A stretch of DNA of 64,000 nucleotides, taken from contig JARFIW010001480.1 of NCBI GenBank assembly GCA_036346225.1, positions 8,277,001 through 8,341,000 of the forward strand, in the 5' to 3' direction. A program made the position numbers and the translations under genes. The notes beneath the pieces are model-generated. The model was not told the origin of the DNA. It worked only from the letters and a program-made list of their open reading frames with translations, and made no database searches. This stretch comes from Platerodrilus igneus. Lineage: Eukaryota > Arthropoda > Insecta > Coleoptera > Lycidae. This document shows positions 1 to 64,000 of the stretch, piece after piece (position 1 is the stretch's first letter; every line of letters starts with the position of its first letter).

Positions 1-3000
1 AATAAAAATACACTTTCCGTGGATAAAAATAAATAATTTCGTGTATTTGAAACCCCAATTCTAACCTTAATAGGTGTATTAAAAACACGTTTTGACGTAA
101 AAGCAAATATTCTCTATATAAATGCACCCCTTTTTGCATTAAAAAGCAATTTAGGTTTATATTAATTAGCCTTTGTATAGCATAAAAACATTCTAAATAA
201 AAACATGTTCTCGTATTTTTTAGAGGAATTGAGAAAAATACGTCAATTCGTATGAACTTATTAATAAATAAGCGTTTATTCCAAGATGCGGCTCAAACAT
301 TGAAAAATAACCGATAAAAATTGATTGTCTTTCGCATTAGTATACGGCGCTACAATAATCGTATATGTGTTAAAATAGGACGAGGCAACGCGCGTCACTA
401 ATAAGTAAAAGAGATAATGAGGTAAGAAAACAATAAATTTGAACGCTAATGAGGATTTCCAAGAAAATTACGTAAGATGGGCATTTATTATTTAAAACGA
501 AATCACGTAAATTCTACTACATTCTGGACATAGATAAATTTATATATATATATATGCGTTTATTAAAAACGTATCTTACAAAAAAAAGAAAATTATTAAA
601 TACAATGAAGAGGGAAAATTCTTCAATAAAACGTTATTTAAAAAAAATTTTTAAATAATTGAAAGGAAGATTTAAGCAAAAAGTACTTTGATAACTGCTG
701 TTTGAAACGAGGATTTTAATTATACATCATCTTGTAAGTAGATTTGGACATCAATTTAAAATAAGAACATATTTAATTACGAGCTAGATAAAAAAAACGC
801 TTCGTAGATTTTTGCAAGTATAATTTTTTTGTAACTAATATTTGAATTTTCTCATTTAGTTTAAGATAGTCTAATATAGTCCTGATAATTTTTTTGTAAA
901 GGATTTTTACCAAGAAAGTTTGTGTTCATAGTTCGAAACACTATGACCTTTTAATAGATTATCTGTCAAGGATTTTTTGGCCCAACAAACGTGGGAATAA
1001 ACAAAGTCAGGTAAAATATCTATAAACGAAATATATTGCTGTGTTTGATTTCATTTTGAAAACTCCGTCAATTCCGTTGAACTAACCAGGCAAAGTTAGA
1101 AATGAAAGTAAGTCAGTAATTTTAAATTTTACCTAGCTACATACCTACAGCTTGGCCAGGTATTTTTGGGATACAACGGAAAGTTTTATTTAAAAGTAAA
1201 AGTCTGAAGTCATATTTACAGCGGTCTGAAACAAATTGCAAGGGTGATTTACTTACAATAGCAAGAAATGACACAATAGTAACAGAAAATTGTCAATTGT
1301 TATTGTGTACCCTGTAATTTAGCTGACATTCTTTATCAATGGTTTCATTTCTCTGTCTTGATAACGAATTTGACTTTATTCTTTGTATTTCAATTATAAT
1401 CTCGTACATTGGCTATTACAACTATTTGTTTTCGTACATTGAACTTTTTACCGATATAAAACTATGAAGACTTTAACTTTAACCTGTATCTAAATATCAC
1501 AATTGTGTCAAAAATAAAGTAATCATGTTTAAAATCTATTTACAAATAAATGGAAAGATTAGCGATTGGTATTTGTATAGATTAATTTAATAAATTAATC
1601 TTAGCAAATACAGTACTTAATCAATGTTACTATATTATTTTGCAAATATTTGAAATTGAGACAAAGAAGAATTTAATTTGCAAACGATTGCATTAGGTTT
1701 AATGGATTAATCTAGTAAATTTATGTAAATTAGCGAAAGAATTTGCAGATCCGGTGGTCCTGATCAGGGTGTCGAAAGCAAAATCCATGCCCGGAGCTAA
1801 AAAATGCTTAGTTGAAGAAAACTATTGTGCAGATTTTGTTACCAGATGTGCGAATTTTTTTGCAAGTGTGGTGGTGGTGTGTGGTGATGGTCCATATCAG
1901 GGTGTCCAGAGCAAGATCCATGCCTAAAGCTAAAAATACTTAATTGAAGAAAACTATTATGCATATTTAAGATGACAATGTTATTTATTATTGTTACTAG
2001 ATGTGCGAATATTTGCTAAAATGGTAGAAGGGTATACTGTAAGATAAAGGCAAATTAGAATTTAATTAAATTATCCTTGCCTGGAGCTAAAAAATTCTTA
2101 GTAGAAGAAAACTATTGTGCAGATTTTGTTACCAGAAGTGAGAATTTTTGCAAGTGTGGTGGAAATCCCCGTGCATATACTTATGGGAATCAAATTTAAG
2201 ATGACAATGTTATTTAAATAGGAGTCTTTTTTTCAGACTTGGCTTAAACCATCTACTCTTTTGTTTGTAGTTTTTCTAACCGTGTTGACAACAAACCTAC
2301 GATCACTCTTGTGCCCTGTGCAGGGTGCATACCTGAGTTATGCCGCGGTCACGCTTGTTCCACCTAAATTAATACTCTTATTCCATCCTAGTTAATAAAT
2401 TGTTATTTCACTTTGGTTAAGTAACAGCTTCAGTGGGGTACCTTTTCCTTTTCAAGAAGTTAACGTAAAAGATAACAGTGTCAAGTGAAGATTGCCGTTT
2501 GTCTGATAAATTGTAAGGTACGGTTGGAATGTTCGGGGATATTTAAAATTGCATTATTTGTCTATTTTTCCCTTCCATTGTGTTACGTTCCAATTTTGCT
2601 TTAAAATTTCCCTGGTTAACTCAAATCCCTTTTGCTTTTAAAACGAAAATTTATTCGATAAATTAAATAGCCTATGCCTTGTTTTAGATATCCGGTAATC
2701 TCTTAAATTTTTCGACAACATCCTGTTTACAATAAGTACACTTGCTGCAAATTTTCATTCTGAACTTATTTATTTCGAAACGACAAGTTTATGCTACAAT
2801 TAAATAGTTTATATCCGGTTATCTTGGTATATATTACAATCGCACATAATGGTTTGCTCTATTGTTCCGATGTAAAGATTTGTTGAAATAAGGTCGCGCA
2901 CTATCCGATATAACCTGGGTTTTCCGGTTTCAATCGCGCTTCGATAAGCGAGGGTTTGCAGTTCGAATTCGTGTTAGTTGAACCATTGTTGAATTTGATT

Positions 3001-4690
3001 CTACAACTTGTACGTCGACATATTTTTTACAGTATTCGTCACCGTATTTCAAAAGCAATGCACGTTTGTTTTTTTTTCTGTTCAACAAGTAGGAGGTGTT
3101 TTACGTGTATTGCTTTTTTTTAGCTGAAGGCCAAATGGGTTCTTTCTTTAAGTAGATCAACTGCTTTTGTCTGTAGACCAACTGCTTTTGTTCGTAAACC
3201 GCTGCTGCAGTTATGGTAGCAGGGTAAGTAGATCCTGACGACCATGGCGTTGCTGTGTCGACTCACGCTGGCATGCAGGTATACAACTTGTTTTCTTTTG
3301 TGTGTGTCAATAGCATATTACGTATCAACGTTTGGTGCAGTTATGTGATAAGAAACATGACACTGTAGGACTATTGTTGTTGCTGCGATTCGATATTATC
3401 GCTCTACAGGTGCGATGGTACTATTTTTAAACATGCTTGTCAAAAGAACGCACACGTTTATTTGCTTTACTGACTAGTTTATTTTACAAAAAGTATTGGG
3501 TGAAATTTTAAAAACGCTTGATAAAAGTTCTCACAGGTTTATTAACTACTGATTAATTTTATTTTGTGTAAAATACGAGATGCGCACTTTGTATCTAAAT
3601 TCCTAAATTGTCCGTATAATATAATTCTTTGTTGGTAAAATAGTAACTTTGAATTTATTTCTTTCGCTTATTTGTACAGAATTCTTTATTTATTTTTATG
3701 TGTTAATAGATAATCGTGGGCGATGTGTTTTTTGTTTCTTTTTGGTATGTAGGCAAATTCCCCCACTCCCCGCGTTTGATAGTTAGCCTGGTATTTACTT
3801 TTCTTCCGGCTACGTCTAGATACGTAGCAACTGACTAATATCGTAATATTGCCGCATTATTTTTTGTTCAATTGATGACTTTAAACAACCGGATAAATAA
3901 TAGATACTTACAGTTCAAAGAAGAAGTATGTATGTAAATTTACATTTCCTTAATCTCAGATTTGTCATTTTAAATACTTACTCTTAACTTCCACATTTCC
4001 TGTCTTCTATTTCCGATACCTTTAATCATGTTATTTTAGTCGTGACTAAATAGGTTTTTATAACTATAAATACCTTTGTAATGCAGTCTTAGATCGTTGA
4101 CTGTGTAACATTTGTTCAGTTCCAAGAGCTTTTACATTTCTAAAACGGTAAAATTATGAAGAGTATTATACGTATAGCTACTATTCCGTTAATTTTCTTA
4201 TACTAAGAGCGTAAAAAAGGCTTTGAAGTTTGAAGAACATTTTTTTGTATTTACGCCAACCCGACTTTTCAATTGATGCCAAATAAAAGAAATCAACTAT
4301 CGGGTGCAGAATAAAATAAAACAGCGCAAAATAATAGAAACACAGAAATATACTTCTAAGATTTCTGGATTCTTCAAAAAAAAATGTCTAAACTAGACAC
4401 TGTCGGATTCTTAATCGCAAAACAAACACAAACTTCTGAAACAAGAGCTCATATAGTTATTGCTAAAGTAAGCAACGTAGCGAGCCCTTCGTACATCTCA
4501 ATTTGCAGTTATCGACCATTTACTCTAGCGTCTCTTACAATGATATAATAAGTGAAACAAAAACTGTTCCTGATATAATGGAGTTATCAGAATTTAGAAA
4601 AACCTATTTTTGTAATACCTTATACAGTAGCGCCTAAGATACGATCGTGAGCAGGCGTGTGCTTTTGTTAGCCGTATAAAACTTTTATTT
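1..4690. other. AT-rich non-coding DNA, no gene seen
   Basis: No frame on either strand carries a convincing domain or long reading frame. Homopolymer A/T runs and a short (TA)n stretch near 540-555 are present. A small imperfect repeat array (1766-2240) is listed separately. At 3150-3200 a short phrase ending in AACTGCTTTTGT is repeated twice in tandem. The stretch could be intergenic or intronic; nothing decides which. Confidence 0.6.
1766..2240 (+). repeat. Three imperfect copies of a ~130-180 bp unit
   Basis: The unit begins with TCAGGGTGTC (1766 and 1897), then ATCCATGCC, a GAGCTAAAAA phrase, and GAAGAAAACTATTGTGCAG. It continues with TTACCAGATGTGCGAATTTT and GCAAGTGTGGTGG. A third, 5'-shortened copy starts near 2080 and shares the downstream phrase TTTAAGATGACAATGTTATT with copy 2. 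Units differ by substitutions and indels. No coding potential is seen. It looks like an old tandem or minisatellite-type array, or internal repeats of an unrecognised element. Confidence 0.7.
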
Positions 4691-4699
4691 ATTATATAG

Positions 4700-5970
4700 T
4701 TGGTAAATACACACAACCACAACATGCCAATGTCAGACGAGAAGATTTATGCATCTGCCCAGAAAAAGACGTCGCCATCACCATATCAGATACCTCCACC
4801 ACCAGCATCTGTTGATGCAATAATGCCTTTTCAACGATCTGGAGCCATTATGAGGACTCCACCAGAGCATAGATCCAGGGCCTCTTCTACATGTTCAAAT
4901 CCTACAAAACGCCAGCGCAATGACCTGGACGCTGTAGCAATTCCATACCTCACGATCGCCAAAATCAGCCAGATTAAACAAGAAGTGGCAAACTTCGTGT
5001 ATAAAGATTCAAATAAAATCTCTCGGAACCGCGGACACTTCTTACTCCATAAAGGTGGAACAACTAGCCTTAATAGCCCACGAAGCTAATAACCTCTACT
5101 CTATAGCCGAGGTAAAGATAGCGACATTTGAGAAATGCCTGAAGAAATTAGAGAAACGGCAACAGGGAGTAAGCAAACACCCCAGAAACACAACCTTCTA
5201 CATCTACTACAGCTTAAGCACCACACCCTCTTACGTACACCGACAAAACCTCTTTCTCATCATTACCTACGTCCTAACACGCCCCGCTTACAAGACTCCC
5301 AGCCATAACTATTACACATAAACCCATTACCTCCGAAACAACACCCACTGAACTTTGAAAAATAATTAAAAACACCCTTCAACCATCCATCTCCAAAATG
5401 AACATCCAGTCAATCCGATCCATGAAAACATCCGTCACCATCCGCACCACTAAACCAACTGACATCAACCTCATGCAATACACACATACTTAAACCTAAA
5501 ATGCCCTAACTAATCATCTTCGACGTCAATAGAAACATCCCCTCCGCAGATTTTATGACACCCATTTACTCATAGCACTCCTTAGAGCTTTTAGTCCCAG
5601 AATCAGTTTATACCCCAAACATATCCATTGCCATCCGCCGACCAAAAACCGCCCAATCTGATAACGTAATCCTCAACGTCTCCCCAAAAATCCGAACAAT
5701 CCTGACCTCTAATCCCCACGTTTTCATTTTCATGTCGTATCTGTGATCTGATATCTATAACGCGCTGCTACAACTGCCAACGCTTTGGTCATTCGATCAA
5801 AGCATGCAAATCCCCTTCCTCGTGCGGTCGCTGCTGCGGCCCACACATTACAAGATCCTGTCCTAACCCAGCACCCACAATCCCCAAATGTCCAAACTGC
5901 ACACATATCAACAATCCAAATGACCATAATGTTACCAGCCTGCACTGTCCGATTTACAAACAAGCCCTAA
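4700..5970 (+). pseudogene. Non-LTR ORF1 (Gag-like), frameshifted
   Basis: The first open piece (4700-5089) is a basic, Pro/Ser-rich N-terminus; the next (5055-5321) overlaps it in another frame with an EQLALIAHEANN phrase. Near 5765-5960, in a third frame, are cysteine-rich knuckles (CYNCQRFGHS, CGRC, CPNCTHIN) typical of the nucleic-acid-binding end of R1/Jockey Gag proteins. The reading frame is broken several times between these parts. Gag proteins of this group bind element RNA in the ribonucleoprotein particle. Assignment rests on knuckles plus position just upstream of the endonuclease. Confidence 0.6.
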
Positions 5971-5989
5971 ACCTATCAAAACTCCGAAC

Positions 5990-8900
5990 CGATTATGGCT
6001 ACTAGACGCCGTGTACTATACCCCCACAAAACTTACACAATCCTAAACCCTCGATCCGCTGCACACAACTGAACCTGCAACACTCCCGTTTCGTTACATT
6101 AGAACGTATAAACCTCCTCCAAACACATAAATTCCAAGTTGCCCTCCTTCAAGAACCATACCTCCACAATCGCAAAATACCAACTATTCCAAATCACTAT
6201 CGAACATTTATTCATCCCACCCCAATAGATTCTAATTACACATCTGCTATCATAGTCACTGATGCAAACCTAGATGTTTTTTACCACCTCTCCCTGTCCA
6301 CTCAATTCATCACAGTTATAGAACTTCATTGGGAATTTGGTACCACTTACCTCATACCCTCCTACTTCCAGTACGGAACAACCATTGACGTCCACTTGCA
6401 CCACCTTGACACAACACAGACTCACTACATAACAAAACGATCATACTAGCTACAGACACCAACGTTAAATCCACACTGTAGTATAACACATTCACAGACA
6501 CGAACGGGAACGAACTAGAAGACATTATTACACTCAGAAACCTTCACATACACAATACACCTTCACATATCCCAACCTGCGAAACAGCCACAAACACATC
6601 CTACATTGACCTTACCATCACTTCTGCCGCAGCATCACACCTAATCCACTCCTGGAAAACCTCGCGCATACACACCACTGGTGACCATAACCCTATAACT
6701 TTCACAATTCTTCCGAACCTACCCGCTAGATCTTTTGGTAAATCCAATACTTTCAATACCTCCAAAGCCGACTGGACAAAATTTCAAGAAATCCTAGCTA
6801 TCCTACTACCAGAACCCCCCCCCCCCCCACCAGATAACAATCTTAACGTAAACGAACTCACGCAACTAATCACAACAAACATTCTAACTACCACACAAAC
6901 TATCATACCAAAGACAACACGCACACAACGATCGACACCCTGGTGGACCCCCACGCAGGCAGCCAAACGAGGTTTCCTAACATACCAACGACAACAATTA
7001 CAACAAGCACGCCGCAATAACAACAACCCTGATAACATAATACTACTTATCAATACATTCCGCACCACACAACGAACATACAAATCACTTATCATAGACG
7101 CCAAAAAACAACTAAAAAAATCATAACTGACCACGACAGAGACCCTTGGACCACCTACCGCAAATTAATCAAACCGCCCCGTACACACAATCTAACAGCA
7201 CCAATACACAACTCTCCCTTAGACTACGAGACGTCTCTACGCACTTTACTAAACTCTGCAATCTCTTCTGCCCCTCACAACGTAAACACCTACCCTCAAG
7301 AACAACTACAGAACGATTCCTGCACACCATCAGACGCCGAATCAGACCAAGACGTACATATAACCCTACTAGATAATTAGTCAAGAACTTCAATCTAAAA
7401 AGTGCTCCTAGACCAGTCCGCATCACAAATCTAATCCTACAACAATACTGGCCCATAATTAGAAATCGCACCCACATCCTCTTCAAAAAATGCCTATCCA
7501 CAGCAAGCCTTCCCGGAATCCTTCAAATCCGCATCAATAACCCTTATCCTAAAACCTGACCAGCCATCAGAAGACCCAAAATCTTATCGACCAATTGCAC
7601 TTCTCCCTACATTAGGCAAACTACTTGAGAAAACAATCCTTCACAAAATCAATTCCCATATCACGGACCGCAACATCCTATCCCCATCTCAACACGGCTT
7701 TAGACCCAATCACAGTTCTGAGAAAACCATCAGCCTCCTAGTCTCCTCCGTCAAAAAATCCACATCCAAATACACCACCGCGCTCTTCCTTGACTTCAAA
7801 TCCGCTTCCGACCTCCTCTGGTGGCCTGACTTGTTAAATCAACTAAGACTGTCCCACTTTCCTTCGAACCTATGCAAAATAATTAACTCATTCCTAACCT
7901 CAAGAACAGCATCTCTAACCTCAAATTATTACTGTATAACCAAATCCCTTTCCCAAAGATGCCCCCAAGGCTCTGTTTATCCCCTGGCCTCTGGAACATA
8001 GCCATTAATTCCTTACTCCTACACAACATACCCAATGTCGCATACGCAGATGATGTCACATTCCTTATCCACGGTAACTCCAGATCCTCCATTGAACAAA
8101 CAGCCCTAACACTGACATGTCACACAGAATCCTGGTCCGTCTTAAATAAGCTACCATTATCCCTAACGAAATCAAAACTTCTCCTGCTGAAAGGCTTCCT
8201 GAACCCACAACGTTTTCTCAAGATCAAGATCTTAAACACCCGGCTTAGATTTTCCCCTTACGTACAATACTTAGGACTGTATATAGACACCCGACTATAC
8301 ACACACACACACACACACACGCACTTAACCAAACTAAGGACAAAAAGACAGATCATACTAAAGAACCTCCACCAATCACTTCCAACTTTAATACATCTAT
8401 CCACACACATTCGACGCCTGATTCTTTCCCAAATTATAATCCCTATTATACAGTACGCATCCGATACCAGGTTGACATTAACCCCACCTGCTTCTAGAAC
8501 GAAACTATACACAATAATCCACCCCTTCCTGCTATATACATCCCGCGCATACAGAACCACATCCACACTAGCACTATATACCATTCTACAAATCCCTCCC
8601 ATAGAATTACAACTCAACGAAGCCCTACAAATCTAAAACCTGAAATGCAACCTTCCAATCCAGCTCCACGACTCCATTCTAACTCCTGACGACTACAGAA
8701 CACTGCCTAAGTCCAACATTAAAACCCGTATTCGTTCCTCGTTAAACCATTCCTGGCAACAAACCTGGTCCACATCCCCATCCGGCAGATACACATACGA
8801 CCTGTTCCCCGAACTACTAGAAATCGCACAACACGTATCCCACTCCAGCCCACAAACGATACAATTTCTAACCTCTCACGGCAAATTTCGATCCAAACTT

Positions 8901-9142
8901 CACTCCTTCAACATCACCCTATCTCCATATTGTCCTTGCGATAACTTTATACCTGAGACTCCTTACCACCTAATCTACACATGTTCACTGCTATCCACCT
9001 CTCTCTCAAACTTTAAATCCGCACTAAACCTAGATCCCTACACTTCACTACCTAGCATAGCACACCTCATCACGCACAATCCTGAACTACTAACCAAATT
9101 CCTCACCGAAGTCCTAAACACAAAACTCCCAATAAATACATA
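5990..9142 (+). pseudogene. Non-LTR ORF2: AP endonuclease + reverse transcriptase, broken
   Basis: The endonuclease begins near 6055 with an INLQ-type start (QLNLQHSR) and LLQEPYL. It continues through ATDTNVKS (near 6450) and SYIDLTITS (near 6600) to GDHNPITF (near 6680), the usual catalytic blocks of AP-like endonucleases. RT blocks follow in shifting frames: RPIALLPTLGKLLEK (near 7590), QHGFRPNHSS (7690), ALFLDFKSA (7785), RCPQGS (7957) and YADDVTFL (8044). The 225-residue open piece 7959-8636 holds the YADD box and thumb. The final stop is at 9140-9142 (TKLPINT). A (CA)n microsatellite has expanded inside the gene at 8299-8320. Confidence 0.75.
8299..8320 (+). repeat. (AC)n microsatellite inside non-LTR ORF2
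   Basis: Eleven uninterrupted AC units lie in frame with a THTHTH peptide in the RT thumb region. The second, truncated copy of the element has only ACACATAC at the matching place (near 9606), so this is an expansion in this copy. Confidence 0.9.
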
Positions 9143-9439
9143 AACACTCCAATGTATAACCTAGCCCGTATCCCACACTCCACACAATGCACAACACCAT
9201 TGCATATTCCCTTACATCAAGCATCCAGGCACTGCGACGAAAGGGGGATTTGCCTCACTGAAAACCAGTCACAACAGCAGACCTCCACACACCATGATCA
9301 ACCATCATCTTTAAAGAAGAACTTTCATTTTGAAATTATCACCGTTTATTTGCTTACATGTATTTCATTTAAATTGTATATATTTTACTAACTAAATATG
9401 CCTTATACATGGCAACTACTGCATCTCCTTAGAACACAC

Positions 9440-9950
9440 TGCCGCCACGCTTATGAAGGCAATAGAATCCTACGAAGACCAAAATACTACTCCTCAAAGG
9501 ATTTCTGGACCGCCGTCGACGTCCAAAATTCCACGTCTTAGAATTCCATTTTCCTTCTCGCGAAACCATTCCCTACCTAGAACTTCACCTCTAAACCCGT
9601 CTAAAAACACATACCCACCTAGCCAAGCTCCGTACTAAAACCAAAATCATCCTCAAGAGCCTACAACGCGCAATCCAAAAGAATCCGTCACAAAACCCAC
9701 CAGAAGACTTAGACTCAACCAAATCATTATCGCAATTATCAGCTACGTCCTAAACTCCTGGCTTTCTTTAACCCCATCATTATTCTGACGCTCACTTAAC
9801 TCGATCATTAGACCGTTTCTACCAAACACCAACAAAACTTACCCCACTATCTCCACAACGGTCCTAAACACCCTTCTTCAAATTCTATCCCTAGAAATCC
9901 ACTTGCAATCCATAAATCAACTACAAAACCTTAAACTTTCCAATAATAAT
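9440..9950 (+). mobile_element. 5'-truncated second copy of the R1-like element
   Basis: Reading from about 9466, the phrase KTKILLLKGFLD matches the KSKLLLLKGFLN of the first element near 8170. Near 9600-9660 HTHLAKLRTKTKIILKSL matches HTHLTKLRTKRQIILKNL of the first copy. The fragment covers only the post-YADD part of ORF2 and decays with stops after about 9760. It follows the 3' end of the longer copy, in the same orientation. Confidence 0.65.
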
Positions 9951-10170
9951 CCACGACCTTGATGTCATACTTGGGCTTCATCCGGTCGCGCACATTCTGA
10001 ATATTATTTCTTACGTCTCCATGGATGTCATACCTTTTTGGCTTGAGTTTCTCGACATCACTTTCTCCTACAACGTTTTCTCCAGGTTTACTACCGAACT
10101 CAAAGTCACATGGTAAACGTATCTCGCATCCCAGTATAGCACATACGAGAGTATTCCCAATAGGTTCGGC
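9951..10170 (-). pseudogene. Ty3/gypsy integrase C-terminal fragment
   Basis: On the minus strand about 73 uninterrupted codons read as the end of an integrase: a cysteine-bearing VCAILGCEIRLPCDFEFG stretch, then GENVVGESDVEKL, and a DRMKPKYD phrase. It aligns by eye with the same region of the full element at 57420-57600 (ACVMLGRELRLPCDLQFG; DRMKSQYD), at clearly lower similarity. It is therefore from a related but different gypsy family. No LTR or other part of that element is visible nearby. Confidence 0.7.
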
Positions 10171-10540
10171 CTAAACTTTGAAAACTTTATAGTGTCGTGT
10201 CTCCAATTATTTTCGTTTTCGTTGTTTGTTTGGGCCAGGGACATTTGTCGGTAATTTTCTTTTCGGTAAAGTCCCTTTACGGTTAGGGGAATGTTTAGTA
10301 ATCTTTAGTTATTTTAATTTTTCCGGTCTTATGGACATTATTTATGTTATCTTCGTTATTCCCATTCGCCATTTAGAAGGCTGAGTTGTTCGTAAATGTC
10401 GTTTTGGTTAACATGAAGATCGCAAGCATCGGTAAGTTTTATTTTCGTACTTACAATGTTAAATTAACACATTCGTCGTCAAAACAGTTCACTAGCTCGT
10501 AAAATACGTCACCAGTACTTTAATTTGATAAATCAGAAAA
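10171..10540. other. No feature seen
   Basis: AT-rich DNA between the gypsy scrap and the left end of the hAT element. No coding frame, RNA gene or obvious repeat was recognised. Confidence 0.5.
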
Positions 10541-10548
10541 ATGCGACC
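10541..10548 (+). repeat. hAT target-site duplication, left
   Basis: ATGCGACC abuts the left terminal inverted repeat. Its partner is ATGCGGCC at 18375-18382. Confidence 0.8.
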
Positions 10549-10620
10549 CACGGCCGCGCCGTCCATAAGGACAACAAGGGCAAAAACCCACGGCGCCAAG
10601 AGTCCAAAGGCGCCGTTAGG
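10549..10620 (+). repeat. hAT terminal inverted repeat, left
   Basis: Starts CACGGCCGCGCC and continues with AAGGGCAAAAACC and GGCGCC phrases that recur in inverted form at the right end. The outer 12 bp match 11/12. Confidence 0.8.
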
Positions 10621-11006
10621 CGCCTCACGGTAATATTTAAAACTTTTTATTTTTGTTTGAGACACGAGACTTTCCGAGGGCCCCCTGTACGTTTACGCGC
10701 GCATTCGCTATGAATAACTAATTAAATTCAATTAATTATCGGAACATCGATGTTTTGTATCAGATGTTCTCAACCGATGATCATCTACAATATTAGGGCA
10801 ACACTCCAATATCGCGACGTTGCGCTAGTTGCACAATTTTATTTTTATTATGTTTATGTATTCGATAATTATCGGTTATCGATGTTTTGCCGTAACAGCG
10901 CTCGCGCTCATCCCTATATGTTGACTAGAACGCAGAAAGCGAGTTTATTTTTGTTTCTGCAAGTTTTTCCGTTCATTCCTTCCTGTTGAATCTTGAGTCT
11001 TGAATC

Positions 11007-11016
11007 TTTATAAATA
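11007..11016 (+). promoter_or_regulatory. Possible TATA box for hAT transposase
   Basis: TTTATAAATA followed by a GC-rich CCGCCGCGC, about 470 bp upstream of the transposase start. A CAAG/GTAAAA donor near 11151 and a TTATAG acceptor ending at 11481 could frame a 5' UTR intron. This is inference from sequence context only. Confidence 0.4.
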
Positions 11017-11481
11017 CCGCCGCGCTTTTAAAAACAATTCATTTAACATTTGGTATAGAAGTGTCGTAAAGACTGTAAATTGTGCACCTGGATTAAAAAA
11101 GTTAAGTGTTCTTCGATATTTTACATTATTAGAGGATTCAAGGTAAAAGATAAGTTTCTAACTTTACTCTTTACTTTACAATTAGATAGAGAGGGCACGT
11201 TTTAAATGGAAAATAAATACCCTTCGGTCAGAATTTGACGAAATTTTGATATGTTGCAGAATTTGACCTATTAATGAATTAATGTGTCCATTGAGACAAA
11301 GCTGTAAGTTTAACAGTTAGTTTTTGAGATACAGGGTGTCCAAAATCTCTACTTCATAATTTCAAAATTTTGTAAATTGTATGTTGTTGCCGATATGAAT
11401 ACAAAAATAATAAATAAATTTTAAGATTGGCGTATCTAGCGGAATTTCAATTCTGTAATAGTCTATTTTAATTTATTATAG

Positions 11482-14000
11482 ATGTTTAATAAAGAAAAAA
11501 AAGCCTTCAGGATATCAAAATTTGATGAAAAAAAGAAAGCAAGAAAAAGAACTGGAGAAAACGAATTCTAAAATTACGCTATTTTTTCCTTCACCTTTAA
11601 GCACAAATATACAGACAGATGCAGATCTTCCATCGACTTCGAGAGAGGACCGGAAGGAGTCTAAACTACAAGAGATTCCATCAACATCTACAGACGAAGT
11701 TGAGGAAGACGAAGACGTAGTTTCTGCGGAAGTGGACGATACGCAACTTCCTCAAGATCCAGGTTTGTGGCCAAAAATATTGTCTCCTAGAGATGTACAA
11801 ATATTAATTGAAAACGGGCCTATTCATTATCGAAGTAAAAATTGTATAAATTATCCCAATGATAAAATATCAGGCCGAAGGTTTTCGGATAAATATTATT
11901 CACGAATTTTGTCTAATAATGAAAAAGTGGAACGGGAGTGGCTTTTATATTCAACAGAAAAAAATTCAGTGTTTTGTTTTTGTTGTAGAATATTTTCAAA
12001 TATTTTAGAAACAATTAAATTAAGTGATGAAAATGGACATAATGACTGGCACCAAATTGGTGAATATTTAAGTATCCATGAAAAAAAGTAAATTTCATTT
12101 TGAGAACTTAAAAAAATGATCAGAATGTTTCACTCGCTTAAAAAAAATGGCAACTATTGATTCTGCGGCTCAAAATTTAATTAATATAGAAACAAAATAT
12201 TGGCATGGAGTTATCGAGCGCATTTTTTATATTATTCAATTTTTTGCTGAGCAAAACTTGGCTTTATGTGGTACCAATAGCAAACTGTTTGAAAAAAAAT
12301 AATGGCAGTTTTCTAAAATGCATTGAAGTGTTAGCAAAATTTGATCCTATAATATCTGAGCACACGAGAAGGATCCAAATGCAGGAAAAGATAAAAATGC
12401 CTCATTATCTTGGGGACAAAATTCAAAACGAAATAATTAATTTAATAGGAGAAAATCTTAAATTAAAATTTTTAGGCATGATTAAAACAGCTAAATATTT
12501 TTCAATTGTACTTGATTGTACCCCGGATGCTAGTCATCAAGAACAAATATCAGTATGTGTTAGATTCGTTAATTCAGAAAATGTCGTCGTAGAACATTTC
12601 TTAACTTTTTGCCCTATAAATGATTGTACAGGTGAGGGTTTGAAAAATTTCTTAATAGAAACATTGGAAAAAAAATGGCTTAAATATTTCTAATTTACGC
12701 GGCCAAGGATATGACAATGGTGCAAACATGCGCGGTAAACATAATGGATTACAAAAAAAATTCTTAATATAAATCCAAGAGCATTCTTAGTGCCTTGTTA
12801 CAACCATAATTTAAATCTTGTCGTGAACGATGCCGCAGAATCAAATATTTCAAGTGTAAATTTTTTTTCTATAGTACAGGAATTTTATAATTTTTTTTCC
12901 GCTTCAACTAACCGTTGGTCAGTCTTAAAAACAAATATATCAAATTTAACCTTAAAACTCCTTATCTAATACAAGATGGTCTAGTAGAGTTGATGCTTTA
13001 CCTCCTTTAAGATATCAGCTTGGAGAAATATACGATGCTCTGTTTGAAATCTTTAGTGAAGGAAATAAAACTTTTGACAATAATTCAAAAAATATGGCAT
13101 CATCGCTTGCCAAAAAAATAAAAAATGTTGAATTTATATGTATGTTGATTTAATGGTATAATATTTTAAATAAAGTCAATATTGTAAGTAAACTTTTACA
13201 AACTGAGGATTTTAATATAGCAGAGGCCTGTGCTAATTTAACAACTTTAGTTAATTGGTTAACAGAATACAGATCAGATAAAGGATTCCACGACTTGTTA
13301 GTCGATGCTCGTGAAATAGCTGATTCATTAGACGTTGATTTTGAATTTAAAAAAAAAAGATGGCTTGAGGGTGAGAAAAGCTAAGAAACAATTCAGTTAC
13401 GAACACGATGATGAACCCACTGAAGATGAAAAATTAAAATTTAAAGTAAACTCTTTTTTTAATATGTTAGATATAACTATAGAATCTGTAAATGAAAGAT
13501 TTCAATTATTATCAGCTTATTCAAATCATTTTAACTTTTTGTGGGACATTTCCAATTTTTCCAAATATTCTAAACAGGAGCAGTTAAAGTTATGTACAGA
13601 CCTTGAAATAGTATTAACTGATCTAAATCTCAATGAACGTGACATAAGTGGTGTAGAACTCCTAAACGAATTACAGTTTATTAATTTAGGTGAAGTGAAC
13701 ACTTCCACTCCTACAGAAACTTTAAATTACTTTATTAATAATAATTTGAAACAATTCTTTCCAAACACTTATGTGGCTTTACAAATTTGGTTAACTATGC
13801 CAGTATCTGTCGCCACAGCAGAACGTTCGTTTTCAAAATTAAAAATGATAAAAAACTATCTAAGATCTAGTATAGCTCAGGAAAGACTGGCAAATCTTGC
13901 TATTATTTCAATTGAAACTGAACTACTAAACGATTTAGAAACTGAAGAATTGATAAATAAATTTGCAAAAAATAAAGCACGCAAAGTCAAGTTCGTTTAG
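11482..14000 (+). pseudogene. hAT transposase, TTF-type zinc finger + DUF4371 + hATC
   Basis: The start is near the ATG at 11482, with a frame slip in an A-run just after it. The open piece 11522-12091 has a KITLFF motif and an acidic stretch. It then carries the TTF-type finger block (DPGLWP, GRRFSDKYY, REWLLYS, VFCFCC). The catalytic region follows in pieces: IVLDCTPDASHQEQIS (near 12510), RGQGYDNGANM (near 12700, after one extra A in an A-run) and NRWSVL. The end (13335-14000) holds the hATC dimerisation block with VATAERSFSKLK. At least four frameshifts or stops break it, so it is dead. The family excises and inserts DNA by cut-and-paste, leaving 8-bp duplications. Confidence 0.85.
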
Positions 14001-14417
14001 TTTAGTGCAATGCTACTACTACTATACTATTATATATACACTCTAGCTATGTATAATTTAAAAAATATTGTAAAAATGTAAGATATATTTTTGATTAAAA
14101 TGTTTATAAGTGTATATTTTGTTTTTTTTAATATATCGTATCGTTACTTTTTTGGTGGTACTACTTAAAAAATAAAAAATTTAAGCCGCATGTACGCCAT
14201 ACAACCAAACTTAAAGCCATTATGTAATAGAAATTCACACAAGTTTATTTTTTATATGAAAATTTTATTATTAGTACTGTAAATCATTGAAAGAAACAGA
14301 AATTAGCATTTATTTTGTTGGAGTCGGACTGCTTAATATTATAAGCTCCCAGCACCCCTCAAACATTGGTTAATTACAAATTAATTTTAATAAATAATAT
14401 AATTATAATAATGGTAA
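14001..14417. other. hAT 3' UTR and junction with nested element
   Basis: AT-rich DNA after the transposase stop, with AATAAA-like words near 14170. The exact left boundary of the nested Helentron-like remnant is not visible. No separate gene is seen. Confidence 0.5.
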
Positions 14418-14696
14418 TTATCCAAAATTGTTATAATAAATTCGTTCAACAAAATTTTCTGTCATCCCTCCGAAAAATTCAGTCTGATGTACAGTAGGCA
14501 TATCATTAGCCGAATTGGGAATGATTGGTTCATAATGATCGGCTCTATTTCGCATAGCAATACCGCCAACATTGCAAAGTACAACAGCTAATGGTTCTCG
14601 ATCTAATTGCTCTTCAGATGGACAAAAGTTAAAAGTAGCAATATTGTTGCCATAATGAAGGTATAAATAAATTGGTCGAGAAATGACTATTGAAGT
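14418..14696 (-). pseudogene. OTU domain, C-terminal part with histidine block
   Basis: After the inserted repeat the frame resumes with SIVISRPIYLYLHYGN, and about 50 residues later RADHYEPIIP, the His-Tyr block that ends OTU domains. Together with the N-terminal part it accounts for one OTU domain. The apparent methionine start upstream (MARTPVYQ) is inside the inserted repeat and is not original. Confidence 0.6.
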
Positions 14697-15411
14697 TGTT
14701 ACGTGCCAAGGGTCACTTAAACATGTTTTTAGGTTAGTTTTTTGATATACGGGAGTTCGCGCCATATTTTCAAATACGCGGGACGCGGGAACTTTTAAAT
14801 AGACTAAGCGTGTGCTTCCGTACGTCAGAGTAGTGAGCTTGCGCAGTGAGTGTATCCCTAGAGGGTTAGAGGAATACTAGACAATGGGGTGGGAGAGTTC
14901 TCCGCTTCTCTCGGGAGAACGTGGCTTTTTGCCTTTGTGAAGTGAAGTGAAGTAGACGTTTCTTTTTGGTGACGTATCGTTATCGTATCTATGTAGATTT
15001 CCTTGCTTGCTTAACTTTTGTCTGTCATACCTTGTACCTTTTTCCATCATTCCCTACATAGGTAAGAATTTGCCGCCACCTGGGACTACCGAACTTCACG
15101 CCTGAGGATGACCTCATGTCCATCTTAGCTAGCCGGAGCTGATTCGTACGCATTTGGTAGCGTCAACGTGTCATCTCTAATTCCTCCGGAAGGAGCCCCG
15201 ACTGGAGTGGTTAGAGGCCTACCCGAGTGCAACTTCGCGCGAAGGCAGGATATCTGATGTAAGTAATCTTTTACTTAATGTGCATGCCTTATTCTTGGTG
15301 TTAAAAATGTAGTAAATTTACGTAGGATTGCGTAATATTGATGACATCATCGGTAGAGGACCGCACCTAAATCCGTATAAGATTAGTGCTGCCAACTGCC
15401 GATAGTGTCTC
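14697..15411 (+). repeat. LTR-like repeat, copy 1 (TGTTACGTGCC family), inserted in OTU gene
   Basis: Starts TGTTACGTGCC and contains GCGCCATATTTTCAAATACGCG, then TATGTAGATTTCC and TACCTTTTTCC. It also has a GTAAGTAA splice-donor-like site (about 15258) and a GATGACATCATCGG word. The same order of phrases occurs at 51606 and 61886. It separates the two halves of the OTU frame, so it is an insertion. The right boundary and target duplication could not be fixed. Best guess: a solo LTR. Confidence 0.6.
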
Positions 15412-15792
15412 TTACACCACGCTACCGGTGTTGCATTTATCAAACTTTGTAAATATAACCACCGGCGTGGCATATAAGAAAGTTGCGTATTCCAACTCTT
15501 GACCGGTCCAACAACCTATTGGTCCCTGTGACTCGACTTCAGCTGATAGAGAACTTCCTTTTCGTCGACAAAATTCTTCGAAATATTCAGAGTTTTCTGC
15601 TATTGTCATTAAAGTGGCATATCTTAAAATATGACTACAGTTTTCATTCCCGAATAAACAGGTTGATACCGAATTGTACCAACAATTCCCGTCTCCATTT
15701 GCAAATATTTGTTTAAAATTTGGACGACAATTGTCAGGAAACAAAACGTTAATAGCACAATTGTCTCCTCTTTGATTAGTTATGGTCCACAA
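15412..15792 (-). pseudogene. OTU cysteine protease domain, N-terminal part
   Basis: IFANGDGNCWYNSVS is the Asp-Gly-Asn-Cys box around the nucleophilic cysteine of OTU-family deubiquitinase-like proteases. It is followed by the helices that normally come next (a RYATLMTIAEN stretch) and ATPVVIFTKFDKCNT. The frame then runs into an inserted repeat (14697 to about 15411) and stops. The histidine block is on the other side of that insertion. Confidence 0.7.
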
Positions 15793-15813
15793 ATTAGATC
15801 CATGAAATCTATT

Positions 15814-16125
15814 TTAATTTTTTAATAATGCATAGATCTGTTGGCAAAAATTATTATCATTGTTACGTAATTCTTTTAATCTTTCTATATTATCAATAGA
15901 CTCCAATAAGTTTTTAATATTTTCTAATCTTGTTTTACTCTGAAGTTCAAAATTTGGTATTCCGGTTTGGGTATTTAATTCAATTTCTTTTTGTGATAAT
16001 TTTATTAATTTGACTTCACATTCCTTTAGTGATGAGATATCAAGACTTGTCAACTCATTTGCTAATTTGCTTCTTTGAGAGGACTTAATGGGTTGACTTA
16101 ATAATTCTAAGTCATGGTCTGACAA
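15814..16125 (-). pseudogene. Linker ORF between EEP and OTU domains
   Basis: 103 residues, Lys/Glu/Leu-rich and predicted helical by composition, with no recognised motif. It begins inside the end of the EEP piece in another frame and ends just before the OTU piece. It probably belonged to one continuous polyprotein with both. Confidence 0.4.
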
Positions 16126-16907
16126 ATCGCTAATTTGAGATTTTTCGGAGGCTTACACAATTCGATTTCAGGTTCCGATAACCACGAAGAAATTGTTATA
16201 TCAGATGACATTTCTATGTCTTCATTAGAACCACTTTTTGATACCTCAACCCAAAACGGCATGTGATACGAACAATAAAAATCATATACGTGAACTTTGT
16301 CTTTGCAATTAGTGGAAAAAATATAATCAATAGATGATTGGTATTCAGTTGTGAAAATATCTGATGGCATAATCGAATTCCATTTGAATTCATTCATCAC
16401 AAAAACAGGCAATTTCTTTCCAGAATTAGGCCTTAATTGGAGGTTAAAGTCGCCGCACACAATTAGATTATCATACAATTTGGTTCTTTCGGCGATTAAT
16501 CTCAAAGTGGCCTTTATTTTTTCTATTGGTGTTCGGTTTGAAATATAAATAGAGATAACCACAAATTCTCCGACTTTAACGCAGGCGACTTCTAAATGTC
16601 AAAAGCTTTTTGAATCATTAGATGCATTAATTATAGTAAACAATTCTTCAGCAGTTAGAAATTTCTTAACATAGATCATTGAACCGCCTGATAGGTTAGT
16701 GCTTTTTGAAATCGCGTGTGAAATCGGAATTAAATCATTCAGTGGTATGCATTTCTCCAATGGGGTTCTTACACGTGTCTCAACCAAAAGCAGAACATCA
16801 GTTAACATAAAGTTACTGTCTTTCATCAAATTGATATAATTACTTTTCATTGTTTGAACGTTAAAATAAGTAATGATCGGAATATTTCGAGACATTTTGA
16901 GACTCAA
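16107..16907 (-). pseudogene. EEP-type endonuclease domain
   Basis: The upstream piece (16599-16907) has the opening strand and VLLLVETR, the glutamate block of EEP nucleases. A stop or frameshift near 16600 separates it from 16107-16562, which carries VCGDFN, the SSIDYIFS block and a terminal SYHMPFWVEV. In active EEP enzymes the last block is normally SDHxP; here Asp is replaced by Tyr, so catalysis may be lost or this may be a lineage trait. The family cuts DNA with a metal ion. The last residues overlap the following ORF. Confidence 0.65.
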
Positions 16908-16929
16908 TGGTTCGATTTTCAGCTGTAAT

Positions 16930-17596
16930 TTGTGGACATTTGTTTAAAATTTTCTTTGTCGCGAAGTGCCTCAATATTGATTTTGTGCATATTTTCAGGG
17001 AACCACAAGCAGTCGATAAGTTTTTGACTTTCCAATGAATGCTTGCGTTTGTCAGCCATTCTTTGTCGCTCTTGATTGCGATAATCGGGATCTGACTGTC
17101 GTTTATCTGATAAACGATGTCGCTCTTGACTACAATAATCGGGATCTGATTGTCTTTTGTCTGATAAACGCTGTCGCTCTTGACTACAATAATCCGGATC
17201 TGATTGGCGTTTGTCAGCTTTGCGTTGCTTTTCTTGACTACAATAATCGAGGTCTGTTTAACGCTTATCGGCTTTGCGGTGTCTCTCTTGACTGCGAGAG
17301 TCGGGATTTGATTGTCGTTTTTCTGACAAACGCTGTCGCTCTTGACTACAATAGTCAGGATCAGTTTTACGTTTAATAGCTTTCCTGATCCTGTCCTTTT
17401 CCCTTTGTTGTTTTAAGTATTCGGGATCATTTCGCTTTTGGCGCAGTCGATCCCGTTCTTTACTCTTTCGTATATCTTTATAGTCATTATCGTCACTTTC
17501 GTCACTTTCGTCTTTACCACTCATTTTGTGTTTGAATTGTATTAAATCTATTTGTTTATAATTAACTTCGTAAGTTTGGTTGAAAAAACTGAACAA
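16930..17596 (-). pseudogene. Basic protein with tandem 18-residue repeats
   Basis: The N-terminal piece (17258-17596) begins with an acidic DESDESDDND run. It then enters repeats of the pattern RQSDPDYCSQERQRLSDK. A single in-frame stop at about 17258 interrupts, after which the same frame continues with four or more further units down to about 17040, and then a KHSLESQKLIDCLWFPENM tail. The 54-bp DNA unit is itself tandemly repeated (17050-17360). Similar charged repeats stand at the front of insect Helitron/Helentron polyproteins. Function is unknown; a nucleic-acid or protein scaffold role would be speculation. Confidence 0.55.
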
Positions 17597-18026
17597 TATT
17601 TATATATCATAAGTATTTTAAAACAATGGAAACAGTGCAACGGACGACGGCGACCACGTAGCGATCTTATTAAATTTTTTTATAAAATTTTTCCAACATA
17701 TTTTTCAAAGTCGAATAACTCGAAAACCAATCAACATAGAGTATTGATGCTATGGAAAAATATGCTCAGGAGGTCGATATTAACCTAAAAATAATATTTA
17801 TATTTTGTTATATTGAAGTTTTATATAACCAAAATTTCGACTTTAAAGTCGAATTACTCGAAAACTAAATGAGATATCGAAAATTGGCTAGCATATTCTA
17901 AATCATCGTAAAAAACTGAACAAGATCCATATATCAAATGTTTGTAAAACGAAAAAAACGTGCAACGGACGACGGCGACGTAGCGATCTTATTAACCTAA
18001 CTTACTTCGTAAGTTTGGTTGAAAAT
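17564..18026 (+). repeat. Direct repeats flanking a ~250 bp spacer
   Basis: GCAACGGACGACGGCGACC and CGTAGCGATCTTATTAA occur near 17637-17673, and again near 17963-17995 (slightly shortened). ACTTCGTAAGTTTGGTTGAAAA occurs at about 17565 and 18004, once before and once after. AAAAAACTGAACAA...ATATATCA is also repeated. The arrangement suggests an old tandem duplication near the 5' end of the Helentron-like remnant or within the hAT. Confidence 0.6.
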
Positions 18027-18309
18027 ATTTTTTGTGATAATACATTTTTAGCATTTATCTTATTATGAAGTTTATGTATAGTATAAAACGATATACGACT
18101 TTTATTTCAAATTATGAAAAAATGTTAGTTCTAGGTACTTATTTATATTTGTCCCTAGCCAGGCAATTTTATAAATTTTTGAAAATAATGTTCAGAGTAA
18201 AGAACAAAGCCTTTGTTACAAAGGCACAATTTTTTGAAAAAATTAAATAATGTAAGAGAAGCTAAGATGCAAGCAACACGCTCCTACTCTACTCCATTAA
18301 AAAAATTCT

Positions 18310-18374
18310 CCTACAATAAAAAGGCGCCTTAATGTTTTTGCCCCAGGGCGCTATATAGCCTAGGCGCGGCCCTG
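18310..18374 (-). repeat. hAT terminal inverted repeat, right
   Basis: Read inward from 18374 it is CAGGGCCGCGCCTAGGC, then CCCTGGGGCAAAAAC and AAGGCGCC, mirroring the left end. Confidence 0.8.
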
Positions 18375-18382
18375 ATGCGGCC
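18375..18382 (+). repeat. hAT target-site duplication, right
   Basis: ATGCGGCC, 7/8 identical to ATGCGACC at 10541-10548. Confidence 0.8.
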
Positions 18383-18643
18383 AAACAATTTTCACCAGTA
18401 AAAGGAAACATTTTTCTCTCCAATGTTTCGGTGTACCTAGTCAAGGTCTAGACTCATAATCTTGACGTATAATGCTTCTTAGGACTTTATGGTGCATTAT
18501 TTTTATAATAGAATAAAAACTATGACAAAAGAACTTTTATTTGCCCATAAAAAGAAGTAGTTTTATAGCTTTGATCGTACTACCGCTTGATTTTCCTATT
18601 GAAATTGAATTCATACGAAAAACTTCGAATACCCTGAAAACAG

Positions 18644-18793
18644 GGTAGCTTTGCACCTATTGTCGACTACAGAATTATTAATAATATTACAAGCGCCCTA
18701 GAAAAAGAATTTAATAACCTGCCAAAGTACAGGGTGATTTATGAATGCCACATCGTTGACCTAAATAAAAACACCAATAAATTTCACGGAGAT
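18644..18793 (+). other. Possible isolated exon, unassigned
   Basis: Between an acceptor-like AAAACAG (ending 18643) and a consensus donor GTAAGTACT (18794) lie exactly 50 open codons, phase 0 at both ends. They include APIVDYRIINNITSALE and a YRVIYECHIVDL stretch. Codon content looks protein-like (few rare stops in this frame, mixed hydrophobic pattern). I do not recognise a family. It could be an upstream stum exon, an exon of another gene, or a transposon scrap. The polypyrimidine tract is weak. Confidence 0.3.
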
Positions 18794-19840
18794 GTAAGTA
18801 CTAATTAATTCGTAAACTTTCTTAATTAAAAGTTCCGCAATATATACGTACGAAGTATTAGTTAATATTCGAAATTCACGCAGTTTCTCATCAAAGGTAG
18901 AAATCCATGAGGGCTACGGTAGGTTAAGGTTACCCTGTTCGATACGGACGTAAAATTAAAAGATATCAGACTTGCCCTAATACAATCTTAAGGGGTGTCG
19001 GCGGGTTATTTTCAACTAAATGACCCTTTGTATGATTGCGTGCCGTAAAGAACTCGAGTAGCCAGCATGTACGGATATGGCGTGCCGAGATTATACCAGT
19101 GGCGTACTCTTTTCTTACTATCACCACATGTTTCCATTAAAAGCCGCCCACTTCCTCTTAATACTTGAAAGATGTTTCTTAAATTCGGTTTGTTACTAAA
19201 CCCTCGTTCTTTTCTACACAAACTTACCGGTAAAAGCGTGTATTTGAATTCGCATTTTTTAAAAATGTAACGCCGCTGATTTGTAAAAAAGATTTCCACG
19301 TACTTGAATTACGCCAGTCGTTAGGTTTAGTTTGACCAAGAAAATTCGGTGTTAGCTGAGCTTAACATTTATTTCGTAAATGGTGCAAATATTTAAAGAA
19401 AGAAGTCACAAAATGACGTATATCTACGTCCTGCCGCTTGAAGAAAACCAAGATGGCTATCATATATTGGATAACGGAAGGTTAGTTACTGCTTCTTTAG
19501 ATAATTCACGCGATTATTAAGTTAGCCCTGTATTAGACATAAATGTAGCGAATAAGGGCAAGTCGCTAATTTTTAAATAAATTTTCGCTTTATAGTATTA
19601 AAAGTTTATTTCTTTTTTTAATGGGTTTGAGCAAATTATTATAATATTCAGATCGGTATCTTTATACGAAATTTAAGTTGAAAAACAAGAAGTAAATAAG
19701 ACGCGTGTCTGTATACTTCGGTGGTCATTGATTAATTCTGTTCAAGGACAGGGTCACTTAAAGGCTTTAACTGTGCACGAAAATTAACAGAAATGGCTTT
19801 ATATATAAATACCACAAAGATATCCTAACATGTCGCACAA
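18794..19840. other. No gene supported
   Basis: AT-rich. An open minus frame at 19012-19299 has no recognisable motif and is probably chance. Confidence 0.45.
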
Positions 19841-19849
19841 CAACTGTTG

Positions 19850-20348
19850 TGGTATTACATAAAATATAAGTAGTAAAAAGACAACAAATTATTAACCATG
19901 AGTAGATGCCAACGCAAGTTAAGGTTCGAGACTTGGGAGCTGCGTTTTTAAAAAAACACTTCCAAACTTCTTAACAAATTTATTTGGTTGATACAGAATT
20001 GAATATAGAATTTTACCAACTTAATAAGTCGAAAAAAGAATTAATTGTACTAATTTGAATAATCTAAGCAACTGCAATGTTAAAGCTGAATACTTTGAGT
20101 GCCGGGTCTTAGAACTCCCGGGCTATTTATGATATCCCTAACTCTCACAGCCATCTTAACCGTCTGTGACTTGCCACCTGCAGTGTCACTATCGTCTGGA
20201 ATCGTTGTATTGCATCCGTTCTCATGAACTGTTAATAAACTTTATTAATTGTTCTTATATTACAATGCTGCACTTCACTTAGCACTTTCTTAATAATTTC
20301 CTATTAGATTCTATTTTATGATACATACGTAATTGGGGATATGTAACT
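19850..20348 (-). repeat. Probable 3' LTR of errantivirus-like element, copy 1
   Basis: Read on the minus strand it starts AGTTACATATCCCCAATTA right after a purine-rich GGAAGG. It later contains GAGAACGGATGCAA, CCAGACGA and CACTGCAGGTGGC. The + strand copy 2 LTR (37725 onward) has the same phrases in the same order. A start with AGTT is usual for errantivirus LTRs. The far end is not defined. Confidence 0.55.
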
Positions 20349-20429
20349 CCTTCCGACGTACATGAAAAATAAGGGGGTTTCTTGTTTAATTTTTAATTTA
20401 AAATTCATAAAATTCATTTTTTAATTTCA

Positions 20430-20693
20430 TTATTTAAAATTCATTGTTTCTAAGGGTACACTTGTTTCTTTATTTCTCTTTGTTTCCTTAAATCTAAAAC
20501 TGTTTTCTTTATTCTTATACCTAAGATACATTTTGTAAGATACATATATAATTAGAAAAATTAGAAAAATGATTAATACAATTGTCCAAACAATTATGTT
20601 GTCGTAATGTAACTTGGGCGTTTTTAGTTCACTCAAATGTTCTTTGTAGTTTTCCATTAATTTCACGGCGTGATTGAGATGGTATAATTCTAG
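20430..20693 (-). pseudogene. Errantivirus-like env, C-terminal membrane anchor (copy 1)
   Basis: Read on the minus strand there is a short ectodomain end (ELKTPKLHYDN), one long hydrophobic segment of about 23 residues (VWTIVLIIFLIFLIIYVSY) and a charged Lys/Arg-rich cytoplasmic tail. This is the anchor of an insect-retrovirus-type fusion glycoprotein. The rest of the gene continues at 26130-27500, on the far side of a Ty3/gypsy insertion. The same region is present in copy 2 (about 37500-37690). Confidence 0.7.
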
Positions 20694-20697
20694 ATAT

Positions 20698-21229
20698 TGA
20701 AGCGGGCTACTGCTACCGCGTTTCTCTAATTTAAAACAAGTAATAACAAGAGTCTTTATTACTCACTGTTCACAAGTCTAATTAACAGTATATGCCTTAT
20801 TTATAGATGTTTTCAGTCCAATTAACAATAAAGCACTATCACACTAATGAATTTACAAGCACTAATATTTTCTTAAACTAACTTCTTTACCATAGGTCCA
20901 TTAATAACACTAACACAACTATTTTTATTACACTTCTATCTATTTATGTATACAACAAACTGCATGTACATTAGACACAGCATATAACATTTATGTATAC
21001 TCTTGGACTTCCAAAAGCTCAACTACTTTTACTTTACAACGGAATAATTTATGTTAGACATTCTACTATAGACTAACTCTTGCATTTATTAGCGGTCTTA
21101 TATATACTCTGAATTAAATGGGATGACTCATCCTCCAGTAATTACTAGAAGAATTCTCGAACCCTGGAGAATATGCAGAGCCTACGGCGCTTGTGTGTTT
21201 GACGGGTTGCCTAATAGTAGCTTGCAACA
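20698..21229 (-). repeat. LTR (3' LTR in element sense), macrodomain gypsy family
   Basis: 532 bp; + strand begins TGAAGCGGGCTACTG and ends CTTGCAACA, the reverse complement of the family's TGTTGC...TACA ends. It is preceded in element sense by a G-rich polypurine tract (run of C at 21232-21241 on the + strand). Confidence 0.9.
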
Positions 21230-21239
21230 CTACCCCCCC

Positions 21240-22160
21240 CCTTTAAAACCGTTACGTCTCGTAACTGTAAATACATTTTGACGCCAATTTGATAACTGAT
21301 GACTGTATCAGCAGCTATCTTCTCTGGTGCATCCACCGCGTTGTTAGAAATAACAGTCAACACTCTTTTCTTGGTCTTGGTAGGCAACCGGTTGATAACA
21401 ACTAACAAGGACCTGGACGTTGGTTTCTTGGAAAACTACTTCTAGCATATTTCGGACTATCCTCCAATTTAAGCGATCCAGTCCACAGCCTAGCTTAGGC
21501 ACTGCTAGTTTCGTTACTCAATTTTCCATCATTTGAGCCTTAAGATTCAGCAAAGCCTTTCATAGATGTCCTAACTAGGTCTCTGCCATGAAGAATTTTT
21601 GGTGACCAGATAGTAAACATAACGCTTTTTATCCTGAAAAACCAAAGCTTTTCCTACAGTTGGCTGCTGTTTTACTAATTCATCCACACATCCAAACTTT
21701 TTCTTAAAAACAACAGCTATTCTCCTTGACATTTCCAGATCTTGAGCTACGCAATGTACAAGGGAATACTCTTCTGGTGCTCTAAACAGATCTTACTGTT
21801 TTTCAACAACAACGCCAAATCTCGCCTTAGCGGAACCACCATACACCGCCATTAAACTCTCAAAATCTACATTTGGCTCATGATTAATAACTTGTCGAAC
21901 ACCATTCTCATTATTCGAGTCTTCCTGGTTGTTGCCAGCGAAGGATGTTAAACGATCAAAGTGTACCACTTTTGGTTTACCACGGGGAGATCTTCTGATC
22001 CGGTACACTACATCATTAATCCTTTTCATCACTTCGTACGGGCCTTCCCATTATCTTTGTAATTTTGGCGACAATCCACGTTTTCTATGTGGATTATACA
22101 ACCACACCAAATCTCCAGGTTGATAACCACCTTCTTGTGCTCTCGTGTCATATTGTGATT
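21240..22160 (-). pseudogene. Integrase tail, macrodomain and CCCH finger (degenerate)
   Basis: On the minus strand the integrase C-terminal region (VVYRIRRSPRGKPKVVHFD, near 21960) leads into VEKQ, a stop (a CAA codon in the other copy is TAA here) and DLFRAPEEYSL. The macrodomain follows: RRIAVVFKKKFGC, YVYYLVTKNSSW, a stop, and KLGCGLDRLNW. The lysine and aspartate corresponding to the TARG1 catalytic pair are both still encoded. The CCCH finger follows with all four metal ligands but two stops. The same module in both copies shows the fusion is older than either insertion. Confidence 0.8.
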
Positions 22161-23111
22161 TCATTCGATCGCTTGCTGCCTGGATATTTTTCGGACTTTT
22201 TCGTGAATGCTATTTGATCTTTCATGAAGCTTACTAACGTAATCTTCACCTGCGATCTCTCCTCCAGGTTTAAATCCAAAGTAAAGATCACATAGTAGCC
22301 GCAATTCACGTCCTAACATCACGCAAGCGGGCGAGTATCCTGCGCTGTCATGTACCGAAGATCGGTACGCCAGTAGAAACAAATGTAAATATTGATCCCA
22401 GTCTCGTTGATGTTCAGAGACAACTTTGATCAGGTACTTTCCTAACGTCCTGTTCATTCTTTCAACCATCCCATCCGACTGGGGATGAAGTGGCGTGGTT
22501 CTAGTCTTCCTAATTCGGAGATGCTTGCAGACGTTTTGAAACAACACTGATTCGAAGTTCCGACCTTGATTGGAGAGTAATTCCAACGGAACTGCAAAGC
22601 GACAAAACAACTCCTTCACTAGTACATCTGCAACCGTCTCGGCTTCTTGGTTAGGTATAGCATATGCCTACGGCCATTTGGTAAAATAATCCATTGCAAC
22701 CAAGATGTATTTATTTCCCTTCTCTGATTCAGAAAACGGACTAGCTATATCAATGGCTACCCTCTCAAAAGCATTCCCCACGTTATACTGTCACATTGGG
22801 GCTTTCCGTTTTGTGACCGGGCCATTTGCAAAGGCACACAATTCACATTTCCGGCACCACTCCTTCACCCAATAGGATCTTTCTCTCACTCTTTCGAGAG
22901 TTCTTTTCACGCCAAAGTGCCCTCCGGAAATATCATCGTGCAAGTGCTGCAACACATCCCGCACTCTGCTTCTCGGCACTATCACTCGAAGTCTCTCAGT
23001 GCCATCTTCACATTCCAGGCGTCGTTTCAAGATTCTATTTTCAATCACCAAGAAGTCCCATTGTGCCCAGTATGCCTTCAGGCTCCTACTTGAAATACTA
23101 ATTTCTCCCAA
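22161..23111 (-). pseudogene. Integrase zinc-binding and core region
   Basis: 22791-23111 holds the HHCC-type segment (LQHLHDDISGGHFG and CRKCELC). 22161-22619 holds the end of the DDE core (LLSNQGRNFES, HPQSDGMVERMNRTLG). Compared with the full copy, Asp of LHSDQG is Asn here, so the core lacks one catalytic acid. Frame breaks separate the pieces. Confidence 0.8.
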
Positions 23112-24300
23112 ACTGGTCGTTGTCTTCTACTTTTCCACTCAATAATACGTCCCAATTCGGTGTCATTCTTCTGGTCTTCTCGTATTATTTCGGGTTGCCA
23201 AGTATCATCGGTTACCGTCATTCTATGGATGACACTTATTTTCTCTTTCATCTTGGAGCAATGATTACAGTCTACCGGACAAGATATTCTTGATAGAACG
23301 TCTGTAATCCGATGGCTAGTTCCCACACGATATTCTGTGTCAAAGTGATATTCCTGTAGCCGCTCTATCCACCTTGCAACTTGCCCTTCAGGATTTCGAA
23401 ACTTCAGTAACCATTTTAGTGCAGCATGGTCTGTTCTCAACAGGAATATACGGCCGTATAAGTACTTATAAAAAAACTCTACGGATTTGACGATGGCCAA
23501 CAGCTCCCTTCTTGCCACGCAATAGTTCCTTTCTGTCCGCGACAAGACCTTGCTGAAATACCGAATAATTTTTTCTTGTCCGTCCTGCACTTGACAAAGA
23601 ACGCTTCCTATAGCTGTGTTACTGGCATCGGTATCCAACACAAATTTCCCCTCTATCAGTGGATAACTCAAAATTGATGCTGTAACTAGTAGCCGTTTCA
23701 GTTGTTCAAATGCACTGTGGCAGTCGTCATTCCAATCATATTCTTGTCCATTTGCAGAGGCACACAATTCACATTTCCGGCATCACTCCTTCACATCTTC
23801 TTTGCAGTTCACCCAATAGGATCTTTCTCTCACTCTTTCGAGAGTTCTTTTCACGCCAAAGTGCCCTCCGGAAATATCATCGTGCAAGTGCTGCAACACA
23901 TCCGGCACTCTGCTTCTCGGCACTATCACTTGAAGTCTCTCAGTGCCATCTTCACATTCCAGGCGTCGTTTCAAGATTCTATTTTCAATCATCAAGGAGT
24001 CTCACTGTGCCCAGTATGCCTTCAGGCTTCTACTTAAAATACTAATTTCTTCCCAAGCTGGTCATTGTCCTCTATTTTTCCACTCAATAATACGTCCCGA
24101 TTCGGCGTCATTCTCCTGGTCTTCTCGTATTCTTTCGGGTTGCCAAGTATCATCGGTTACCGTCATTCTATGGATGATACTTATTTTCTCTTCCATCTTG
24201 GAGCAATGCTTGCGGTCTACCGGACAAGGTCTCCTTGACAGAGCGTCTGTATTCCAATGGCTAGTTCCTACACGATGTTCTGTGCCAAAGTCATATTGTT
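22822..24300 (-). repeat. Internal tandem duplication of RNase H tail + integrase finger
   Basis: The stretch at about 22822-23345 recurs at about 23743-24300 (shared phrases on + strand such as AATTCACATTTCCGGCA and GATCTTTCTCTCACTC). The second lacks nothing, while the first has lost about 20 bp coding for LNCKEDV. In element order this means RNase H tail-finger-RNase H-finger. Single template switching during reverse transcription would explain it. Confidence 0.8.
23078..23767 (-). pseudogene. RNase H domain and linker to integrase
   Basis: 229 open codons with FVLDTDASNTAIGSVL, RRELLAIVKSVEFF and RTDHAALKWL, the RNase H blocks of gypsy polymerases. They are followed by the acidic linker before the integrase. 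Its first residues (CASANG) come from an integrase zinc finger and join abruptly to QEYDWNDD, marking an internal rearrangement junction at about 23745. Confidence 0.85.
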
Positions 24301-24321
24301 GCTGCTCAACCGGTTGTTTCT

Positions 24322-25515
24322 TTATTGAGTACAGTGTCTCTGTATATGACCAATCTCACCGCAGTTCCAGCATCGCAGACCCCATCTCTGCGGTCGTTGT
24401 CTTTCCAGCCTTTTTGCCTTTTGTTTTTCAAACACACGGTTGATTATTTCATCTATGCTGTTCTGCGCTTGACCAGGTTCCTCTAAGCCAGACCAAACTT
24501 TGTGACTCATTCTGTGTGATGTCTGCTTAGCTGCTTCAAATTCAAGCGCATTAGCCAGTGCGTCGTCTAACATTTTTGGCCATGCTAATCTTAGCGGTTG
24601 CTGTTGTTCGAGAAAGCTATCTGGTGCCGTTGGGTATGCCAATCTAGCTAATTTGGCGATGTCAGCTTCGAATTCTTGCAGGCTTTCACTTGTCTTTTGC
24701 GAGCGGTTCTTAACTTGTGCGTGGTAAACCTGTTGAAGGTGAGCATCTCCATATCTCATCTCAAGCTTCGATGTTAAGAGGCCGTAATCATTCTGCTGGT
24801 GATTGGGAATTGTTTGCAAGATGTTAAGAGCTTCCCCCCGTAGGGCCACTATTAAGGAGATAGCCTTCTCTTTGTTGCACCAACCGTTAGCTATTGCCGC
24901 AGCTTCAAATTGTTTCAAATATGTAAGCCAAGGTGTTTTACCATCGAATGTAGGTGGTTTCACTTTAAATTTTGACGATGATGACTCGCTTCCTTCCATG
25001 CTTCTTATTTCTGGAATGTTCTGGTTTACAGCTTGGTTTGCTAATCCAAGTGACCCCGTTGTTAGTGAAATCATTTGTTCTTGCAACCTCATCACATCTT
25101 CTTCCATTTTTACCCAAATACTGTCCAACTTTTGCTCAACCATCTTTACTTGTTCAGTGACATCTTCTGTCAATGCGATGGAGCTTTCTATTAATCTTTG
25201 TTCTAACGTGGTCGTCTTTTTATTCAACTCTTCCAATTTCATCGCGTTTTCACTAAACCGTTCTTTTATTTTCTTAGCATTTTTACTTAACCTTTCGGTA
25301 AGGTTTGATTCCAGTTCAACTGACCTCACTAAGTTTTCACTCAGTGTCACTTCTAGTTTAGCCGACTTCTCTTCCATTTTTTCAGCATTGTCACTTAATC
25401 TTTCCATTTTCTCAGCATTTTCAGTAAACTTTCCTTCCATACCGGATTTAAAATCCTTAAGAAAATTCATTAAAGTTTCTGCCTCCATCTTACTTTGGTT
25501 TCTTGTAACAGGCAT
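24322..25515 (-). pseudogene. Gag, macrodomain gypsy family (rearranged copy)
   Basis: About 397 residues from the ATG at 25515 (MPVTRNQSK). A long N-terminal coiled coil with repeating SENAEKME-like heptads (residues about 20-130) is followed by the capsid-like region (PPTFDGKTPWLTYLKQFEAA) and one CCHC knuckle (CWNCGEIGHIQRHC). Compared with the full copy it lacks the FVDGVKDGEI segment after SFLEQ. Downstream it joins RNase H sequence directly, so protease and RT are deleted. Confidence 0.85.
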
Positions 25516-25594
25516 ATACAAACTACTTAAATATCTTTAGACTTGTGTGTTTTACTTTTAAATTAATCACTATATATCCCGCACCTGACACCAG

Positions 25595-26125
25595 TGAATC
25601 GGGCTACTGCTACCGCGTTTCTCTCATTTAAAACAAGTATAACCAGGATCTTTATTGCTCACTGTTCACAAGTGTAATTAACAGTATATGCCTTATTTAT
25701 AGATGTTTTCAGCCAATTAACAATGAAACACTATCACACTAATGAATTTACAAGCACTAATATTTTCTTAAACTAACTTCTTTACCATAGGTCCATTAAT
25801 AACACTAACACAACTATTATTTATTACACTTCTATCTATTTATGTATACTACAAGCTGCATGTACATTAGACACATCATATAACATTTATGTATACTCTT
25901 GGACTTCCAAAAGCTCAACTACTTTTACTTTACAATGGTATAATTTATGTTAGACATTCTACTATAGACTAACTCTTGCATTTATTAGCGGTCTTATATA
26001 TACTCTGAATTAAAAAGGATGACTCGTCCTCCATTAATTGCTTGAAGAATTCTCGAACCCTGGAGAATATGCAGAGCCTACGGCGCTTGTGTGTTTGACG
26101 GGTTGCCTAATAGTAGCTCGCAACA
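25595..26125 (-). repeat. LTR (5' LTR in element sense), macrodomain gypsy family
   Basis: 531 bp; + strand begins TGAATCGGGCTACTG and ends CTCGCAACA, followed by the ATAT duplication (26126-26129). Next to it in element sense is TGGTGTCAGGTGCGGG, the likely primer-binding region, as in the full copy. Confidence 0.9.
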
Positions 26126-26129
26126 ATAT

Positions 26130-27500
26130 TCTAATTGCATGGGGTTTTTTGATTATTTCTTCGTCTTCGGTTTGCGTTGTCTTAATTTGTAGCTCTGGTA
26201 AATTTTTGCGAGTTTCTTGGTTGCTACAGGATCTTGATAAACTCTGATTATTTCGTTTTTTAGTTTCAAATAACAATCTTTCTTGAGGATGATTAATTTG
26301 CTTCCTGTCAATGCTAAGTTGTTTTCGTCTTGATTGCAGTGGACGGTTGCTATTACTTCTGTTGGGAAAATGGCAATCCATTTGTTTTCAGTAACTTTTT
26401 AAATCTTCATGTTGGTAATTTGTACGGGTTTGGCTTCACAGTTTTCATAATGATTTGAAAATTTTAGTAATTGTACTTCGCAAGGGCTGTCTTGGATGGT
26501 TGTTGTTGTCAATGAATGACATAAATATTGGTTCGGTGTAACTTCGTTACATTTTTCGTTTGTATAACCATATCTTAGTTCATTTAAAGATGGGAATTTG
26601 GTTTTGGGAATGATAACATGATATGTGCTAGTAATTTTCATTGGAAAAAGGAAATAAATGATAATAAATATAATTGTTACTCTCTACTATTGGGATTTCT
26701 ATTAAAAATATTACTTCTTCGTTCTTTATATAGCCTTTAACTATAGCTATTTTTTCAAATATAAGAATGTTTGAGTCTATGACATCAAAAGGTAATTTAC
26801 TGTTGGTTATAAATGATCTAATTCTTAATAATTCCTTCAATAAATCAGTTGGTTCTATGATACTAGAGTGTAGGGTATTTAATTTTGCAAATATTACTGC
26901 GTTTTCTAAAGTGGCTAAGATTTGTTAAATTAAAGTAAGCGTTGACATTATTTGAGTGCATATCGTATTGAATCTAATTAAATCTTGCATGCCTAACATG
27001 GTAGTTTGCATATTGGTTTCAAGGGTTTGTATTCGATTGACTATACTATCTTGGTTTCTTATTAGCTTTCTTAATGTTTCATTGAATTTATAATTATTGA
27101 TTGAGTGAGTGATATTTGCTTGCTAATTATGGTTTTTATATCGTTTTGATTTTCGATTAATTGCTGTATTGCATTGTCATAACGTTCTGCGTCCTGTTTA
27201 TTTAAATTGCCTGTGATTGCTTTTATTATGTTGCCTAATCCGTTAATTAATCCTCTTTTGCGTCTTGCTATTTATTCTGTGGGTACTAGTCTGCTAAATT
27301 TATCTTCTATGTTTCTTATAATGCTTTCTATTATGCTATTATATTTCATCATTTCTATGGCGTATTCTTTTCCGAATTTTGCCGTGTTCATGGATTGTTT
27401 TAATCGGTAAAAATTGTTTTTGATTGTTTGAAATTCTTGTTTTAGTTTCGTGATAACGCATAATTTTATCCAGTTTTGTGGTAGATCAAAATTATCTTAA
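26130..27500 (-). pseudogene. Errantivirus-like env, main ectodomain (copy 1)
   Basis: On the minus strand from about 27500: a heptad-rich helix, then a basic cleavage motif ARRKR followed at once by a glycine-containing hydrophobic stretch (GLINGLGNII), then a second helical region, IPIVE, and a cysteine-bearing region (KCNEVTPNQYLC). This layout (furin-type site, fusion peptide, coiled coil, late anchor) is that of baculovirus-F-like envelope proteins of errantiviruses. The N-terminal surface part is missing. Several stops and frameshifts are present. The membrane anchor is at 20430-20693. Confidence 0.7.
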
Positions 27501-27615
27501 ATCATATTCATAAGTGCTGTGAATTATACTATAAGTTTGTAGTTTCAAAGGAAATGCACATCATAAAATATCAAAACTACTAAATATTTTTTTTAATGTA
27601 ATAATTTTGTTATAG

Positions 27616-28002
27616 ACTACCACCTCCAGACTCGCCACCAGACCAACAACCAGTGCAGCAAGAACCGCCGACAGGTTGTTGTACCCGCTTTCTAAAATGC
27701 TGTCGCAAAAAACCAAACAAAACAAATCAACCTGATGAATCTAAGGGTAGCAAAAGTACCTCGTGTTTTTGCATGAAGAAGAAAGATGACAAAGTTTTGA
27801 GTAAAGGCAGTAGTGATTTGAGTTTGATCGAAAACCCAGCAAATGAAGCATCGAAAGCATGGTGGAATAAATTAAAATGTTGCAGTAGGAATAAGGTTGG
27901 CGACACTACATCAGGATGCTTTTCAAATACTCATAGGAAGAATAGTTGGATACCAAAAATAACAGAAGATACATTGGAGTCACAAGCTCCAGAAGAACAA
28001 AG
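27616..28002 (+). CDS. stum: stum exon: Cys/Lys-rich cytoplasmic region
   Basis: The exon follows the acceptor TTTTGTTATAG and ends at AAAG/GTATTG. It encodes about 129 residues: Pro-rich start (PPPDSPPDQQP), then TGCCTRFLKCCRKKPNK, FCMKKKDD and WWNKLKCCSRNK. Such cysteine/basic clusters precede the SPEC3 domain in Stum-type proteins. It ends in phase 2 (AG), which the A opening the exon at 38999 completes to Arg. Earlier exons and the start codon were not found. Stum is a neuronal multi-pass membrane protein needed for mechanical sensing in Drosophila proprioceptive neurons. Gene identity rests mainly on the downstream SPEC3 exons. Confidence 0.75.
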
Positions 28003-30000
28003 GTATTGTATTATTGAATTGGTTACAATTTCCAAATTTAAATACTCATTCATCCTGTTACAATTATGTTTGTGATGAGAATATTTGTGATGTACATAAA
28101 GCACGTGAGTGGTACCAAACAATTAAAATCACAGTTACCAGGTGTTCGTGAATGTGACTGAAAATTAACTTAAAGCGACCTTAACAATAAGAAATGATTA
28201 ATCAAATTTTCTAATTAATTAGTCTGAGTAATTATAAACAATGCACAAGGTTCTTAAAAAAACTGTGAATTTAACAATATTTTCATGGCATTGCTTCAGT
28301 TGTCGTCGGATCTCTAACTTATTGTCACCGTTGATAGTGACATGAAGCAACAGCAGACAGCTATTAGAGACCTACAGATGACCGATGTCATTCAGTCAAA
28401 ACATCCTTATACGCCCAATTTCATTCAGAACTCATTAGCAGTAACACAAAGTGACACTTGGAAAAACAATGTATCAAATAATATTCGTGTTTCCCATTTT
28501 TTCATCAATTGGAAATCTTTCAGTGAAATCACATCAATCAGTTTCAGGGCTTTTCCGAGCGTCTGTTTCTGCTTCCGATTAGAATAAAACTACTGCTTTA
28601 GGTTTTTAATTTTAACACCCTAAAGAGAATTTCGGCCATAAACTTAAAAACCATAAAAGTATAATTTTATCTCGGTGAAATATATATTTGGACGTAACTC
28701 AGATCCATAAATTATTTCAAAACCGCTAAAAGTGAAAACAAATTTCAATATTACGTATTATAAGTCGAATACAAAGATGTAAGCTTGAGTAGTTAACCGC
28801 GTTAGTGGGTAAATAGATTAATTATAACAGTAAATTTTCATAGCGTGATCATGTTATTTTAAGAAATCTTTTAGAATAGTCAAAGAAGTACACATCAGTG
28901 AAATTATTAATATGCATGTTCCATATAATAATTATCCCAAACTTAGGAGAGCTTTTCACAATTTAAAGTAGAATTAAGAAAAATTAACGTTACAGGGACA
29001 CACGTGTAATTATAATACAAAATAACTTCTAGACAAGAAAATATCATTACAGTGTAATACATACGCTTATTTAGTGAAATTTACACATCAGGTTACACAT
29101 AATCTCGATAGAAATATAAAATAAATACAATGTAAAATGTTGAGTAGTATAATGAGATTAATCACGCATAGGGCATCACGTACCTTTCATGTGATTTAAT
29201 CTCAAGCGACATAAGCAGACTATATCATGACATAATCGATTATAGAGGATTGATGTTGCTGCCCATTCTTAAATTACCTGCAAACCGTGAGTAGAAAAAG
29301 CTTTTATTTTGATAATTTAGAATTATATACACGTGAATTTTAAAGCTAAGGTGTAAATGGTTCGTATTTCTGTAGATGGAAACTAACACATTATAAAAGT
29401 AATTATTTTATTGAACTGAATTAACGACGGAACTAGTGTATATTCATTTTAAAAGTAAGCTCTATTAGTGAAATTATTGTTGGTAAAAGAGTAAAAATTT
29501 AATACATTCAATGGACATGGGAATGGTTAATGAAAAAGTTTTTATCGCGCTGTTTTTAGATGTATTGTTATAACAAGCATTTCCAGAAATGGGGTTTAAT
29601 ATGTTGTATAGATCAATCTTGAAACCTAGAACAATGGCACGAAAGAATGCTTTTCTTAAGATTTTTGTTAGTAACACCTGGTTAGTTTAATGTTACAATA
29701 GGTTTGTATTTCTTTAAGGTTAATATACGTGTATTTATAATTCTACAATTTATTGTTAATAGAGTTTAGGAAGTTATTTATAATATAAAAAAAGGTAAAT
29801 TTGTAAAAAAATATCCAGCTACCACAATGATAAAATTGAATTTGGGAAAATTTTAAAATACTCATCTTTAAATTTGGTTTTCAACATCCGAGTTACTTGT
29901 TCTTACTTAATTTACTTAGTTGTGATTTAGTACCGTAAAGTTGTTCTTTGCAAGATGCCGAAAAGCATATAAAAAAGAATTCCTATACCTTCTACCAATA
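28003..30000 (+). other. stum intron, first part; no other gene seen
   Basis: AT-rich intronic DNA. Open frames at 28342-28587 (+) and 29474-29677 (-) lack recognisable motifs. The intron as a whole runs 28003-38998 (10,996 bp) and is mostly transposons from 30 kb on. Confidence 0.5.
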
Positions 30001-30019
30001 CTCTTACCGTATTCATGTG

Positions 30020-30453
30020 CCGTTTTGGCAATCGATTAACGAGAAGTATAGTGCTTGTGCCCGTCGTGGCACATATTTTAAGCGTCTTTTGATCTAGCTG
30101 CAAGCTGAAAAACCATACTAGTGACCGACGCGGTGTAGTTCTCTGATCCTGCAGGCCCTACATGTGATTTTCCAATGCCCCACCCCGAAGGTACTACATT
30201 GGCCAGGAAGCGAGTTTTTTTACCTGGATAATTTGGAATTTTGCTGAACCCTAGCTGTTCCAAGCAAGGCAGGGATCTTTAACGTGCGTGACAACACTCA
30301 CACACGGGGCCTCCACATTACCTCTCATCCGAGCGAAGGTGTATTTTTGTGAAAAATGCTCGCGTAACATTTTTCAAACGGACCGTGTCGAGATTCGAAC
30401 CCGGGACCTTGGGCGTAGTAGTCACACACATACCACTACGCCACGGAGCCGCC
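30020..30453 (-). mobile_element. tRNA-derived SINE
   Basis: On the minus strand the head reads TGGCGTAGTGG (box A) and, 37 nt later, GGTTCGAATCTCG (box B), the split RNA polymerase III promoter of a tRNA. The body then contains CACGTTAAAGATCCCTGCC, a conserved-core-like phrase seen in several invertebrate SINEs, and continues about 350 bp to an AT-rich end near 30000. The acceptor stem does not close as in a real tRNA, so it is not a tRNA gene. It abuts the truncated start of env copy 2. Confidence 0.7.
30380..30440 (-). promoter_or_regulatory. SINE internal Pol III promoter (A and B boxes)
   Basis: Box A TGGCGTAGTGG and box B GGTTCGAATC in the correct order and spacing on the minus strand. 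Confidence 0.65.
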
Positions 30454-30455
30454 TG

Positions 30456-31403
30456 GTAGAACGGACGACAACGAAATATTAGTAGAAGAAGAAAAACAAC
30501 CCCGGTATACTACCGATAAAATTGGGAAGTATGTCAAACACAGTAGACTATTGGACTTTTTCACAGAAATTTGATTTAACCGAATTAAAACAAGAATTTT
30601 ATAAAATTGGAGACAATTATGACAGATTGAAAGAATCAATGGACACAACCAAATTCGGGAAAAAGTATACAATAGAAATGCTTAATTACAAAAGTATAAC
30701 GGAAAATATCCTAAAAAATACAGACGACAAATTCAAACGATTAATACCAACAGACCAAGCCACAAGGCAGAAAAGAGAAATTATTAGCGGATTAGGTAAT
30801 ATTATAAAATCTATCACAGGTAATTTAGACAGCCAAGATGCTAAACGATACGACAATGCAATACGAGAATCGATTTACAACCAGCGTGATATAAAAACTA
30901 TTGTTAAAAAGTAAATTTCCCTAACTCAATCGACCATAATAAAATTTAACAATACACTACGAAAATTAATAAAGAACCAAGACAGTATAACAAATAGAAT
31001 ACTAACTCTTGAAAGCAACAAGCAAATCACAATGCTAGGAATGCTAGATTTAATAAGATTTAACAAAATATTTATTCAAATGATATCAACCCTCACTGTA
31101 ATTCAACAAATTTTAGCTACATTAGAAAATGCTGTAACATTTGCTAAATTAAACACTTTACATGCTAGTATAATAGAACCAATTGATTTATTAAATGAAT
31201 TATTACAAATCATATCACTTATAACTCATAATAAACTACCTTTTGAAGTAATAGAATCTAATATACTTGTATTTGAAAAAATGGCCATAGTAAAGGGTTA
31301 TGTAAAGAATCATAAAATTACGTTTTTAATAGAAATTCCCATTGTAGAGATTGATCTTGTAATTATTATCATTTATTTGCTTTCCCTATGAAAGTTAACA
31401 AAC
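30456..31403 (+). pseudogene. Errantivirus-like env, first part (copy 2)
   Basis: The 30522-30914 piece has a helical N-terminus (FDLTELKQEFYKIGDNYDRL), a basic cleavage motif RQKR and a hydrophobic glycine-containing start of the fusion subunit (EIISGLGNII). After a stop the frame continues in 31032-31391 with a long helical stretch and IPIVE. It is the same region as copy 1 but in the opposite orientation and without the surface domain. At 31404 the gene is cut by a BEL/Pao element and resumes at 36949. Confidence 0.7.
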
Positions 31404-31786
31404 TGTTTAATGCGCGGGAGGGTCTTATAATTTTATATATCGACTTACCTCCGGGTTGTTCTATTGTTCTAAGGTGTAGTTCCTTACTCTTCAACTAAGT
31501 GAACTGTATGCGATTTATAGTACGTGTTACTTTGCACTTTCACTGTGTTTTTAGGGGTTTATCGATAAATTCGGCGGCACTATTAACTAACTCACTTTAC
31601 CGAACGAACAACCGTTTCGCTCCGATATCGATGAGAGAGTGTTTGTCACTACCCTTTTTTCAATTTAATTTCCACATGCACAAAGAAGGTTTTAAGACAG
31701 GATATAACGGGACAAGGATGACAGCTTTACTATTTGATTTACAACTTAAAATTAACCACGCAAACGTGCGATAAAGAAACCGAACA
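31404..31786 (-). repeat. BEL/Pao LTR (3' in element sense)
   Basis: 383 bp, + strand TGTTTAATGCGCGGG ... ACCGAACA. It is preceded by CAAAC. Confidence 0.85.
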
Positions 31787-31909
31787 TCCCGCCACCAAAA
31801 TAAGTATGAACTAACTTATTTTATATTTAAAAATAACTAGATCTATTAACTAAGAAACCTAAACCGACAAACTTATATAAGTGCATATATGTATACATAC
31901 CATTAAATA

Positions 31910-32497
31910 TTAAGTAATTGGCAGTAAACATAGTTTCACTAGAGGACGTTTAACTAACCCTTGGATAGTCTTGACTATAGCTACCCGAACGATACCGTCC
32001 CTACCAGAATGTAAATGTCTTTCATGACAATCTAATATAATAATTTCGGTCAACCGTTGCGACCAAGGAAGCAAAATTGGAAATTTTGCATCATGCAATA
32101 ACTTTGAATTTCGCAGGCGACCGCCCACTCTCAACAAATCACCACTATCTAGAAACGGACTAAGGCTACGAAGTTGTTTAGTAACAAGTTTTCCAGTTTT
32201 AATGTTTACAATGTCTTGGGCAAAAACATTTGTTTGAACTCTTTTAATCAATAAATGTATAGCCTCTTGCTGCTGAGTCAGAGACAAACCATCAGAATAT
32301 TTTGAACGCAAATCTGCCAGGCATTGAACATTACGAATAAAATGACAAATACATGTAATAATCCTACAAATTTTCTGCAGTTTTGAAAATTTATCCAACA
32401 ACAAATCAAAGAAATTCTCGGACATAACGACAGAGTACGATATTCGACGTCCATCTGAAATGAGTCGATACGTTTTGGCAGCGACGTTACTGGCCAT
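31910..32497 (-). pseudogene. BEL/Pao integrase N-terminal region
   Basis: 195 codons with QQEAIHLLIKRVQTNVF, LSPFLDSGDLLRVGGRLRN, FPILLPWSQRLTEIIILDCH and the HLHSGRDG phrase. These are the regular opening of Pao/BEL integrases (an HHCC zinc region that follows the RNase H). The frame ends before the DDE core. Confidence 0.75.
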
Positions 32498-32517
32498 TCT
32501 TCGCTACGACGCACTAA

Positions 32518-33188
32518 CTAGGAATGCCCTATCCGCCATAAGGGATGATGAACCAACTCTGAAGCCAAAAGTCCACGTGAGGCACAATCCGCAGGGTTAT
32601 CCTGGGACAACATGAAACCATGAAGATGGAGGAATACGTTCTTGAATATGCGAAATGCGATTGCTAACAAATATCTTCCACTTATGCGAGGAAGACCGAA
32701 TCCAAGACAAAACAACAGTAGAATCTAACCACGCGAAAATATTACTAAATGATAAACTATATGTATAAGTATTTTTGACGAAATCTACTAAATCTGCCAA
32801 GAGTATGGCAGCACACAATTCGAGACAGGGCAATGAAACGCGATTAGTAGGAGCAACCTTCGATTTTGCGCATACTAATGACATGGTAATACTACCTTCT
32901 AAATCGAACGAACGAAAATAGATGACAGCTGCATACCCGGCTTCAGAAGCATCACAGGATCCTTGCAACTCCATCTTTTTAAAATTATTACATACGATGC
33001 GACGCGAAATCTCAATATTCGAAACCGCTAGCAATTCACCCAAAAAATGTTTCCACTTTTGTACGATTTCCAATGGCGGTTCTTGGTCCCGCAACCGAGG
33101 CCTAAAAACCAAAGATCTTGAACTAAACGTTCAGCAAAAAGTACTAAAAGCGCTATCAAATCGAGAGGATCTAAAATTTTTGCGATAG
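32518..33188 (-). pseudogene. BEL/Pao RNase H region
   Basis: The 32597-33112 piece contains ELQGSCDASEAGYAAVIYF, the first RNase H acid block, and later LPCLELCAAILLADL and FAWLDSTVVLSWI, all hallmark Pao-family RNase H segments. Downstream frames carry DNPADCASRGL, where the family places its last acid. Frameshifts split it. Confidence 0.8.
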
Positions 33189-33264
33189 CCGACAAAATAT
33201 TACGCCTAGTGCAAGTGCGCTTTTCAACGTCTAAGTTGTATAAAAATACATCTGTAAGAACGCG

Positions 33265-33789
33265 TCACGAAAGGCCCAAAATTTTTATTGAACCACTATC
33301 TTTATCTTGAAATGTAATTGCTTCCGAACTGGACTCCTTCATGTTGTACATCACTTCCCGACAATTACTATTCCATTTTCTTAATTGAAGACCACAAGTA
33401 GTGCAAATACAAATCAACTCAATAATTAATTGATTAGCAGCTTCAATCGAATTGCATCCCGTGACTAAGTCATCAACATAGGTATCGCTCGCCAATACCG
33501 ATGATGCGAAAAAAAAATTAACCGATTCTAACCTTGCCAATTCTTGAACAGTACGCAAGGCCAAAGAAGGCGACGATGAAACTCCATATGTCACAGTATT
33601 TAACTTAAAGTCCATAATAGGATCGGACGGAGAAAATCTCCAGACGATACGTTGATAATCACGATGAATATCTTTAACCAAAATCTGCCGGTACATTTGT
33701 TTAATGTCAGCTGTAATTACGATAGGATGTACACGAAAATGCAATAACAAAACTGCAATGTCCTTTTGCAGAGCAGAGCCAATAGCCAA
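33265..33789 (-). pseudogene. BEL/Pao reverse transcriptase core
   Basis: 174 codons with ITADIKQMYRQILV, the PITFKLNTVTYG-like block (DFKLNTVTYGVSSSPSLA) and SDTYVDDLVTG, the YVDD catalytic box of this superfamily. Flanking RT sequence exists in other frames up to about 34250. It copies element RNA into DNA in the active family. Confidence 0.85.
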
Positions 33790-34261
33790 GCTATCATTTA
33801 ACGAATTTCCAGATTGATCCGGACACCAGGCGATTCCACTTGAACCATTTGACCACTTTTCAAGTAATTATCCATAAATTTTTTATAATCCGAATACAAG
33901 TCAGGATTTTTTAGCAAACGACGTTCTAATGACAAAAATCTTTTAACACAAATCGATCTCGTATCCACAAATGAGGGTTAAGAAATTTTAAAGGACAAGG
34001 ACGCTACAAAACGACCGTCCTTGTTACGTCTATAATTTTCCACAAATTCCTTTTCACTCTTTTCTTCTTCAGGAGAAATGTGTTTCTTGAAGGGATTATT
34101 TTGTAATTCCCAAGATCGACGAATGTCGCTGTCTAAGGGCTCAACAAAAGCACACAACGACGTAATAGAATTATTCGGGGAAATGACCTTTCCCGTTAAA
34201 ACTCAACCAAAGGTTGTTTTAATATCGACTGGCTCGTTAGCGACAGCCCAGCGAGATTCGT

Positions 34262-35083
34262 TCAACAAAACCTGAGAAAGATTTCCGCTCCGAATAGCAT
34301 GTCAATTTTATCAGGAACATTAAAATTAAGATCAGCTAAGGCCAAACCTCGAGTATGCGACCATTCCTTGACCTCTATAGACGACGAAGATAATTGATTA
34401 CAAATGTTAGGTAAAATATAACAATCAATTTCATATGCTGGAGACCTTGCTCCCGAGGGGCTGACTACACACGATAGTGCACTAGACACCAACGACGAAT
34501 TCAAGCCAAGTCATTGAACAGTGACATTGGCTCTCCGTTTCCTTAAACCTAATTTCTGACGGCACCCTTCAGTCATAAAACTTTCAATGGATCCGTTATC
34601 TAAAATTACACGAACAGGTTGCAATTTTCCTGTATAATCTAGCACCGACACCATTGCTGTAGCTAACAGCGTCGTTGTATGTTCTAATAACGTCGAAATT
34701 AACAAGTTGGTGGCAGGTTGTTCATGCACAACCGCCGACGACAGATTGTCTTCACTGGGTCTACTAGTAGAAAAAAGTCTAGACGCCGCTCTCCAAGGAA
34801 ACTCTGACCTTTGACGGTGAGTTTGTCTGCGTGTAGACACCGATTTTTCTCGTTTATCGAAGTGAAGTAACGGATTGTGTGACTGATGACATTTTCTACA
34901 CGACCAATCTAACTTACAATTTTTCATCGAATGTGAAGTATTTAAACATTTAATACAAAGGTTCTCAACCTTTACCACTTCAAATCTTTCTTGAGGGGGT
35001 TTTATCGAGAAACTGCTTATATCTATAAATAGGATGCACAGCTTGACATAAACTACAATTTTTACCATCATTGGTGGTACCAA
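34262..35083 (-). pseudogene. BEL/Pao zinc knuckles and aspartic protease
   Basis: 35083-34511 reads CIKCLNTSHSMKNCKLDWSC and CHQSHNPLLH (two linked knuckles), then after a spacer VRVILDNGSIESFM, the DNGS active-site box (DSGS/DTGA-like) of the family's protease. The frame then continues in 34262-34504. The overlap with the Gag frame at 34980-35083 marks a frameshift. Confidence 0.75.
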
Positions 35084-36047
35084 CTAATGAAGTTTTAGCC
35101 GAAGAGCTAACGAACTTTTCTTTTTCCATTTGTTTCATGAAATCTCGAGATTTTAAGCATGTTTCTGAAGCAATGTCATTTATTTCCAACACTTTACATT
35201 GTTTTTCAATGTACGACCTTAAATCTTTGAACGAAGGAATCTCGTCACTATTTCCTAATTCGAAACGCTTTAAAATGTTTGTATCTAATTTTTTAGCTAC
35301 CAGATTAAACAAAATTAAATCTAATAAATCTATTTCCATCTGTTTTAACGCAAATATATTTTCATCAAAACAACTAATTAATTGCCGGAGTTCCGTGTGC
35401 GAGTCAGGGGAACTTACCTTAGGGCATTTTTCGAGAGCATTAAAATATGTTAAAAGTAATAACCTCTTGGACTGAAAACAATTAGTAATGATTTCATAAG
35501 CTTCATCGTATGCACAATCGTTTAATGGCAAATGTTTTATTAACGCACGCGACGACTCATCTAGTGTATCTACGAGATGGCAAAATTTTTCAACGGGTAA
35601 CAAACTGACATTATCATGAATCAATCGCTTATAAATTGCATGATAACTCCCAAAATCCGAAATGCGTGCCGAGAACCGCGGGACAGAAAGGTGTTTCAAG
35701 CGAATTTTACTATTTACCGACAAAGAATTATTCATATTTTCAACCTGCGGCTTATTTTCTACCCGATTTAATTCACATTGTTCAGCGATAATACGAATAT
35801 TTAATAGATAATCATCGATTTTCACCCTAAGAGCCAAAAATTCGTCCAAGTGTTCACTCTCTTCATCAAAGAAAATATCTTTGCAAAAAAACTTGAAATG
35901 AGTTTCAATTTGTTCGACGCTTTTCATCGATGCTCTAATTAAAGCACTCGATACATTTTCCGGTTGATTAATTTTACTGTATATATGATCCAACCTTTTA
36001 ACTACAAATTTAGCTTCAAGAATAGCTTTATCAATTGATATAACCAT
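34980..36047 (-). pseudogene. BEL/Pao Gag (DUF1759-like)
   Basis: 355 codons. The N-terminal helical part ends near residue 110 with LSVPRFSARISDFGSYHAIYKRLIHDN, the conserved Gag block of Pao elements (usually LPKIELPxFxGxxxxWxxFxxxF). A C-terminal region with KNCSLCQAVHPIYR follows, where the knuckles begin. The frame is lost at about 34990-35080 and continues in the neighbouring piece. Gag forms the particle. Confidence 0.8.
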
Positions 36048-36549
36048 ATCTGATTAATGATTAATAAACGACAATAGAAATTAATATAAAAACAATGCGT
36101 AGCTCAAATACGCTACAACTAATTAATCTACGAAATTAAATTATTAATGGACAAATGCAACTAACTACAGTGCACGCCCGACAAATCGTTTAACGTTTCC
36201 TGTAAATTCCAACCCCTTTATTATACTAAGTTGGATGAACCCGAGTGGTTCCTCGAACTTGACGACGAAAATAAGATAAGAATTTGCAATACAATAACCT
36301 TCATAAATTTAGTTTACCTAAAGTAAACTGACCGACCACTAATCTTTGCGGCAAACGACAAGGGATATATTGTAAAATCTACCGTTACGACTAAATGTTG
36401 CTACCATTAAATGTGTAAGCACGATGTTAGTCTCTTTGTAACACGTTCAAACATAATCAAAACTACGACCATTATTAAATTAAAGTATAAATGAGGAGCG
36501 AAAGGAATAAGATCTAATAATTAATTAAATAATCCGGTTTTGAAGGGCA

Positions 36550-36948
36550 TATTTAATGCGCGGGGGTCTTATAATTTTATATATAAACCTACCTCCGTGT
36601 TGTTCTATTGTTCTAAGGTGTAGTTCTTTACTCTTCAACTAAGTGGACTATATGCGATTTATAGTACACATTTCTTTGCACTTTCACTGTGTTTGGTAGA
36701 GGTTTATCGATAAATTCGGCGGCACTATTGACTAACTCACTTTATCGAACAAACAACCGTTACGCTCCAATATCGACGAGAGAGTGTTTGTCACTACCCC
36801 TTTTTCAATTTAATTTTCACAAGCACAAAGGAGGTTTTATGACAGGATATAACGGGACAAGGATGACAGCTTTACTATTTGATGTACAACTATGAATTTA
36901 CGATAACTTAAAATTAACCACGCAAACGTGCCACAAAGAGACCGAACA
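36550..36948 (-). repeat. BEL/Pao LTR (5' in element sense)
   Basis: 399 bp, similar to 31404-31786 but carrying a small extra segment (TATGAATTTACGATAA near 36890). It is followed by CAAAC. Confidence 0.85.
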
Positions 36949-37692
36949 CAAACAATATCAAGTTATTATCTCAAAGACCAAGTTCCTTTCCATAAATAAA
37001 GTCAGATATGGATTCACAAATAAAAAATGCAAAGAAGTGACACCAGGCCAATACTTATGTCAATCAATAACGACAACAGCTATTCAAACAGATAGCCCTT
37101 GCGAAGTACAATTATTTCAATTTTCCAATCACTATGAAAATTGTGTGTCAAAATCAGTACATATTACAGATATGAAAATTCAAAAGGTCACGGACAACAA
37201 ATGGATTGCTGTATTTCCCCAAGAAATAATAGCAACCGCCAATTGCAACAAAGACGAAAACAGTTTAGTCTTAATTGGAAGCAAAGTGACCATTATAAAG
37301 GAAGATTGCTATTTAAAAGTAGAAGCCGAAATTATTTAAATATATCAAAATCCAGCAGTGACGAAGAAAATTACAAATCTACTCGAAGTACAGTTCAAGA
37401 TTCCTCAAACCGAAGACAACGAAATCATCAAAAAATCCAATGCAACTAGAATATCTAGACCTCGACGATCTCAACTACGCCGTAAAATTAATGAACAATT
37501 ATAAAAAATAATTAAGTGAATTAAAAGTGCCAAAGTTACACTATGACAATATCAGTGTTTGGACAATTTCATTGATCATTGTATTATTTTTATTAACTGT
37601 ATATTTATTGTATAAAATGTACATTAGATATAGGAACAAAGAAACAAATGTGAACACAGAAACTTTAGGGACAATGAGTTTTATAAATTAAG
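36949..37692 (+). pseudogene. Errantivirus-like env, second part with membrane anchor (copy 2)
   Basis: After the BEL insertion the env frame resumes: KCKEVTPGQYLC, a cysteine-rich stretch with FSNHYENC, then a stop near 37340 and, about 180 bp on, LSELKVPKLHYDN. The anchor follows (VWTISLIIVLFLLTVYLLY) with a basic tail ending at a stop near 37690. It matches copy 1 segment by segment. The broken frame excludes function as it stands. Confidence 0.72.
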
Positions 37693-37724
37693 TACAACCC
37701 TTAATTTTCATCTAAGGCGGGAGA

Positions 37725-38110
37725 AGTTTTATATCCCCCAATTAATATGTATATTAAAATTAAATGCAATTATTATGTCTTAAGAAATAGGATGTTGCAT
37801 TGTATAATTCAAGGTAATAATATAAAAAGGTTAACGAAATGTTCATCAGACATGAGAACGGAAGCAAATACTTTATGGTCCAGACGAAACCTGATACTGC
37901 AGGTGCAGGACACAATGAACTGCAATAGAAGCAGACTTCATTAAGATTACTATAAAGTAAGACATTGTATGTTATCAAAAAGTAGCAAAACAAACGTTTG
38001 ATCTGCACTTTTCCATAAGATGGTGTGAAAGCAGGGATTACATAAATATCCTGAGACGCCTATGATAGCCAGTCAGTCTCAAATTTCACAACTTTAACAT
38101 TGTTGGTAGT
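37725..38110 (+). repeat. Probable 3' LTR of errantivirus-like element, copy 2
   Basis: Starts AGTTTTATATCCCCCAATTA after a purine tract (AAGGCGGGAGA). It shares CATGAGAACGGA, CCAGACGA and ATACTGCAGGTG with the minus-strand LTR of copy 1. The right end is not defined. Confidence 0.55.
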
Positions 38111-38339
38111 TCATACTACTCACCATAGTTTTTAATTATTAATTATTGATTAAGTAACTTCAAGTATTTTGTCAATTTCAATTGATTTTGTGAATATAAA
38201 CGTTTAAGTTGATGGTAAAAGAAGAAGTCATCTTTGTAATTGTATAATTGAAAATAAATTGATAGAAGAGTTTTTGGCGACAAAACTTTTTAGAAAGAAG
38301 CTCCCAAAGGCCCAAAACCTATCTCTCGCGTCATTAAGA

Positions 38340-38845
38340 ACTTTTAATAACTTTATTTCATTTTGAATGCACTTTTCTTTTACAGTTCTGAAATCTATAA
38401 ATCTCCACCACAAACCACACGTGAGAATATGATTAAGCCAATCGCAAAAACTTATGGCAAAATTCGAGCAGACGCACAACTCGGTTACATACAGCCATTT
38501 GAAATGAGGATTAATACGTGCATTGAAGTCGAAGGCCACCAATTTGAGCACTTGATGTAATTGAAAATGTGAGAAATAAAATTTGTTTTAAGATTGATTT
38601 GGAGTAGAATACCATCCATTACAGCGCTATCGATCGTAAATCGAAAAAATCTTCCAGACAAATCCTACGTATTTTTGGCCGTAGAATCCAAATTTGCAAT
38701 ACAAAACAGATTGGGGAAGGTGGAGTAATTTTAGCACTACTGTATTTCCTCCACGTATTGATTAAATTTTTATTATGGACTATTTTTTTGTAAAGTACTT
38801 ATTATTCAAGATTTTCAAAGTTTCACGTTAAAAAATCACCCTTTG
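38340..38845 (+). mobile_element. Tc1/mariner-like transposon remnant (transposase C-terminus)
   Basis: An open + frame ends at 38560 with FEMRINTCIEVEGHQFEHLM. That is the characteristic tail of several Tc1/mariner-group transposases (R-x-x-x-CI-x-x-x-G-x-x-FEHL). Upstream YKSPPQTTRENMIK fits the same protein. About 280 bp on, AAAAAATCACCCTTTG then TA (38829-38846) looks like the right inverted repeat plus the TA target. The left part is gone. The frame opens after a TTTTACAG that imitates a stum splice acceptor; see the rejected list. Confidence 0.5.
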
Positions 38846-38998
38846 TACTGTCGAGATTTTAACTCATAACACTTTAATTTATTATTTATTCAGTTTGCTG
38901 AACTTGTACATGATAACAATTTTGTAATTTCTTTTTAGTGAACAGAATGCATGCAAGAACTTTTTACGCACAATATTTTGTATAAACCTCTGCACTAG

Positions 38999-39089
38999 AA
39001 ATCGTCGGAAACGTGAAGCTGAAGAAGCTATGAGGCGACGTGCTTCGGTATTAAGCAAAAAAAAGAGTTTAACGCCAGCTCCTCCAGAG
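38999..39089 (+). CDS. stum: stum exon: basic helical linker
   Basis: Exon between CTCTGCACTAG and GAG/GTATTT. The first A completes the AG of the upstream exon (Arg), then NRRKREAEEAMRRRASVLSK and KKSLTPAPPE follow, phase 0 at the end. This is a charged helix just before the SPEC3 membrane domain. The upstream minus frame over the same bases is a shadow. Confidence 0.75.
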
Positions 39090-39137
39090 GTATTTATGAG
39101 TACTATAAGGTATATTATCTTAAAGATATTTTTGCAG

Positions 39138-39264
39138 GAACCTAAATATAGATTAGAAAATAGTTTAGTGGAACATACTTCCGTTATGAAAGGTGCAATA
39201 CCAGTGCTTCCAGTACCATTAGCATGGATGTGTTTAATTCTTAATTCGTTTCTGCCTGGTACAG
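39138..39264 (+). CDS. stum: stum exon: first part of SPEC3/Stum domain
   Basis: A 48-bp intron (39090-39137, TTTTGCAG acceptor) separates it from the previous exon. It encodes EPKYRLENSLVEHTSVMKGA then IPVLPVPLAWMCLILNSFLPGTG, the conserved entry and first membrane segment of SPEC3/Stum proteins. It ends in phase 1 (G) at GGTACAG/GTATGT; the next exon supplies GT to make Gly. Confidence 0.88.
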
Positions 39265-39575
39265 GTATGTATGTAGTCATAAAAAACTGATAGTTTGGAT
39301 GTTTTTGTAACAAAACAATAATCCTTTAATAATAACCAGTTTAATTATTGACATAGATTCAGCAACGGTAAATTCTACAATTCGATTATTCATTAGGTAA
39401 ACAACTTTTATTTAAATTTATTAATTTCTAATGTTTGTGATAGCAACATTTTGGGACTTTTATTTTGCAAATGAAGCACTTCAAATCATCTATAAAATTG
39501 TGATTTATCTATTATGGAATGAAACTTGATATATTTTGCGTGGTGCTTTTGTAATCATTAGTTGCTGTTTGTTAG
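39265..39575 (+). other. stum intron, left part
   Basis: Plain AT-rich intronic DNA before the Maverick insertion. The whole intron is 39265-50304 (11,040 bp). Confidence 0.6.
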
Positions 39576-39740
39576 TTACGTTAAGTATTTCTACTTTTTT
39601 AATTAAATAAATGCAGTCCTAACGATTGTACAAACTGCCGGTTTTGTGTTGGTAGCGGTCTTGAAACAATCAATCGAGTGTCGATTGCTTTGAAATTTCC
39701 AGCATTTATAACAATTCTTGACATGTTGCGTGCATTATAC

Positions 39741-40492
39741 TTAATACCCATGGCTATTGCAGATTTTTTTTAAATGCAACCTTACAGTTAGCAGTTCTCC
39801 TCTGAAATTAACTAAATTTCCATCTTGATCTAACACTTTAACTATTATTTCATTTATTATACGTGACCTGATTGGTAGATATATAATCGTAGGTGGGCAC
39901 TCGACAATTTTAAAACCTACAGGTACTTGAGGAAACAATTCATGTATTACATGCGCTGGTTTACTATTTAAATAGGATCCATTTGCAATATTACAGTCGA
40001 TTAAAACTGCATTCACTTTACAAATGTTGATCGCGTAGTCTGCTTGATGCGTGGCATATGCTAGCAATTTTCGGAAATTGAAACCGAGAAGAGAACCAAT
40101 TGAATCCTTTTTGATAAAATCCACATCTTCACTACATTTGATACACATTTAAGGGTATTATTGTCAGCTGTAATTTCTATATACACTGGCGTCTTTCTAG
40201 CGCTTCGTGATTGTTCCATACGACCACGCCATCTTTTATCACCTAAAGCTTTTTGAAGATATTTATTAATTTCTCTAATCTCATAAGCACCTTCAGGTAT
40301 TTCTATAAATTCTCCGTTAGATCCATAATAAAATTTATTATTTATTCCTTTTTCTATGTTTGGAATTGTGTTATAAGACTCAAAATTTGTTAATCCTAAT
40401 ACGTACTCCGAATCATTATCCAAGTTTATAGGCGGATTAAAGTTGCTTGTTAAAACTGAAATGTTTCCTGTTAGAGTAAAAGTGTACGACAT
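39741..40492 (-). pseudogene. Maverick minor capsid protein (penton-like), one frameshift
   Basis: Two overlapping pieces (40061-40492 and 39741-40148). The start MSYTFTLTGN is followed by PINLDNDSEYVLGLTNFESY, EIPEGAYEIREINKYL, GSLLGFNFRKLLAYATH and, at the end, YLPIRSRIINEIIVKVLDQ and LVNFRGELLTVRLHLKK. This is the single-jelly-roll minor capsid (penton) pattern of Polintons. A frameshift lies near 40100-40150, in the VKMWILS stretch. It would sit at the icosahedral vertices of a predicted particle. Confidence 0.75.
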
Positions 40493-40511
40493 GACAACTT
40501 CATACGCAGTT

Positions 40512-40964
40512 CTATGTACTGCTTAGAAATTGTAAGCATAAATGTCCGCAAAACACGTTACCGTACGATTGTTCTTGGTTAATGTTATAAAGAATTTTAC
40601 ATTTACCCCCACTATTCAAATAACTTATCAACTCTGTTGGCGGTCGCAGGTTTCCGTAGCTGTCATAGTAAATAGCGTTACTACCGTACTTTTTATAAGA
40701 GGTCCAATGCGTACTTAAACCTTCTATTCCATCTAAATTAATTATACCACATTCTTTTAAATTAACTTTCTTGGGAAGATAGTTTCTCATGAACACTCCG
40801 CGGAAATATGGTACTTCTAATTGCTTAACAAACTCTATTAATTCTACATTGCTTAGTGCTCGATTCGGTAAAATCAAGTTACGTTCCTTTGAGGTTTTGC
40901 AGGGGCTAAAAAAGACCAAAACCTTTTTTATAAGGTTTGATGTACATGCCGTTTCCGACTGCAA
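40512..40964 (-). pseudogene. Maverick adenain-type cysteine protease (inverted arm)
   Basis: Conserved blocks: LSNVELIEFVKQL, KECGIINLDGIEGLSTHW (catalytic His), IYYDSYGNLRPPTELISYL (acid residue) and NQEQSYGNVFCGHLCLQFL (Gln and nucleophile Cys). The order His-Asp-Gln-Cys fits adenovirus-like maturation proteases of Polintons. The core is open and all catalytic residues are present. The N-terminus runs in from the PX-like gene by a frame change. Confidence 0.8.
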
Positions 40965-41045
40965 TGTCCTCCATTGCCTTGTTATGACGTTGTTTTTCCG
41001 CTAGTTGTTCCTTAGCAATTTTAGTATCTGAAACTGCTTTGGCAA

Positions 41046-42090
41046 TTTAAGTTTGAAAACGTACATATTTATTCCAAATCACTTTATCAACCAAAGTATC
41101 AATACCTTGAAAGCCTACTGCGACCAATAAAAGGAATCAAATATTATACTTTTTCCAGTTCCGATAACATTATATCGCCATCTGATGCTCGAAATATATC
41201 TATATTTGTTTTTGATGATGTTGCTTGCGATAAACAAGGTATAATTAGGAAATACTCTAGTATGGGGCGCCATAAACAAGTAGACAGTTTTACCTTTGTC
41301 AAAGTTATACTCGTATACCTAAGCACTTACTACGTGATAATGCTAATCTTTAGTTTTATTTAAACAAGACGATTTAAACTTATAACATATTGTAGCGGGC
41401 TACTACTACCGCGTTTCACTAATTTAAAACAAGCAATAACAAGAGTTTTTATTACTCACTGTTCACAAGTCTAATTAACAGTGTATGCCTTATTTATAGA
41501 TGTTTTCAGTCCAATTAACAATGAAGCACTATCACACTAATTAATTTACAAGCACTAATATCTTCTTAAACTAAATTCTTAACCATAGGTCTATTAACAA
41601 CACTAACACAATTATTTATTTATTACACTTTTGTCTATTTATGTATTCTACCAGCTGCATATACATTAGACACGTTCAAATAATATAACATTTATGTTTA
41701 CTCTTGGACTTTCAAAAACTCAACTATTTAACTTTACACGATATAATTTATATTCGACATTCTGATATAGACTAACTCTGTACTTCATCAACGGTCTTAT
41801 TTATACCCTGAATTAGAAAGGATGATTCATTCTCCAGTAATTGCTAGAAAATTCTCGGTCTTTGGAGAATATACAGTGCTTACGGCGCTTGTGTGTTTGA
41901 CGGATTGCCTAATAGTAGCTCGCAACAATATATATGACAATCACATCAATACTGACATGAAGTATGATAAATTCCGTGAATCATGTGTTGGAAAGACAAA
42001 TACGGTTTTTTAGTTGTGGACAAGGATAGTGATCCAGGTCAAGGAAGGTACCGATTAGGTTTTGATCACTTCATACATATTTAAACCTTG
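41046..42090 (+). pseudogene. Maverick packaging ATPase, split by a solo LTR
   Basis: From 41047 the + frame(s) read the second half of a FtsK/HerA-type packaging ATPase: YSKSLYQPKYQYLE, SSDNIISPSDARNISI, FVFDDVACDKQ, YSSMGRHKQVD, then CQSYTRIPKHLLRDNANL in another frame. A solo LTR then intervenes (41391-41927). Afterwards IYDNHINTDMKYDKFRESC and VVDKDSDPGQGRYRLGFD follow to a stop near 42087. The N-terminal Walker A part is absent, lost at the inversion junction 41043-41046. The enzyme family pumps DNA into capsids. Confidence 0.7.
41391..41927 (-). repeat. Solo LTR of the macrodomain gypsy family
   Basis: + strand TGTAGCGGGCTACTACTACC ... CTCGCAACA, 537 bp, matching the LTRs at 20698, 25595, 52508 and 58515. 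It is flanked by ATAT on both sides (41387-41390 and 41928-41931), with no interior. Removing the LTR and one ATAT rejoins the ATPase frame into an expected HIYDNHINTDM, confirming the 4-bp duplication. Recombination between two LTRs would leave this. Confidence 0.9.
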
Positions 42091-42147
42091 AGAGACGCAA
42101 GTATCGTTAGTATCCAAGAATTTTTATTACAATAAACTTTTTACGCT

Positions 42148-43170
42148 ATGAACAGGGAGGCGATAAAACTTAAAAGAACTTTAATTAAGAAAAGAAACAT
42201 TGTTAAAGATAAACTACGTCAGTTAAAAGATGGCGAAGTCGTCCAAGCGGAATCAATCATACTCATAACATCACGATTAGAAACTATTTGTAATAAATTG
42301 GAAGAGAAAAGTGTGGTAAAGAAAGAAAAATTTAAAGACGAACTGCCTCATAGCAGTGTAAAAAAAATTAAACCTAAATTGCTAGAAAGGAACGTTGACT
42401 ATATTGATTGCGCTGGTTACTGCTCAGCATATACCGAATGTAAATGATGCCATAGTTGAAGAAGATGATGATGATGATAATGTATACGAAACAGAAGTTA
42501 ATTGAAATGCTCAAGAAGCCCAGGAATATATACAAAGCGTTGTCGATTCACCTGGTATGATACATTATCTCGAACAGCTACATCCGCTACCTCGAGAATA
42601 TATTTACAATATGTTTAAAGATGTTAAGAACGAATTTGATCATAAATATGGTATTAGGTTTAACCCTGATTCAAATGGTCTTATGATAGGCAATTCGATT
42701 TTCGCGTTGGATGATGAAAAGGTTCTAATAAATGATTTGAGATATAAAGGTACTCCTGGAATATATGAACTACTGTTTAAAAAATATCCTGTCGGGGTAC
42801 AGACCGCAAGATCTAAAATCGTACCTTGATATTGTGAAAAGAACAAATACTAATAGAAGCTATTATTCTGAAACAGAACAAATTCAGGGTAATAATTCAT
42901 ATAAATACAAAAATATAATATCTACATTGAACATACTTCCCCAAACACCTCGTAGACTTAGATCATCACCCCATACACAGCGTCTTGGAGACGGTATGAC
43001 AATGAAAGTATCAAATAACGCTATAGATTATTTATATTAGAATGATCCTAGTGAACTTGTTGATAGATTATGGCTTTTAGTTTCATCTCAGACTGCTGGA
43101 CACATAGGTCACGGCAACGAAATAAATTCGATTATTGAAGAATTGCGTGAGGCAAAAGTGATTAGATGAT
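42148..43170 (+). pseudogene. Maverick PY-like conserved ORF
   Basis: Pieces 42148-42447 (Lys-rich helical start), 42557-42829 (HKYGIRFNPDSNGLMIGNSI; RYKGTPGIYELLFKKYP) and 42765-43040 (QGNNSYKYKNII), then DPSELVDRLWLLVSSQ and EINSIIEELREA to about 43160. The KGTPGxYELLFKK and NxNSYKYKNII blocks recur in Maverick proteins of arthropods; function unknown. Frameshifts separate the pieces. It lies right after the ATPase in the same orientation. Confidence 0.65.
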
Positions 43171-43189
43171 ATGACAATTGACAAATTTA

Positions 43190-43620
43190 GAAGTCACTTA
43201 AATAACCGTGAAATAGATCTAAGTGAACAGGAATATGAAAAAAAAACGAAGGTTTTGAAACCTTGATTGAGTACAAGTTACATATGCTACATTACACCGT
43301 AGTAGCAACGTTGTACTCTAGTACATTCCTCGACGGTTGCAAGACATTCCTTATTTTCAACATTAAGCATAATTATGAATTTCCTTATGAGGAAGCAGTC
43401 ATTGAGAATATTAAAGGCTTCCCGTAAGACATTGAAATTCTTATAAACAAAAAAAGTTATGTAATTGCACAGTTACAAGGATTTTTGCTTAAACGTATGG
43501 ATGTAATCAGCTTTCGTGACAGCGGTGCTAGCATAAACAATACCACACTGTTTCTTGATTTTATATTAAAAGTTCCTTTCAAAGCAAGTGGAGTCCTCGA
43601 CATCCAAACGTAGAAGTATT
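43190..43620 (+). pseudogene. Maverick ORF remnant, unassigned
   Basis: Shifting frames give GFETLIEYKLHMLHY, IKHNYEFPYEEAVIENIKGF and SFRDSGASINNTTLFLDFILK. Coding-like and between the PY-like and integrase genes. I cannot tie it to a named Polinton protein. Confidence 0.35.
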
Positions 43621-43661
43621 TATTAAATGTATTTAATAAATCCTTTTTAGGAAAAAGTATT

Positions 43662-44590
43662 ATGATAGTTGCTCAATCAAAAGTGAAAGAGGATATAGTA
43701 AATAAACTTCATAAACCAGCAAGAGTAAATTTCAAGAGACGCAAAGTGATAGTAAACGGTTTAAATGACCTTCTTCAGACCGATTTGATTGAAATGCTAC
43801 CATATTCGCAAACAAACAAAGGTTTTAAATACATTTTAGTAGTTATTGATTATTTCTTCAAATACGTATGGGCTGCACCACTTAAAAGTAAAACGGGTAT
43901 TGATGTTACTGCTGCAATGAAAACAATTTTAAATAAATTTGAAAATCCGTCAAGAAATTTGCAGTTGATTTTGGTAAAGAATATTATAACAAACACTTTC
44001 AATCCTTAATGCAGACATATGGCATAAACCATTATAGTGTTTTTTCTACAAAGAAAGCATGCATTGTGGAACGTGTAATTAGAACTTTAAAGGGGAAAAT
44101 GTGGCGCTTGTTTAACCTGAACTGTTCTTACAATTGGATAAAAACTTTAAGCGATATTGTGAAACAATACAACAATACAGTTTACAGTACTATCGGAGAC
44201 AAACCTGTAAAAGTTAATAAATCAAATGAAAAAACTATTCTTAAATCATCATTTACCCACATCAAACTTGCAAGCAAAATACCAAAATATTCAATAAAAG
44301 ACAGTGTGAGGATTAGTAAACACAGGGAAGCATTTACGAAAGGTTACACGCCAAACTGGTCAAATGAAATTTTTAAGATTAAAAAGGTAAACGTAACCAA
44401 TCCGACAACATATATATTAGAAGATGAAGACGAAAAAGAAATCAAAGGTGCATTTTATAAAATGGAGTTGCAAAAGGTTAAACATCCACGAATTTACCTG
44501 GTAGAAAAAGTCCTAAGAAAGAGTGGAAATTGCATACTCCAAAAAAAAAGGATCTATCTAAACGCCATCAAGCAGATTCGAAGTTAGCTC
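43662..44590 (+). pseudogene. Maverick retroviral-type integrase
   Basis: 43662-44009 carries LLQTDLIEMLPYSQTNKGFKYILVVIDYFFKYVWAAPLK, the first acid block of the DDE core in the Polinton style, and the second near ILVKNIIT. The frame shifts at 44009, and 44009-44587 continues with GINHYSVFSTKKACIVERVIRTLKG, the glutamate block. Then come the C-terminal SH3/chromodomain-like region (NWSNEIFKIKKVN) and FYKMELQKV. The second Asp appears replaced (LILVKN instead of xxDxG), so the enzyme is dead. Confidence 0.75.
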
Positions 44591-45125
44591 AGTTAGCTAC
44601 AGAAAGACTAAATTCTGGTGACTCGTCTTTAGGCGAAAAAGCAGCAGCATTTGGAGTAGCTACCGCAATGAAAGCTAAAGTAAAACTTGGTATGGGTGCC
44701 TGCGCATCACTGAGAACAAAAAATATCAATAAAATAAGAAACTGATATAGAAACGTAAAATAAGAAGTACGCTAGGTATTAAAAGTATTATTAAACAAGC
44801 ACGTACAGCTTTAAAAAGGGCTAAAGGATCTAATATTATGGATGTCATCAATCTAGCAATTAAGGCCGCCAATACAGCAAAACAAAAGAAGCATATTAAA
44901 TCAGCTCGTATTTAATCAATTCCTAAAACAGGGGGTTTTCTACCACTAATACCAATTTTTGCAGGCCTAAGCGTCCTTGGTACTCTTACTGGAGGTGTAG
45001 CTGCTGTTGCAAAAGCAGTTTCAGATACTAAAATAGCTAAGAAACAACTAGCGGAAAAACAACGTCATAACAAGGCAATGGAGGACATTGCAGTCTGAAA
45101 CGGCATGTATATCAAACCTTATAAA
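44530..45125 (+). pseudogene. Maverick PX-like (putative minor virion) protein
   Basis: DSSLGEKAAAFGVATAMKAK and VKLGMGA (44620-44700), a frame change, then RTLGIKSIIKQARTALKRA (about 44770), KSARI, GGFLPLIPIFAGLSVLGTLTGG (a hydrophobic Gly/Leu segment) and IAKKQLAEKQRHNKAMEDIA. The last part, YIKPYKKGFGLF, ends near 45140. The gene type is recurrent in insect Mavericks next to PRO and may correspond to a membrane-active inner capsid protein; this role is inference. Stops interrupt it. Confidence 0.6.
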
Positions 45126-45189
45126 AAAGGTTTTGGTCTTTTTTTAGCCCCGGCAAAACCTCAAAGAAACGCAACTTGATTTTACCGAA

Positions 45190-45541
45190 TTGAGCACTAA
45201 GCAATGTAGAATTAATAGAGTTTGTTAAGCAATTAGAAGTACCATATTTCCGTGGAGTGTTCTTGAGAAACAATCTTCCCAAGAAAGTTAATTTAAAAGA
45301 ATGTGGTATAATTAATTTAGATGGAATAGAAGGTTTAGGCACGCATTGGACCTCTTATAAAAAGTACGGTAGTAGCGCTATTTACTATGACAGCTACGGA
45401 AACCTGCGACCGCCAACAGAGTTGATAAGTTATTTGAATAGTGGAGGTAAATGTAAAATTCTTTATAACATTAACCAAGAACAATCGTACGGTACTGTGT
45501 TTTGCGGTCATTTATGCTTACAATTTCTAAGTAGTGCATAG
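45190..45541 (+). pseudogene. Maverick adenain-type cysteine protease (+ copy)
   Basis: From about 45196 the frame gives EFVKQLEVPYFRGVFLRNN, then KECGIINLDGIEGLGTHW, IYYDSYGNLRPPTELISYL and NQEQSYGTVFCGHLCLQFL, with His, Asp, Gln and Cys in order. It is almost identical to the inverted arm at 40512-40964. The upstream few codons are frame-broken. Confidence 0.8.
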
Positions 45542-45560
45542 AACTGCGTACGAAGTTGTT

Positions 45561-46195
45561 ATGTCGTACACTTTTACTCTAACGGGAAACACTTCAGTTT
45601 TAACAAGCAATTTTAATCCGCCTATAAACTTGAATAATGATTCGGAGTACGTATTAGGATTAACAAATTTAGAGTCTTATAACACTATTCCAAACGTTGT
45701 AAAAGGAATAACTAATACATTTTATTATTCACTTAACGGATAATTCATAGAAATACCTGAAAGTACTTATGAGATTAGGGAAATTAGTAAATATCTTCAA
45801 AACGCTTTAGGTGATAAAAGATGACGTGGTCGTATGGAACAATCACGAAGCGCTAGAAAGACGTCAGTGTATATAGAAATTACATCTGACAATAATACCC
45901 TTAAATGTAGTATTAAATGTAGTGAAGATGTAGATTTTACCAAAAAGGATTCAATTGGTTCTCTTCTCGGTTTCAATCCCCGAAAATTGCTAGCATATGC
46001 CACGCATCAAGCAGACTACGCGATCAACATTTGTAAAGTGAATGCAGTTTTAATCGACTGTAATATTGCAAATGGATCCTATTTAAATAGTAAACCAGCG
46101 CATGTAATACATGATTTTTTTCCTCAAGTACCTGCAGTACCGGCAGTTTCTACAATCGTTATGACTGCACTTATTTAATTAAAAAAGTAGAAATA
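45561..46195 (+). pseudogene. Maverick minor capsid protein (+ copy, internally deleted)
   Basis: Starts MSYTFTLTGNTSVLTSNFN at 45561 and has a stop after FYYSLNG (45743). It continues in frame from 45834 through GSLLGFNPRKLLAYATH and SKPAHVIHDFFPQVP, where about 370 bp present in the inverted arm are missing, and ends abruptly at 46178. The breakpoint joins PQVP to a CGGCAGTTT sequence of the gene's far 3' end. Confidence 0.75.
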
Positions 46196-46204
46196 CTGAA
46201 CGTG

Positions 46205-46560
46205 CGTGAAAAAGTTTACTTCGACAATGCAATTGTTAATATTGAAAAACATACTAATCAGCCTTATGCTAACACATCTTTAAACAATAATGATGAAATT
46301 CGAATCCCTATACAACAACAAGATGTTTAACCTTACCATCGGAGAATATGCTGTACATAGAAAGCAAATTATTTAAAACAGATGGAACGCCGTCTCCGAC
46401 AGCAAAGTTTGTAAATAATGGGGTTTTGCTGCTTTTTGATGAAATAAATTCACACGACGATAAAAGATATTTGATTCTGGGATCACACAAGACATTACCC
46501 ATAGATCATTATTCCATAAATAGCATGGAAATTGAGGAAGCAGTTTAAATTATATTGAAT
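46205..46560 (+). pseudogene. Maverick major capsid protein, N-terminal fragment
   Basis: NLTIGENMLYIESKLFKTD, then TAKFVNNGVLLLFDEINS, the start pattern of the double-jelly-roll major capsid of Polintons (usually FVNNALxFLFDxIRYELNG). It lasts only about 65 open codons to 46548, after which nothing Maverick-like is seen. The DNA polymerase B gene is absent. Confidence 0.55.
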
Positions 46561-46618
46561 TATTCTAATATATGCATGTAGAATGTAAGTGTAAATAAGT
46601 TCATCTAGTAAATAAGTG

Positions 46619-46620
<2 letters not shown>

Positions 46621-46652
<32 letters not shown>
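46621..46652. repeat. (AT)n microsatellite
   Basis: Sixteen AT units just after the end of the Maverick fragment. Confidence 0.95.
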
Positions 46653-46656
<4 letters not shown>

Positions 46657-46705
46657 TATCTGACTGCGATGAATATTTGCTTAATATAGAATATTAATGA
46701 CTAGA

Positions 46706-46790
46706 ACTATTTAAAACCAATACATAAATTACAGTTATCTGTAATTACAGTTATCTGTAATTTATGTATTAGTTTTAAATGTAGAAGTTC
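46706..46790. repeat. Imperfect hairpin repeat
   Basis: ACCAATACATAAATTACAG (left arm) is followed about 20 nt later by its near-exact reverse complement CTGTAATTTATGTATTAGT. A tandem ACAGTTATCTGTAATT motif forms the centre. The outer parts (GAACTATTTAAAA and TTTTAAATGTAGAAGTTC) also pair. This could be a small foldback or MITE remnant. Confidence 0.8.
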
Positions 46791-46916
46791 TTTAAGTCAT
46801 GGTAATTATTCTATGATTAAGGCAAAAATATTCATGCCGAAACGTCAGAATAAACGTTACAATTTGACATTATAGTTCTTATTTTACGAACGAGTGCATC
46901 CCAAGAAACCAACAGA

Positions 46917-46964
<48 letters not shown>
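46917..46964. repeat. (TA)n microsatellite
   Basis: About 23 TA units preceded by CAACAGATC and followed by CACAAATAG. Confidence 0.95.
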
Positions 46965-46968
<4 letters not shown>

Positions 46969-47489
46969 AATAGAATGTTAATTTATATCTAATAAGTGTA
47001 AAGTTATGATTTGGTACCTCAAATCCTATTGTAAATGTACTGTTATTTGATAATGTAGTATTTAAGTATGTTACTCTAACGAATGTTTACTTAGATATAA
47101 GCAATCGATATGTGTGTAATATATGTTAATTCAGATAAACCGATATCCATATAAGCAATATTAAAAATATGTATATAAAATCAATGTATGTAATAAAGCA
47201 TTTTAATGAATGCACATTTTTATTTAGGTGGAGAGGGTGAGGCAGTGCATGGAGGGGTAGATTGTGGATCGGACTGCACCAGAATTCCTATATAAAATAG
47301 TTAAGCAAAAGTCTCATGAACCTTGAATGTAGAATCGCCCTGGGGTAAATGACTTTTGTATCTGACAAAAATGGTCTTTTTGGACCTTAGAATTTCCTAT
47401 GTTAAATCCCATAAGAACACAGGTTTTTTGCGCTCGTACGAAGGTTGCTTATCTGCTCACCTGCGTAAAAGTGCCGCATCATTAAAAAA

Positions 47490-48330
47490 TTGCAAAAATT
47501 TACCAAAATTCCGCTCATTTTGAGGTTTTTTGCTTATAACTCAAAAACAGTGCTTTATCGGAAAAATGATCAGTATAATAAACTTAAGTACAGAAAATTT
47601 AAAAAACGTGTTTTGAGCAATTTTTTTGTCAGACATAGCACTCTTGTTATGAATGCAATTGGGTTACACCAAGTATTGTTGGTTTCTCTGCGAAGAAGAC
47701 ATCAGAGTAGAGGATAAACACTACTTTGTAAAAGACTGGAAAGTGCGAAAAAATCTTATTGCTAGAGAAAAAATAATACAAATCCTCCTCTCGTTAATTC
47801 AAAGAAAGTTTTGCTATCACCTCTGCACATAAGACATGAAGACATGAAAAACTTTGGCAAAGCTTTAAATAAAGATTGTGAAGGATTCCCATATCAAAGA
47901 GAGAAATTTCTTAAATTAAGTTAGGCAAAAATAAGAGAAGGATTTTTTTATTGTGCTGCAAATTCGTTGCATCATAAATGACAGTGTATTCGATTTAAAA
48001 TTGAGGCTGCTGCATGGGTATCATCCAAAGAGGTGCGTTCGAATTTGTTGGAAATACAAAGGCAAAATATTATGAACAACTTGCAAATCTTTTAATTTCC
48101 ATATATAGCAACATAAGTTACAACATGTCTTTAAAGACGCATTTTCTCCAATCGCATTTGGACTATTTCCTCGCAAACTGTGAGTGCAAACATGGTAAAA
48201 TGTTTAACCAAGACATTAGGTATCGTGAAAACTGATACCAAAGGTTGTGGAGCTCCGCAATACTCGCGGATTATTGTTGGAACCGAATCAGGGATTCCTT
48301 AGAGGTACTCTACAAGCAAAAATCACGTGC
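47490..48330 (+). pseudogene. Decayed repeat-family ORF of arthropod genomes
   Basis: Phrases in shifting frames: KVLLSPLHIRHEDMKNFGKAL (near 47800), then EAAAWVSSKEV (near 48005), SYNMSLKTHFLQSHLDYF (near 48115), FNQDIRYREN and SSAILADYCW (near 48260). I know a multi-copy arthropod protein family with LLPPLHIKLGLMK, NMSLKxHFLxSHLDxFPEN, GERFHQDI and MxADYCW in this order; this is a broken member. Its mobile-element class is unclear to me. The 73-codon piece 48014-48235 is the longest open part. Confidence 0.5.
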
Positions 48331-50304
48331 ACAAAATTTGAGATTTGGTAGTGACGTGGAATGCATAATTTGTATTATAACAAATGTAAACATTACTTAG
48401 TAAAATGTACCACTATAAAAGTATGAATAACTTTTGACTGGAGGGTGATAAAAAATTCTGTTAACAGACTTAACCAGCGGGAAAAATCCAATAAGAAACA
48501 CCAATCGCTCATTATAAAACAAAACAAATTTACAATATGTTGTTCGGTGTAACCTACAGTTTAAATAGAGGTCATTAACATGTGATTGTTTTTTATTGCT
48601 TTTTTGTACGCTTAAACAGATATTTAAACATGGCTGCGAGAGACACTATATAATTTCAGGAATTGTTCATTATTATAATGAGACCGAATCTTTTTTTATT
48701 GCTTATGTTTTCATTTTCTAATCCAAAAGCTAGAAGTCATATTGATTTTTAAAAAACTATGACCAAAAACATTTCTAAGAACTTTAAATTAGTTTCGTTA
48801 CTATTAGCTAAACATGTGACCAGATTTCAAAAAAATTTCTACAGTAGGAGAAATTATCTTTGTAATATATAAAAAACTGAACGAAAGTTTGCAATAGTTT
48901 TTTGTTGAAAGTTTTGTGGAATTTGAAAAGTTAAACTGATATTTATTGAAAGTTTCACAACTCACCTAATAGGTAGATATCGAGTAAATTGTTACCCATT
49001 AGAGCACGCAATCAAGTAAGAAGAGAACGAAATCAGTAACGGAATACTTGTCCGAAATTTGGTGTATCAAAAGTAGGGAGAGAAAGAGAAACAAAACAAA
49101 TGCTGCGCTAAATTACAGTTGGCGGTGAGGGGGGCTAAGAACAAAACGACAGTGGACACGAACCAATTCGCCTTTTTTTTAGACCATAAAACACATTAAC
49201 TCTAATAAATAACTTGTATGAATTTAAATGGCAAAACAAAATTAAATTATTGGTTTAGTAACAAATATCTGAATTCTTCACTCCTCACGCACTAATATGA
49301 AAAATTAATCTTATCTAAGTAAGAAACAAACTAAAGGATGTTTTGTAAATAAAAAGCTACTCCATTCACCTCAAATGTTGCCGCATAATTTAGGACAGCA
49401 AACCTAGATAACCTTTAAACACTGTAATTAATAACAATCTGTTTTGGTACAGCACCAACTAGTTAATCATAGTTATAGAGCGGCCTAAACATACATATAA
49501 AAATAACGTCAGATTCTTAGCTACTTGCTCTTTATTGATGCAAACCTAATTACTTACTATACCGATGCACACCCTGTTCGCTTTACTAGAAATTAATAAA
49601 ACAAAAATAAACAAAACATATTTACAATAGTACATTTAAATAGAATCAGCAAATTATTGGACAAATCTTATCATATAAAGTAATCCTCTTAACATTATCA
49701 GACTGTAGGCAATCTACATACTGTCAGGGAGTCGAAGAAACAGTGTCGGTCACCATAATATAACGTTCTCTCACACAAGCTGTGAAGAGTGTCTGTAACT
49801 TGTAAAAATGTAGCGAACAGTTACACTCGAAGAAAACTATGATTCCCTTATAATTCAAGATCTTTGTTGCTTATTTTTGTAAAGAGAAATGTGCTAGTCT
49901 GACAAGCTGAAAACACAGTGAAACCAGTCATTGTAAAATAACCAAGGAATTTAATTTTTGTTAAATATACTTAAACGACTCATGTCAGACCAATAACTCT
50001 GCATAACTGAAATTTTCGTTTAGTTGTATGTTTATTATGTCATATTATAATTAAAACCTAAGCATTAGTATGTATAAAACTCTATAGTATTTCTAGTATT
50101 GCATAAGTGTTTTTTAAAATTTAGCAATTAACCAAAAGAGGTCCATTTAATATTTATTGCAAGGATTTCATCGATTCTTAGTTATGCCACTGTCGGAATT
50201 CCACTACCTACTATATTTTGCATATTTTATTAAAGGATTCTTGTACAATAAGTTAACAATTACAGTAATGAACAAACTTTTATTAATCATTTTTCCTTCT
50301 TTAG
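48331..50304 (+). other. stum intron, right part; no gene seen
   Basis: AT-rich DNA without convincing frames or repeats, ending with the polypyrimidine acceptor TTTTTCCTTCTTTAG at 50304. Confidence 0.5.
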
Positions 50305-50499
50305 GTACCATTGTTAGTGGTTTTCTATGTTTGTGTATGGGCAGAGCAAGATTTAATCCAAAAGATGATTTTAGACAACGATTTGGTGCTTTTGTTATAG
50401 ATTTATTAATTGGATGTGGACAGGCATTTACTGTGTTGTTTTGCTTGGTTGGATGGGGATGGTCAATATGGTGGGGAATTATAATGCTTAGAGTAGCCA
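50305..50499 (+). CDS. stum: stum exon: SPEC3 domain core with second membrane segment
   Basis: Starts GT (completing Gly with the upstream G): TIVSGFLCLCMGRARF, then NPKDDFRQRFGAFVIDLLIG, a strongly hydrophobic CGQAFTVLFCLVGWGWSIWW and GIIMLRVA. This is the most conserved part of SPEC3/Stum proteins and fixes the gene's identity. It ends at GCCA/GTAAGT, phase 1. Frame and both splice sites fit the neighbours. Confidence 0.92.
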
Positions 50500-50561
50500 G
50501 TAAGTAATAAAACTCCATTATTTCTTTAAATTATAAGACTTTAATGGTATGTCTGTTTCAG

Positions 50562-50671
50562 AAAAGTACAGGAAAATACGTCGAGCAGAAAAGGCAATGG
50601 AAGAAGATGAAAAAAGGCGATCACTTAGTGAGCATCCAGATATAAACAATGCTGAACGAGCTGGTTTATGA
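50562..50671 (+). CDS. stum: stum terminal exon with stop codon
   Basis: After a 62-bp intron (acceptor GTCTGTTTCAG) the exon gives KKYRKIRRAEKAMEEDEKRR, then SLSEHPDINNAERAGL and TGA at 50669-50671. A short charged cytoplasmic tail is usual for the family. Across the five exons the total is 909 coding bases, 302 residues plus stop. Confidence 0.88.
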
Positions 50672-50960
50672 GTTCTAAGAACTAAAAATTTAAATGTTGA
50701 AATGGGAAAACATGTTGTTAATTGTTGTTCAAGAGTGTTTATATGGATCCAAATATGTGATTAGAATATTGTCGATTTAATCACTCATATCTATATATAA
50801 TTTTTATATGATAGAGGTACTGCAATAGATAATAGGATAGGTTAATGTGTGTAGATAATTTTGTACTCGCTTTTTTAGAAAATATTTTTGCAGGTCCAAA
50901 GTAATTGTAAATATATAAACTGTTGATATATAAATAAAATTGGAAATGGACATCCATTTT
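50672..50960 (+). other. stum: stum 3' UTR (inferred)
   Basis: AT-rich sequence after the stop with an AATAAA at 50933-50938. No other gene begins here. Confidence 0.6.
50933..50938 (+). terminator. Poly(A) signal AATAAA, stum
   Basis: First clear AATAAA after the stop codon, about 260 bp downstream. Confidence 0.55.
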
Positions 50961-51600
50961 GAATTGTTGAGATTGTTACACAGCGACAGTGCTTGAGATT
51001 TGTAAATAAATTTTTGTCATGGTTCAGAATAGACTAAATTTTAAGACCTTGAAACTTGAATTTGTATTAAATTTAAAAAGTTTAATTATTTTCAGAATGA
51101 GCAAATTTTTGCATAACGATTTGTGTGACTCTTTGAGAACTAACACAAAATAAGACTAAATAGTTACTAACAAAATTATATTATTTTAATGGTGGTTATT
51201 TTTTGTAATTCTTTCAAAATATATTAAAACCATATAAAAGATGTTATTTAAATCAATTTTATACAGATTGAACTACGTTGATCGTTTCTAGTTTTTAATC
51301 CTAAAATTAAGATACCATTACCTTGTAGAAGAATAAAATGAATCTTCAACTGATTTTCTCATCGAAACGATGCCATAACCCTGCTTGATGGATTATCCAT
51401 TTGTAGTCACTTTTCTTAATCAAAGCACATATTTGAAATTTACTGTCTCGTTACGTTACAAACCATTCAGCTACCAATCATTTGAATTTACAAGTTGCTA
51501 CACTTCTATAATTTCAAACCCCGCTTCGATGAGCAGTAAACGTTGCTCATCTTTTATTAAATTCACGAATTTGTTGTCCACATTCCTGTCTTTATCTAGA
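50961..51600. other. No feature seen
   Basis: AT-rich intergenic-looking DNA. The open frame 51385-51648 has no recognisable motif. Confidence 0.5.
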
Positions 51601-51605
51601 TATAT

Positions 51606-52120
51606 TGTTACGTGCCGAAAAATCGGCCCTAAACATTTCCAAATTTAGTTTTAATTCGTAAGGATTTTGCGCCAATAATTTAAAAAAACGTGCGTGTATT
51701 TCCGTCGCTTAAAATAGTTGCTTTTGCGCGAGATTGCGCCGACGCGGAGTGCACAAAGGGGAAGTGGTGGATTTCCGGATACGTCGGGACGAGTGAGCCA
51801 GACGTGGACGAATGTAGTTATCTTTGTGCCGTATCTTTGTCTTTTTTGTTATGTAGGTTTCCTTTTATCTACCCAATTATCGTTCCTTATACCAGTTTCC
51901 TGTCGCTCTCTACATACGAACGAAGAAAACAAATTTAAATTTGGATTCAAGCGGGTCCAACGAATACCCACGCCCGAACTGCTCAGCGAAGCCCAGCTGC
52001 CGCCATGATGGGTAATGCTGTAAGGAGTCATACAGTTTACGTAAGTACTTTTCTGGTTTTTTATGTGATGTAGTAATTTTAAATAATTATGTGACGTAAT
52101 ATCTTATTTGCGCATCATTT
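51606..52120 (+). repeat. LTR-like repeat, copy 2 (TGTTACGTGCC family)
   Basis: Starts TGTTACGTGCC, then AATTCGTAAGGATTTTGCGCC, GCGCGAGATTGCGCCGACGCG and TATGTAGGTTTCC. It also has AAATTTGGATTCAAGC, a CATGATGG word and GTAAGTAC (about 52040), and GTGACGTAA near the end. Closest to copy 3 (61886). Open frames inside it (51690-52008) follow from its GC-richer composition and are not supported as genes. Confidence 0.65.
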
Positions 52121-52507
52121 TTGCAATTATTTATCATTGCTACCAACTGATTGTAGTGGCTCGCGTACCTCACCGACGGGGGTATAATAATATAATCCTT
52201 ATTAATTACAACTTTCCTGAATTTTGCCTGATTAATGGTATTTAGATAAAACCACTGTGTTATCTTGACAACAAACACATCTGTTTAATTTATTCCTATT
52301 ATATTGGGCATTGCTTGATTATTTCTTCGACAAACAAGTTTGTAACTGCATTGTGTAAACAACTTCACTTAATACTTAGCATTTGTTCGCGTTGTTTCTT
52401 CTCTACTAAATCAGACAGTTGAAAGTCATTATGAAAATGTGATTTCTATTTTTACGTGACTGGTAAGTACTTGCTTGGTGAGATTCCTTTAATAACGTTG
52501 TTAATAT
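52121..52507. other. Unassigned DNA left of the full gypsy element
   Basis: No gene or repeat recognised. It ends with ATAT (52504-52507), the target duplication of the element. Confidence 0.5.
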
Positions 52508-53030
52508 TGTTGCGATCCACTATTTGGCAACCCGTCAAACATACAAACGCTTGGGGCACAGCGCCTTCTCAAGGATTCCAGAATTCTTCTAGAAATTACG
52601 GGAGCATGAGTCATCCTTGTAATCCAGAGTATATATAAGACCGCTAATGAATGCAAGGGTCAGTCTATTCTTGAATGTCTAATATAAATTATATCGTTGT
52701 AAAGTAAACGTAGTTGAGCTTTTAGAATATATACATAAATGATATGCTGTGTCTAATGTGCATGCAACTTGCAGTATACATAAATAAATAGAAGTGTATA
52801 AACAAATAGTTGTGTTAGTGTTGTTAATGAACCTATGGTAAAGAAGATAGTTTAAGAAGATATTAGTGCTTGTAAATTCATTAGTGTAATAGTGCTTCAT
52901 TGTTAAGTGTCCTGAAAACATCTATAAATAAGGCATATACTGTTAATTAGACTTGTGAACAGTGAGTAATAAAGACCATTATTATTACTTGTTTTAAATT
53001 AAAGAAACGCGGTAGTAGTAGCCCGTTACA
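52508..53030 (+). repeat. 5' LTR
   Basis: TGTTGCGATCC ... CCCGTTACA, 523 bp. It contains GAGTATATATAAGACC (TATA box at about 52627-52637) and AGTAATAAAGACC (poly(A) signal near 52967). The GTGTCCTG at about 52910 reads GTGGACTG in the other LTR. Confidence 0.95.
52627..52639 (+). promoter_or_regulatory. LTR TATA box
   Basis: AGTATATATAAGA, the only strong TATA in the LTR, at a usual distance before the poly(A) signal. The same sequence in the 3' LTR supplies the stop codon of the Pol-macrodomain frame. Confidence 0.6.
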
Positions 53031-53050
53031 CTGGTGTCAGGCATTTGTGG
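53031..53050 (+). promoter_or_regulatory. Primer-binding region
   Basis: CTGGTGTCAGGCATTTGTGG immediately after the LTR; the rearranged copy has CTGGTGTCAGGTGCGGG. It is placed where minus-strand priming occurs. The matching tRNA was not identified. Confidence 0.5.
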
Positions 53051-53105
53051 GGTATATAGTGATTAATTTAAAACACAAGTCTAAAGACATTTAAGTAGTT
53101 TGTAT

Positions 53106-55372
53106 ATGCCAGTTACAAGAAATCGAAGTAAAATGGAGGCAGAAGCTTTAATGATCTTCCTTAAGGATTTTAAATCCGAAGTGCAAGTGACACTCAATGA
53201 AAACTTAGTGAGGTCAGCTAAACTGGAAGTAACACTAGATGAAAGGTTTACTGAAAACGCTGAGAAAATGGAAAGGTTAAGTGAAAATACTGCCAAAATG
53301 GAAGAAAAATTGAATGAAAGTACAGCCACGTTAGAACAAAGATTAATGGAAAGTTCCATTGCATTGAAAGAAGATTTCACTGAACAGGTAAAAACAGTTG
53401 AGCAAAAGTTGGACAGTAAATTGATGAAAATGGAAGATGTGATGAGGCTGCAAGAACAAGTGATTTCACTAACAACGCGACCACTTGAATTACCAAGCCA
53501 AGTTGTTAATCAGAACATTCCAGAAATAAGAACCATGGAAAGAAGCGAGTCAATTCCGTCTAAATTTAAAGTAAAACCACCTACATTCGATGGTAAAACA
53601 CCTTGGCCCACATATTTGAAACAATTTGAAGCTGCTGCAATAGCCAACGGTTGGTGCAACAAAGAGAAGGCTATCTCCTTAATAGTGGCCCTGCGGGGGG
53701 AGGCTCTTAACATTTTACAAACGATTCCCGATCACCAGCAGAACGATTACGGCCTCTTAACACCAAAGCTTGAGATGAGATATGGAGATGCTCACCTTCA
53801 ACAGGTTTACCACGCACAAGTTAAGAACCGCTCGCAAAAGACAAGTGAAAGCCTGCAAGAATTGAAGCTGACATTGCCAGGTTAGTTAGATTGGCATACC
53901 CAACGGCACCAGATAGCTTCCTCGAACAACTTGCTGTCCAAACATTTGTGGATGGCGTTAAGGATGGCGAAATACAGCAAGCGCTAAGACTAGCACGGCC
54001 AAAAATGTTAGATGATGCACTGGCCCATGCGCTTGAATTTGAAGCAGCTAAGCAGACATCACATAGGGTGAGTCACAAAGCTCGGTCTGCCTTAGAGGAA
54101 CCTGGTCAAGCTCAGAACAGCATAGATGAAATAATCAACCGTGTGTTTGAAAAGCGAAAGGCGGAAAGGCTGAAAAGACAACGACCACGGAGATGGCGTC
54201 TACGATGCTGGAGCTGCGGTGAAGTTGTCCATATACAGAGACGCTGCACTCAACCAAAGAAACAACCGGTTGTGCCAAAGCTGGTCCATGTAAAGGGGCG
54301 AACTTCGACAGCACAGCGTAGTGCCCCGGAGATTATCATCCGTGCTGCATCGTCGGTGGAAAGTCTGGACAGCATTTATATCGATGGTAGAATTAATGGT
54401 AGGGTTGTCCGATTACTTGTAGATACAGGAGCGACAAGAACTATTGTGAGGCCAGATTTGGTTGGTCGTGGAAAAGTGCTACCTGTATCGGTGTGTCTTC
54501 GAACGGCAAGTGGTGAGAAAATTTGTACTCACGGAGAGACTGCCGTTATGTTGACAATTGGGGACAAATTAATTAATCATCGAGTGTTGGTAGCTGAAAT
54601 TACAGAAGAAGTGATCTTGGGAATGGATCTCATGAGAGAATATGGGTTTCATGTAAACATGAAAGAAAATGTGCTTCGGATAGATAATGATGAGATTCCA
54701 TTTCAAGGTAGGAGTAACCAGACGATGCAAGTTCGAATGATTTGCGATATGAAAATACCCGAGAAGGCGGAAATGATAGTAATGGGACGCCCGGATGGTA
54801 CGCTCCGGGAAGGACAAGTATGCATGATGGAAGCAACTGAATCGGGAATGGGTCAGGAGGGACTTCTGATTGGAAGAACGCTGGTAAAGTCTCGAAATAT
54901 GGTACCAGTAAGGGTGCTGAACATTAATCCCCATACAGTGACCCTGAAGAAAGGCATGATTGTGGGAAGTTGCATTCCAGTATGTCATATTAAACGTTGT
55001 GTGGACGACACGAAAAATAAACCAACCAACGGTTGCTCACAGAAATTGCTGGATATGTTGATACCCTCGTGTCAAGGATTAAATGGCGACCAACTGGGCA
55101 AGGTAAAAGAACTGGTCGGACGATATCGAGGTGTGTTTGCACTGAATGATAGTGAGAAAGGAAGGACGAATGTTGTGCAACACAAGATCAATACTGGAGA
55201 TGCGCAACCGATAAGACAACACCCCAGGCGGCTTCCTTTGGCAAAACGTAAGGAAGCTGAGCAAATTATCACCGATATGGAAGAACAGGGAGTGATTGAA
55301 CCCTCGAATAGTCCATGGGCATCCCCGGTAGTGCTTGTCAAGAAAAGGACGGGTCGACAAGGTTTTGTGTAG
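53106..55372 (+). pseudogene. Gag-protease region, one frameshift
   Basis: ATG 53106 (MPVTRNRSK). A coiled coil of repeated ENAEKME/ENTAKME heptads is followed by PPTFDGKTPWPTYLKQFEAA (capsid-like). A single-base loss near 53865 shifts the frame, which resumes from 53887 (RLAYPTAPDSFLEQLAVQTF). A CCHC knuckle follows (CWSCGEVVHIQRRC, 54210-54251). The aspartic protease has LLVDTGATRTIV (54416), VILGMDLM (54615) and a flap-like region. The RT start ([34 protein letters not shown]) then begins before the next frameshift at about 55343. Gag and protease therefore formed one frame with RT in the intact element. Confidence 0.9.
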
Positions 55373-57361
55373 ACTACCGGCGGCTTAATAACGTGACAAA
55401 GAAAGACAGCTATCCTTTGCCCAGAATTGATGACACCTTAGATACTCTATCCGGATCTAAATGGTTTTCGACCTTGGACCTGAAAAGCGGATACTGGCAG
55501 GTAGGCTTGGAGCCAAACGATAAAGAAAAGACTGCCTTTACAATTGGAACTGGATTATGGCAGTTCAAGGTCATGCCATTTGGATTATGCAATGCTCCTG
55601 CTACTTTTGAACGATTGATGGAGTCGGTGCTGCGTGGACTGTCCTGGAAGACATGTCTGGTGTACCTGGACGACGTGATAGTGTTAGGTCGGTCTTTCGA
55701 AGAACATCTTAAGAACCTAGAGGAGATATTCCAGAGATTACGGGGCAAACCTTACATTGAGCCCCAAGAAGTGTCACCTGTTTGGAAAAGAGGTGAAATA
55801 CCTAGGACATGTCGTTTCGGAGACCGGAATAAGAGCTGACCCTGACAAAATAAAACGGTACAAGAGTGGCCTACACCAGCAGATATACACCAACTACGCA
55901 GTTTTCTAGGATTGTGCACATATTACCGACGTTTTATACTTGGGTTTGCGAACATTGCCAAACCGTTAACAAAATTAACCGAAGATGGACAAGAATATGA
56001 TTGGAATGACGACTGCCACAGGGCATTTGAACAACTGAAACGGCTACTAGTTACAGCACCAATTTTGAGTTATCCAAGGATGGAGGGGAAATTTGTGTTG
56101 GATACCGACGCCAGTAACACAGCTATAGGAGGCGTTCTTTCTCAAGTGCAGGACGGACAAGAAAAAGTTATTGGGTATTTCAGCAAGGTCTTGTCGCGGC
56201 CAGAAAGGAACTATTGTGTGACAAGAAGGGAGCTGTTGGCCGTCGTCAAATCCGTAGAGCACTTTTATAAGTACTTATACGGCCGTAAATTCCTGTTGAG
56301 AACAGACCATGCTGCACTGAAATGGTTATTGCAGTTTCGAAATCCTGAAGGGCAAGTGGCAAGGTGGATAGAGCGGAATATGATTTTGATACAGAACATC
56401 GTGTAGGAACTAGCCATCGGAATGCAGACGCTCTGTCAAGGAGACCTTGTCCGGTGGACTGCAATCATTGCTCCAAGATGGAAGAGAAAATAAGTGTCAT
56501 CCATAGAATGACAGTAACCGATGATACTTGGCAACCCGAAAGAATGCGAGAAGACCAGGAAAATGACGCCGAATTGGGACGTATTATTGAGTGGAAAAAT
56601 AGAGGACAACGACCAGCTTGGGAAGAAATTAGTATTTTAAGTAGGAGCCTGAAGGCATACTGGGCACAGTGGGACTCCTTGATGATGGAAAATAGAATCT
56701 TGAAGCGACGCCTGGAATTTGAAGATGGCACTGAGAGACTTCAATTGATAGTGCCGAAAGCAGAGTGCCGGAAGTGTTGCAGCACTTGCACGATGGTATT
56801 TCCGGAGGGCACTTTGGCGTGAAAAGAACTCTCGAGAGAGTGAGAGAAAGATTCTATTGGCTGAACTGCAAAGATTATGTGAAGGAGTGGTGCCGGAAAT
56901 GTGAATTGTGTGCCTCTGCAAATGGCCCGGTCTCAAAACGGAAAGCCCCAATGAGACAGTATAACGTGGGGAATCCTTTTGAGAGGGTAGCCATTGATAT
57001 AGCTGGTCCGTTTCCTGAATCAGAGAAAGGAAATAAATACATCTTGGTTGCAATGGATTATTTTACCAAATGGCCGGAGGCATATGCTATACCTAACCAA
57101 GAAGCCGAGACGGTTGCAGATGTACTAGTGAGGAGTTGTTTTGTCGTTTGGAGTTCCGTTGGAATTACACTCCGATCAAGGTCGAAACTTCGAATCAGTA
57201 TTGTTTCAAAATGTCTGCAAGCATCTTGGAATCAGGAAGACTAGAACCACGCCACTTCATCCCCAATCGGATGGAATGGTTGAAAGAATGAACAGGACGT
57301 TAGGAAGTACCTGGCCAAAGTTGTCTCTGAACATCAACGAGACTGGGACCAATATCTGCAT
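55315..57361 (+). pseudogene. Reverse transcriptase-RNase H-integrase region, several frameshifts
   Basis: [14 protein letters not shown] (55349), [32 protein letters not shown] and LVYLDDVIV, the YLDD catalytic box (55660). Frame losses follow near 55745 and 55857. RNase H: FVLDTDASNTAIGGVL, RRELLAVVKSVEHF, RTDHAALKWL (55912-56406). About 7 bp are lost near 56375. Integrase: HLHDGISGGHFG ... CRKCELC zinc finger (56780-56925), VAIDIAGPFPESEKGNKYI, MDYFTKWPEA, HSDQGRNFES (57170) and HPQSDGMVERMNRTLG (57256). Further shifts are near 56757, 57140 and 57303. The catalytic motifs are intact; only small indels break the frame. Confidence 0.9.
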
Positions 57362-58645
57362 TTGTTCCTACTGGCGTACCGATCTTCGGTACATGACAGC
57401 ACAGGGTACTCGCCCGCTTGCGTAATGCTAGGACGTGAATTGCGGCTACCATGTGATCTTCAGTTTGGATTTAAACCTGGAGAAGAGATCGCAGGTGAAG
57501 ATTACGTTAGTAAGCTTCGTGAAAGATCAAATAGTATTCACGAAAACGTCCGAAAGAATATACAGGCAGCAAGCGATCGAATGAAATCACAATATGACAC
57601 GAGAGCACAAGAAGGTGGTTATCAACCTGGAGATTTAGTGTGGTTGTACAATCCACAAAGAAAACGTGGATTGTCGCCAAAACTACAAAGACAATGGGAA
57701 GGGCCGTACGAAGTGTTAAAAAGGATTAATGATGTAGTGTACCGGATCAGAAGATCCCCTCGTGGTAAACCGAAAGTGGTACACTTTGACCGTTTAACAT
57801 CCTACGCTGGCAACAACCAGGAAGACCCGAATAATGATAATGGTGTTCGGCAAGTTATTAATCATGAGCCAAATGTAGATTTTGAGAGCTTTATGGCGGC
57901 GTATGGTGGTTCCACTAAAGCGAGATTTGGCGTTGTTGTTGAAAAACAGCAAGATCTGTTTAGAGCACCAGAAGAGTATTCCCTTGCACATTGCGTAGCT
58001 CAAAATTTGGCAATGTCAAGGGGAATAGCTGTTGTTTTCAAGAAAAAGTTTGGATGTGTGGCTGAATTAGTACAACAGCAGCCAACTGTAGGAAAATCTT
58101 TGGCCCTTCAAGATAAAAATCGTTATGTTTACTATCTGGTCACCAAAAATTCTTCATGGCAGAGACCTAGTTATGGACATCTATGGGAGGCTTTGCTAAA
58201 TCTTAAGGCGCAGATGATGGAAAATGGAGTAACGAGACTAGCGGTGCCCAAGCTGGGCTGTGGACTGGATCGCTTAGACTGGAGGATAGTCCGAAATATG
58301 CTAGAAGTAGTTTTCCAGGGAACCAACGTCCAGGTTCTTGTTTGTTGTTATCAACCGGTTGCCTACCAAGACCAGGAAAAGAGTGTTGACTGTTACTTCC
58401 AACGACGCGGTGGATGCACCAGAGGAGATAGCTGCCGATACCGTCACCAGTCATCGAATTGGCGTCAAGATGGATTTACAGTTACGAGACGTAACGGTTT
58501 TAAAGAGGGGGCAGTGTTGCGATCCACTATTAGGCAACCCGTCAAACATACAAACGCTTGGGGCACAGCGCCTTCTCAAGGATTCCAGAATTCTTCTAGA
58601 AATTACGGGAGCATGAGTCATCCTTGTAATCCAGAGTATATATAA
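57362..58645 (+). CDS. Pol C-terminus: integrase tail + OARD1/TARG1-type macrodomain + CCCH zinc finger
   Basis: 427 uninterrupted codons; the ATG is internal to the integrase, not a true start. Residues 1-150: integrase C-terminal domain with GDLVWLYNP and WEGPYEVLKRINDVVYRIR. Residues about 194-331: macrodomain, with DLFRAPEEYSLAHCVAQ, GIAVVFKKKFG, YVYYLVTKNSSW and AVPKLGCGLDRLDW. This matches human OARD1 (TARG1) motif by motif. Lys262 and Asp303 correspond to its catalytic Lys84 and Asp125, 41 residues apart in both. Residues about 343-363: CYFQRRGGCTRGDSCRYRH, a C-x7-C-x5-C-x3-H finger. The frame then crosses into the 3' LTR and stops at 58643-58645. TARG1 removes ADP-ribose from acidic residues; activity here is inference. 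Confidence 0.9.
   Translation: MFLLAYRSSVHDSTGYSPACVMLGRELRLPCDLQFGFKPGEEIAGEDYVSKLRERSNSIHENVRKNIQAASDRMKSQYDTRAQEGGYQPGDLVWLYNPQRKRGLSPKLQRQWEGPYEVLKRINDVVYRIRRSPRGKPKVVHFDRLTSYAGNNQEDPNNDNGVRQVINHEPNVDFESFMAAYGGSTKARFGVVVEKQQDLFRAPEEYSLAHCVAQNLAMSRGIAVVFKKKFGCVAELVQQQPTVGKSLALQDKNRYVYYLVTKNSSWQRPSYGHLWEALLNLKAQMMENGVTRLAVPKLGCGLDRLDWRIVRNMLEVVFQGTNVQVLVCCYQPVAYQDQEKSVDCYFQRRGGCTRGDSCRYRHQSSNWRQDGFTVTRRNGFKEGAVLRSTIRQPVKHTNAWGTAPSQGFQNSSRNYGSMSHPCNPEYI
58502..58514 (+). promoter_or_regulatory. Polypurine tract
   Basis: AAAGAGGGGGCAG directly before the 3' LTR, the expected plus-strand primer position. It lies within the coding frame of the Pol tail. Confidence 0.75.
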
Positions 58646-59037
58646 GACCGCTAATGAATGCAAGGGTCAGTCTATTCTTGAATGTCTAATATAAATTATA
58701 TCGTTGTAAAGTAAACGTAGTTGAGCTTTTAGAATATATACATAAATGATATGCTGTGTCTAATGTGCATGCAACTTGCAGTATACATAAATAAATAGAA
58801 GTGTATAAACAAATAGTTGTGTTAGTGTTGTTAATGAACCTATGGTAAAGAAGATAGTTTAAGAAGATATTAGTGCTTGTAAATTCATTAGTGTAATAGT
58901 GCTTCATTGTTAAGTGGACTGAAAACATCTATAAATAAGGCATATACTGTTAATTAGACTTGTGAACAGTGAGTAATAAAGACCATTATTATTACTTGTT
59001 TTAAATTAAAGAAACGCGGTAGTAGTAGCCCGTTACA
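58515..59037 (+). repeat. 3' LTR
   Basis: 523 bp, same as 52508-53030 except one T/A near its start and a two-base change (TC to GA) near 58916. ATAT follows. Confidence 0.95.
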
Positions 59038-59041
59038 ATAT

Positions 59042-60800
59042 GATTAGTCTGAATTTGTACTTAAGATTCTTTGGCTTTTACAACTAAGCCGAATTTGTAC
59101 TCAAGATGCTTAGATTCTTAGAATTCTAACTTTATATGAAACGATCTTGATTTTTAGAACTAAGGCTGCTTCGTTGTACCCTAGAAATTTACGTTATCAG
59201 AACAGCATATTTTGTCCGACTACCCATCCTCTTCACGGCCTACTGGAAAGTATATTAGATGTTGGTGAGCACTAGGTGTTTGCTTTTACTCCCGACTGGT
59301 ATATAGTTTGCGTACATTCTAAAATGTTAAGAATAATAATTTAGATTAAGATTTATCTAATAATTGTGGTTTCATCTTTAAATGTATTGTACATATGTAT
59401 GGATTTCGTGTATTTACATGTTTAAGTATTTAGTCAAAGCGAATTCGATTCGCATCTATTTAGTAAGTATATATTATTAGTATTAATTGCTTGCTGTACC
59501 AAATCACGGTGGCTAAATTCACTTAATTTATTATTCTAAATTATGTGAAAATATTTTAGGGAGTGTAAACTTGTCTGGTTCTTTTGTTTTCAAAACACCC
59601 TCCACATTGTTGTTACTAAATATAAATAGTATTTAAGAAAGAATGGAGGACACAAATGTCTGGTCTTTACAGTTAGATTTTGTTTTGCTATTCAAATTAT
59701 TAGAAACTATTTCTCATGTCCGTTTGTCCCGTACATCTTAAACAACGTTTAATGCTAAACTCCGATTAAAAGTCAAAATTTGCTTTGCACCGTTCTGTAA
59801 ACTGAGATTAAATTCATCTAATCAGAGATTAAATTAAACTGTCAATTTTGCTATTGATAAATTGATATAATCTTGTTCAGCAGCAGCGATTTTCCGTACT
59901 TAATTTTTTTATTTTTAAAAAAACGTTTTAAATATTCAGCTCCTCTGTAAATGCCAACCTGCAACTTTTTCTCTTGAGATAACCTAATCGGATTTTTTGT
60001 TTTCCAGATGTCTTTGTCCTTAGCGCAAGTAGAGATAATATACATTTTTTCATCGTTTGTAAAATTTGAAGTTCTGGATCAATTTTAATAACGTCTTCCT
60101 CCACTTCAATTGCTCCGTATATAAATAAAATAATATATAAAAATCTAACTGAATTTCAAAATCGTACTGATAATTTAATGCGACTTTTACAATGTTGTCT
60201 AATGTTGCTGGTGTCTTAAACTTCGTTTAGTTAACTGGAGATAAATCTAGTACTTTACAAATCAACCACACCTTAATCGTAGGGTAAACTAAAACCTAGA
60301 TGAGTTAAACGTCGCTTAAAGTAAATATGGTGCAAGTGGCCCTTAGTCATATTTTATGTGTGTTTTGTGTTTATGTATTCTTGCAGGTATAAGTGCTCGT
60401 CGAAAAAGGTGAATTGGTTGGTGTGTATGGTCGTTACGTTCTATAGACCACTTCCTACCTCCCCCATCGCTGACTATGTATAACACGGCATTTGTTTTCT
60501 TGCTCTCTCTACTCCTTGCTTTGAAACCCTGTAATGCGGCCGAGCATTTCATTCTGTTCTCACTGATTTGCTCGTTTTGTGAGTAAAACGATTTATAAAT
60601 GACCAAATGAACTCGAATTTACTCCACATAATGCATTACAGTTAGTGATCCCTTAATGAATTACCATCAATAACTGTTGTGTACTTAGATCTTTTGTAAT
60701 CATATTGGAACACGGATATATTAACATCAAGCTAAATGGGCAGTGACTAGTAATAACGATCTAGATAGATTGTGTCATGATCACGATATTGCCTTTGCTC
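59042..60800. other. No gene supported
   Basis: AT-rich DNA. A minus frame at 59851-60045, extended upstream in other frames, and one at 60343-60606 look mildly protein-like but show no domain I can name. Confidence 0.45.
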
Positions 60801-60959
60801 AAAACCCCAACACAACACAGAGCTGGTAAAGTTTTAGTAGAGTGCACGGTTTGAAGAGAAAGCAACTGCTTGGGCTGTAACCAACGCAATGAAAATTAAA
60901 ACCAAACAGAATGGGAGTTGCATCAAAAGAAATGAAGAAGAAGAAGCAGTGTTGTTCAT

Positions 60960-61382
60960 TTAAAGAGGGTGTAGTGACACCAACTAGAACTGCTGTAAAG
61001 TATACCGTTAAAGATTTAAATATTGAACTTGAAAATGCCAATATGGTCTATGGTCTAAATTTGGTGGGTTTTTACGGATACAACTCTATATGCAATATTC
61101 ATGCAGGTAATAACAAGTTCTATTGTTTGGATGCTAATGATGGTAATGATACTAAAATAAAAATTATTACAATCCCACCTGGAGTATATGAAATTTCTGA
61201 ACTGGCACGTTGGACTTTATTCTAAAGGCTAACAATAACACATTGCAGTGTGAAATAAAATCTAAAGACAATGGTTTTTAAACGCCATGATGCTATTAGT
61301 CAAGTGCTGGAGTTCAACACAGGTATTTATGATGCGAATAAGCATCATTACTCTCTATCGCTTGTACAAATATTTAATGCAA

Positions 61383-61433
<51 letters not shown>

Positions 61434-61662
61434 TAGTATATGTAGTATAATCTTACCAGCGCACACAATCTTTGAATTTAACGTGCACGTAGAGCCTGGG
61501 TATAAACTAATTAAAAAACCTGTATCCATCACATACTTGCCCGTGTTCGCCAAGCAAATAGATAACATTTCCCTACAGTTGGTCGATTAAAAGGGCAAAC
61601 TAGTGGACTTTGGTGCTGAGAAAGTATCTATTACAATGGAACTTAAAAAGTATGAGTCTTAA
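60960..61662 (+). pseudogene. Maverick minor capsid protein, diverged copy
   Basis: Start of the jelly roll: TAVKYTVKDLNIELENANMV, YGLNLVGFYGYNSI, then IPPGVYEISELARW (compare IPEGAYEIREINKYL of the other family). Later come FKRHDAISQVLEFNTGIYD and, after a (TA)n expansion at 61386, FNVHVEPGYKLIKKPVSITY. The end is LPVFAKQIDNISLQLVD and GKLVDFGAEKVSITMELKK to a stop near 61660. One stop (61225) and shifts break it. Confidence 0.65.
61386..61430. repeat. (TA)n microsatellite inside a capsid pseudogene
   Basis: About 22 TA units interrupt the diverged Maverick minor capsid frame. Confidence 0.95.
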
Positions 61663-61885
61663 AAAATTTTTGGTGTTCTGTTCCGAATGGACCTGCACCT
61701 TGAAGAAGTTCTAGATTACTAGAACAGGTAGAATGGCTTGCGCGTTCCAATGAGCTAAAGAGCCGAACAAAAAATTTTACCAAATTGGTGGGGTCTTTGG
61801 TAAGGAACCAGACTAAGACCCTCGAAAGATGGCAGCAGCTCAGGAACTGAGCTGTATCTAGGCTGTGGAAATTTCAGGGAACTAT

Positions 61886-62461
61886 TGTTACGTGCCAAAA
61901 ATTTCGGCACTAGACATTTTTAATTAAGTTTTAATATGTGAGGATTTCGCGCCATAAATTTAACAGACTTGTTGCGCGTATTTCCGTCACTTCAGAAGTG
62001 CGTTGCGCGAGATTCGCGCCGACGCGTGGGGACGAAAGGATAGTGGGGAATTTCCGAAAGACGCGTTGAGACTAGCCTCCGAAACGCGAACAAGAGCAGT
62101 TGTGGGGTATCTTACGGTGTCTTTTTCCTGATATGTAGGTTTCCTGTGTTCCCAAATTATCGTACCTTTTACCTGTCTCGCCTACCTTATTTGTTTACAT
62201 ATAGGAAAAAGATTAATTAAATTTGGATGCAACCTGGCTTAAGAGTTCCCACACCTGAGAAAGAGCCGCGAGCAGCCCATACCCGAGAAAGATTAGCCAA
62301 GGCGGCCACGGCCGACCATCATGGAGTAATCCTAAAGAAAGCTCTACATGTTCACGTGAGTGCCCCCCTTTGGGGTTTTCTTTAATACTTATTTCCTTTA
62401 TAATTTGTGTAATTGGTAAATTGTGTCGCCCTAATTTGCATATTGTGTGACGTCATCGACA
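61886..62461 (+). repeat. LTR-like repeat, copy 3 (TGTTACGTGCC family)
   Basis: TGTTACGTGCCAAAAATTTCG, GAGGATTTCGCGCC, GCGCGAGATTCGCGCCGACGCG, TATGTAGGTTTCC, AAATTTGGATGCAACC, a CATCATGG word, GTGAGTGC (donor-like) and GTGACGTCATCGAC at the end. The same order as copy 2, with closer similarity than to copy 1. A non-LTR element has landed in its right end. Confidence 0.65.
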
Positions 62462-62573
62462 ATTTTTTTTTGTGAGTAAGTAGATTTATTGCATAACTCA
62501 ATATAGGTTAATAAAGTATAAAACAAAATATTATACTATACAGCAAATTATTAAAATACAGTTAATAATATAA

Positions 62574-63482
62574 TTAGTTTTCATTTCTACAACTTAAAAT
62601 ATATTTTTTTAAATTACTCTTGAATTTTCTTTGAGAAGGCTGATTGGTAACTGATTTTGGTAATGTATTATATATCTTAACACCATAATGAAATACATTT
62701 TTTGTGGTTATTGTTTTATTCTTCTTGTATATATAGTAATTGTCTGCTTGTCTTGTGCTGTAGTTATGTATATCTGACACTTTAATTAAGTTGCTAACCA
62801 AGTATGAAGGCAGCAAACCATTTATAATTTTATATATAAAAACCATACTATTATATTTCATTTGTTCATGAACATTTAAAAAATTAAGGCATTCTAACAT
62901 TTTACAGACTTTGGCAAATCTGCTACATTTTAATAAACATCTCATTGCACGATTTTGTATCTTTTGCAATCTTTCCAAATCACCTTGGTTTGAGACAATA
63001 TGGCAATATGTTAGGTGTGGATAAACTATTGCTCTATATAAAGTTATTTGAGCAAAACTTGATAACTTTGCACTAATTCTTCTCAGAAATCCAACCTTTT
63101 TGCTTACTTTATTTATAACCACCTGTAGATGCATTTTAAAAGTTAATTTTCGGTAGATTATTACGCCAAGGTATTTAATGTTCTCTACCAGTTCAATATC
63201 AGACCCATCTATTTGTACATTCCTATTTTCTGTTTTGATCATTTGATAACTTCTATCATTCGTTAACAACATCCATTTTGTTTTATCAACATTTATCTTC
63301 AGCTTATTTCCAACTAAATATTTGCTAATTCTTATTAAGTCGCTATTTACAGATTGAATCAGGTTTATTACATTTGCACCTTCAGCATATATTAAAGTGT
63401 CATCAGCAAACATATGCATCTTTGTTACCTTCACTACATTCACTATATCGTTTATGTAAATTATAAAAAGCAATGGTCCCAA
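62574..63482 (-). pseudogene. Non-LTR reverse transcriptase, palm/thumb and C-terminus
   Basis: 302 codons: GPLLFIIYINDIVNVV, MHMFADDTLIYAEG (FADD catalytic box), LKINVDKTKWML and EDIKYLGVII-like VENIKYLGVIIYRKL. The C-terminal region with LYRAIVYPHLTYCHIV and LQKIQNRAMR follows, to a stop near 62574. The preceding residues EWGVPQGSIL, in the same frame just upstream, complete the block before GPLLF. It is the longest intact non-LTR reading frame in the window. Confidence 0.88.
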
Positions 63483-63600
63483 AATACTTCCTTGTGGAAC
63501 ACCCCACTCAATTTCTGCTTTATTAGATGTTTCTCGTTGCCATCTCGTTTCTTGCTCCCTGTTTTGTAGGTAGTCTTTAAACCACTCTAACGCATTGTCT

Positions 63601-63867
63601 TTAACCCCATATTTTCCAATTTTGAATGAGAATATTTCTACTTATAGTCTCAAATGCTCTTTTGTAATCTATAAAGACTGCACACACTGCCTTTCCTTTA
63701 TCCATTGATTCTTTCCAGTCATTTATAATTAGCTGAATCGCTGTTTCACACGAGTGTTTCGTTTGAAAACCAGACTGATAGGTGGTTAATATATTAGTCT
63801 CATCCAAGAATTGCTTCAGTTGCTTATATATTACTGTTTCTAATACCTTTTCAATTGTGGCCAACAT
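63601..63867 (-). pseudogene. Non-LTR reverse transcriptase, N-terminal fingers
   Basis: 88 codons: MLATIEKVLETVIYKQLKQFL, YQSGFQTKHSCETAI and VCAVFIDYKRAFETI (first catalytic acid, FIDYxRAF). The upstream EEYRPIN is in a neighbouring frame up to about 63890. A frameshift near 63600 separates it from the rest. Confidence 0.82.
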
Positions 63868-64000
63868 ATTTATAGGCCTGTACTCTTCGCATTTCTTTGT
63901 TGATACTACTTTTGAATTGGTGTAATTGTTGATATCTTTAAGTCCTTGGGCACAATACCATGCATAAGAGACATATTTATTATGTTTAGTAGCAGATAAC

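What the first reader, a model, noticed from the sequence alone, without database searches (positions are those of the whole stretch)
57941..58460. Ty3/gypsy retrotransposon with a captured OARD1/TARG1-type macrodomain and a CCCH zinc finger at the end of Pol
Directly after the integrase C-terminal domain the same open frame encodes a complete macrodomain whose motifs follow human OARD1/TARG1 (SLAHC, GIAVVFKKKFG, YYLVTK, GCGLDRL). A C-x7-C-x5-C-x3-H finger comes next. Established: TARG1 reverses ADP-ribosylation on acidic residues and uses Lys84 and Asp125; viral macrodomains counter PARP-based defence. Seen: equivalents at Lys262 and Asp303 with the same 41-residue spacing. Inference: the element may erase host ADP-ribosylation during replication, with the CCCH finger giving RNA or ADP-ribose-chain binding. 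I know of no described gypsy lineage with this pair, but cannot search.
Basis: partly seen in the sequence, partly recalled or inferred. Interest (0 to 1): 0.93.

Follow-up and report, generated by a model that had tools for sequence, protein, structure and literature searches.

The report
Retrotransposon integrase with fused ADP-ribose eraser
A virus-like jumping gene in what is likely a beetle genome carries, joined to the end of its DNA-inserting enzyme, a domain matching human TARG1 that is predicted to strip ADP-ribose marks, plus a finger that likely binds RNA; related elements of several beetles keep the pair, so it would probably help the element resist a host control.

Summary
Window 52508-59037 is a Ty3/gypsy insertion with both ends (523-bp LTRs, 3 mismatches, ATAT target duplication, PBS, PPT). 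In the open frame 57284-58645, after the integrase C-terminal module, lie a TARG1/OARD1 macrodomain (57926-58360) and a CCCH finger (58391-58447), just before PPT and 3' LTR. The best solved relative is human OARD1/TARG1 by sequence (E 1.6e-36) and by fold (TM 0.95); the Lys/Asp catalytic pair is present. It is not a host exon: a second, decayed copy in this window (20698-26125, minus strand) carries the module between LTRs, and 118 of 120 listed database relatives have macrodomain then CCCH, the named ones all from beetles. Between the two window copies the macrodomain has dN/dS 0.31 (bootstrap 0.15-0.70), which points to selection on the protein. A distantly related gypsy Pol carries the domain elsewhere, between RNase H and integrase. 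Most likely it is an ADP-ribosyl hydrolase tethered to the integration machinery; activity, substrate and benefit are inferred. My paper searches found no such gypsy lineage; fish retroviruses with macro-domain proteins are the nearest precedent.

The parts
52504..52507 (.). target-site duplication ATAT, left
52508..53030 (+). 5' LTR, 523 bp
   Evidence: 3 mismatches to 3' LTR
53032..53042 (+). primer-binding site, TGGTGTCAGGC, one base after the LTR
   Evidence: sequence; tRNA-Leu as primer is recalled, untested
53085..53885 (+). gag, first open stretch
   Evidence: ORF; by position only, no Pfam gag match above cut-off
54206..54247 (+). CCHC zinc knuckle of gag (C-x2-C-x4-H-x4-C)
   Evidence: pattern
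54380..54637 (+). aspartic protease
   Evidence: PF13975 7.9e-11
55342..55743 (+). reverse transcriptase (piece)
   Evidence: PF00078 2.5e-29
56002..56373 (+). RNase H
   Evidence: PF17919 3.3e-35, PF17917 6.1e-32
56759..56923 (+). integrase H2C2 zinc-binding domain
   Evidence: PF17921 1.4e-19
56975..57142 (+). integrase core, interrupted in this copy
   Evidence: PF00665 9.9e-6, below cut-off; break between the ORFs ending 57244 and starting 57284
57701..57796 (+). integrase C-terminal (p58-C, GPY-type) module
   Evidence: PF22938 6.1e-14
57926..58360 (+). OARD1/TARG1-type macrodomain; catalytic Lys codon 58145-58147, Asp codon 58268-58270
58391..58447 (+). CCCH zinc finger C-x7-C-x5-C-x3-H
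58502..58514 (+). polypurine tract AAAGAGGGGGCAG next to the 3' LTR
   Evidence: sequence
58515..59037 (+). 3' LTR; the open frame ends inside it at 58645
59038..59041 (.). target-site duplication ATAT, right
20698..26125 (-). second, older copy of the same family (LTR pair 96.2% alike), flanked by ATAT; protease/RT part deleted or rearranged
21386..21819 (-). macrodomain of the second copy, decayed (3 stops, one gapped codon); catalytic codons kept
21299..21355 (-). CCCH finger of the second copy, 2 stops; C, C, C, H residues kept
41391..41927 (-). solo LTR of the family (82%), flanked by ATAT

Best explanation
The stretch encodes a TARG1/OARD1-type macrodomain and a CCCH finger as the last parts of the Pol polyprotein of a Ty3/gypsy retrotransposon, and it is predicted to work as an ADP-ribosyl hydrolase that would be carried with the integrase into the integration complex. 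Shown here: the place between integrase and PPT/3' LTR, the match to TARG1 in sequence and predicted fold, the Lys/Asp pair, conservation of the arrangement in beetle relatives, and a dN/dS below 1. Inferred: the domain removes ADP-ribose that host PARPs place on acidic residues of Pol, Gag or host chromatin proteins, or on the phosphate ends of the new cDNA (both are known TARG1 substrates), and so keeps the complex competent for integration; the CCCH finger likely anchors this part to the element's RNA or the nascent cDNA complex.
For: TARG1 is the best match by sequence (1.6e-36) and fold (TM 0.95, 1.0 A, 44% identity). The catalytic Lys is kept in 125 of 125 and the Asp in 124 of 125 CCCH-bearing macrodomain rows (Aromia copies dominate and are not independent); both are among 14 macrodomain columns invariant in all 22 chosen rows. 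dN/dS between the two window copies is 0.31 (0.15-0.70) for the macrodomain and 0.10 (0.02-0.29) for the integrase C-terminal part. 118 of the 120 listed relatives have macrodomain then CCCH. P0072 and P0117 carry RT, RNase H, integrase, macrodomain and CCCH in one protein. TARG1 cleaves Glu/Asp-linked ADP-ribose and ADP-ribose on nucleic-acid phosphate ends, with Lys84/Asp125 (PMC9411070, passages). A gypsy-encoded eraser of another kind, an AlkB m6A demethylase, was reported active in vitro (PMC9289625, abstract).
Against: No activity, cleavage product, expression or transposition was tested. Both window copies are broken. The GCG of the substrate loop (LGCGLD) is replaced in many copies (Aromia: IASGLD), which could lower activity. 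The macrodomain changes faster than the integrase. The Lys and Asp are as well kept in the rows without CCCH (128 of 128 and 126 of 128), so their conservation shows a kept enzyme family, not a use special to the element. Pfam's Macro model gives no match up to E 0.01 in P0002, P0016, P0072 and P0117 and stays below cut-off in P0027 and P0054; there the domain was found with the window's own macrodomain as query. The selection test rests on two copies. That PARPs act on gypsy elements of beetles is not known to me.
Confidence: 0.58

Rival explanations
1. Reader, not eraser: the macrodomain sits where chromoviruses carry a chromodomain and would tether the integrase to ADP-ribosylated chromatin (for example PARP-marked breaks), choosing where the element inserts.
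For: Position right after the integrase C-terminal module; chromodomains target integration (PMC9289625, introduction). Three of three insertions of the family in this window have ATAT on both sides, though that speaks of DNA preference.
Against: A pure reader need not keep the catalytic Lys/Asp pair, which is nearly invariant. In P0016 the domain lies on the other side of the integrase.
Confidence: 0.2
2. Counter-silencing factor released from Pol: the element's protease would free macrodomain-CCCH, which would remove mono-ADP-ribose from host repressors in the nucleus or bind ADP-ribosylated antiviral RNPs, without acting in the integration complex.
For: SIRT6 mono-ADP-ribosylates KAP1 to silence L1 in mammals (PMC4695847, passages); the CCCH protein ZAP/PARP13 restricts L1 (PMC4441479, abstract); a less constrained linker (dN/dS 0.50, 0.10-2.28, 42 codons) precedes the domain.
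Against: Both precedents are mammalian; no cleavage site was looked for or identified.
Confidence: 0.17
3. Passenger: a captured host domain kept by chance, without function in the element.
For: Faster change than the integrase; both window copies broken.
Against: dN/dS 0.31 with upper bound 0.70; arrangement kept in 118 of 120 listed relatives.
Confidence: 0.04
4. Host exon or assembly accident beside the element.
For: None found.
Against: The module lies between LTRs in two copies and in one protein with RNase H or integrase domains in relatives.
Confidence: 0.01

Closest known systems
Human TARG1/OARD1 (C6orf130)
   Same: Sequence, fold, Lys/Asp catalytic pair with 41-residue spacing
   Different: TARG1 is a small single-domain cell protein; here the domain is near the end of a retrotransposon Pol, followed by a CCCH finger
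Chromoviruses (Ty3/gypsy with a chromodomain)
   Same: An extra domain fused behind the integrase C-terminus
   Different: No chromodomain in the Pfam scan; the extra domain belongs to an enzyme family, with a CCCH finger
[quoted passage not shown] 2009, known to me only through PMC4977317, passage)
   Same: LTR retroelements carrying a macro-domain protein
   Different: Vertebrate retroviruses, described as additional reading frames; macrodomain subfamily not seen by me; here within Pol of gypsy elements of beetles, with CCCH
Orchid Gypsy elements with AlkB m6A demethylase (PMC9289625)
   Same: Ty3/gypsy lineage with a captured eraser enzyme, proposed to bear on host control
   Different: Separate reading frame, RNA demethylase, plants; in vitro activity reported there, none tested here
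Gypsy Pol P0016 (unnamed source), RNase H-macrodomain-integrase
   Same: OARD1-type macrodomain in a gypsy Pol; in the tree it joins the beetle element clade (97/90)
   Different: Domain at another place of Pol, no CCCH, integrase core 36% identical to P0003

Membership tests
Ty3/gypsy LTR retrotransposon | Two LTRs, short target duplication, PBS and PPT | tested here: met
Ty3/gypsy LTR retrotransposon | Pol order protease-RT-RNase H-integrase | tested here: met
   Pfam matches in that order at 54380-57796; RT-RNase H-integrase in order within single proteins P0072 and P0117
Ty3/gypsy LTR retrotransposon | Autonomous: this copy's gag-pol is intact (not defining of the family, tested for this copy) | tested here: not met
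   gag-pol falls into several frames
TARG1/OARD1 macrodomains | Closer to OARD1 than to other macrodomain classes in sequence and fold | tested here: met
   OARD1 chains at about 1e-36, next 5m3i at 1e-5, which names as DarG; TARG1 first in Foldseek
TARG1/OARD1 macrodomains | Catalytic Lys84/Asp125 equivalents | tested here: met
   Lys288/Asp329 of the frame; conserved
TARG1/OARD1 macrodomains | Hydrolysis of Glu/Asp-linked or phosphate-end ADP-ribose | not testable with these tools
   needs an assay
CCCH zinc finger | C-x7/8-C-x5-C-x3-H | tested here: met
   58391-58447; C 20, C 22, C 20, H 20 of 22 chosen rows
CCCH zinc finger | Passes Pfam's PF00642 cut-off | tested here: not met
   18.7 bits against 20.5; the Harmonia relative P0002 scores 20.5, at the cut-off
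Chromovirus | Chromodomain after integrase | tested here: not met
   no Chromo match in the frame up to E 1
Errantivirus-like gypsy | env gene after pol | tested here: inconclusive
   between 57284 and the 3' LTR the only other + strand ORF of 100 aa or more is 58311-58616, overlapping; no env profile search was made

The most novel reading that the evidence does not exclude
Ty3/gypsy elements have captured the TARG1 eraser more than once: a beetle lineage with integrase-macrodomain-CCCH, and other elements with RNase H-macrodomain(-integrase). The integrase-fused hydrolase keeps element cDNA ends and integration proteins free of PARP-added ADP-ribose, making ADP-ribosylation a standing front between insects and their retrotransposons.
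Probability: 0.35. Interest if true: 0.88.

Novelty: new variant of a known kind. Interest (0 to 1): 0.74.

Why it matters
If the hydrolase works, a retrotransposon carries an eraser of ADP-ribosylation bound to the enzyme that inserts its DNA. That would point to PARP-type enzymes as a control on insect LTR elements, give a natural gene to test this with, and show a new use of the slot behind integrase that chromodomains hold in other gypsy lineages. It also shows that beetle database entries named as C3H1-type, macro-domain or polyadenylation-factor proteins (names) can be pieces of such Pol proteins.

Tried and rejected
Host-exon reading: rejected by the second copy and the relatives. Chromodomain: no match. 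One capture for all elements including P0022: not rejected (AU p 0.26), so two independent captures are not proven; P0016 and P0022 as one clade gave p 0.047. A first AU test, which held elements, P0016 and P0022 together but left the nested leafhopper row outside, gave p 0.007 and is replaced. Origin from a beetle host gene is weak: beetle OARD1s are the neighbours of the element clade at 83/65 only. Rows left out: macrodomain stretches of 110 residues or less; P0019 and P0182 were therefore missing from the tree; the 41 tree rows were chosen by me; only the 120 listed of 192 hits, and the 120 listed of 125, were available. Other copies' DNA was sought in viral contigs and genome contigs: 35 loci with OARD1-type macrodomains in viral and bacterial records came, and none showed element Pol domains at E 1e-3. 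Paper searches for a described case: (one search was too loose to be useful); one search was for TARG1 residues. PMC6338049 (first part of four read, whole searched by term) names no macro domain; PMC9289625 has no word beginning with macro in its main text.

Full report
What is there. The window holds a Ty3/gypsy insertion with both ends at 52508-59037: LTRs of 523 bp with three mismatches, target duplication ATAT on both sides, a PBS one base after the 5' LTR and a polypurine tract against the 3' LTR. Pfam places protease, RT, RNase H, the integrase zinc domain, part of the integrase core (below cut-off) and the integrase C-terminal module in the usual order. gag-pol of this copy falls into several frames. 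The LTRs are nearly identical, so the insertion is young; whether the breaks are real or sequencing errors cannot be told here.

The finding. The frame 57284-58645 runs from the integrase C-terminal part through a macrodomain (57926-58360) and a CCCH finger (58391-58447). The macrodomain matches human OARD1/TARG1 at E 1.6e-36; the next class is 5m3i at 1e-5, a DarG. An AlphaFold model is good over the macrodomain (pLDDT 71-96 by block of ten from residue 211 to 360) and poor over the finger (43-54) and overall (mean 63); its best solved match is TARG1 4j5s (TM 0.95 by target length, rmsd 1.0 A, 44% identity). The catalytic pair of TARG1, Lys84 and Asp125 (PMC9411070, passages), has equivalents at codons 58145 and 58268, 41 residues apart. 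The finger matches CCCH models below Pfam's cut-offs in this copy; its four ligands are kept in 20, 22, 20 and 20 of 22 chosen rows.

It belongs to the element. A second copy lies on the minus strand at 20698-26125, with its own LTR pair (505 of 525 compared positions alike, 96.2%), ATAT on both sides, and the macrodomain and CCCH in the same place. It is decayed: 3 stops and one gapped codon in the macrodomain, 2 stops in the finger, and its protease/RT part is deleted or rearranged. The catalytic Lys and Asp codons are unchanged and the C, C, C, H residues are kept. A solo LTR lies at 41391-41927.

Relatives. A search with the macrodomain-CCCH part of P0003 gave 192 proteins, 120 listed. Of these 120, 118 have macrodomain then CCCH (not P0096 and P0141) and 115 go on with an LRRG-like tail. 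That tail usually ends in RRGQC, which I read as coded by the polypurine tract and the first LTR codon, as the other frame of this window shows; so the module would abut the 3' LTR in relatives as well. The named rows are Aromia, Molorchus, Callosobruchus, Gonioctena and Harmonia; nearly all are Aromia or Molorchus, many are gene models, and copies within one species are not independent. One search adds Acanthoscelides (complete finger), Brassicogethes (finger without its first Cys) and Aquatica (pieces, no finger seen), and a Holotrichia piece (no finger seen) (finger check). Aromia, Harmonia, Aquatica and Holotrichia were looked up and are beetles of three infraorders of Polyphaga; the others are beetles from recall. 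So the macrodomain with the element's lead-in is seen in three infraorders, but the complete macrodomain-CCCH pair only in Harmonia, Aromia, Molorchus, Gonioctena, Callosobruchus and Acanthoscelides among named hosts. P0072 and P0117 carry RT, RNase H, integrase, macrodomain and CCCH in one protein. Over all 262 proteins fetched the architectures were: Macro 131, Macro-CCCH 114, IN-Macro-CCCH 5, Macro-Macro 5, RH-IN-Macro-CCCH 4, RH-Macro-IN 1, RH-Macro 1, CCCH-Macro-CCCH 1.

Selection. Between the two window copies (codons with gaps or stops set aside) dN/dS is 0.31 for the macrodomain (141 codons, bootstrap 0.15-0.70), 0.10 for the integrase C-terminal part (103 codons, 0.02-0.29), 0.50 for the linker (42 codons, 0.10-2.28), 0.19 for the finger part (28 codons, upper bound 1.11, too few) and 0.24 for all (314 codons, 0.14-0.44). 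Decay after insertion pushes the ratio up, so selection in the active lineage was probably stronger. It is one pair of copies.

Origin. In a 41-row tree the element macrodomains, with one leafhopper protein (P0151) inside, form one side of a branch at 92/77; with P0016 added, 97/90. Beetle OARD1 proteins are the next neighbours at 83/65, weak. P0016 is a gypsy Pol with the macrodomain between RNase H and integrase; its integrase core is 36% identical to P0003's, against 75% and 82% for P0002 and P0072. It sits on a long branch. P0022 shows RNase H-macrodomain too; its place outside the element clade is not statistically firm (AU p 0.26). So the domain sits at two places in gypsy Pols; whether by two captures or by transfer between elements is open.

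How it likely works. TARG1 removes ADP-ribose from Glu/Asp and from phosphate ends of nucleic acids (PMC9411070). Fused to integrase, such an enzyme would act where PARPs meet new cDNA ends and integration sites. That is inference. The rival of a chromatin reader, in the slot of the chromodomain, is real but does not by itself explain the near-invariant catalytic pair. A released counter-silencing factor is a third reading.

Known or new. Searches of the paper library (listed under Tried and rejected) found no gypsy lineage with a macrodomain. Fish retroviruses with macro-domain proteins are on record (Basta et al. 2009, seen only as cited in PMC4977317), and an orchid gypsy lineage carries an m6A eraser active in vitro (PMC9289625; abstract, introduction and term search seen). 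Most subscription journals are not in the library, so absence from print is not shown. I file it as a new variant of a known kind: a Ty3/gypsy element with a new accessory enzyme domain.

Noticed in passing
52504-52507/59038-59041; 20694-20697/26126-26129; flanks of 41391-41927: All three insertions of this family seen in the window are flanked by ATAT on both sides, suggesting an insertion preference.
   Followed up: partly
20698-26125 (-): The second copy lacks the protease/RT part and carries two stretches matching element positions 3870-4418, one of them at 23748-24297.
   Followed up: partly
P0016, P0022 (proteins): Gypsy Pols with the OARD1-type macrodomain behind RNase H instead of behind integrase.
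   Followed up: partly
P0151 Macrosteles quadrilineatus: A leafhopper protein named OARD1-like whose macrodomain falls inside the beetle element clade: a possible element remnant, horizontal transfer or domesticated gene. No CCCH.
   Followed up: no
L001, L002, L015-L035; L003-L014: 23 viral contigs encode OARD1-type macrodomains (L001 looks like phage by eye from the neighbouring ORFs), and 12 bacterial contigs, 11 with Ruminococcus or other Clostridia-type names. Possibly counters to DarT-type defence.
   Followed up: no
P0054 and other Aromia moschata proteins: Aromia relatives begin with a SAP domain (PF02037) before the gag part, which I recall as unusual.
   Followed up: no
6482-8633 (+), 13332-13997 (+), 34983-36053 (-), 62574-63641 (-): Other mobile-element pieces in the window: endonuclease and RT stretches, a hAT dimerisation domain, a DUF1759 protein, another RT.
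   Followed up: no
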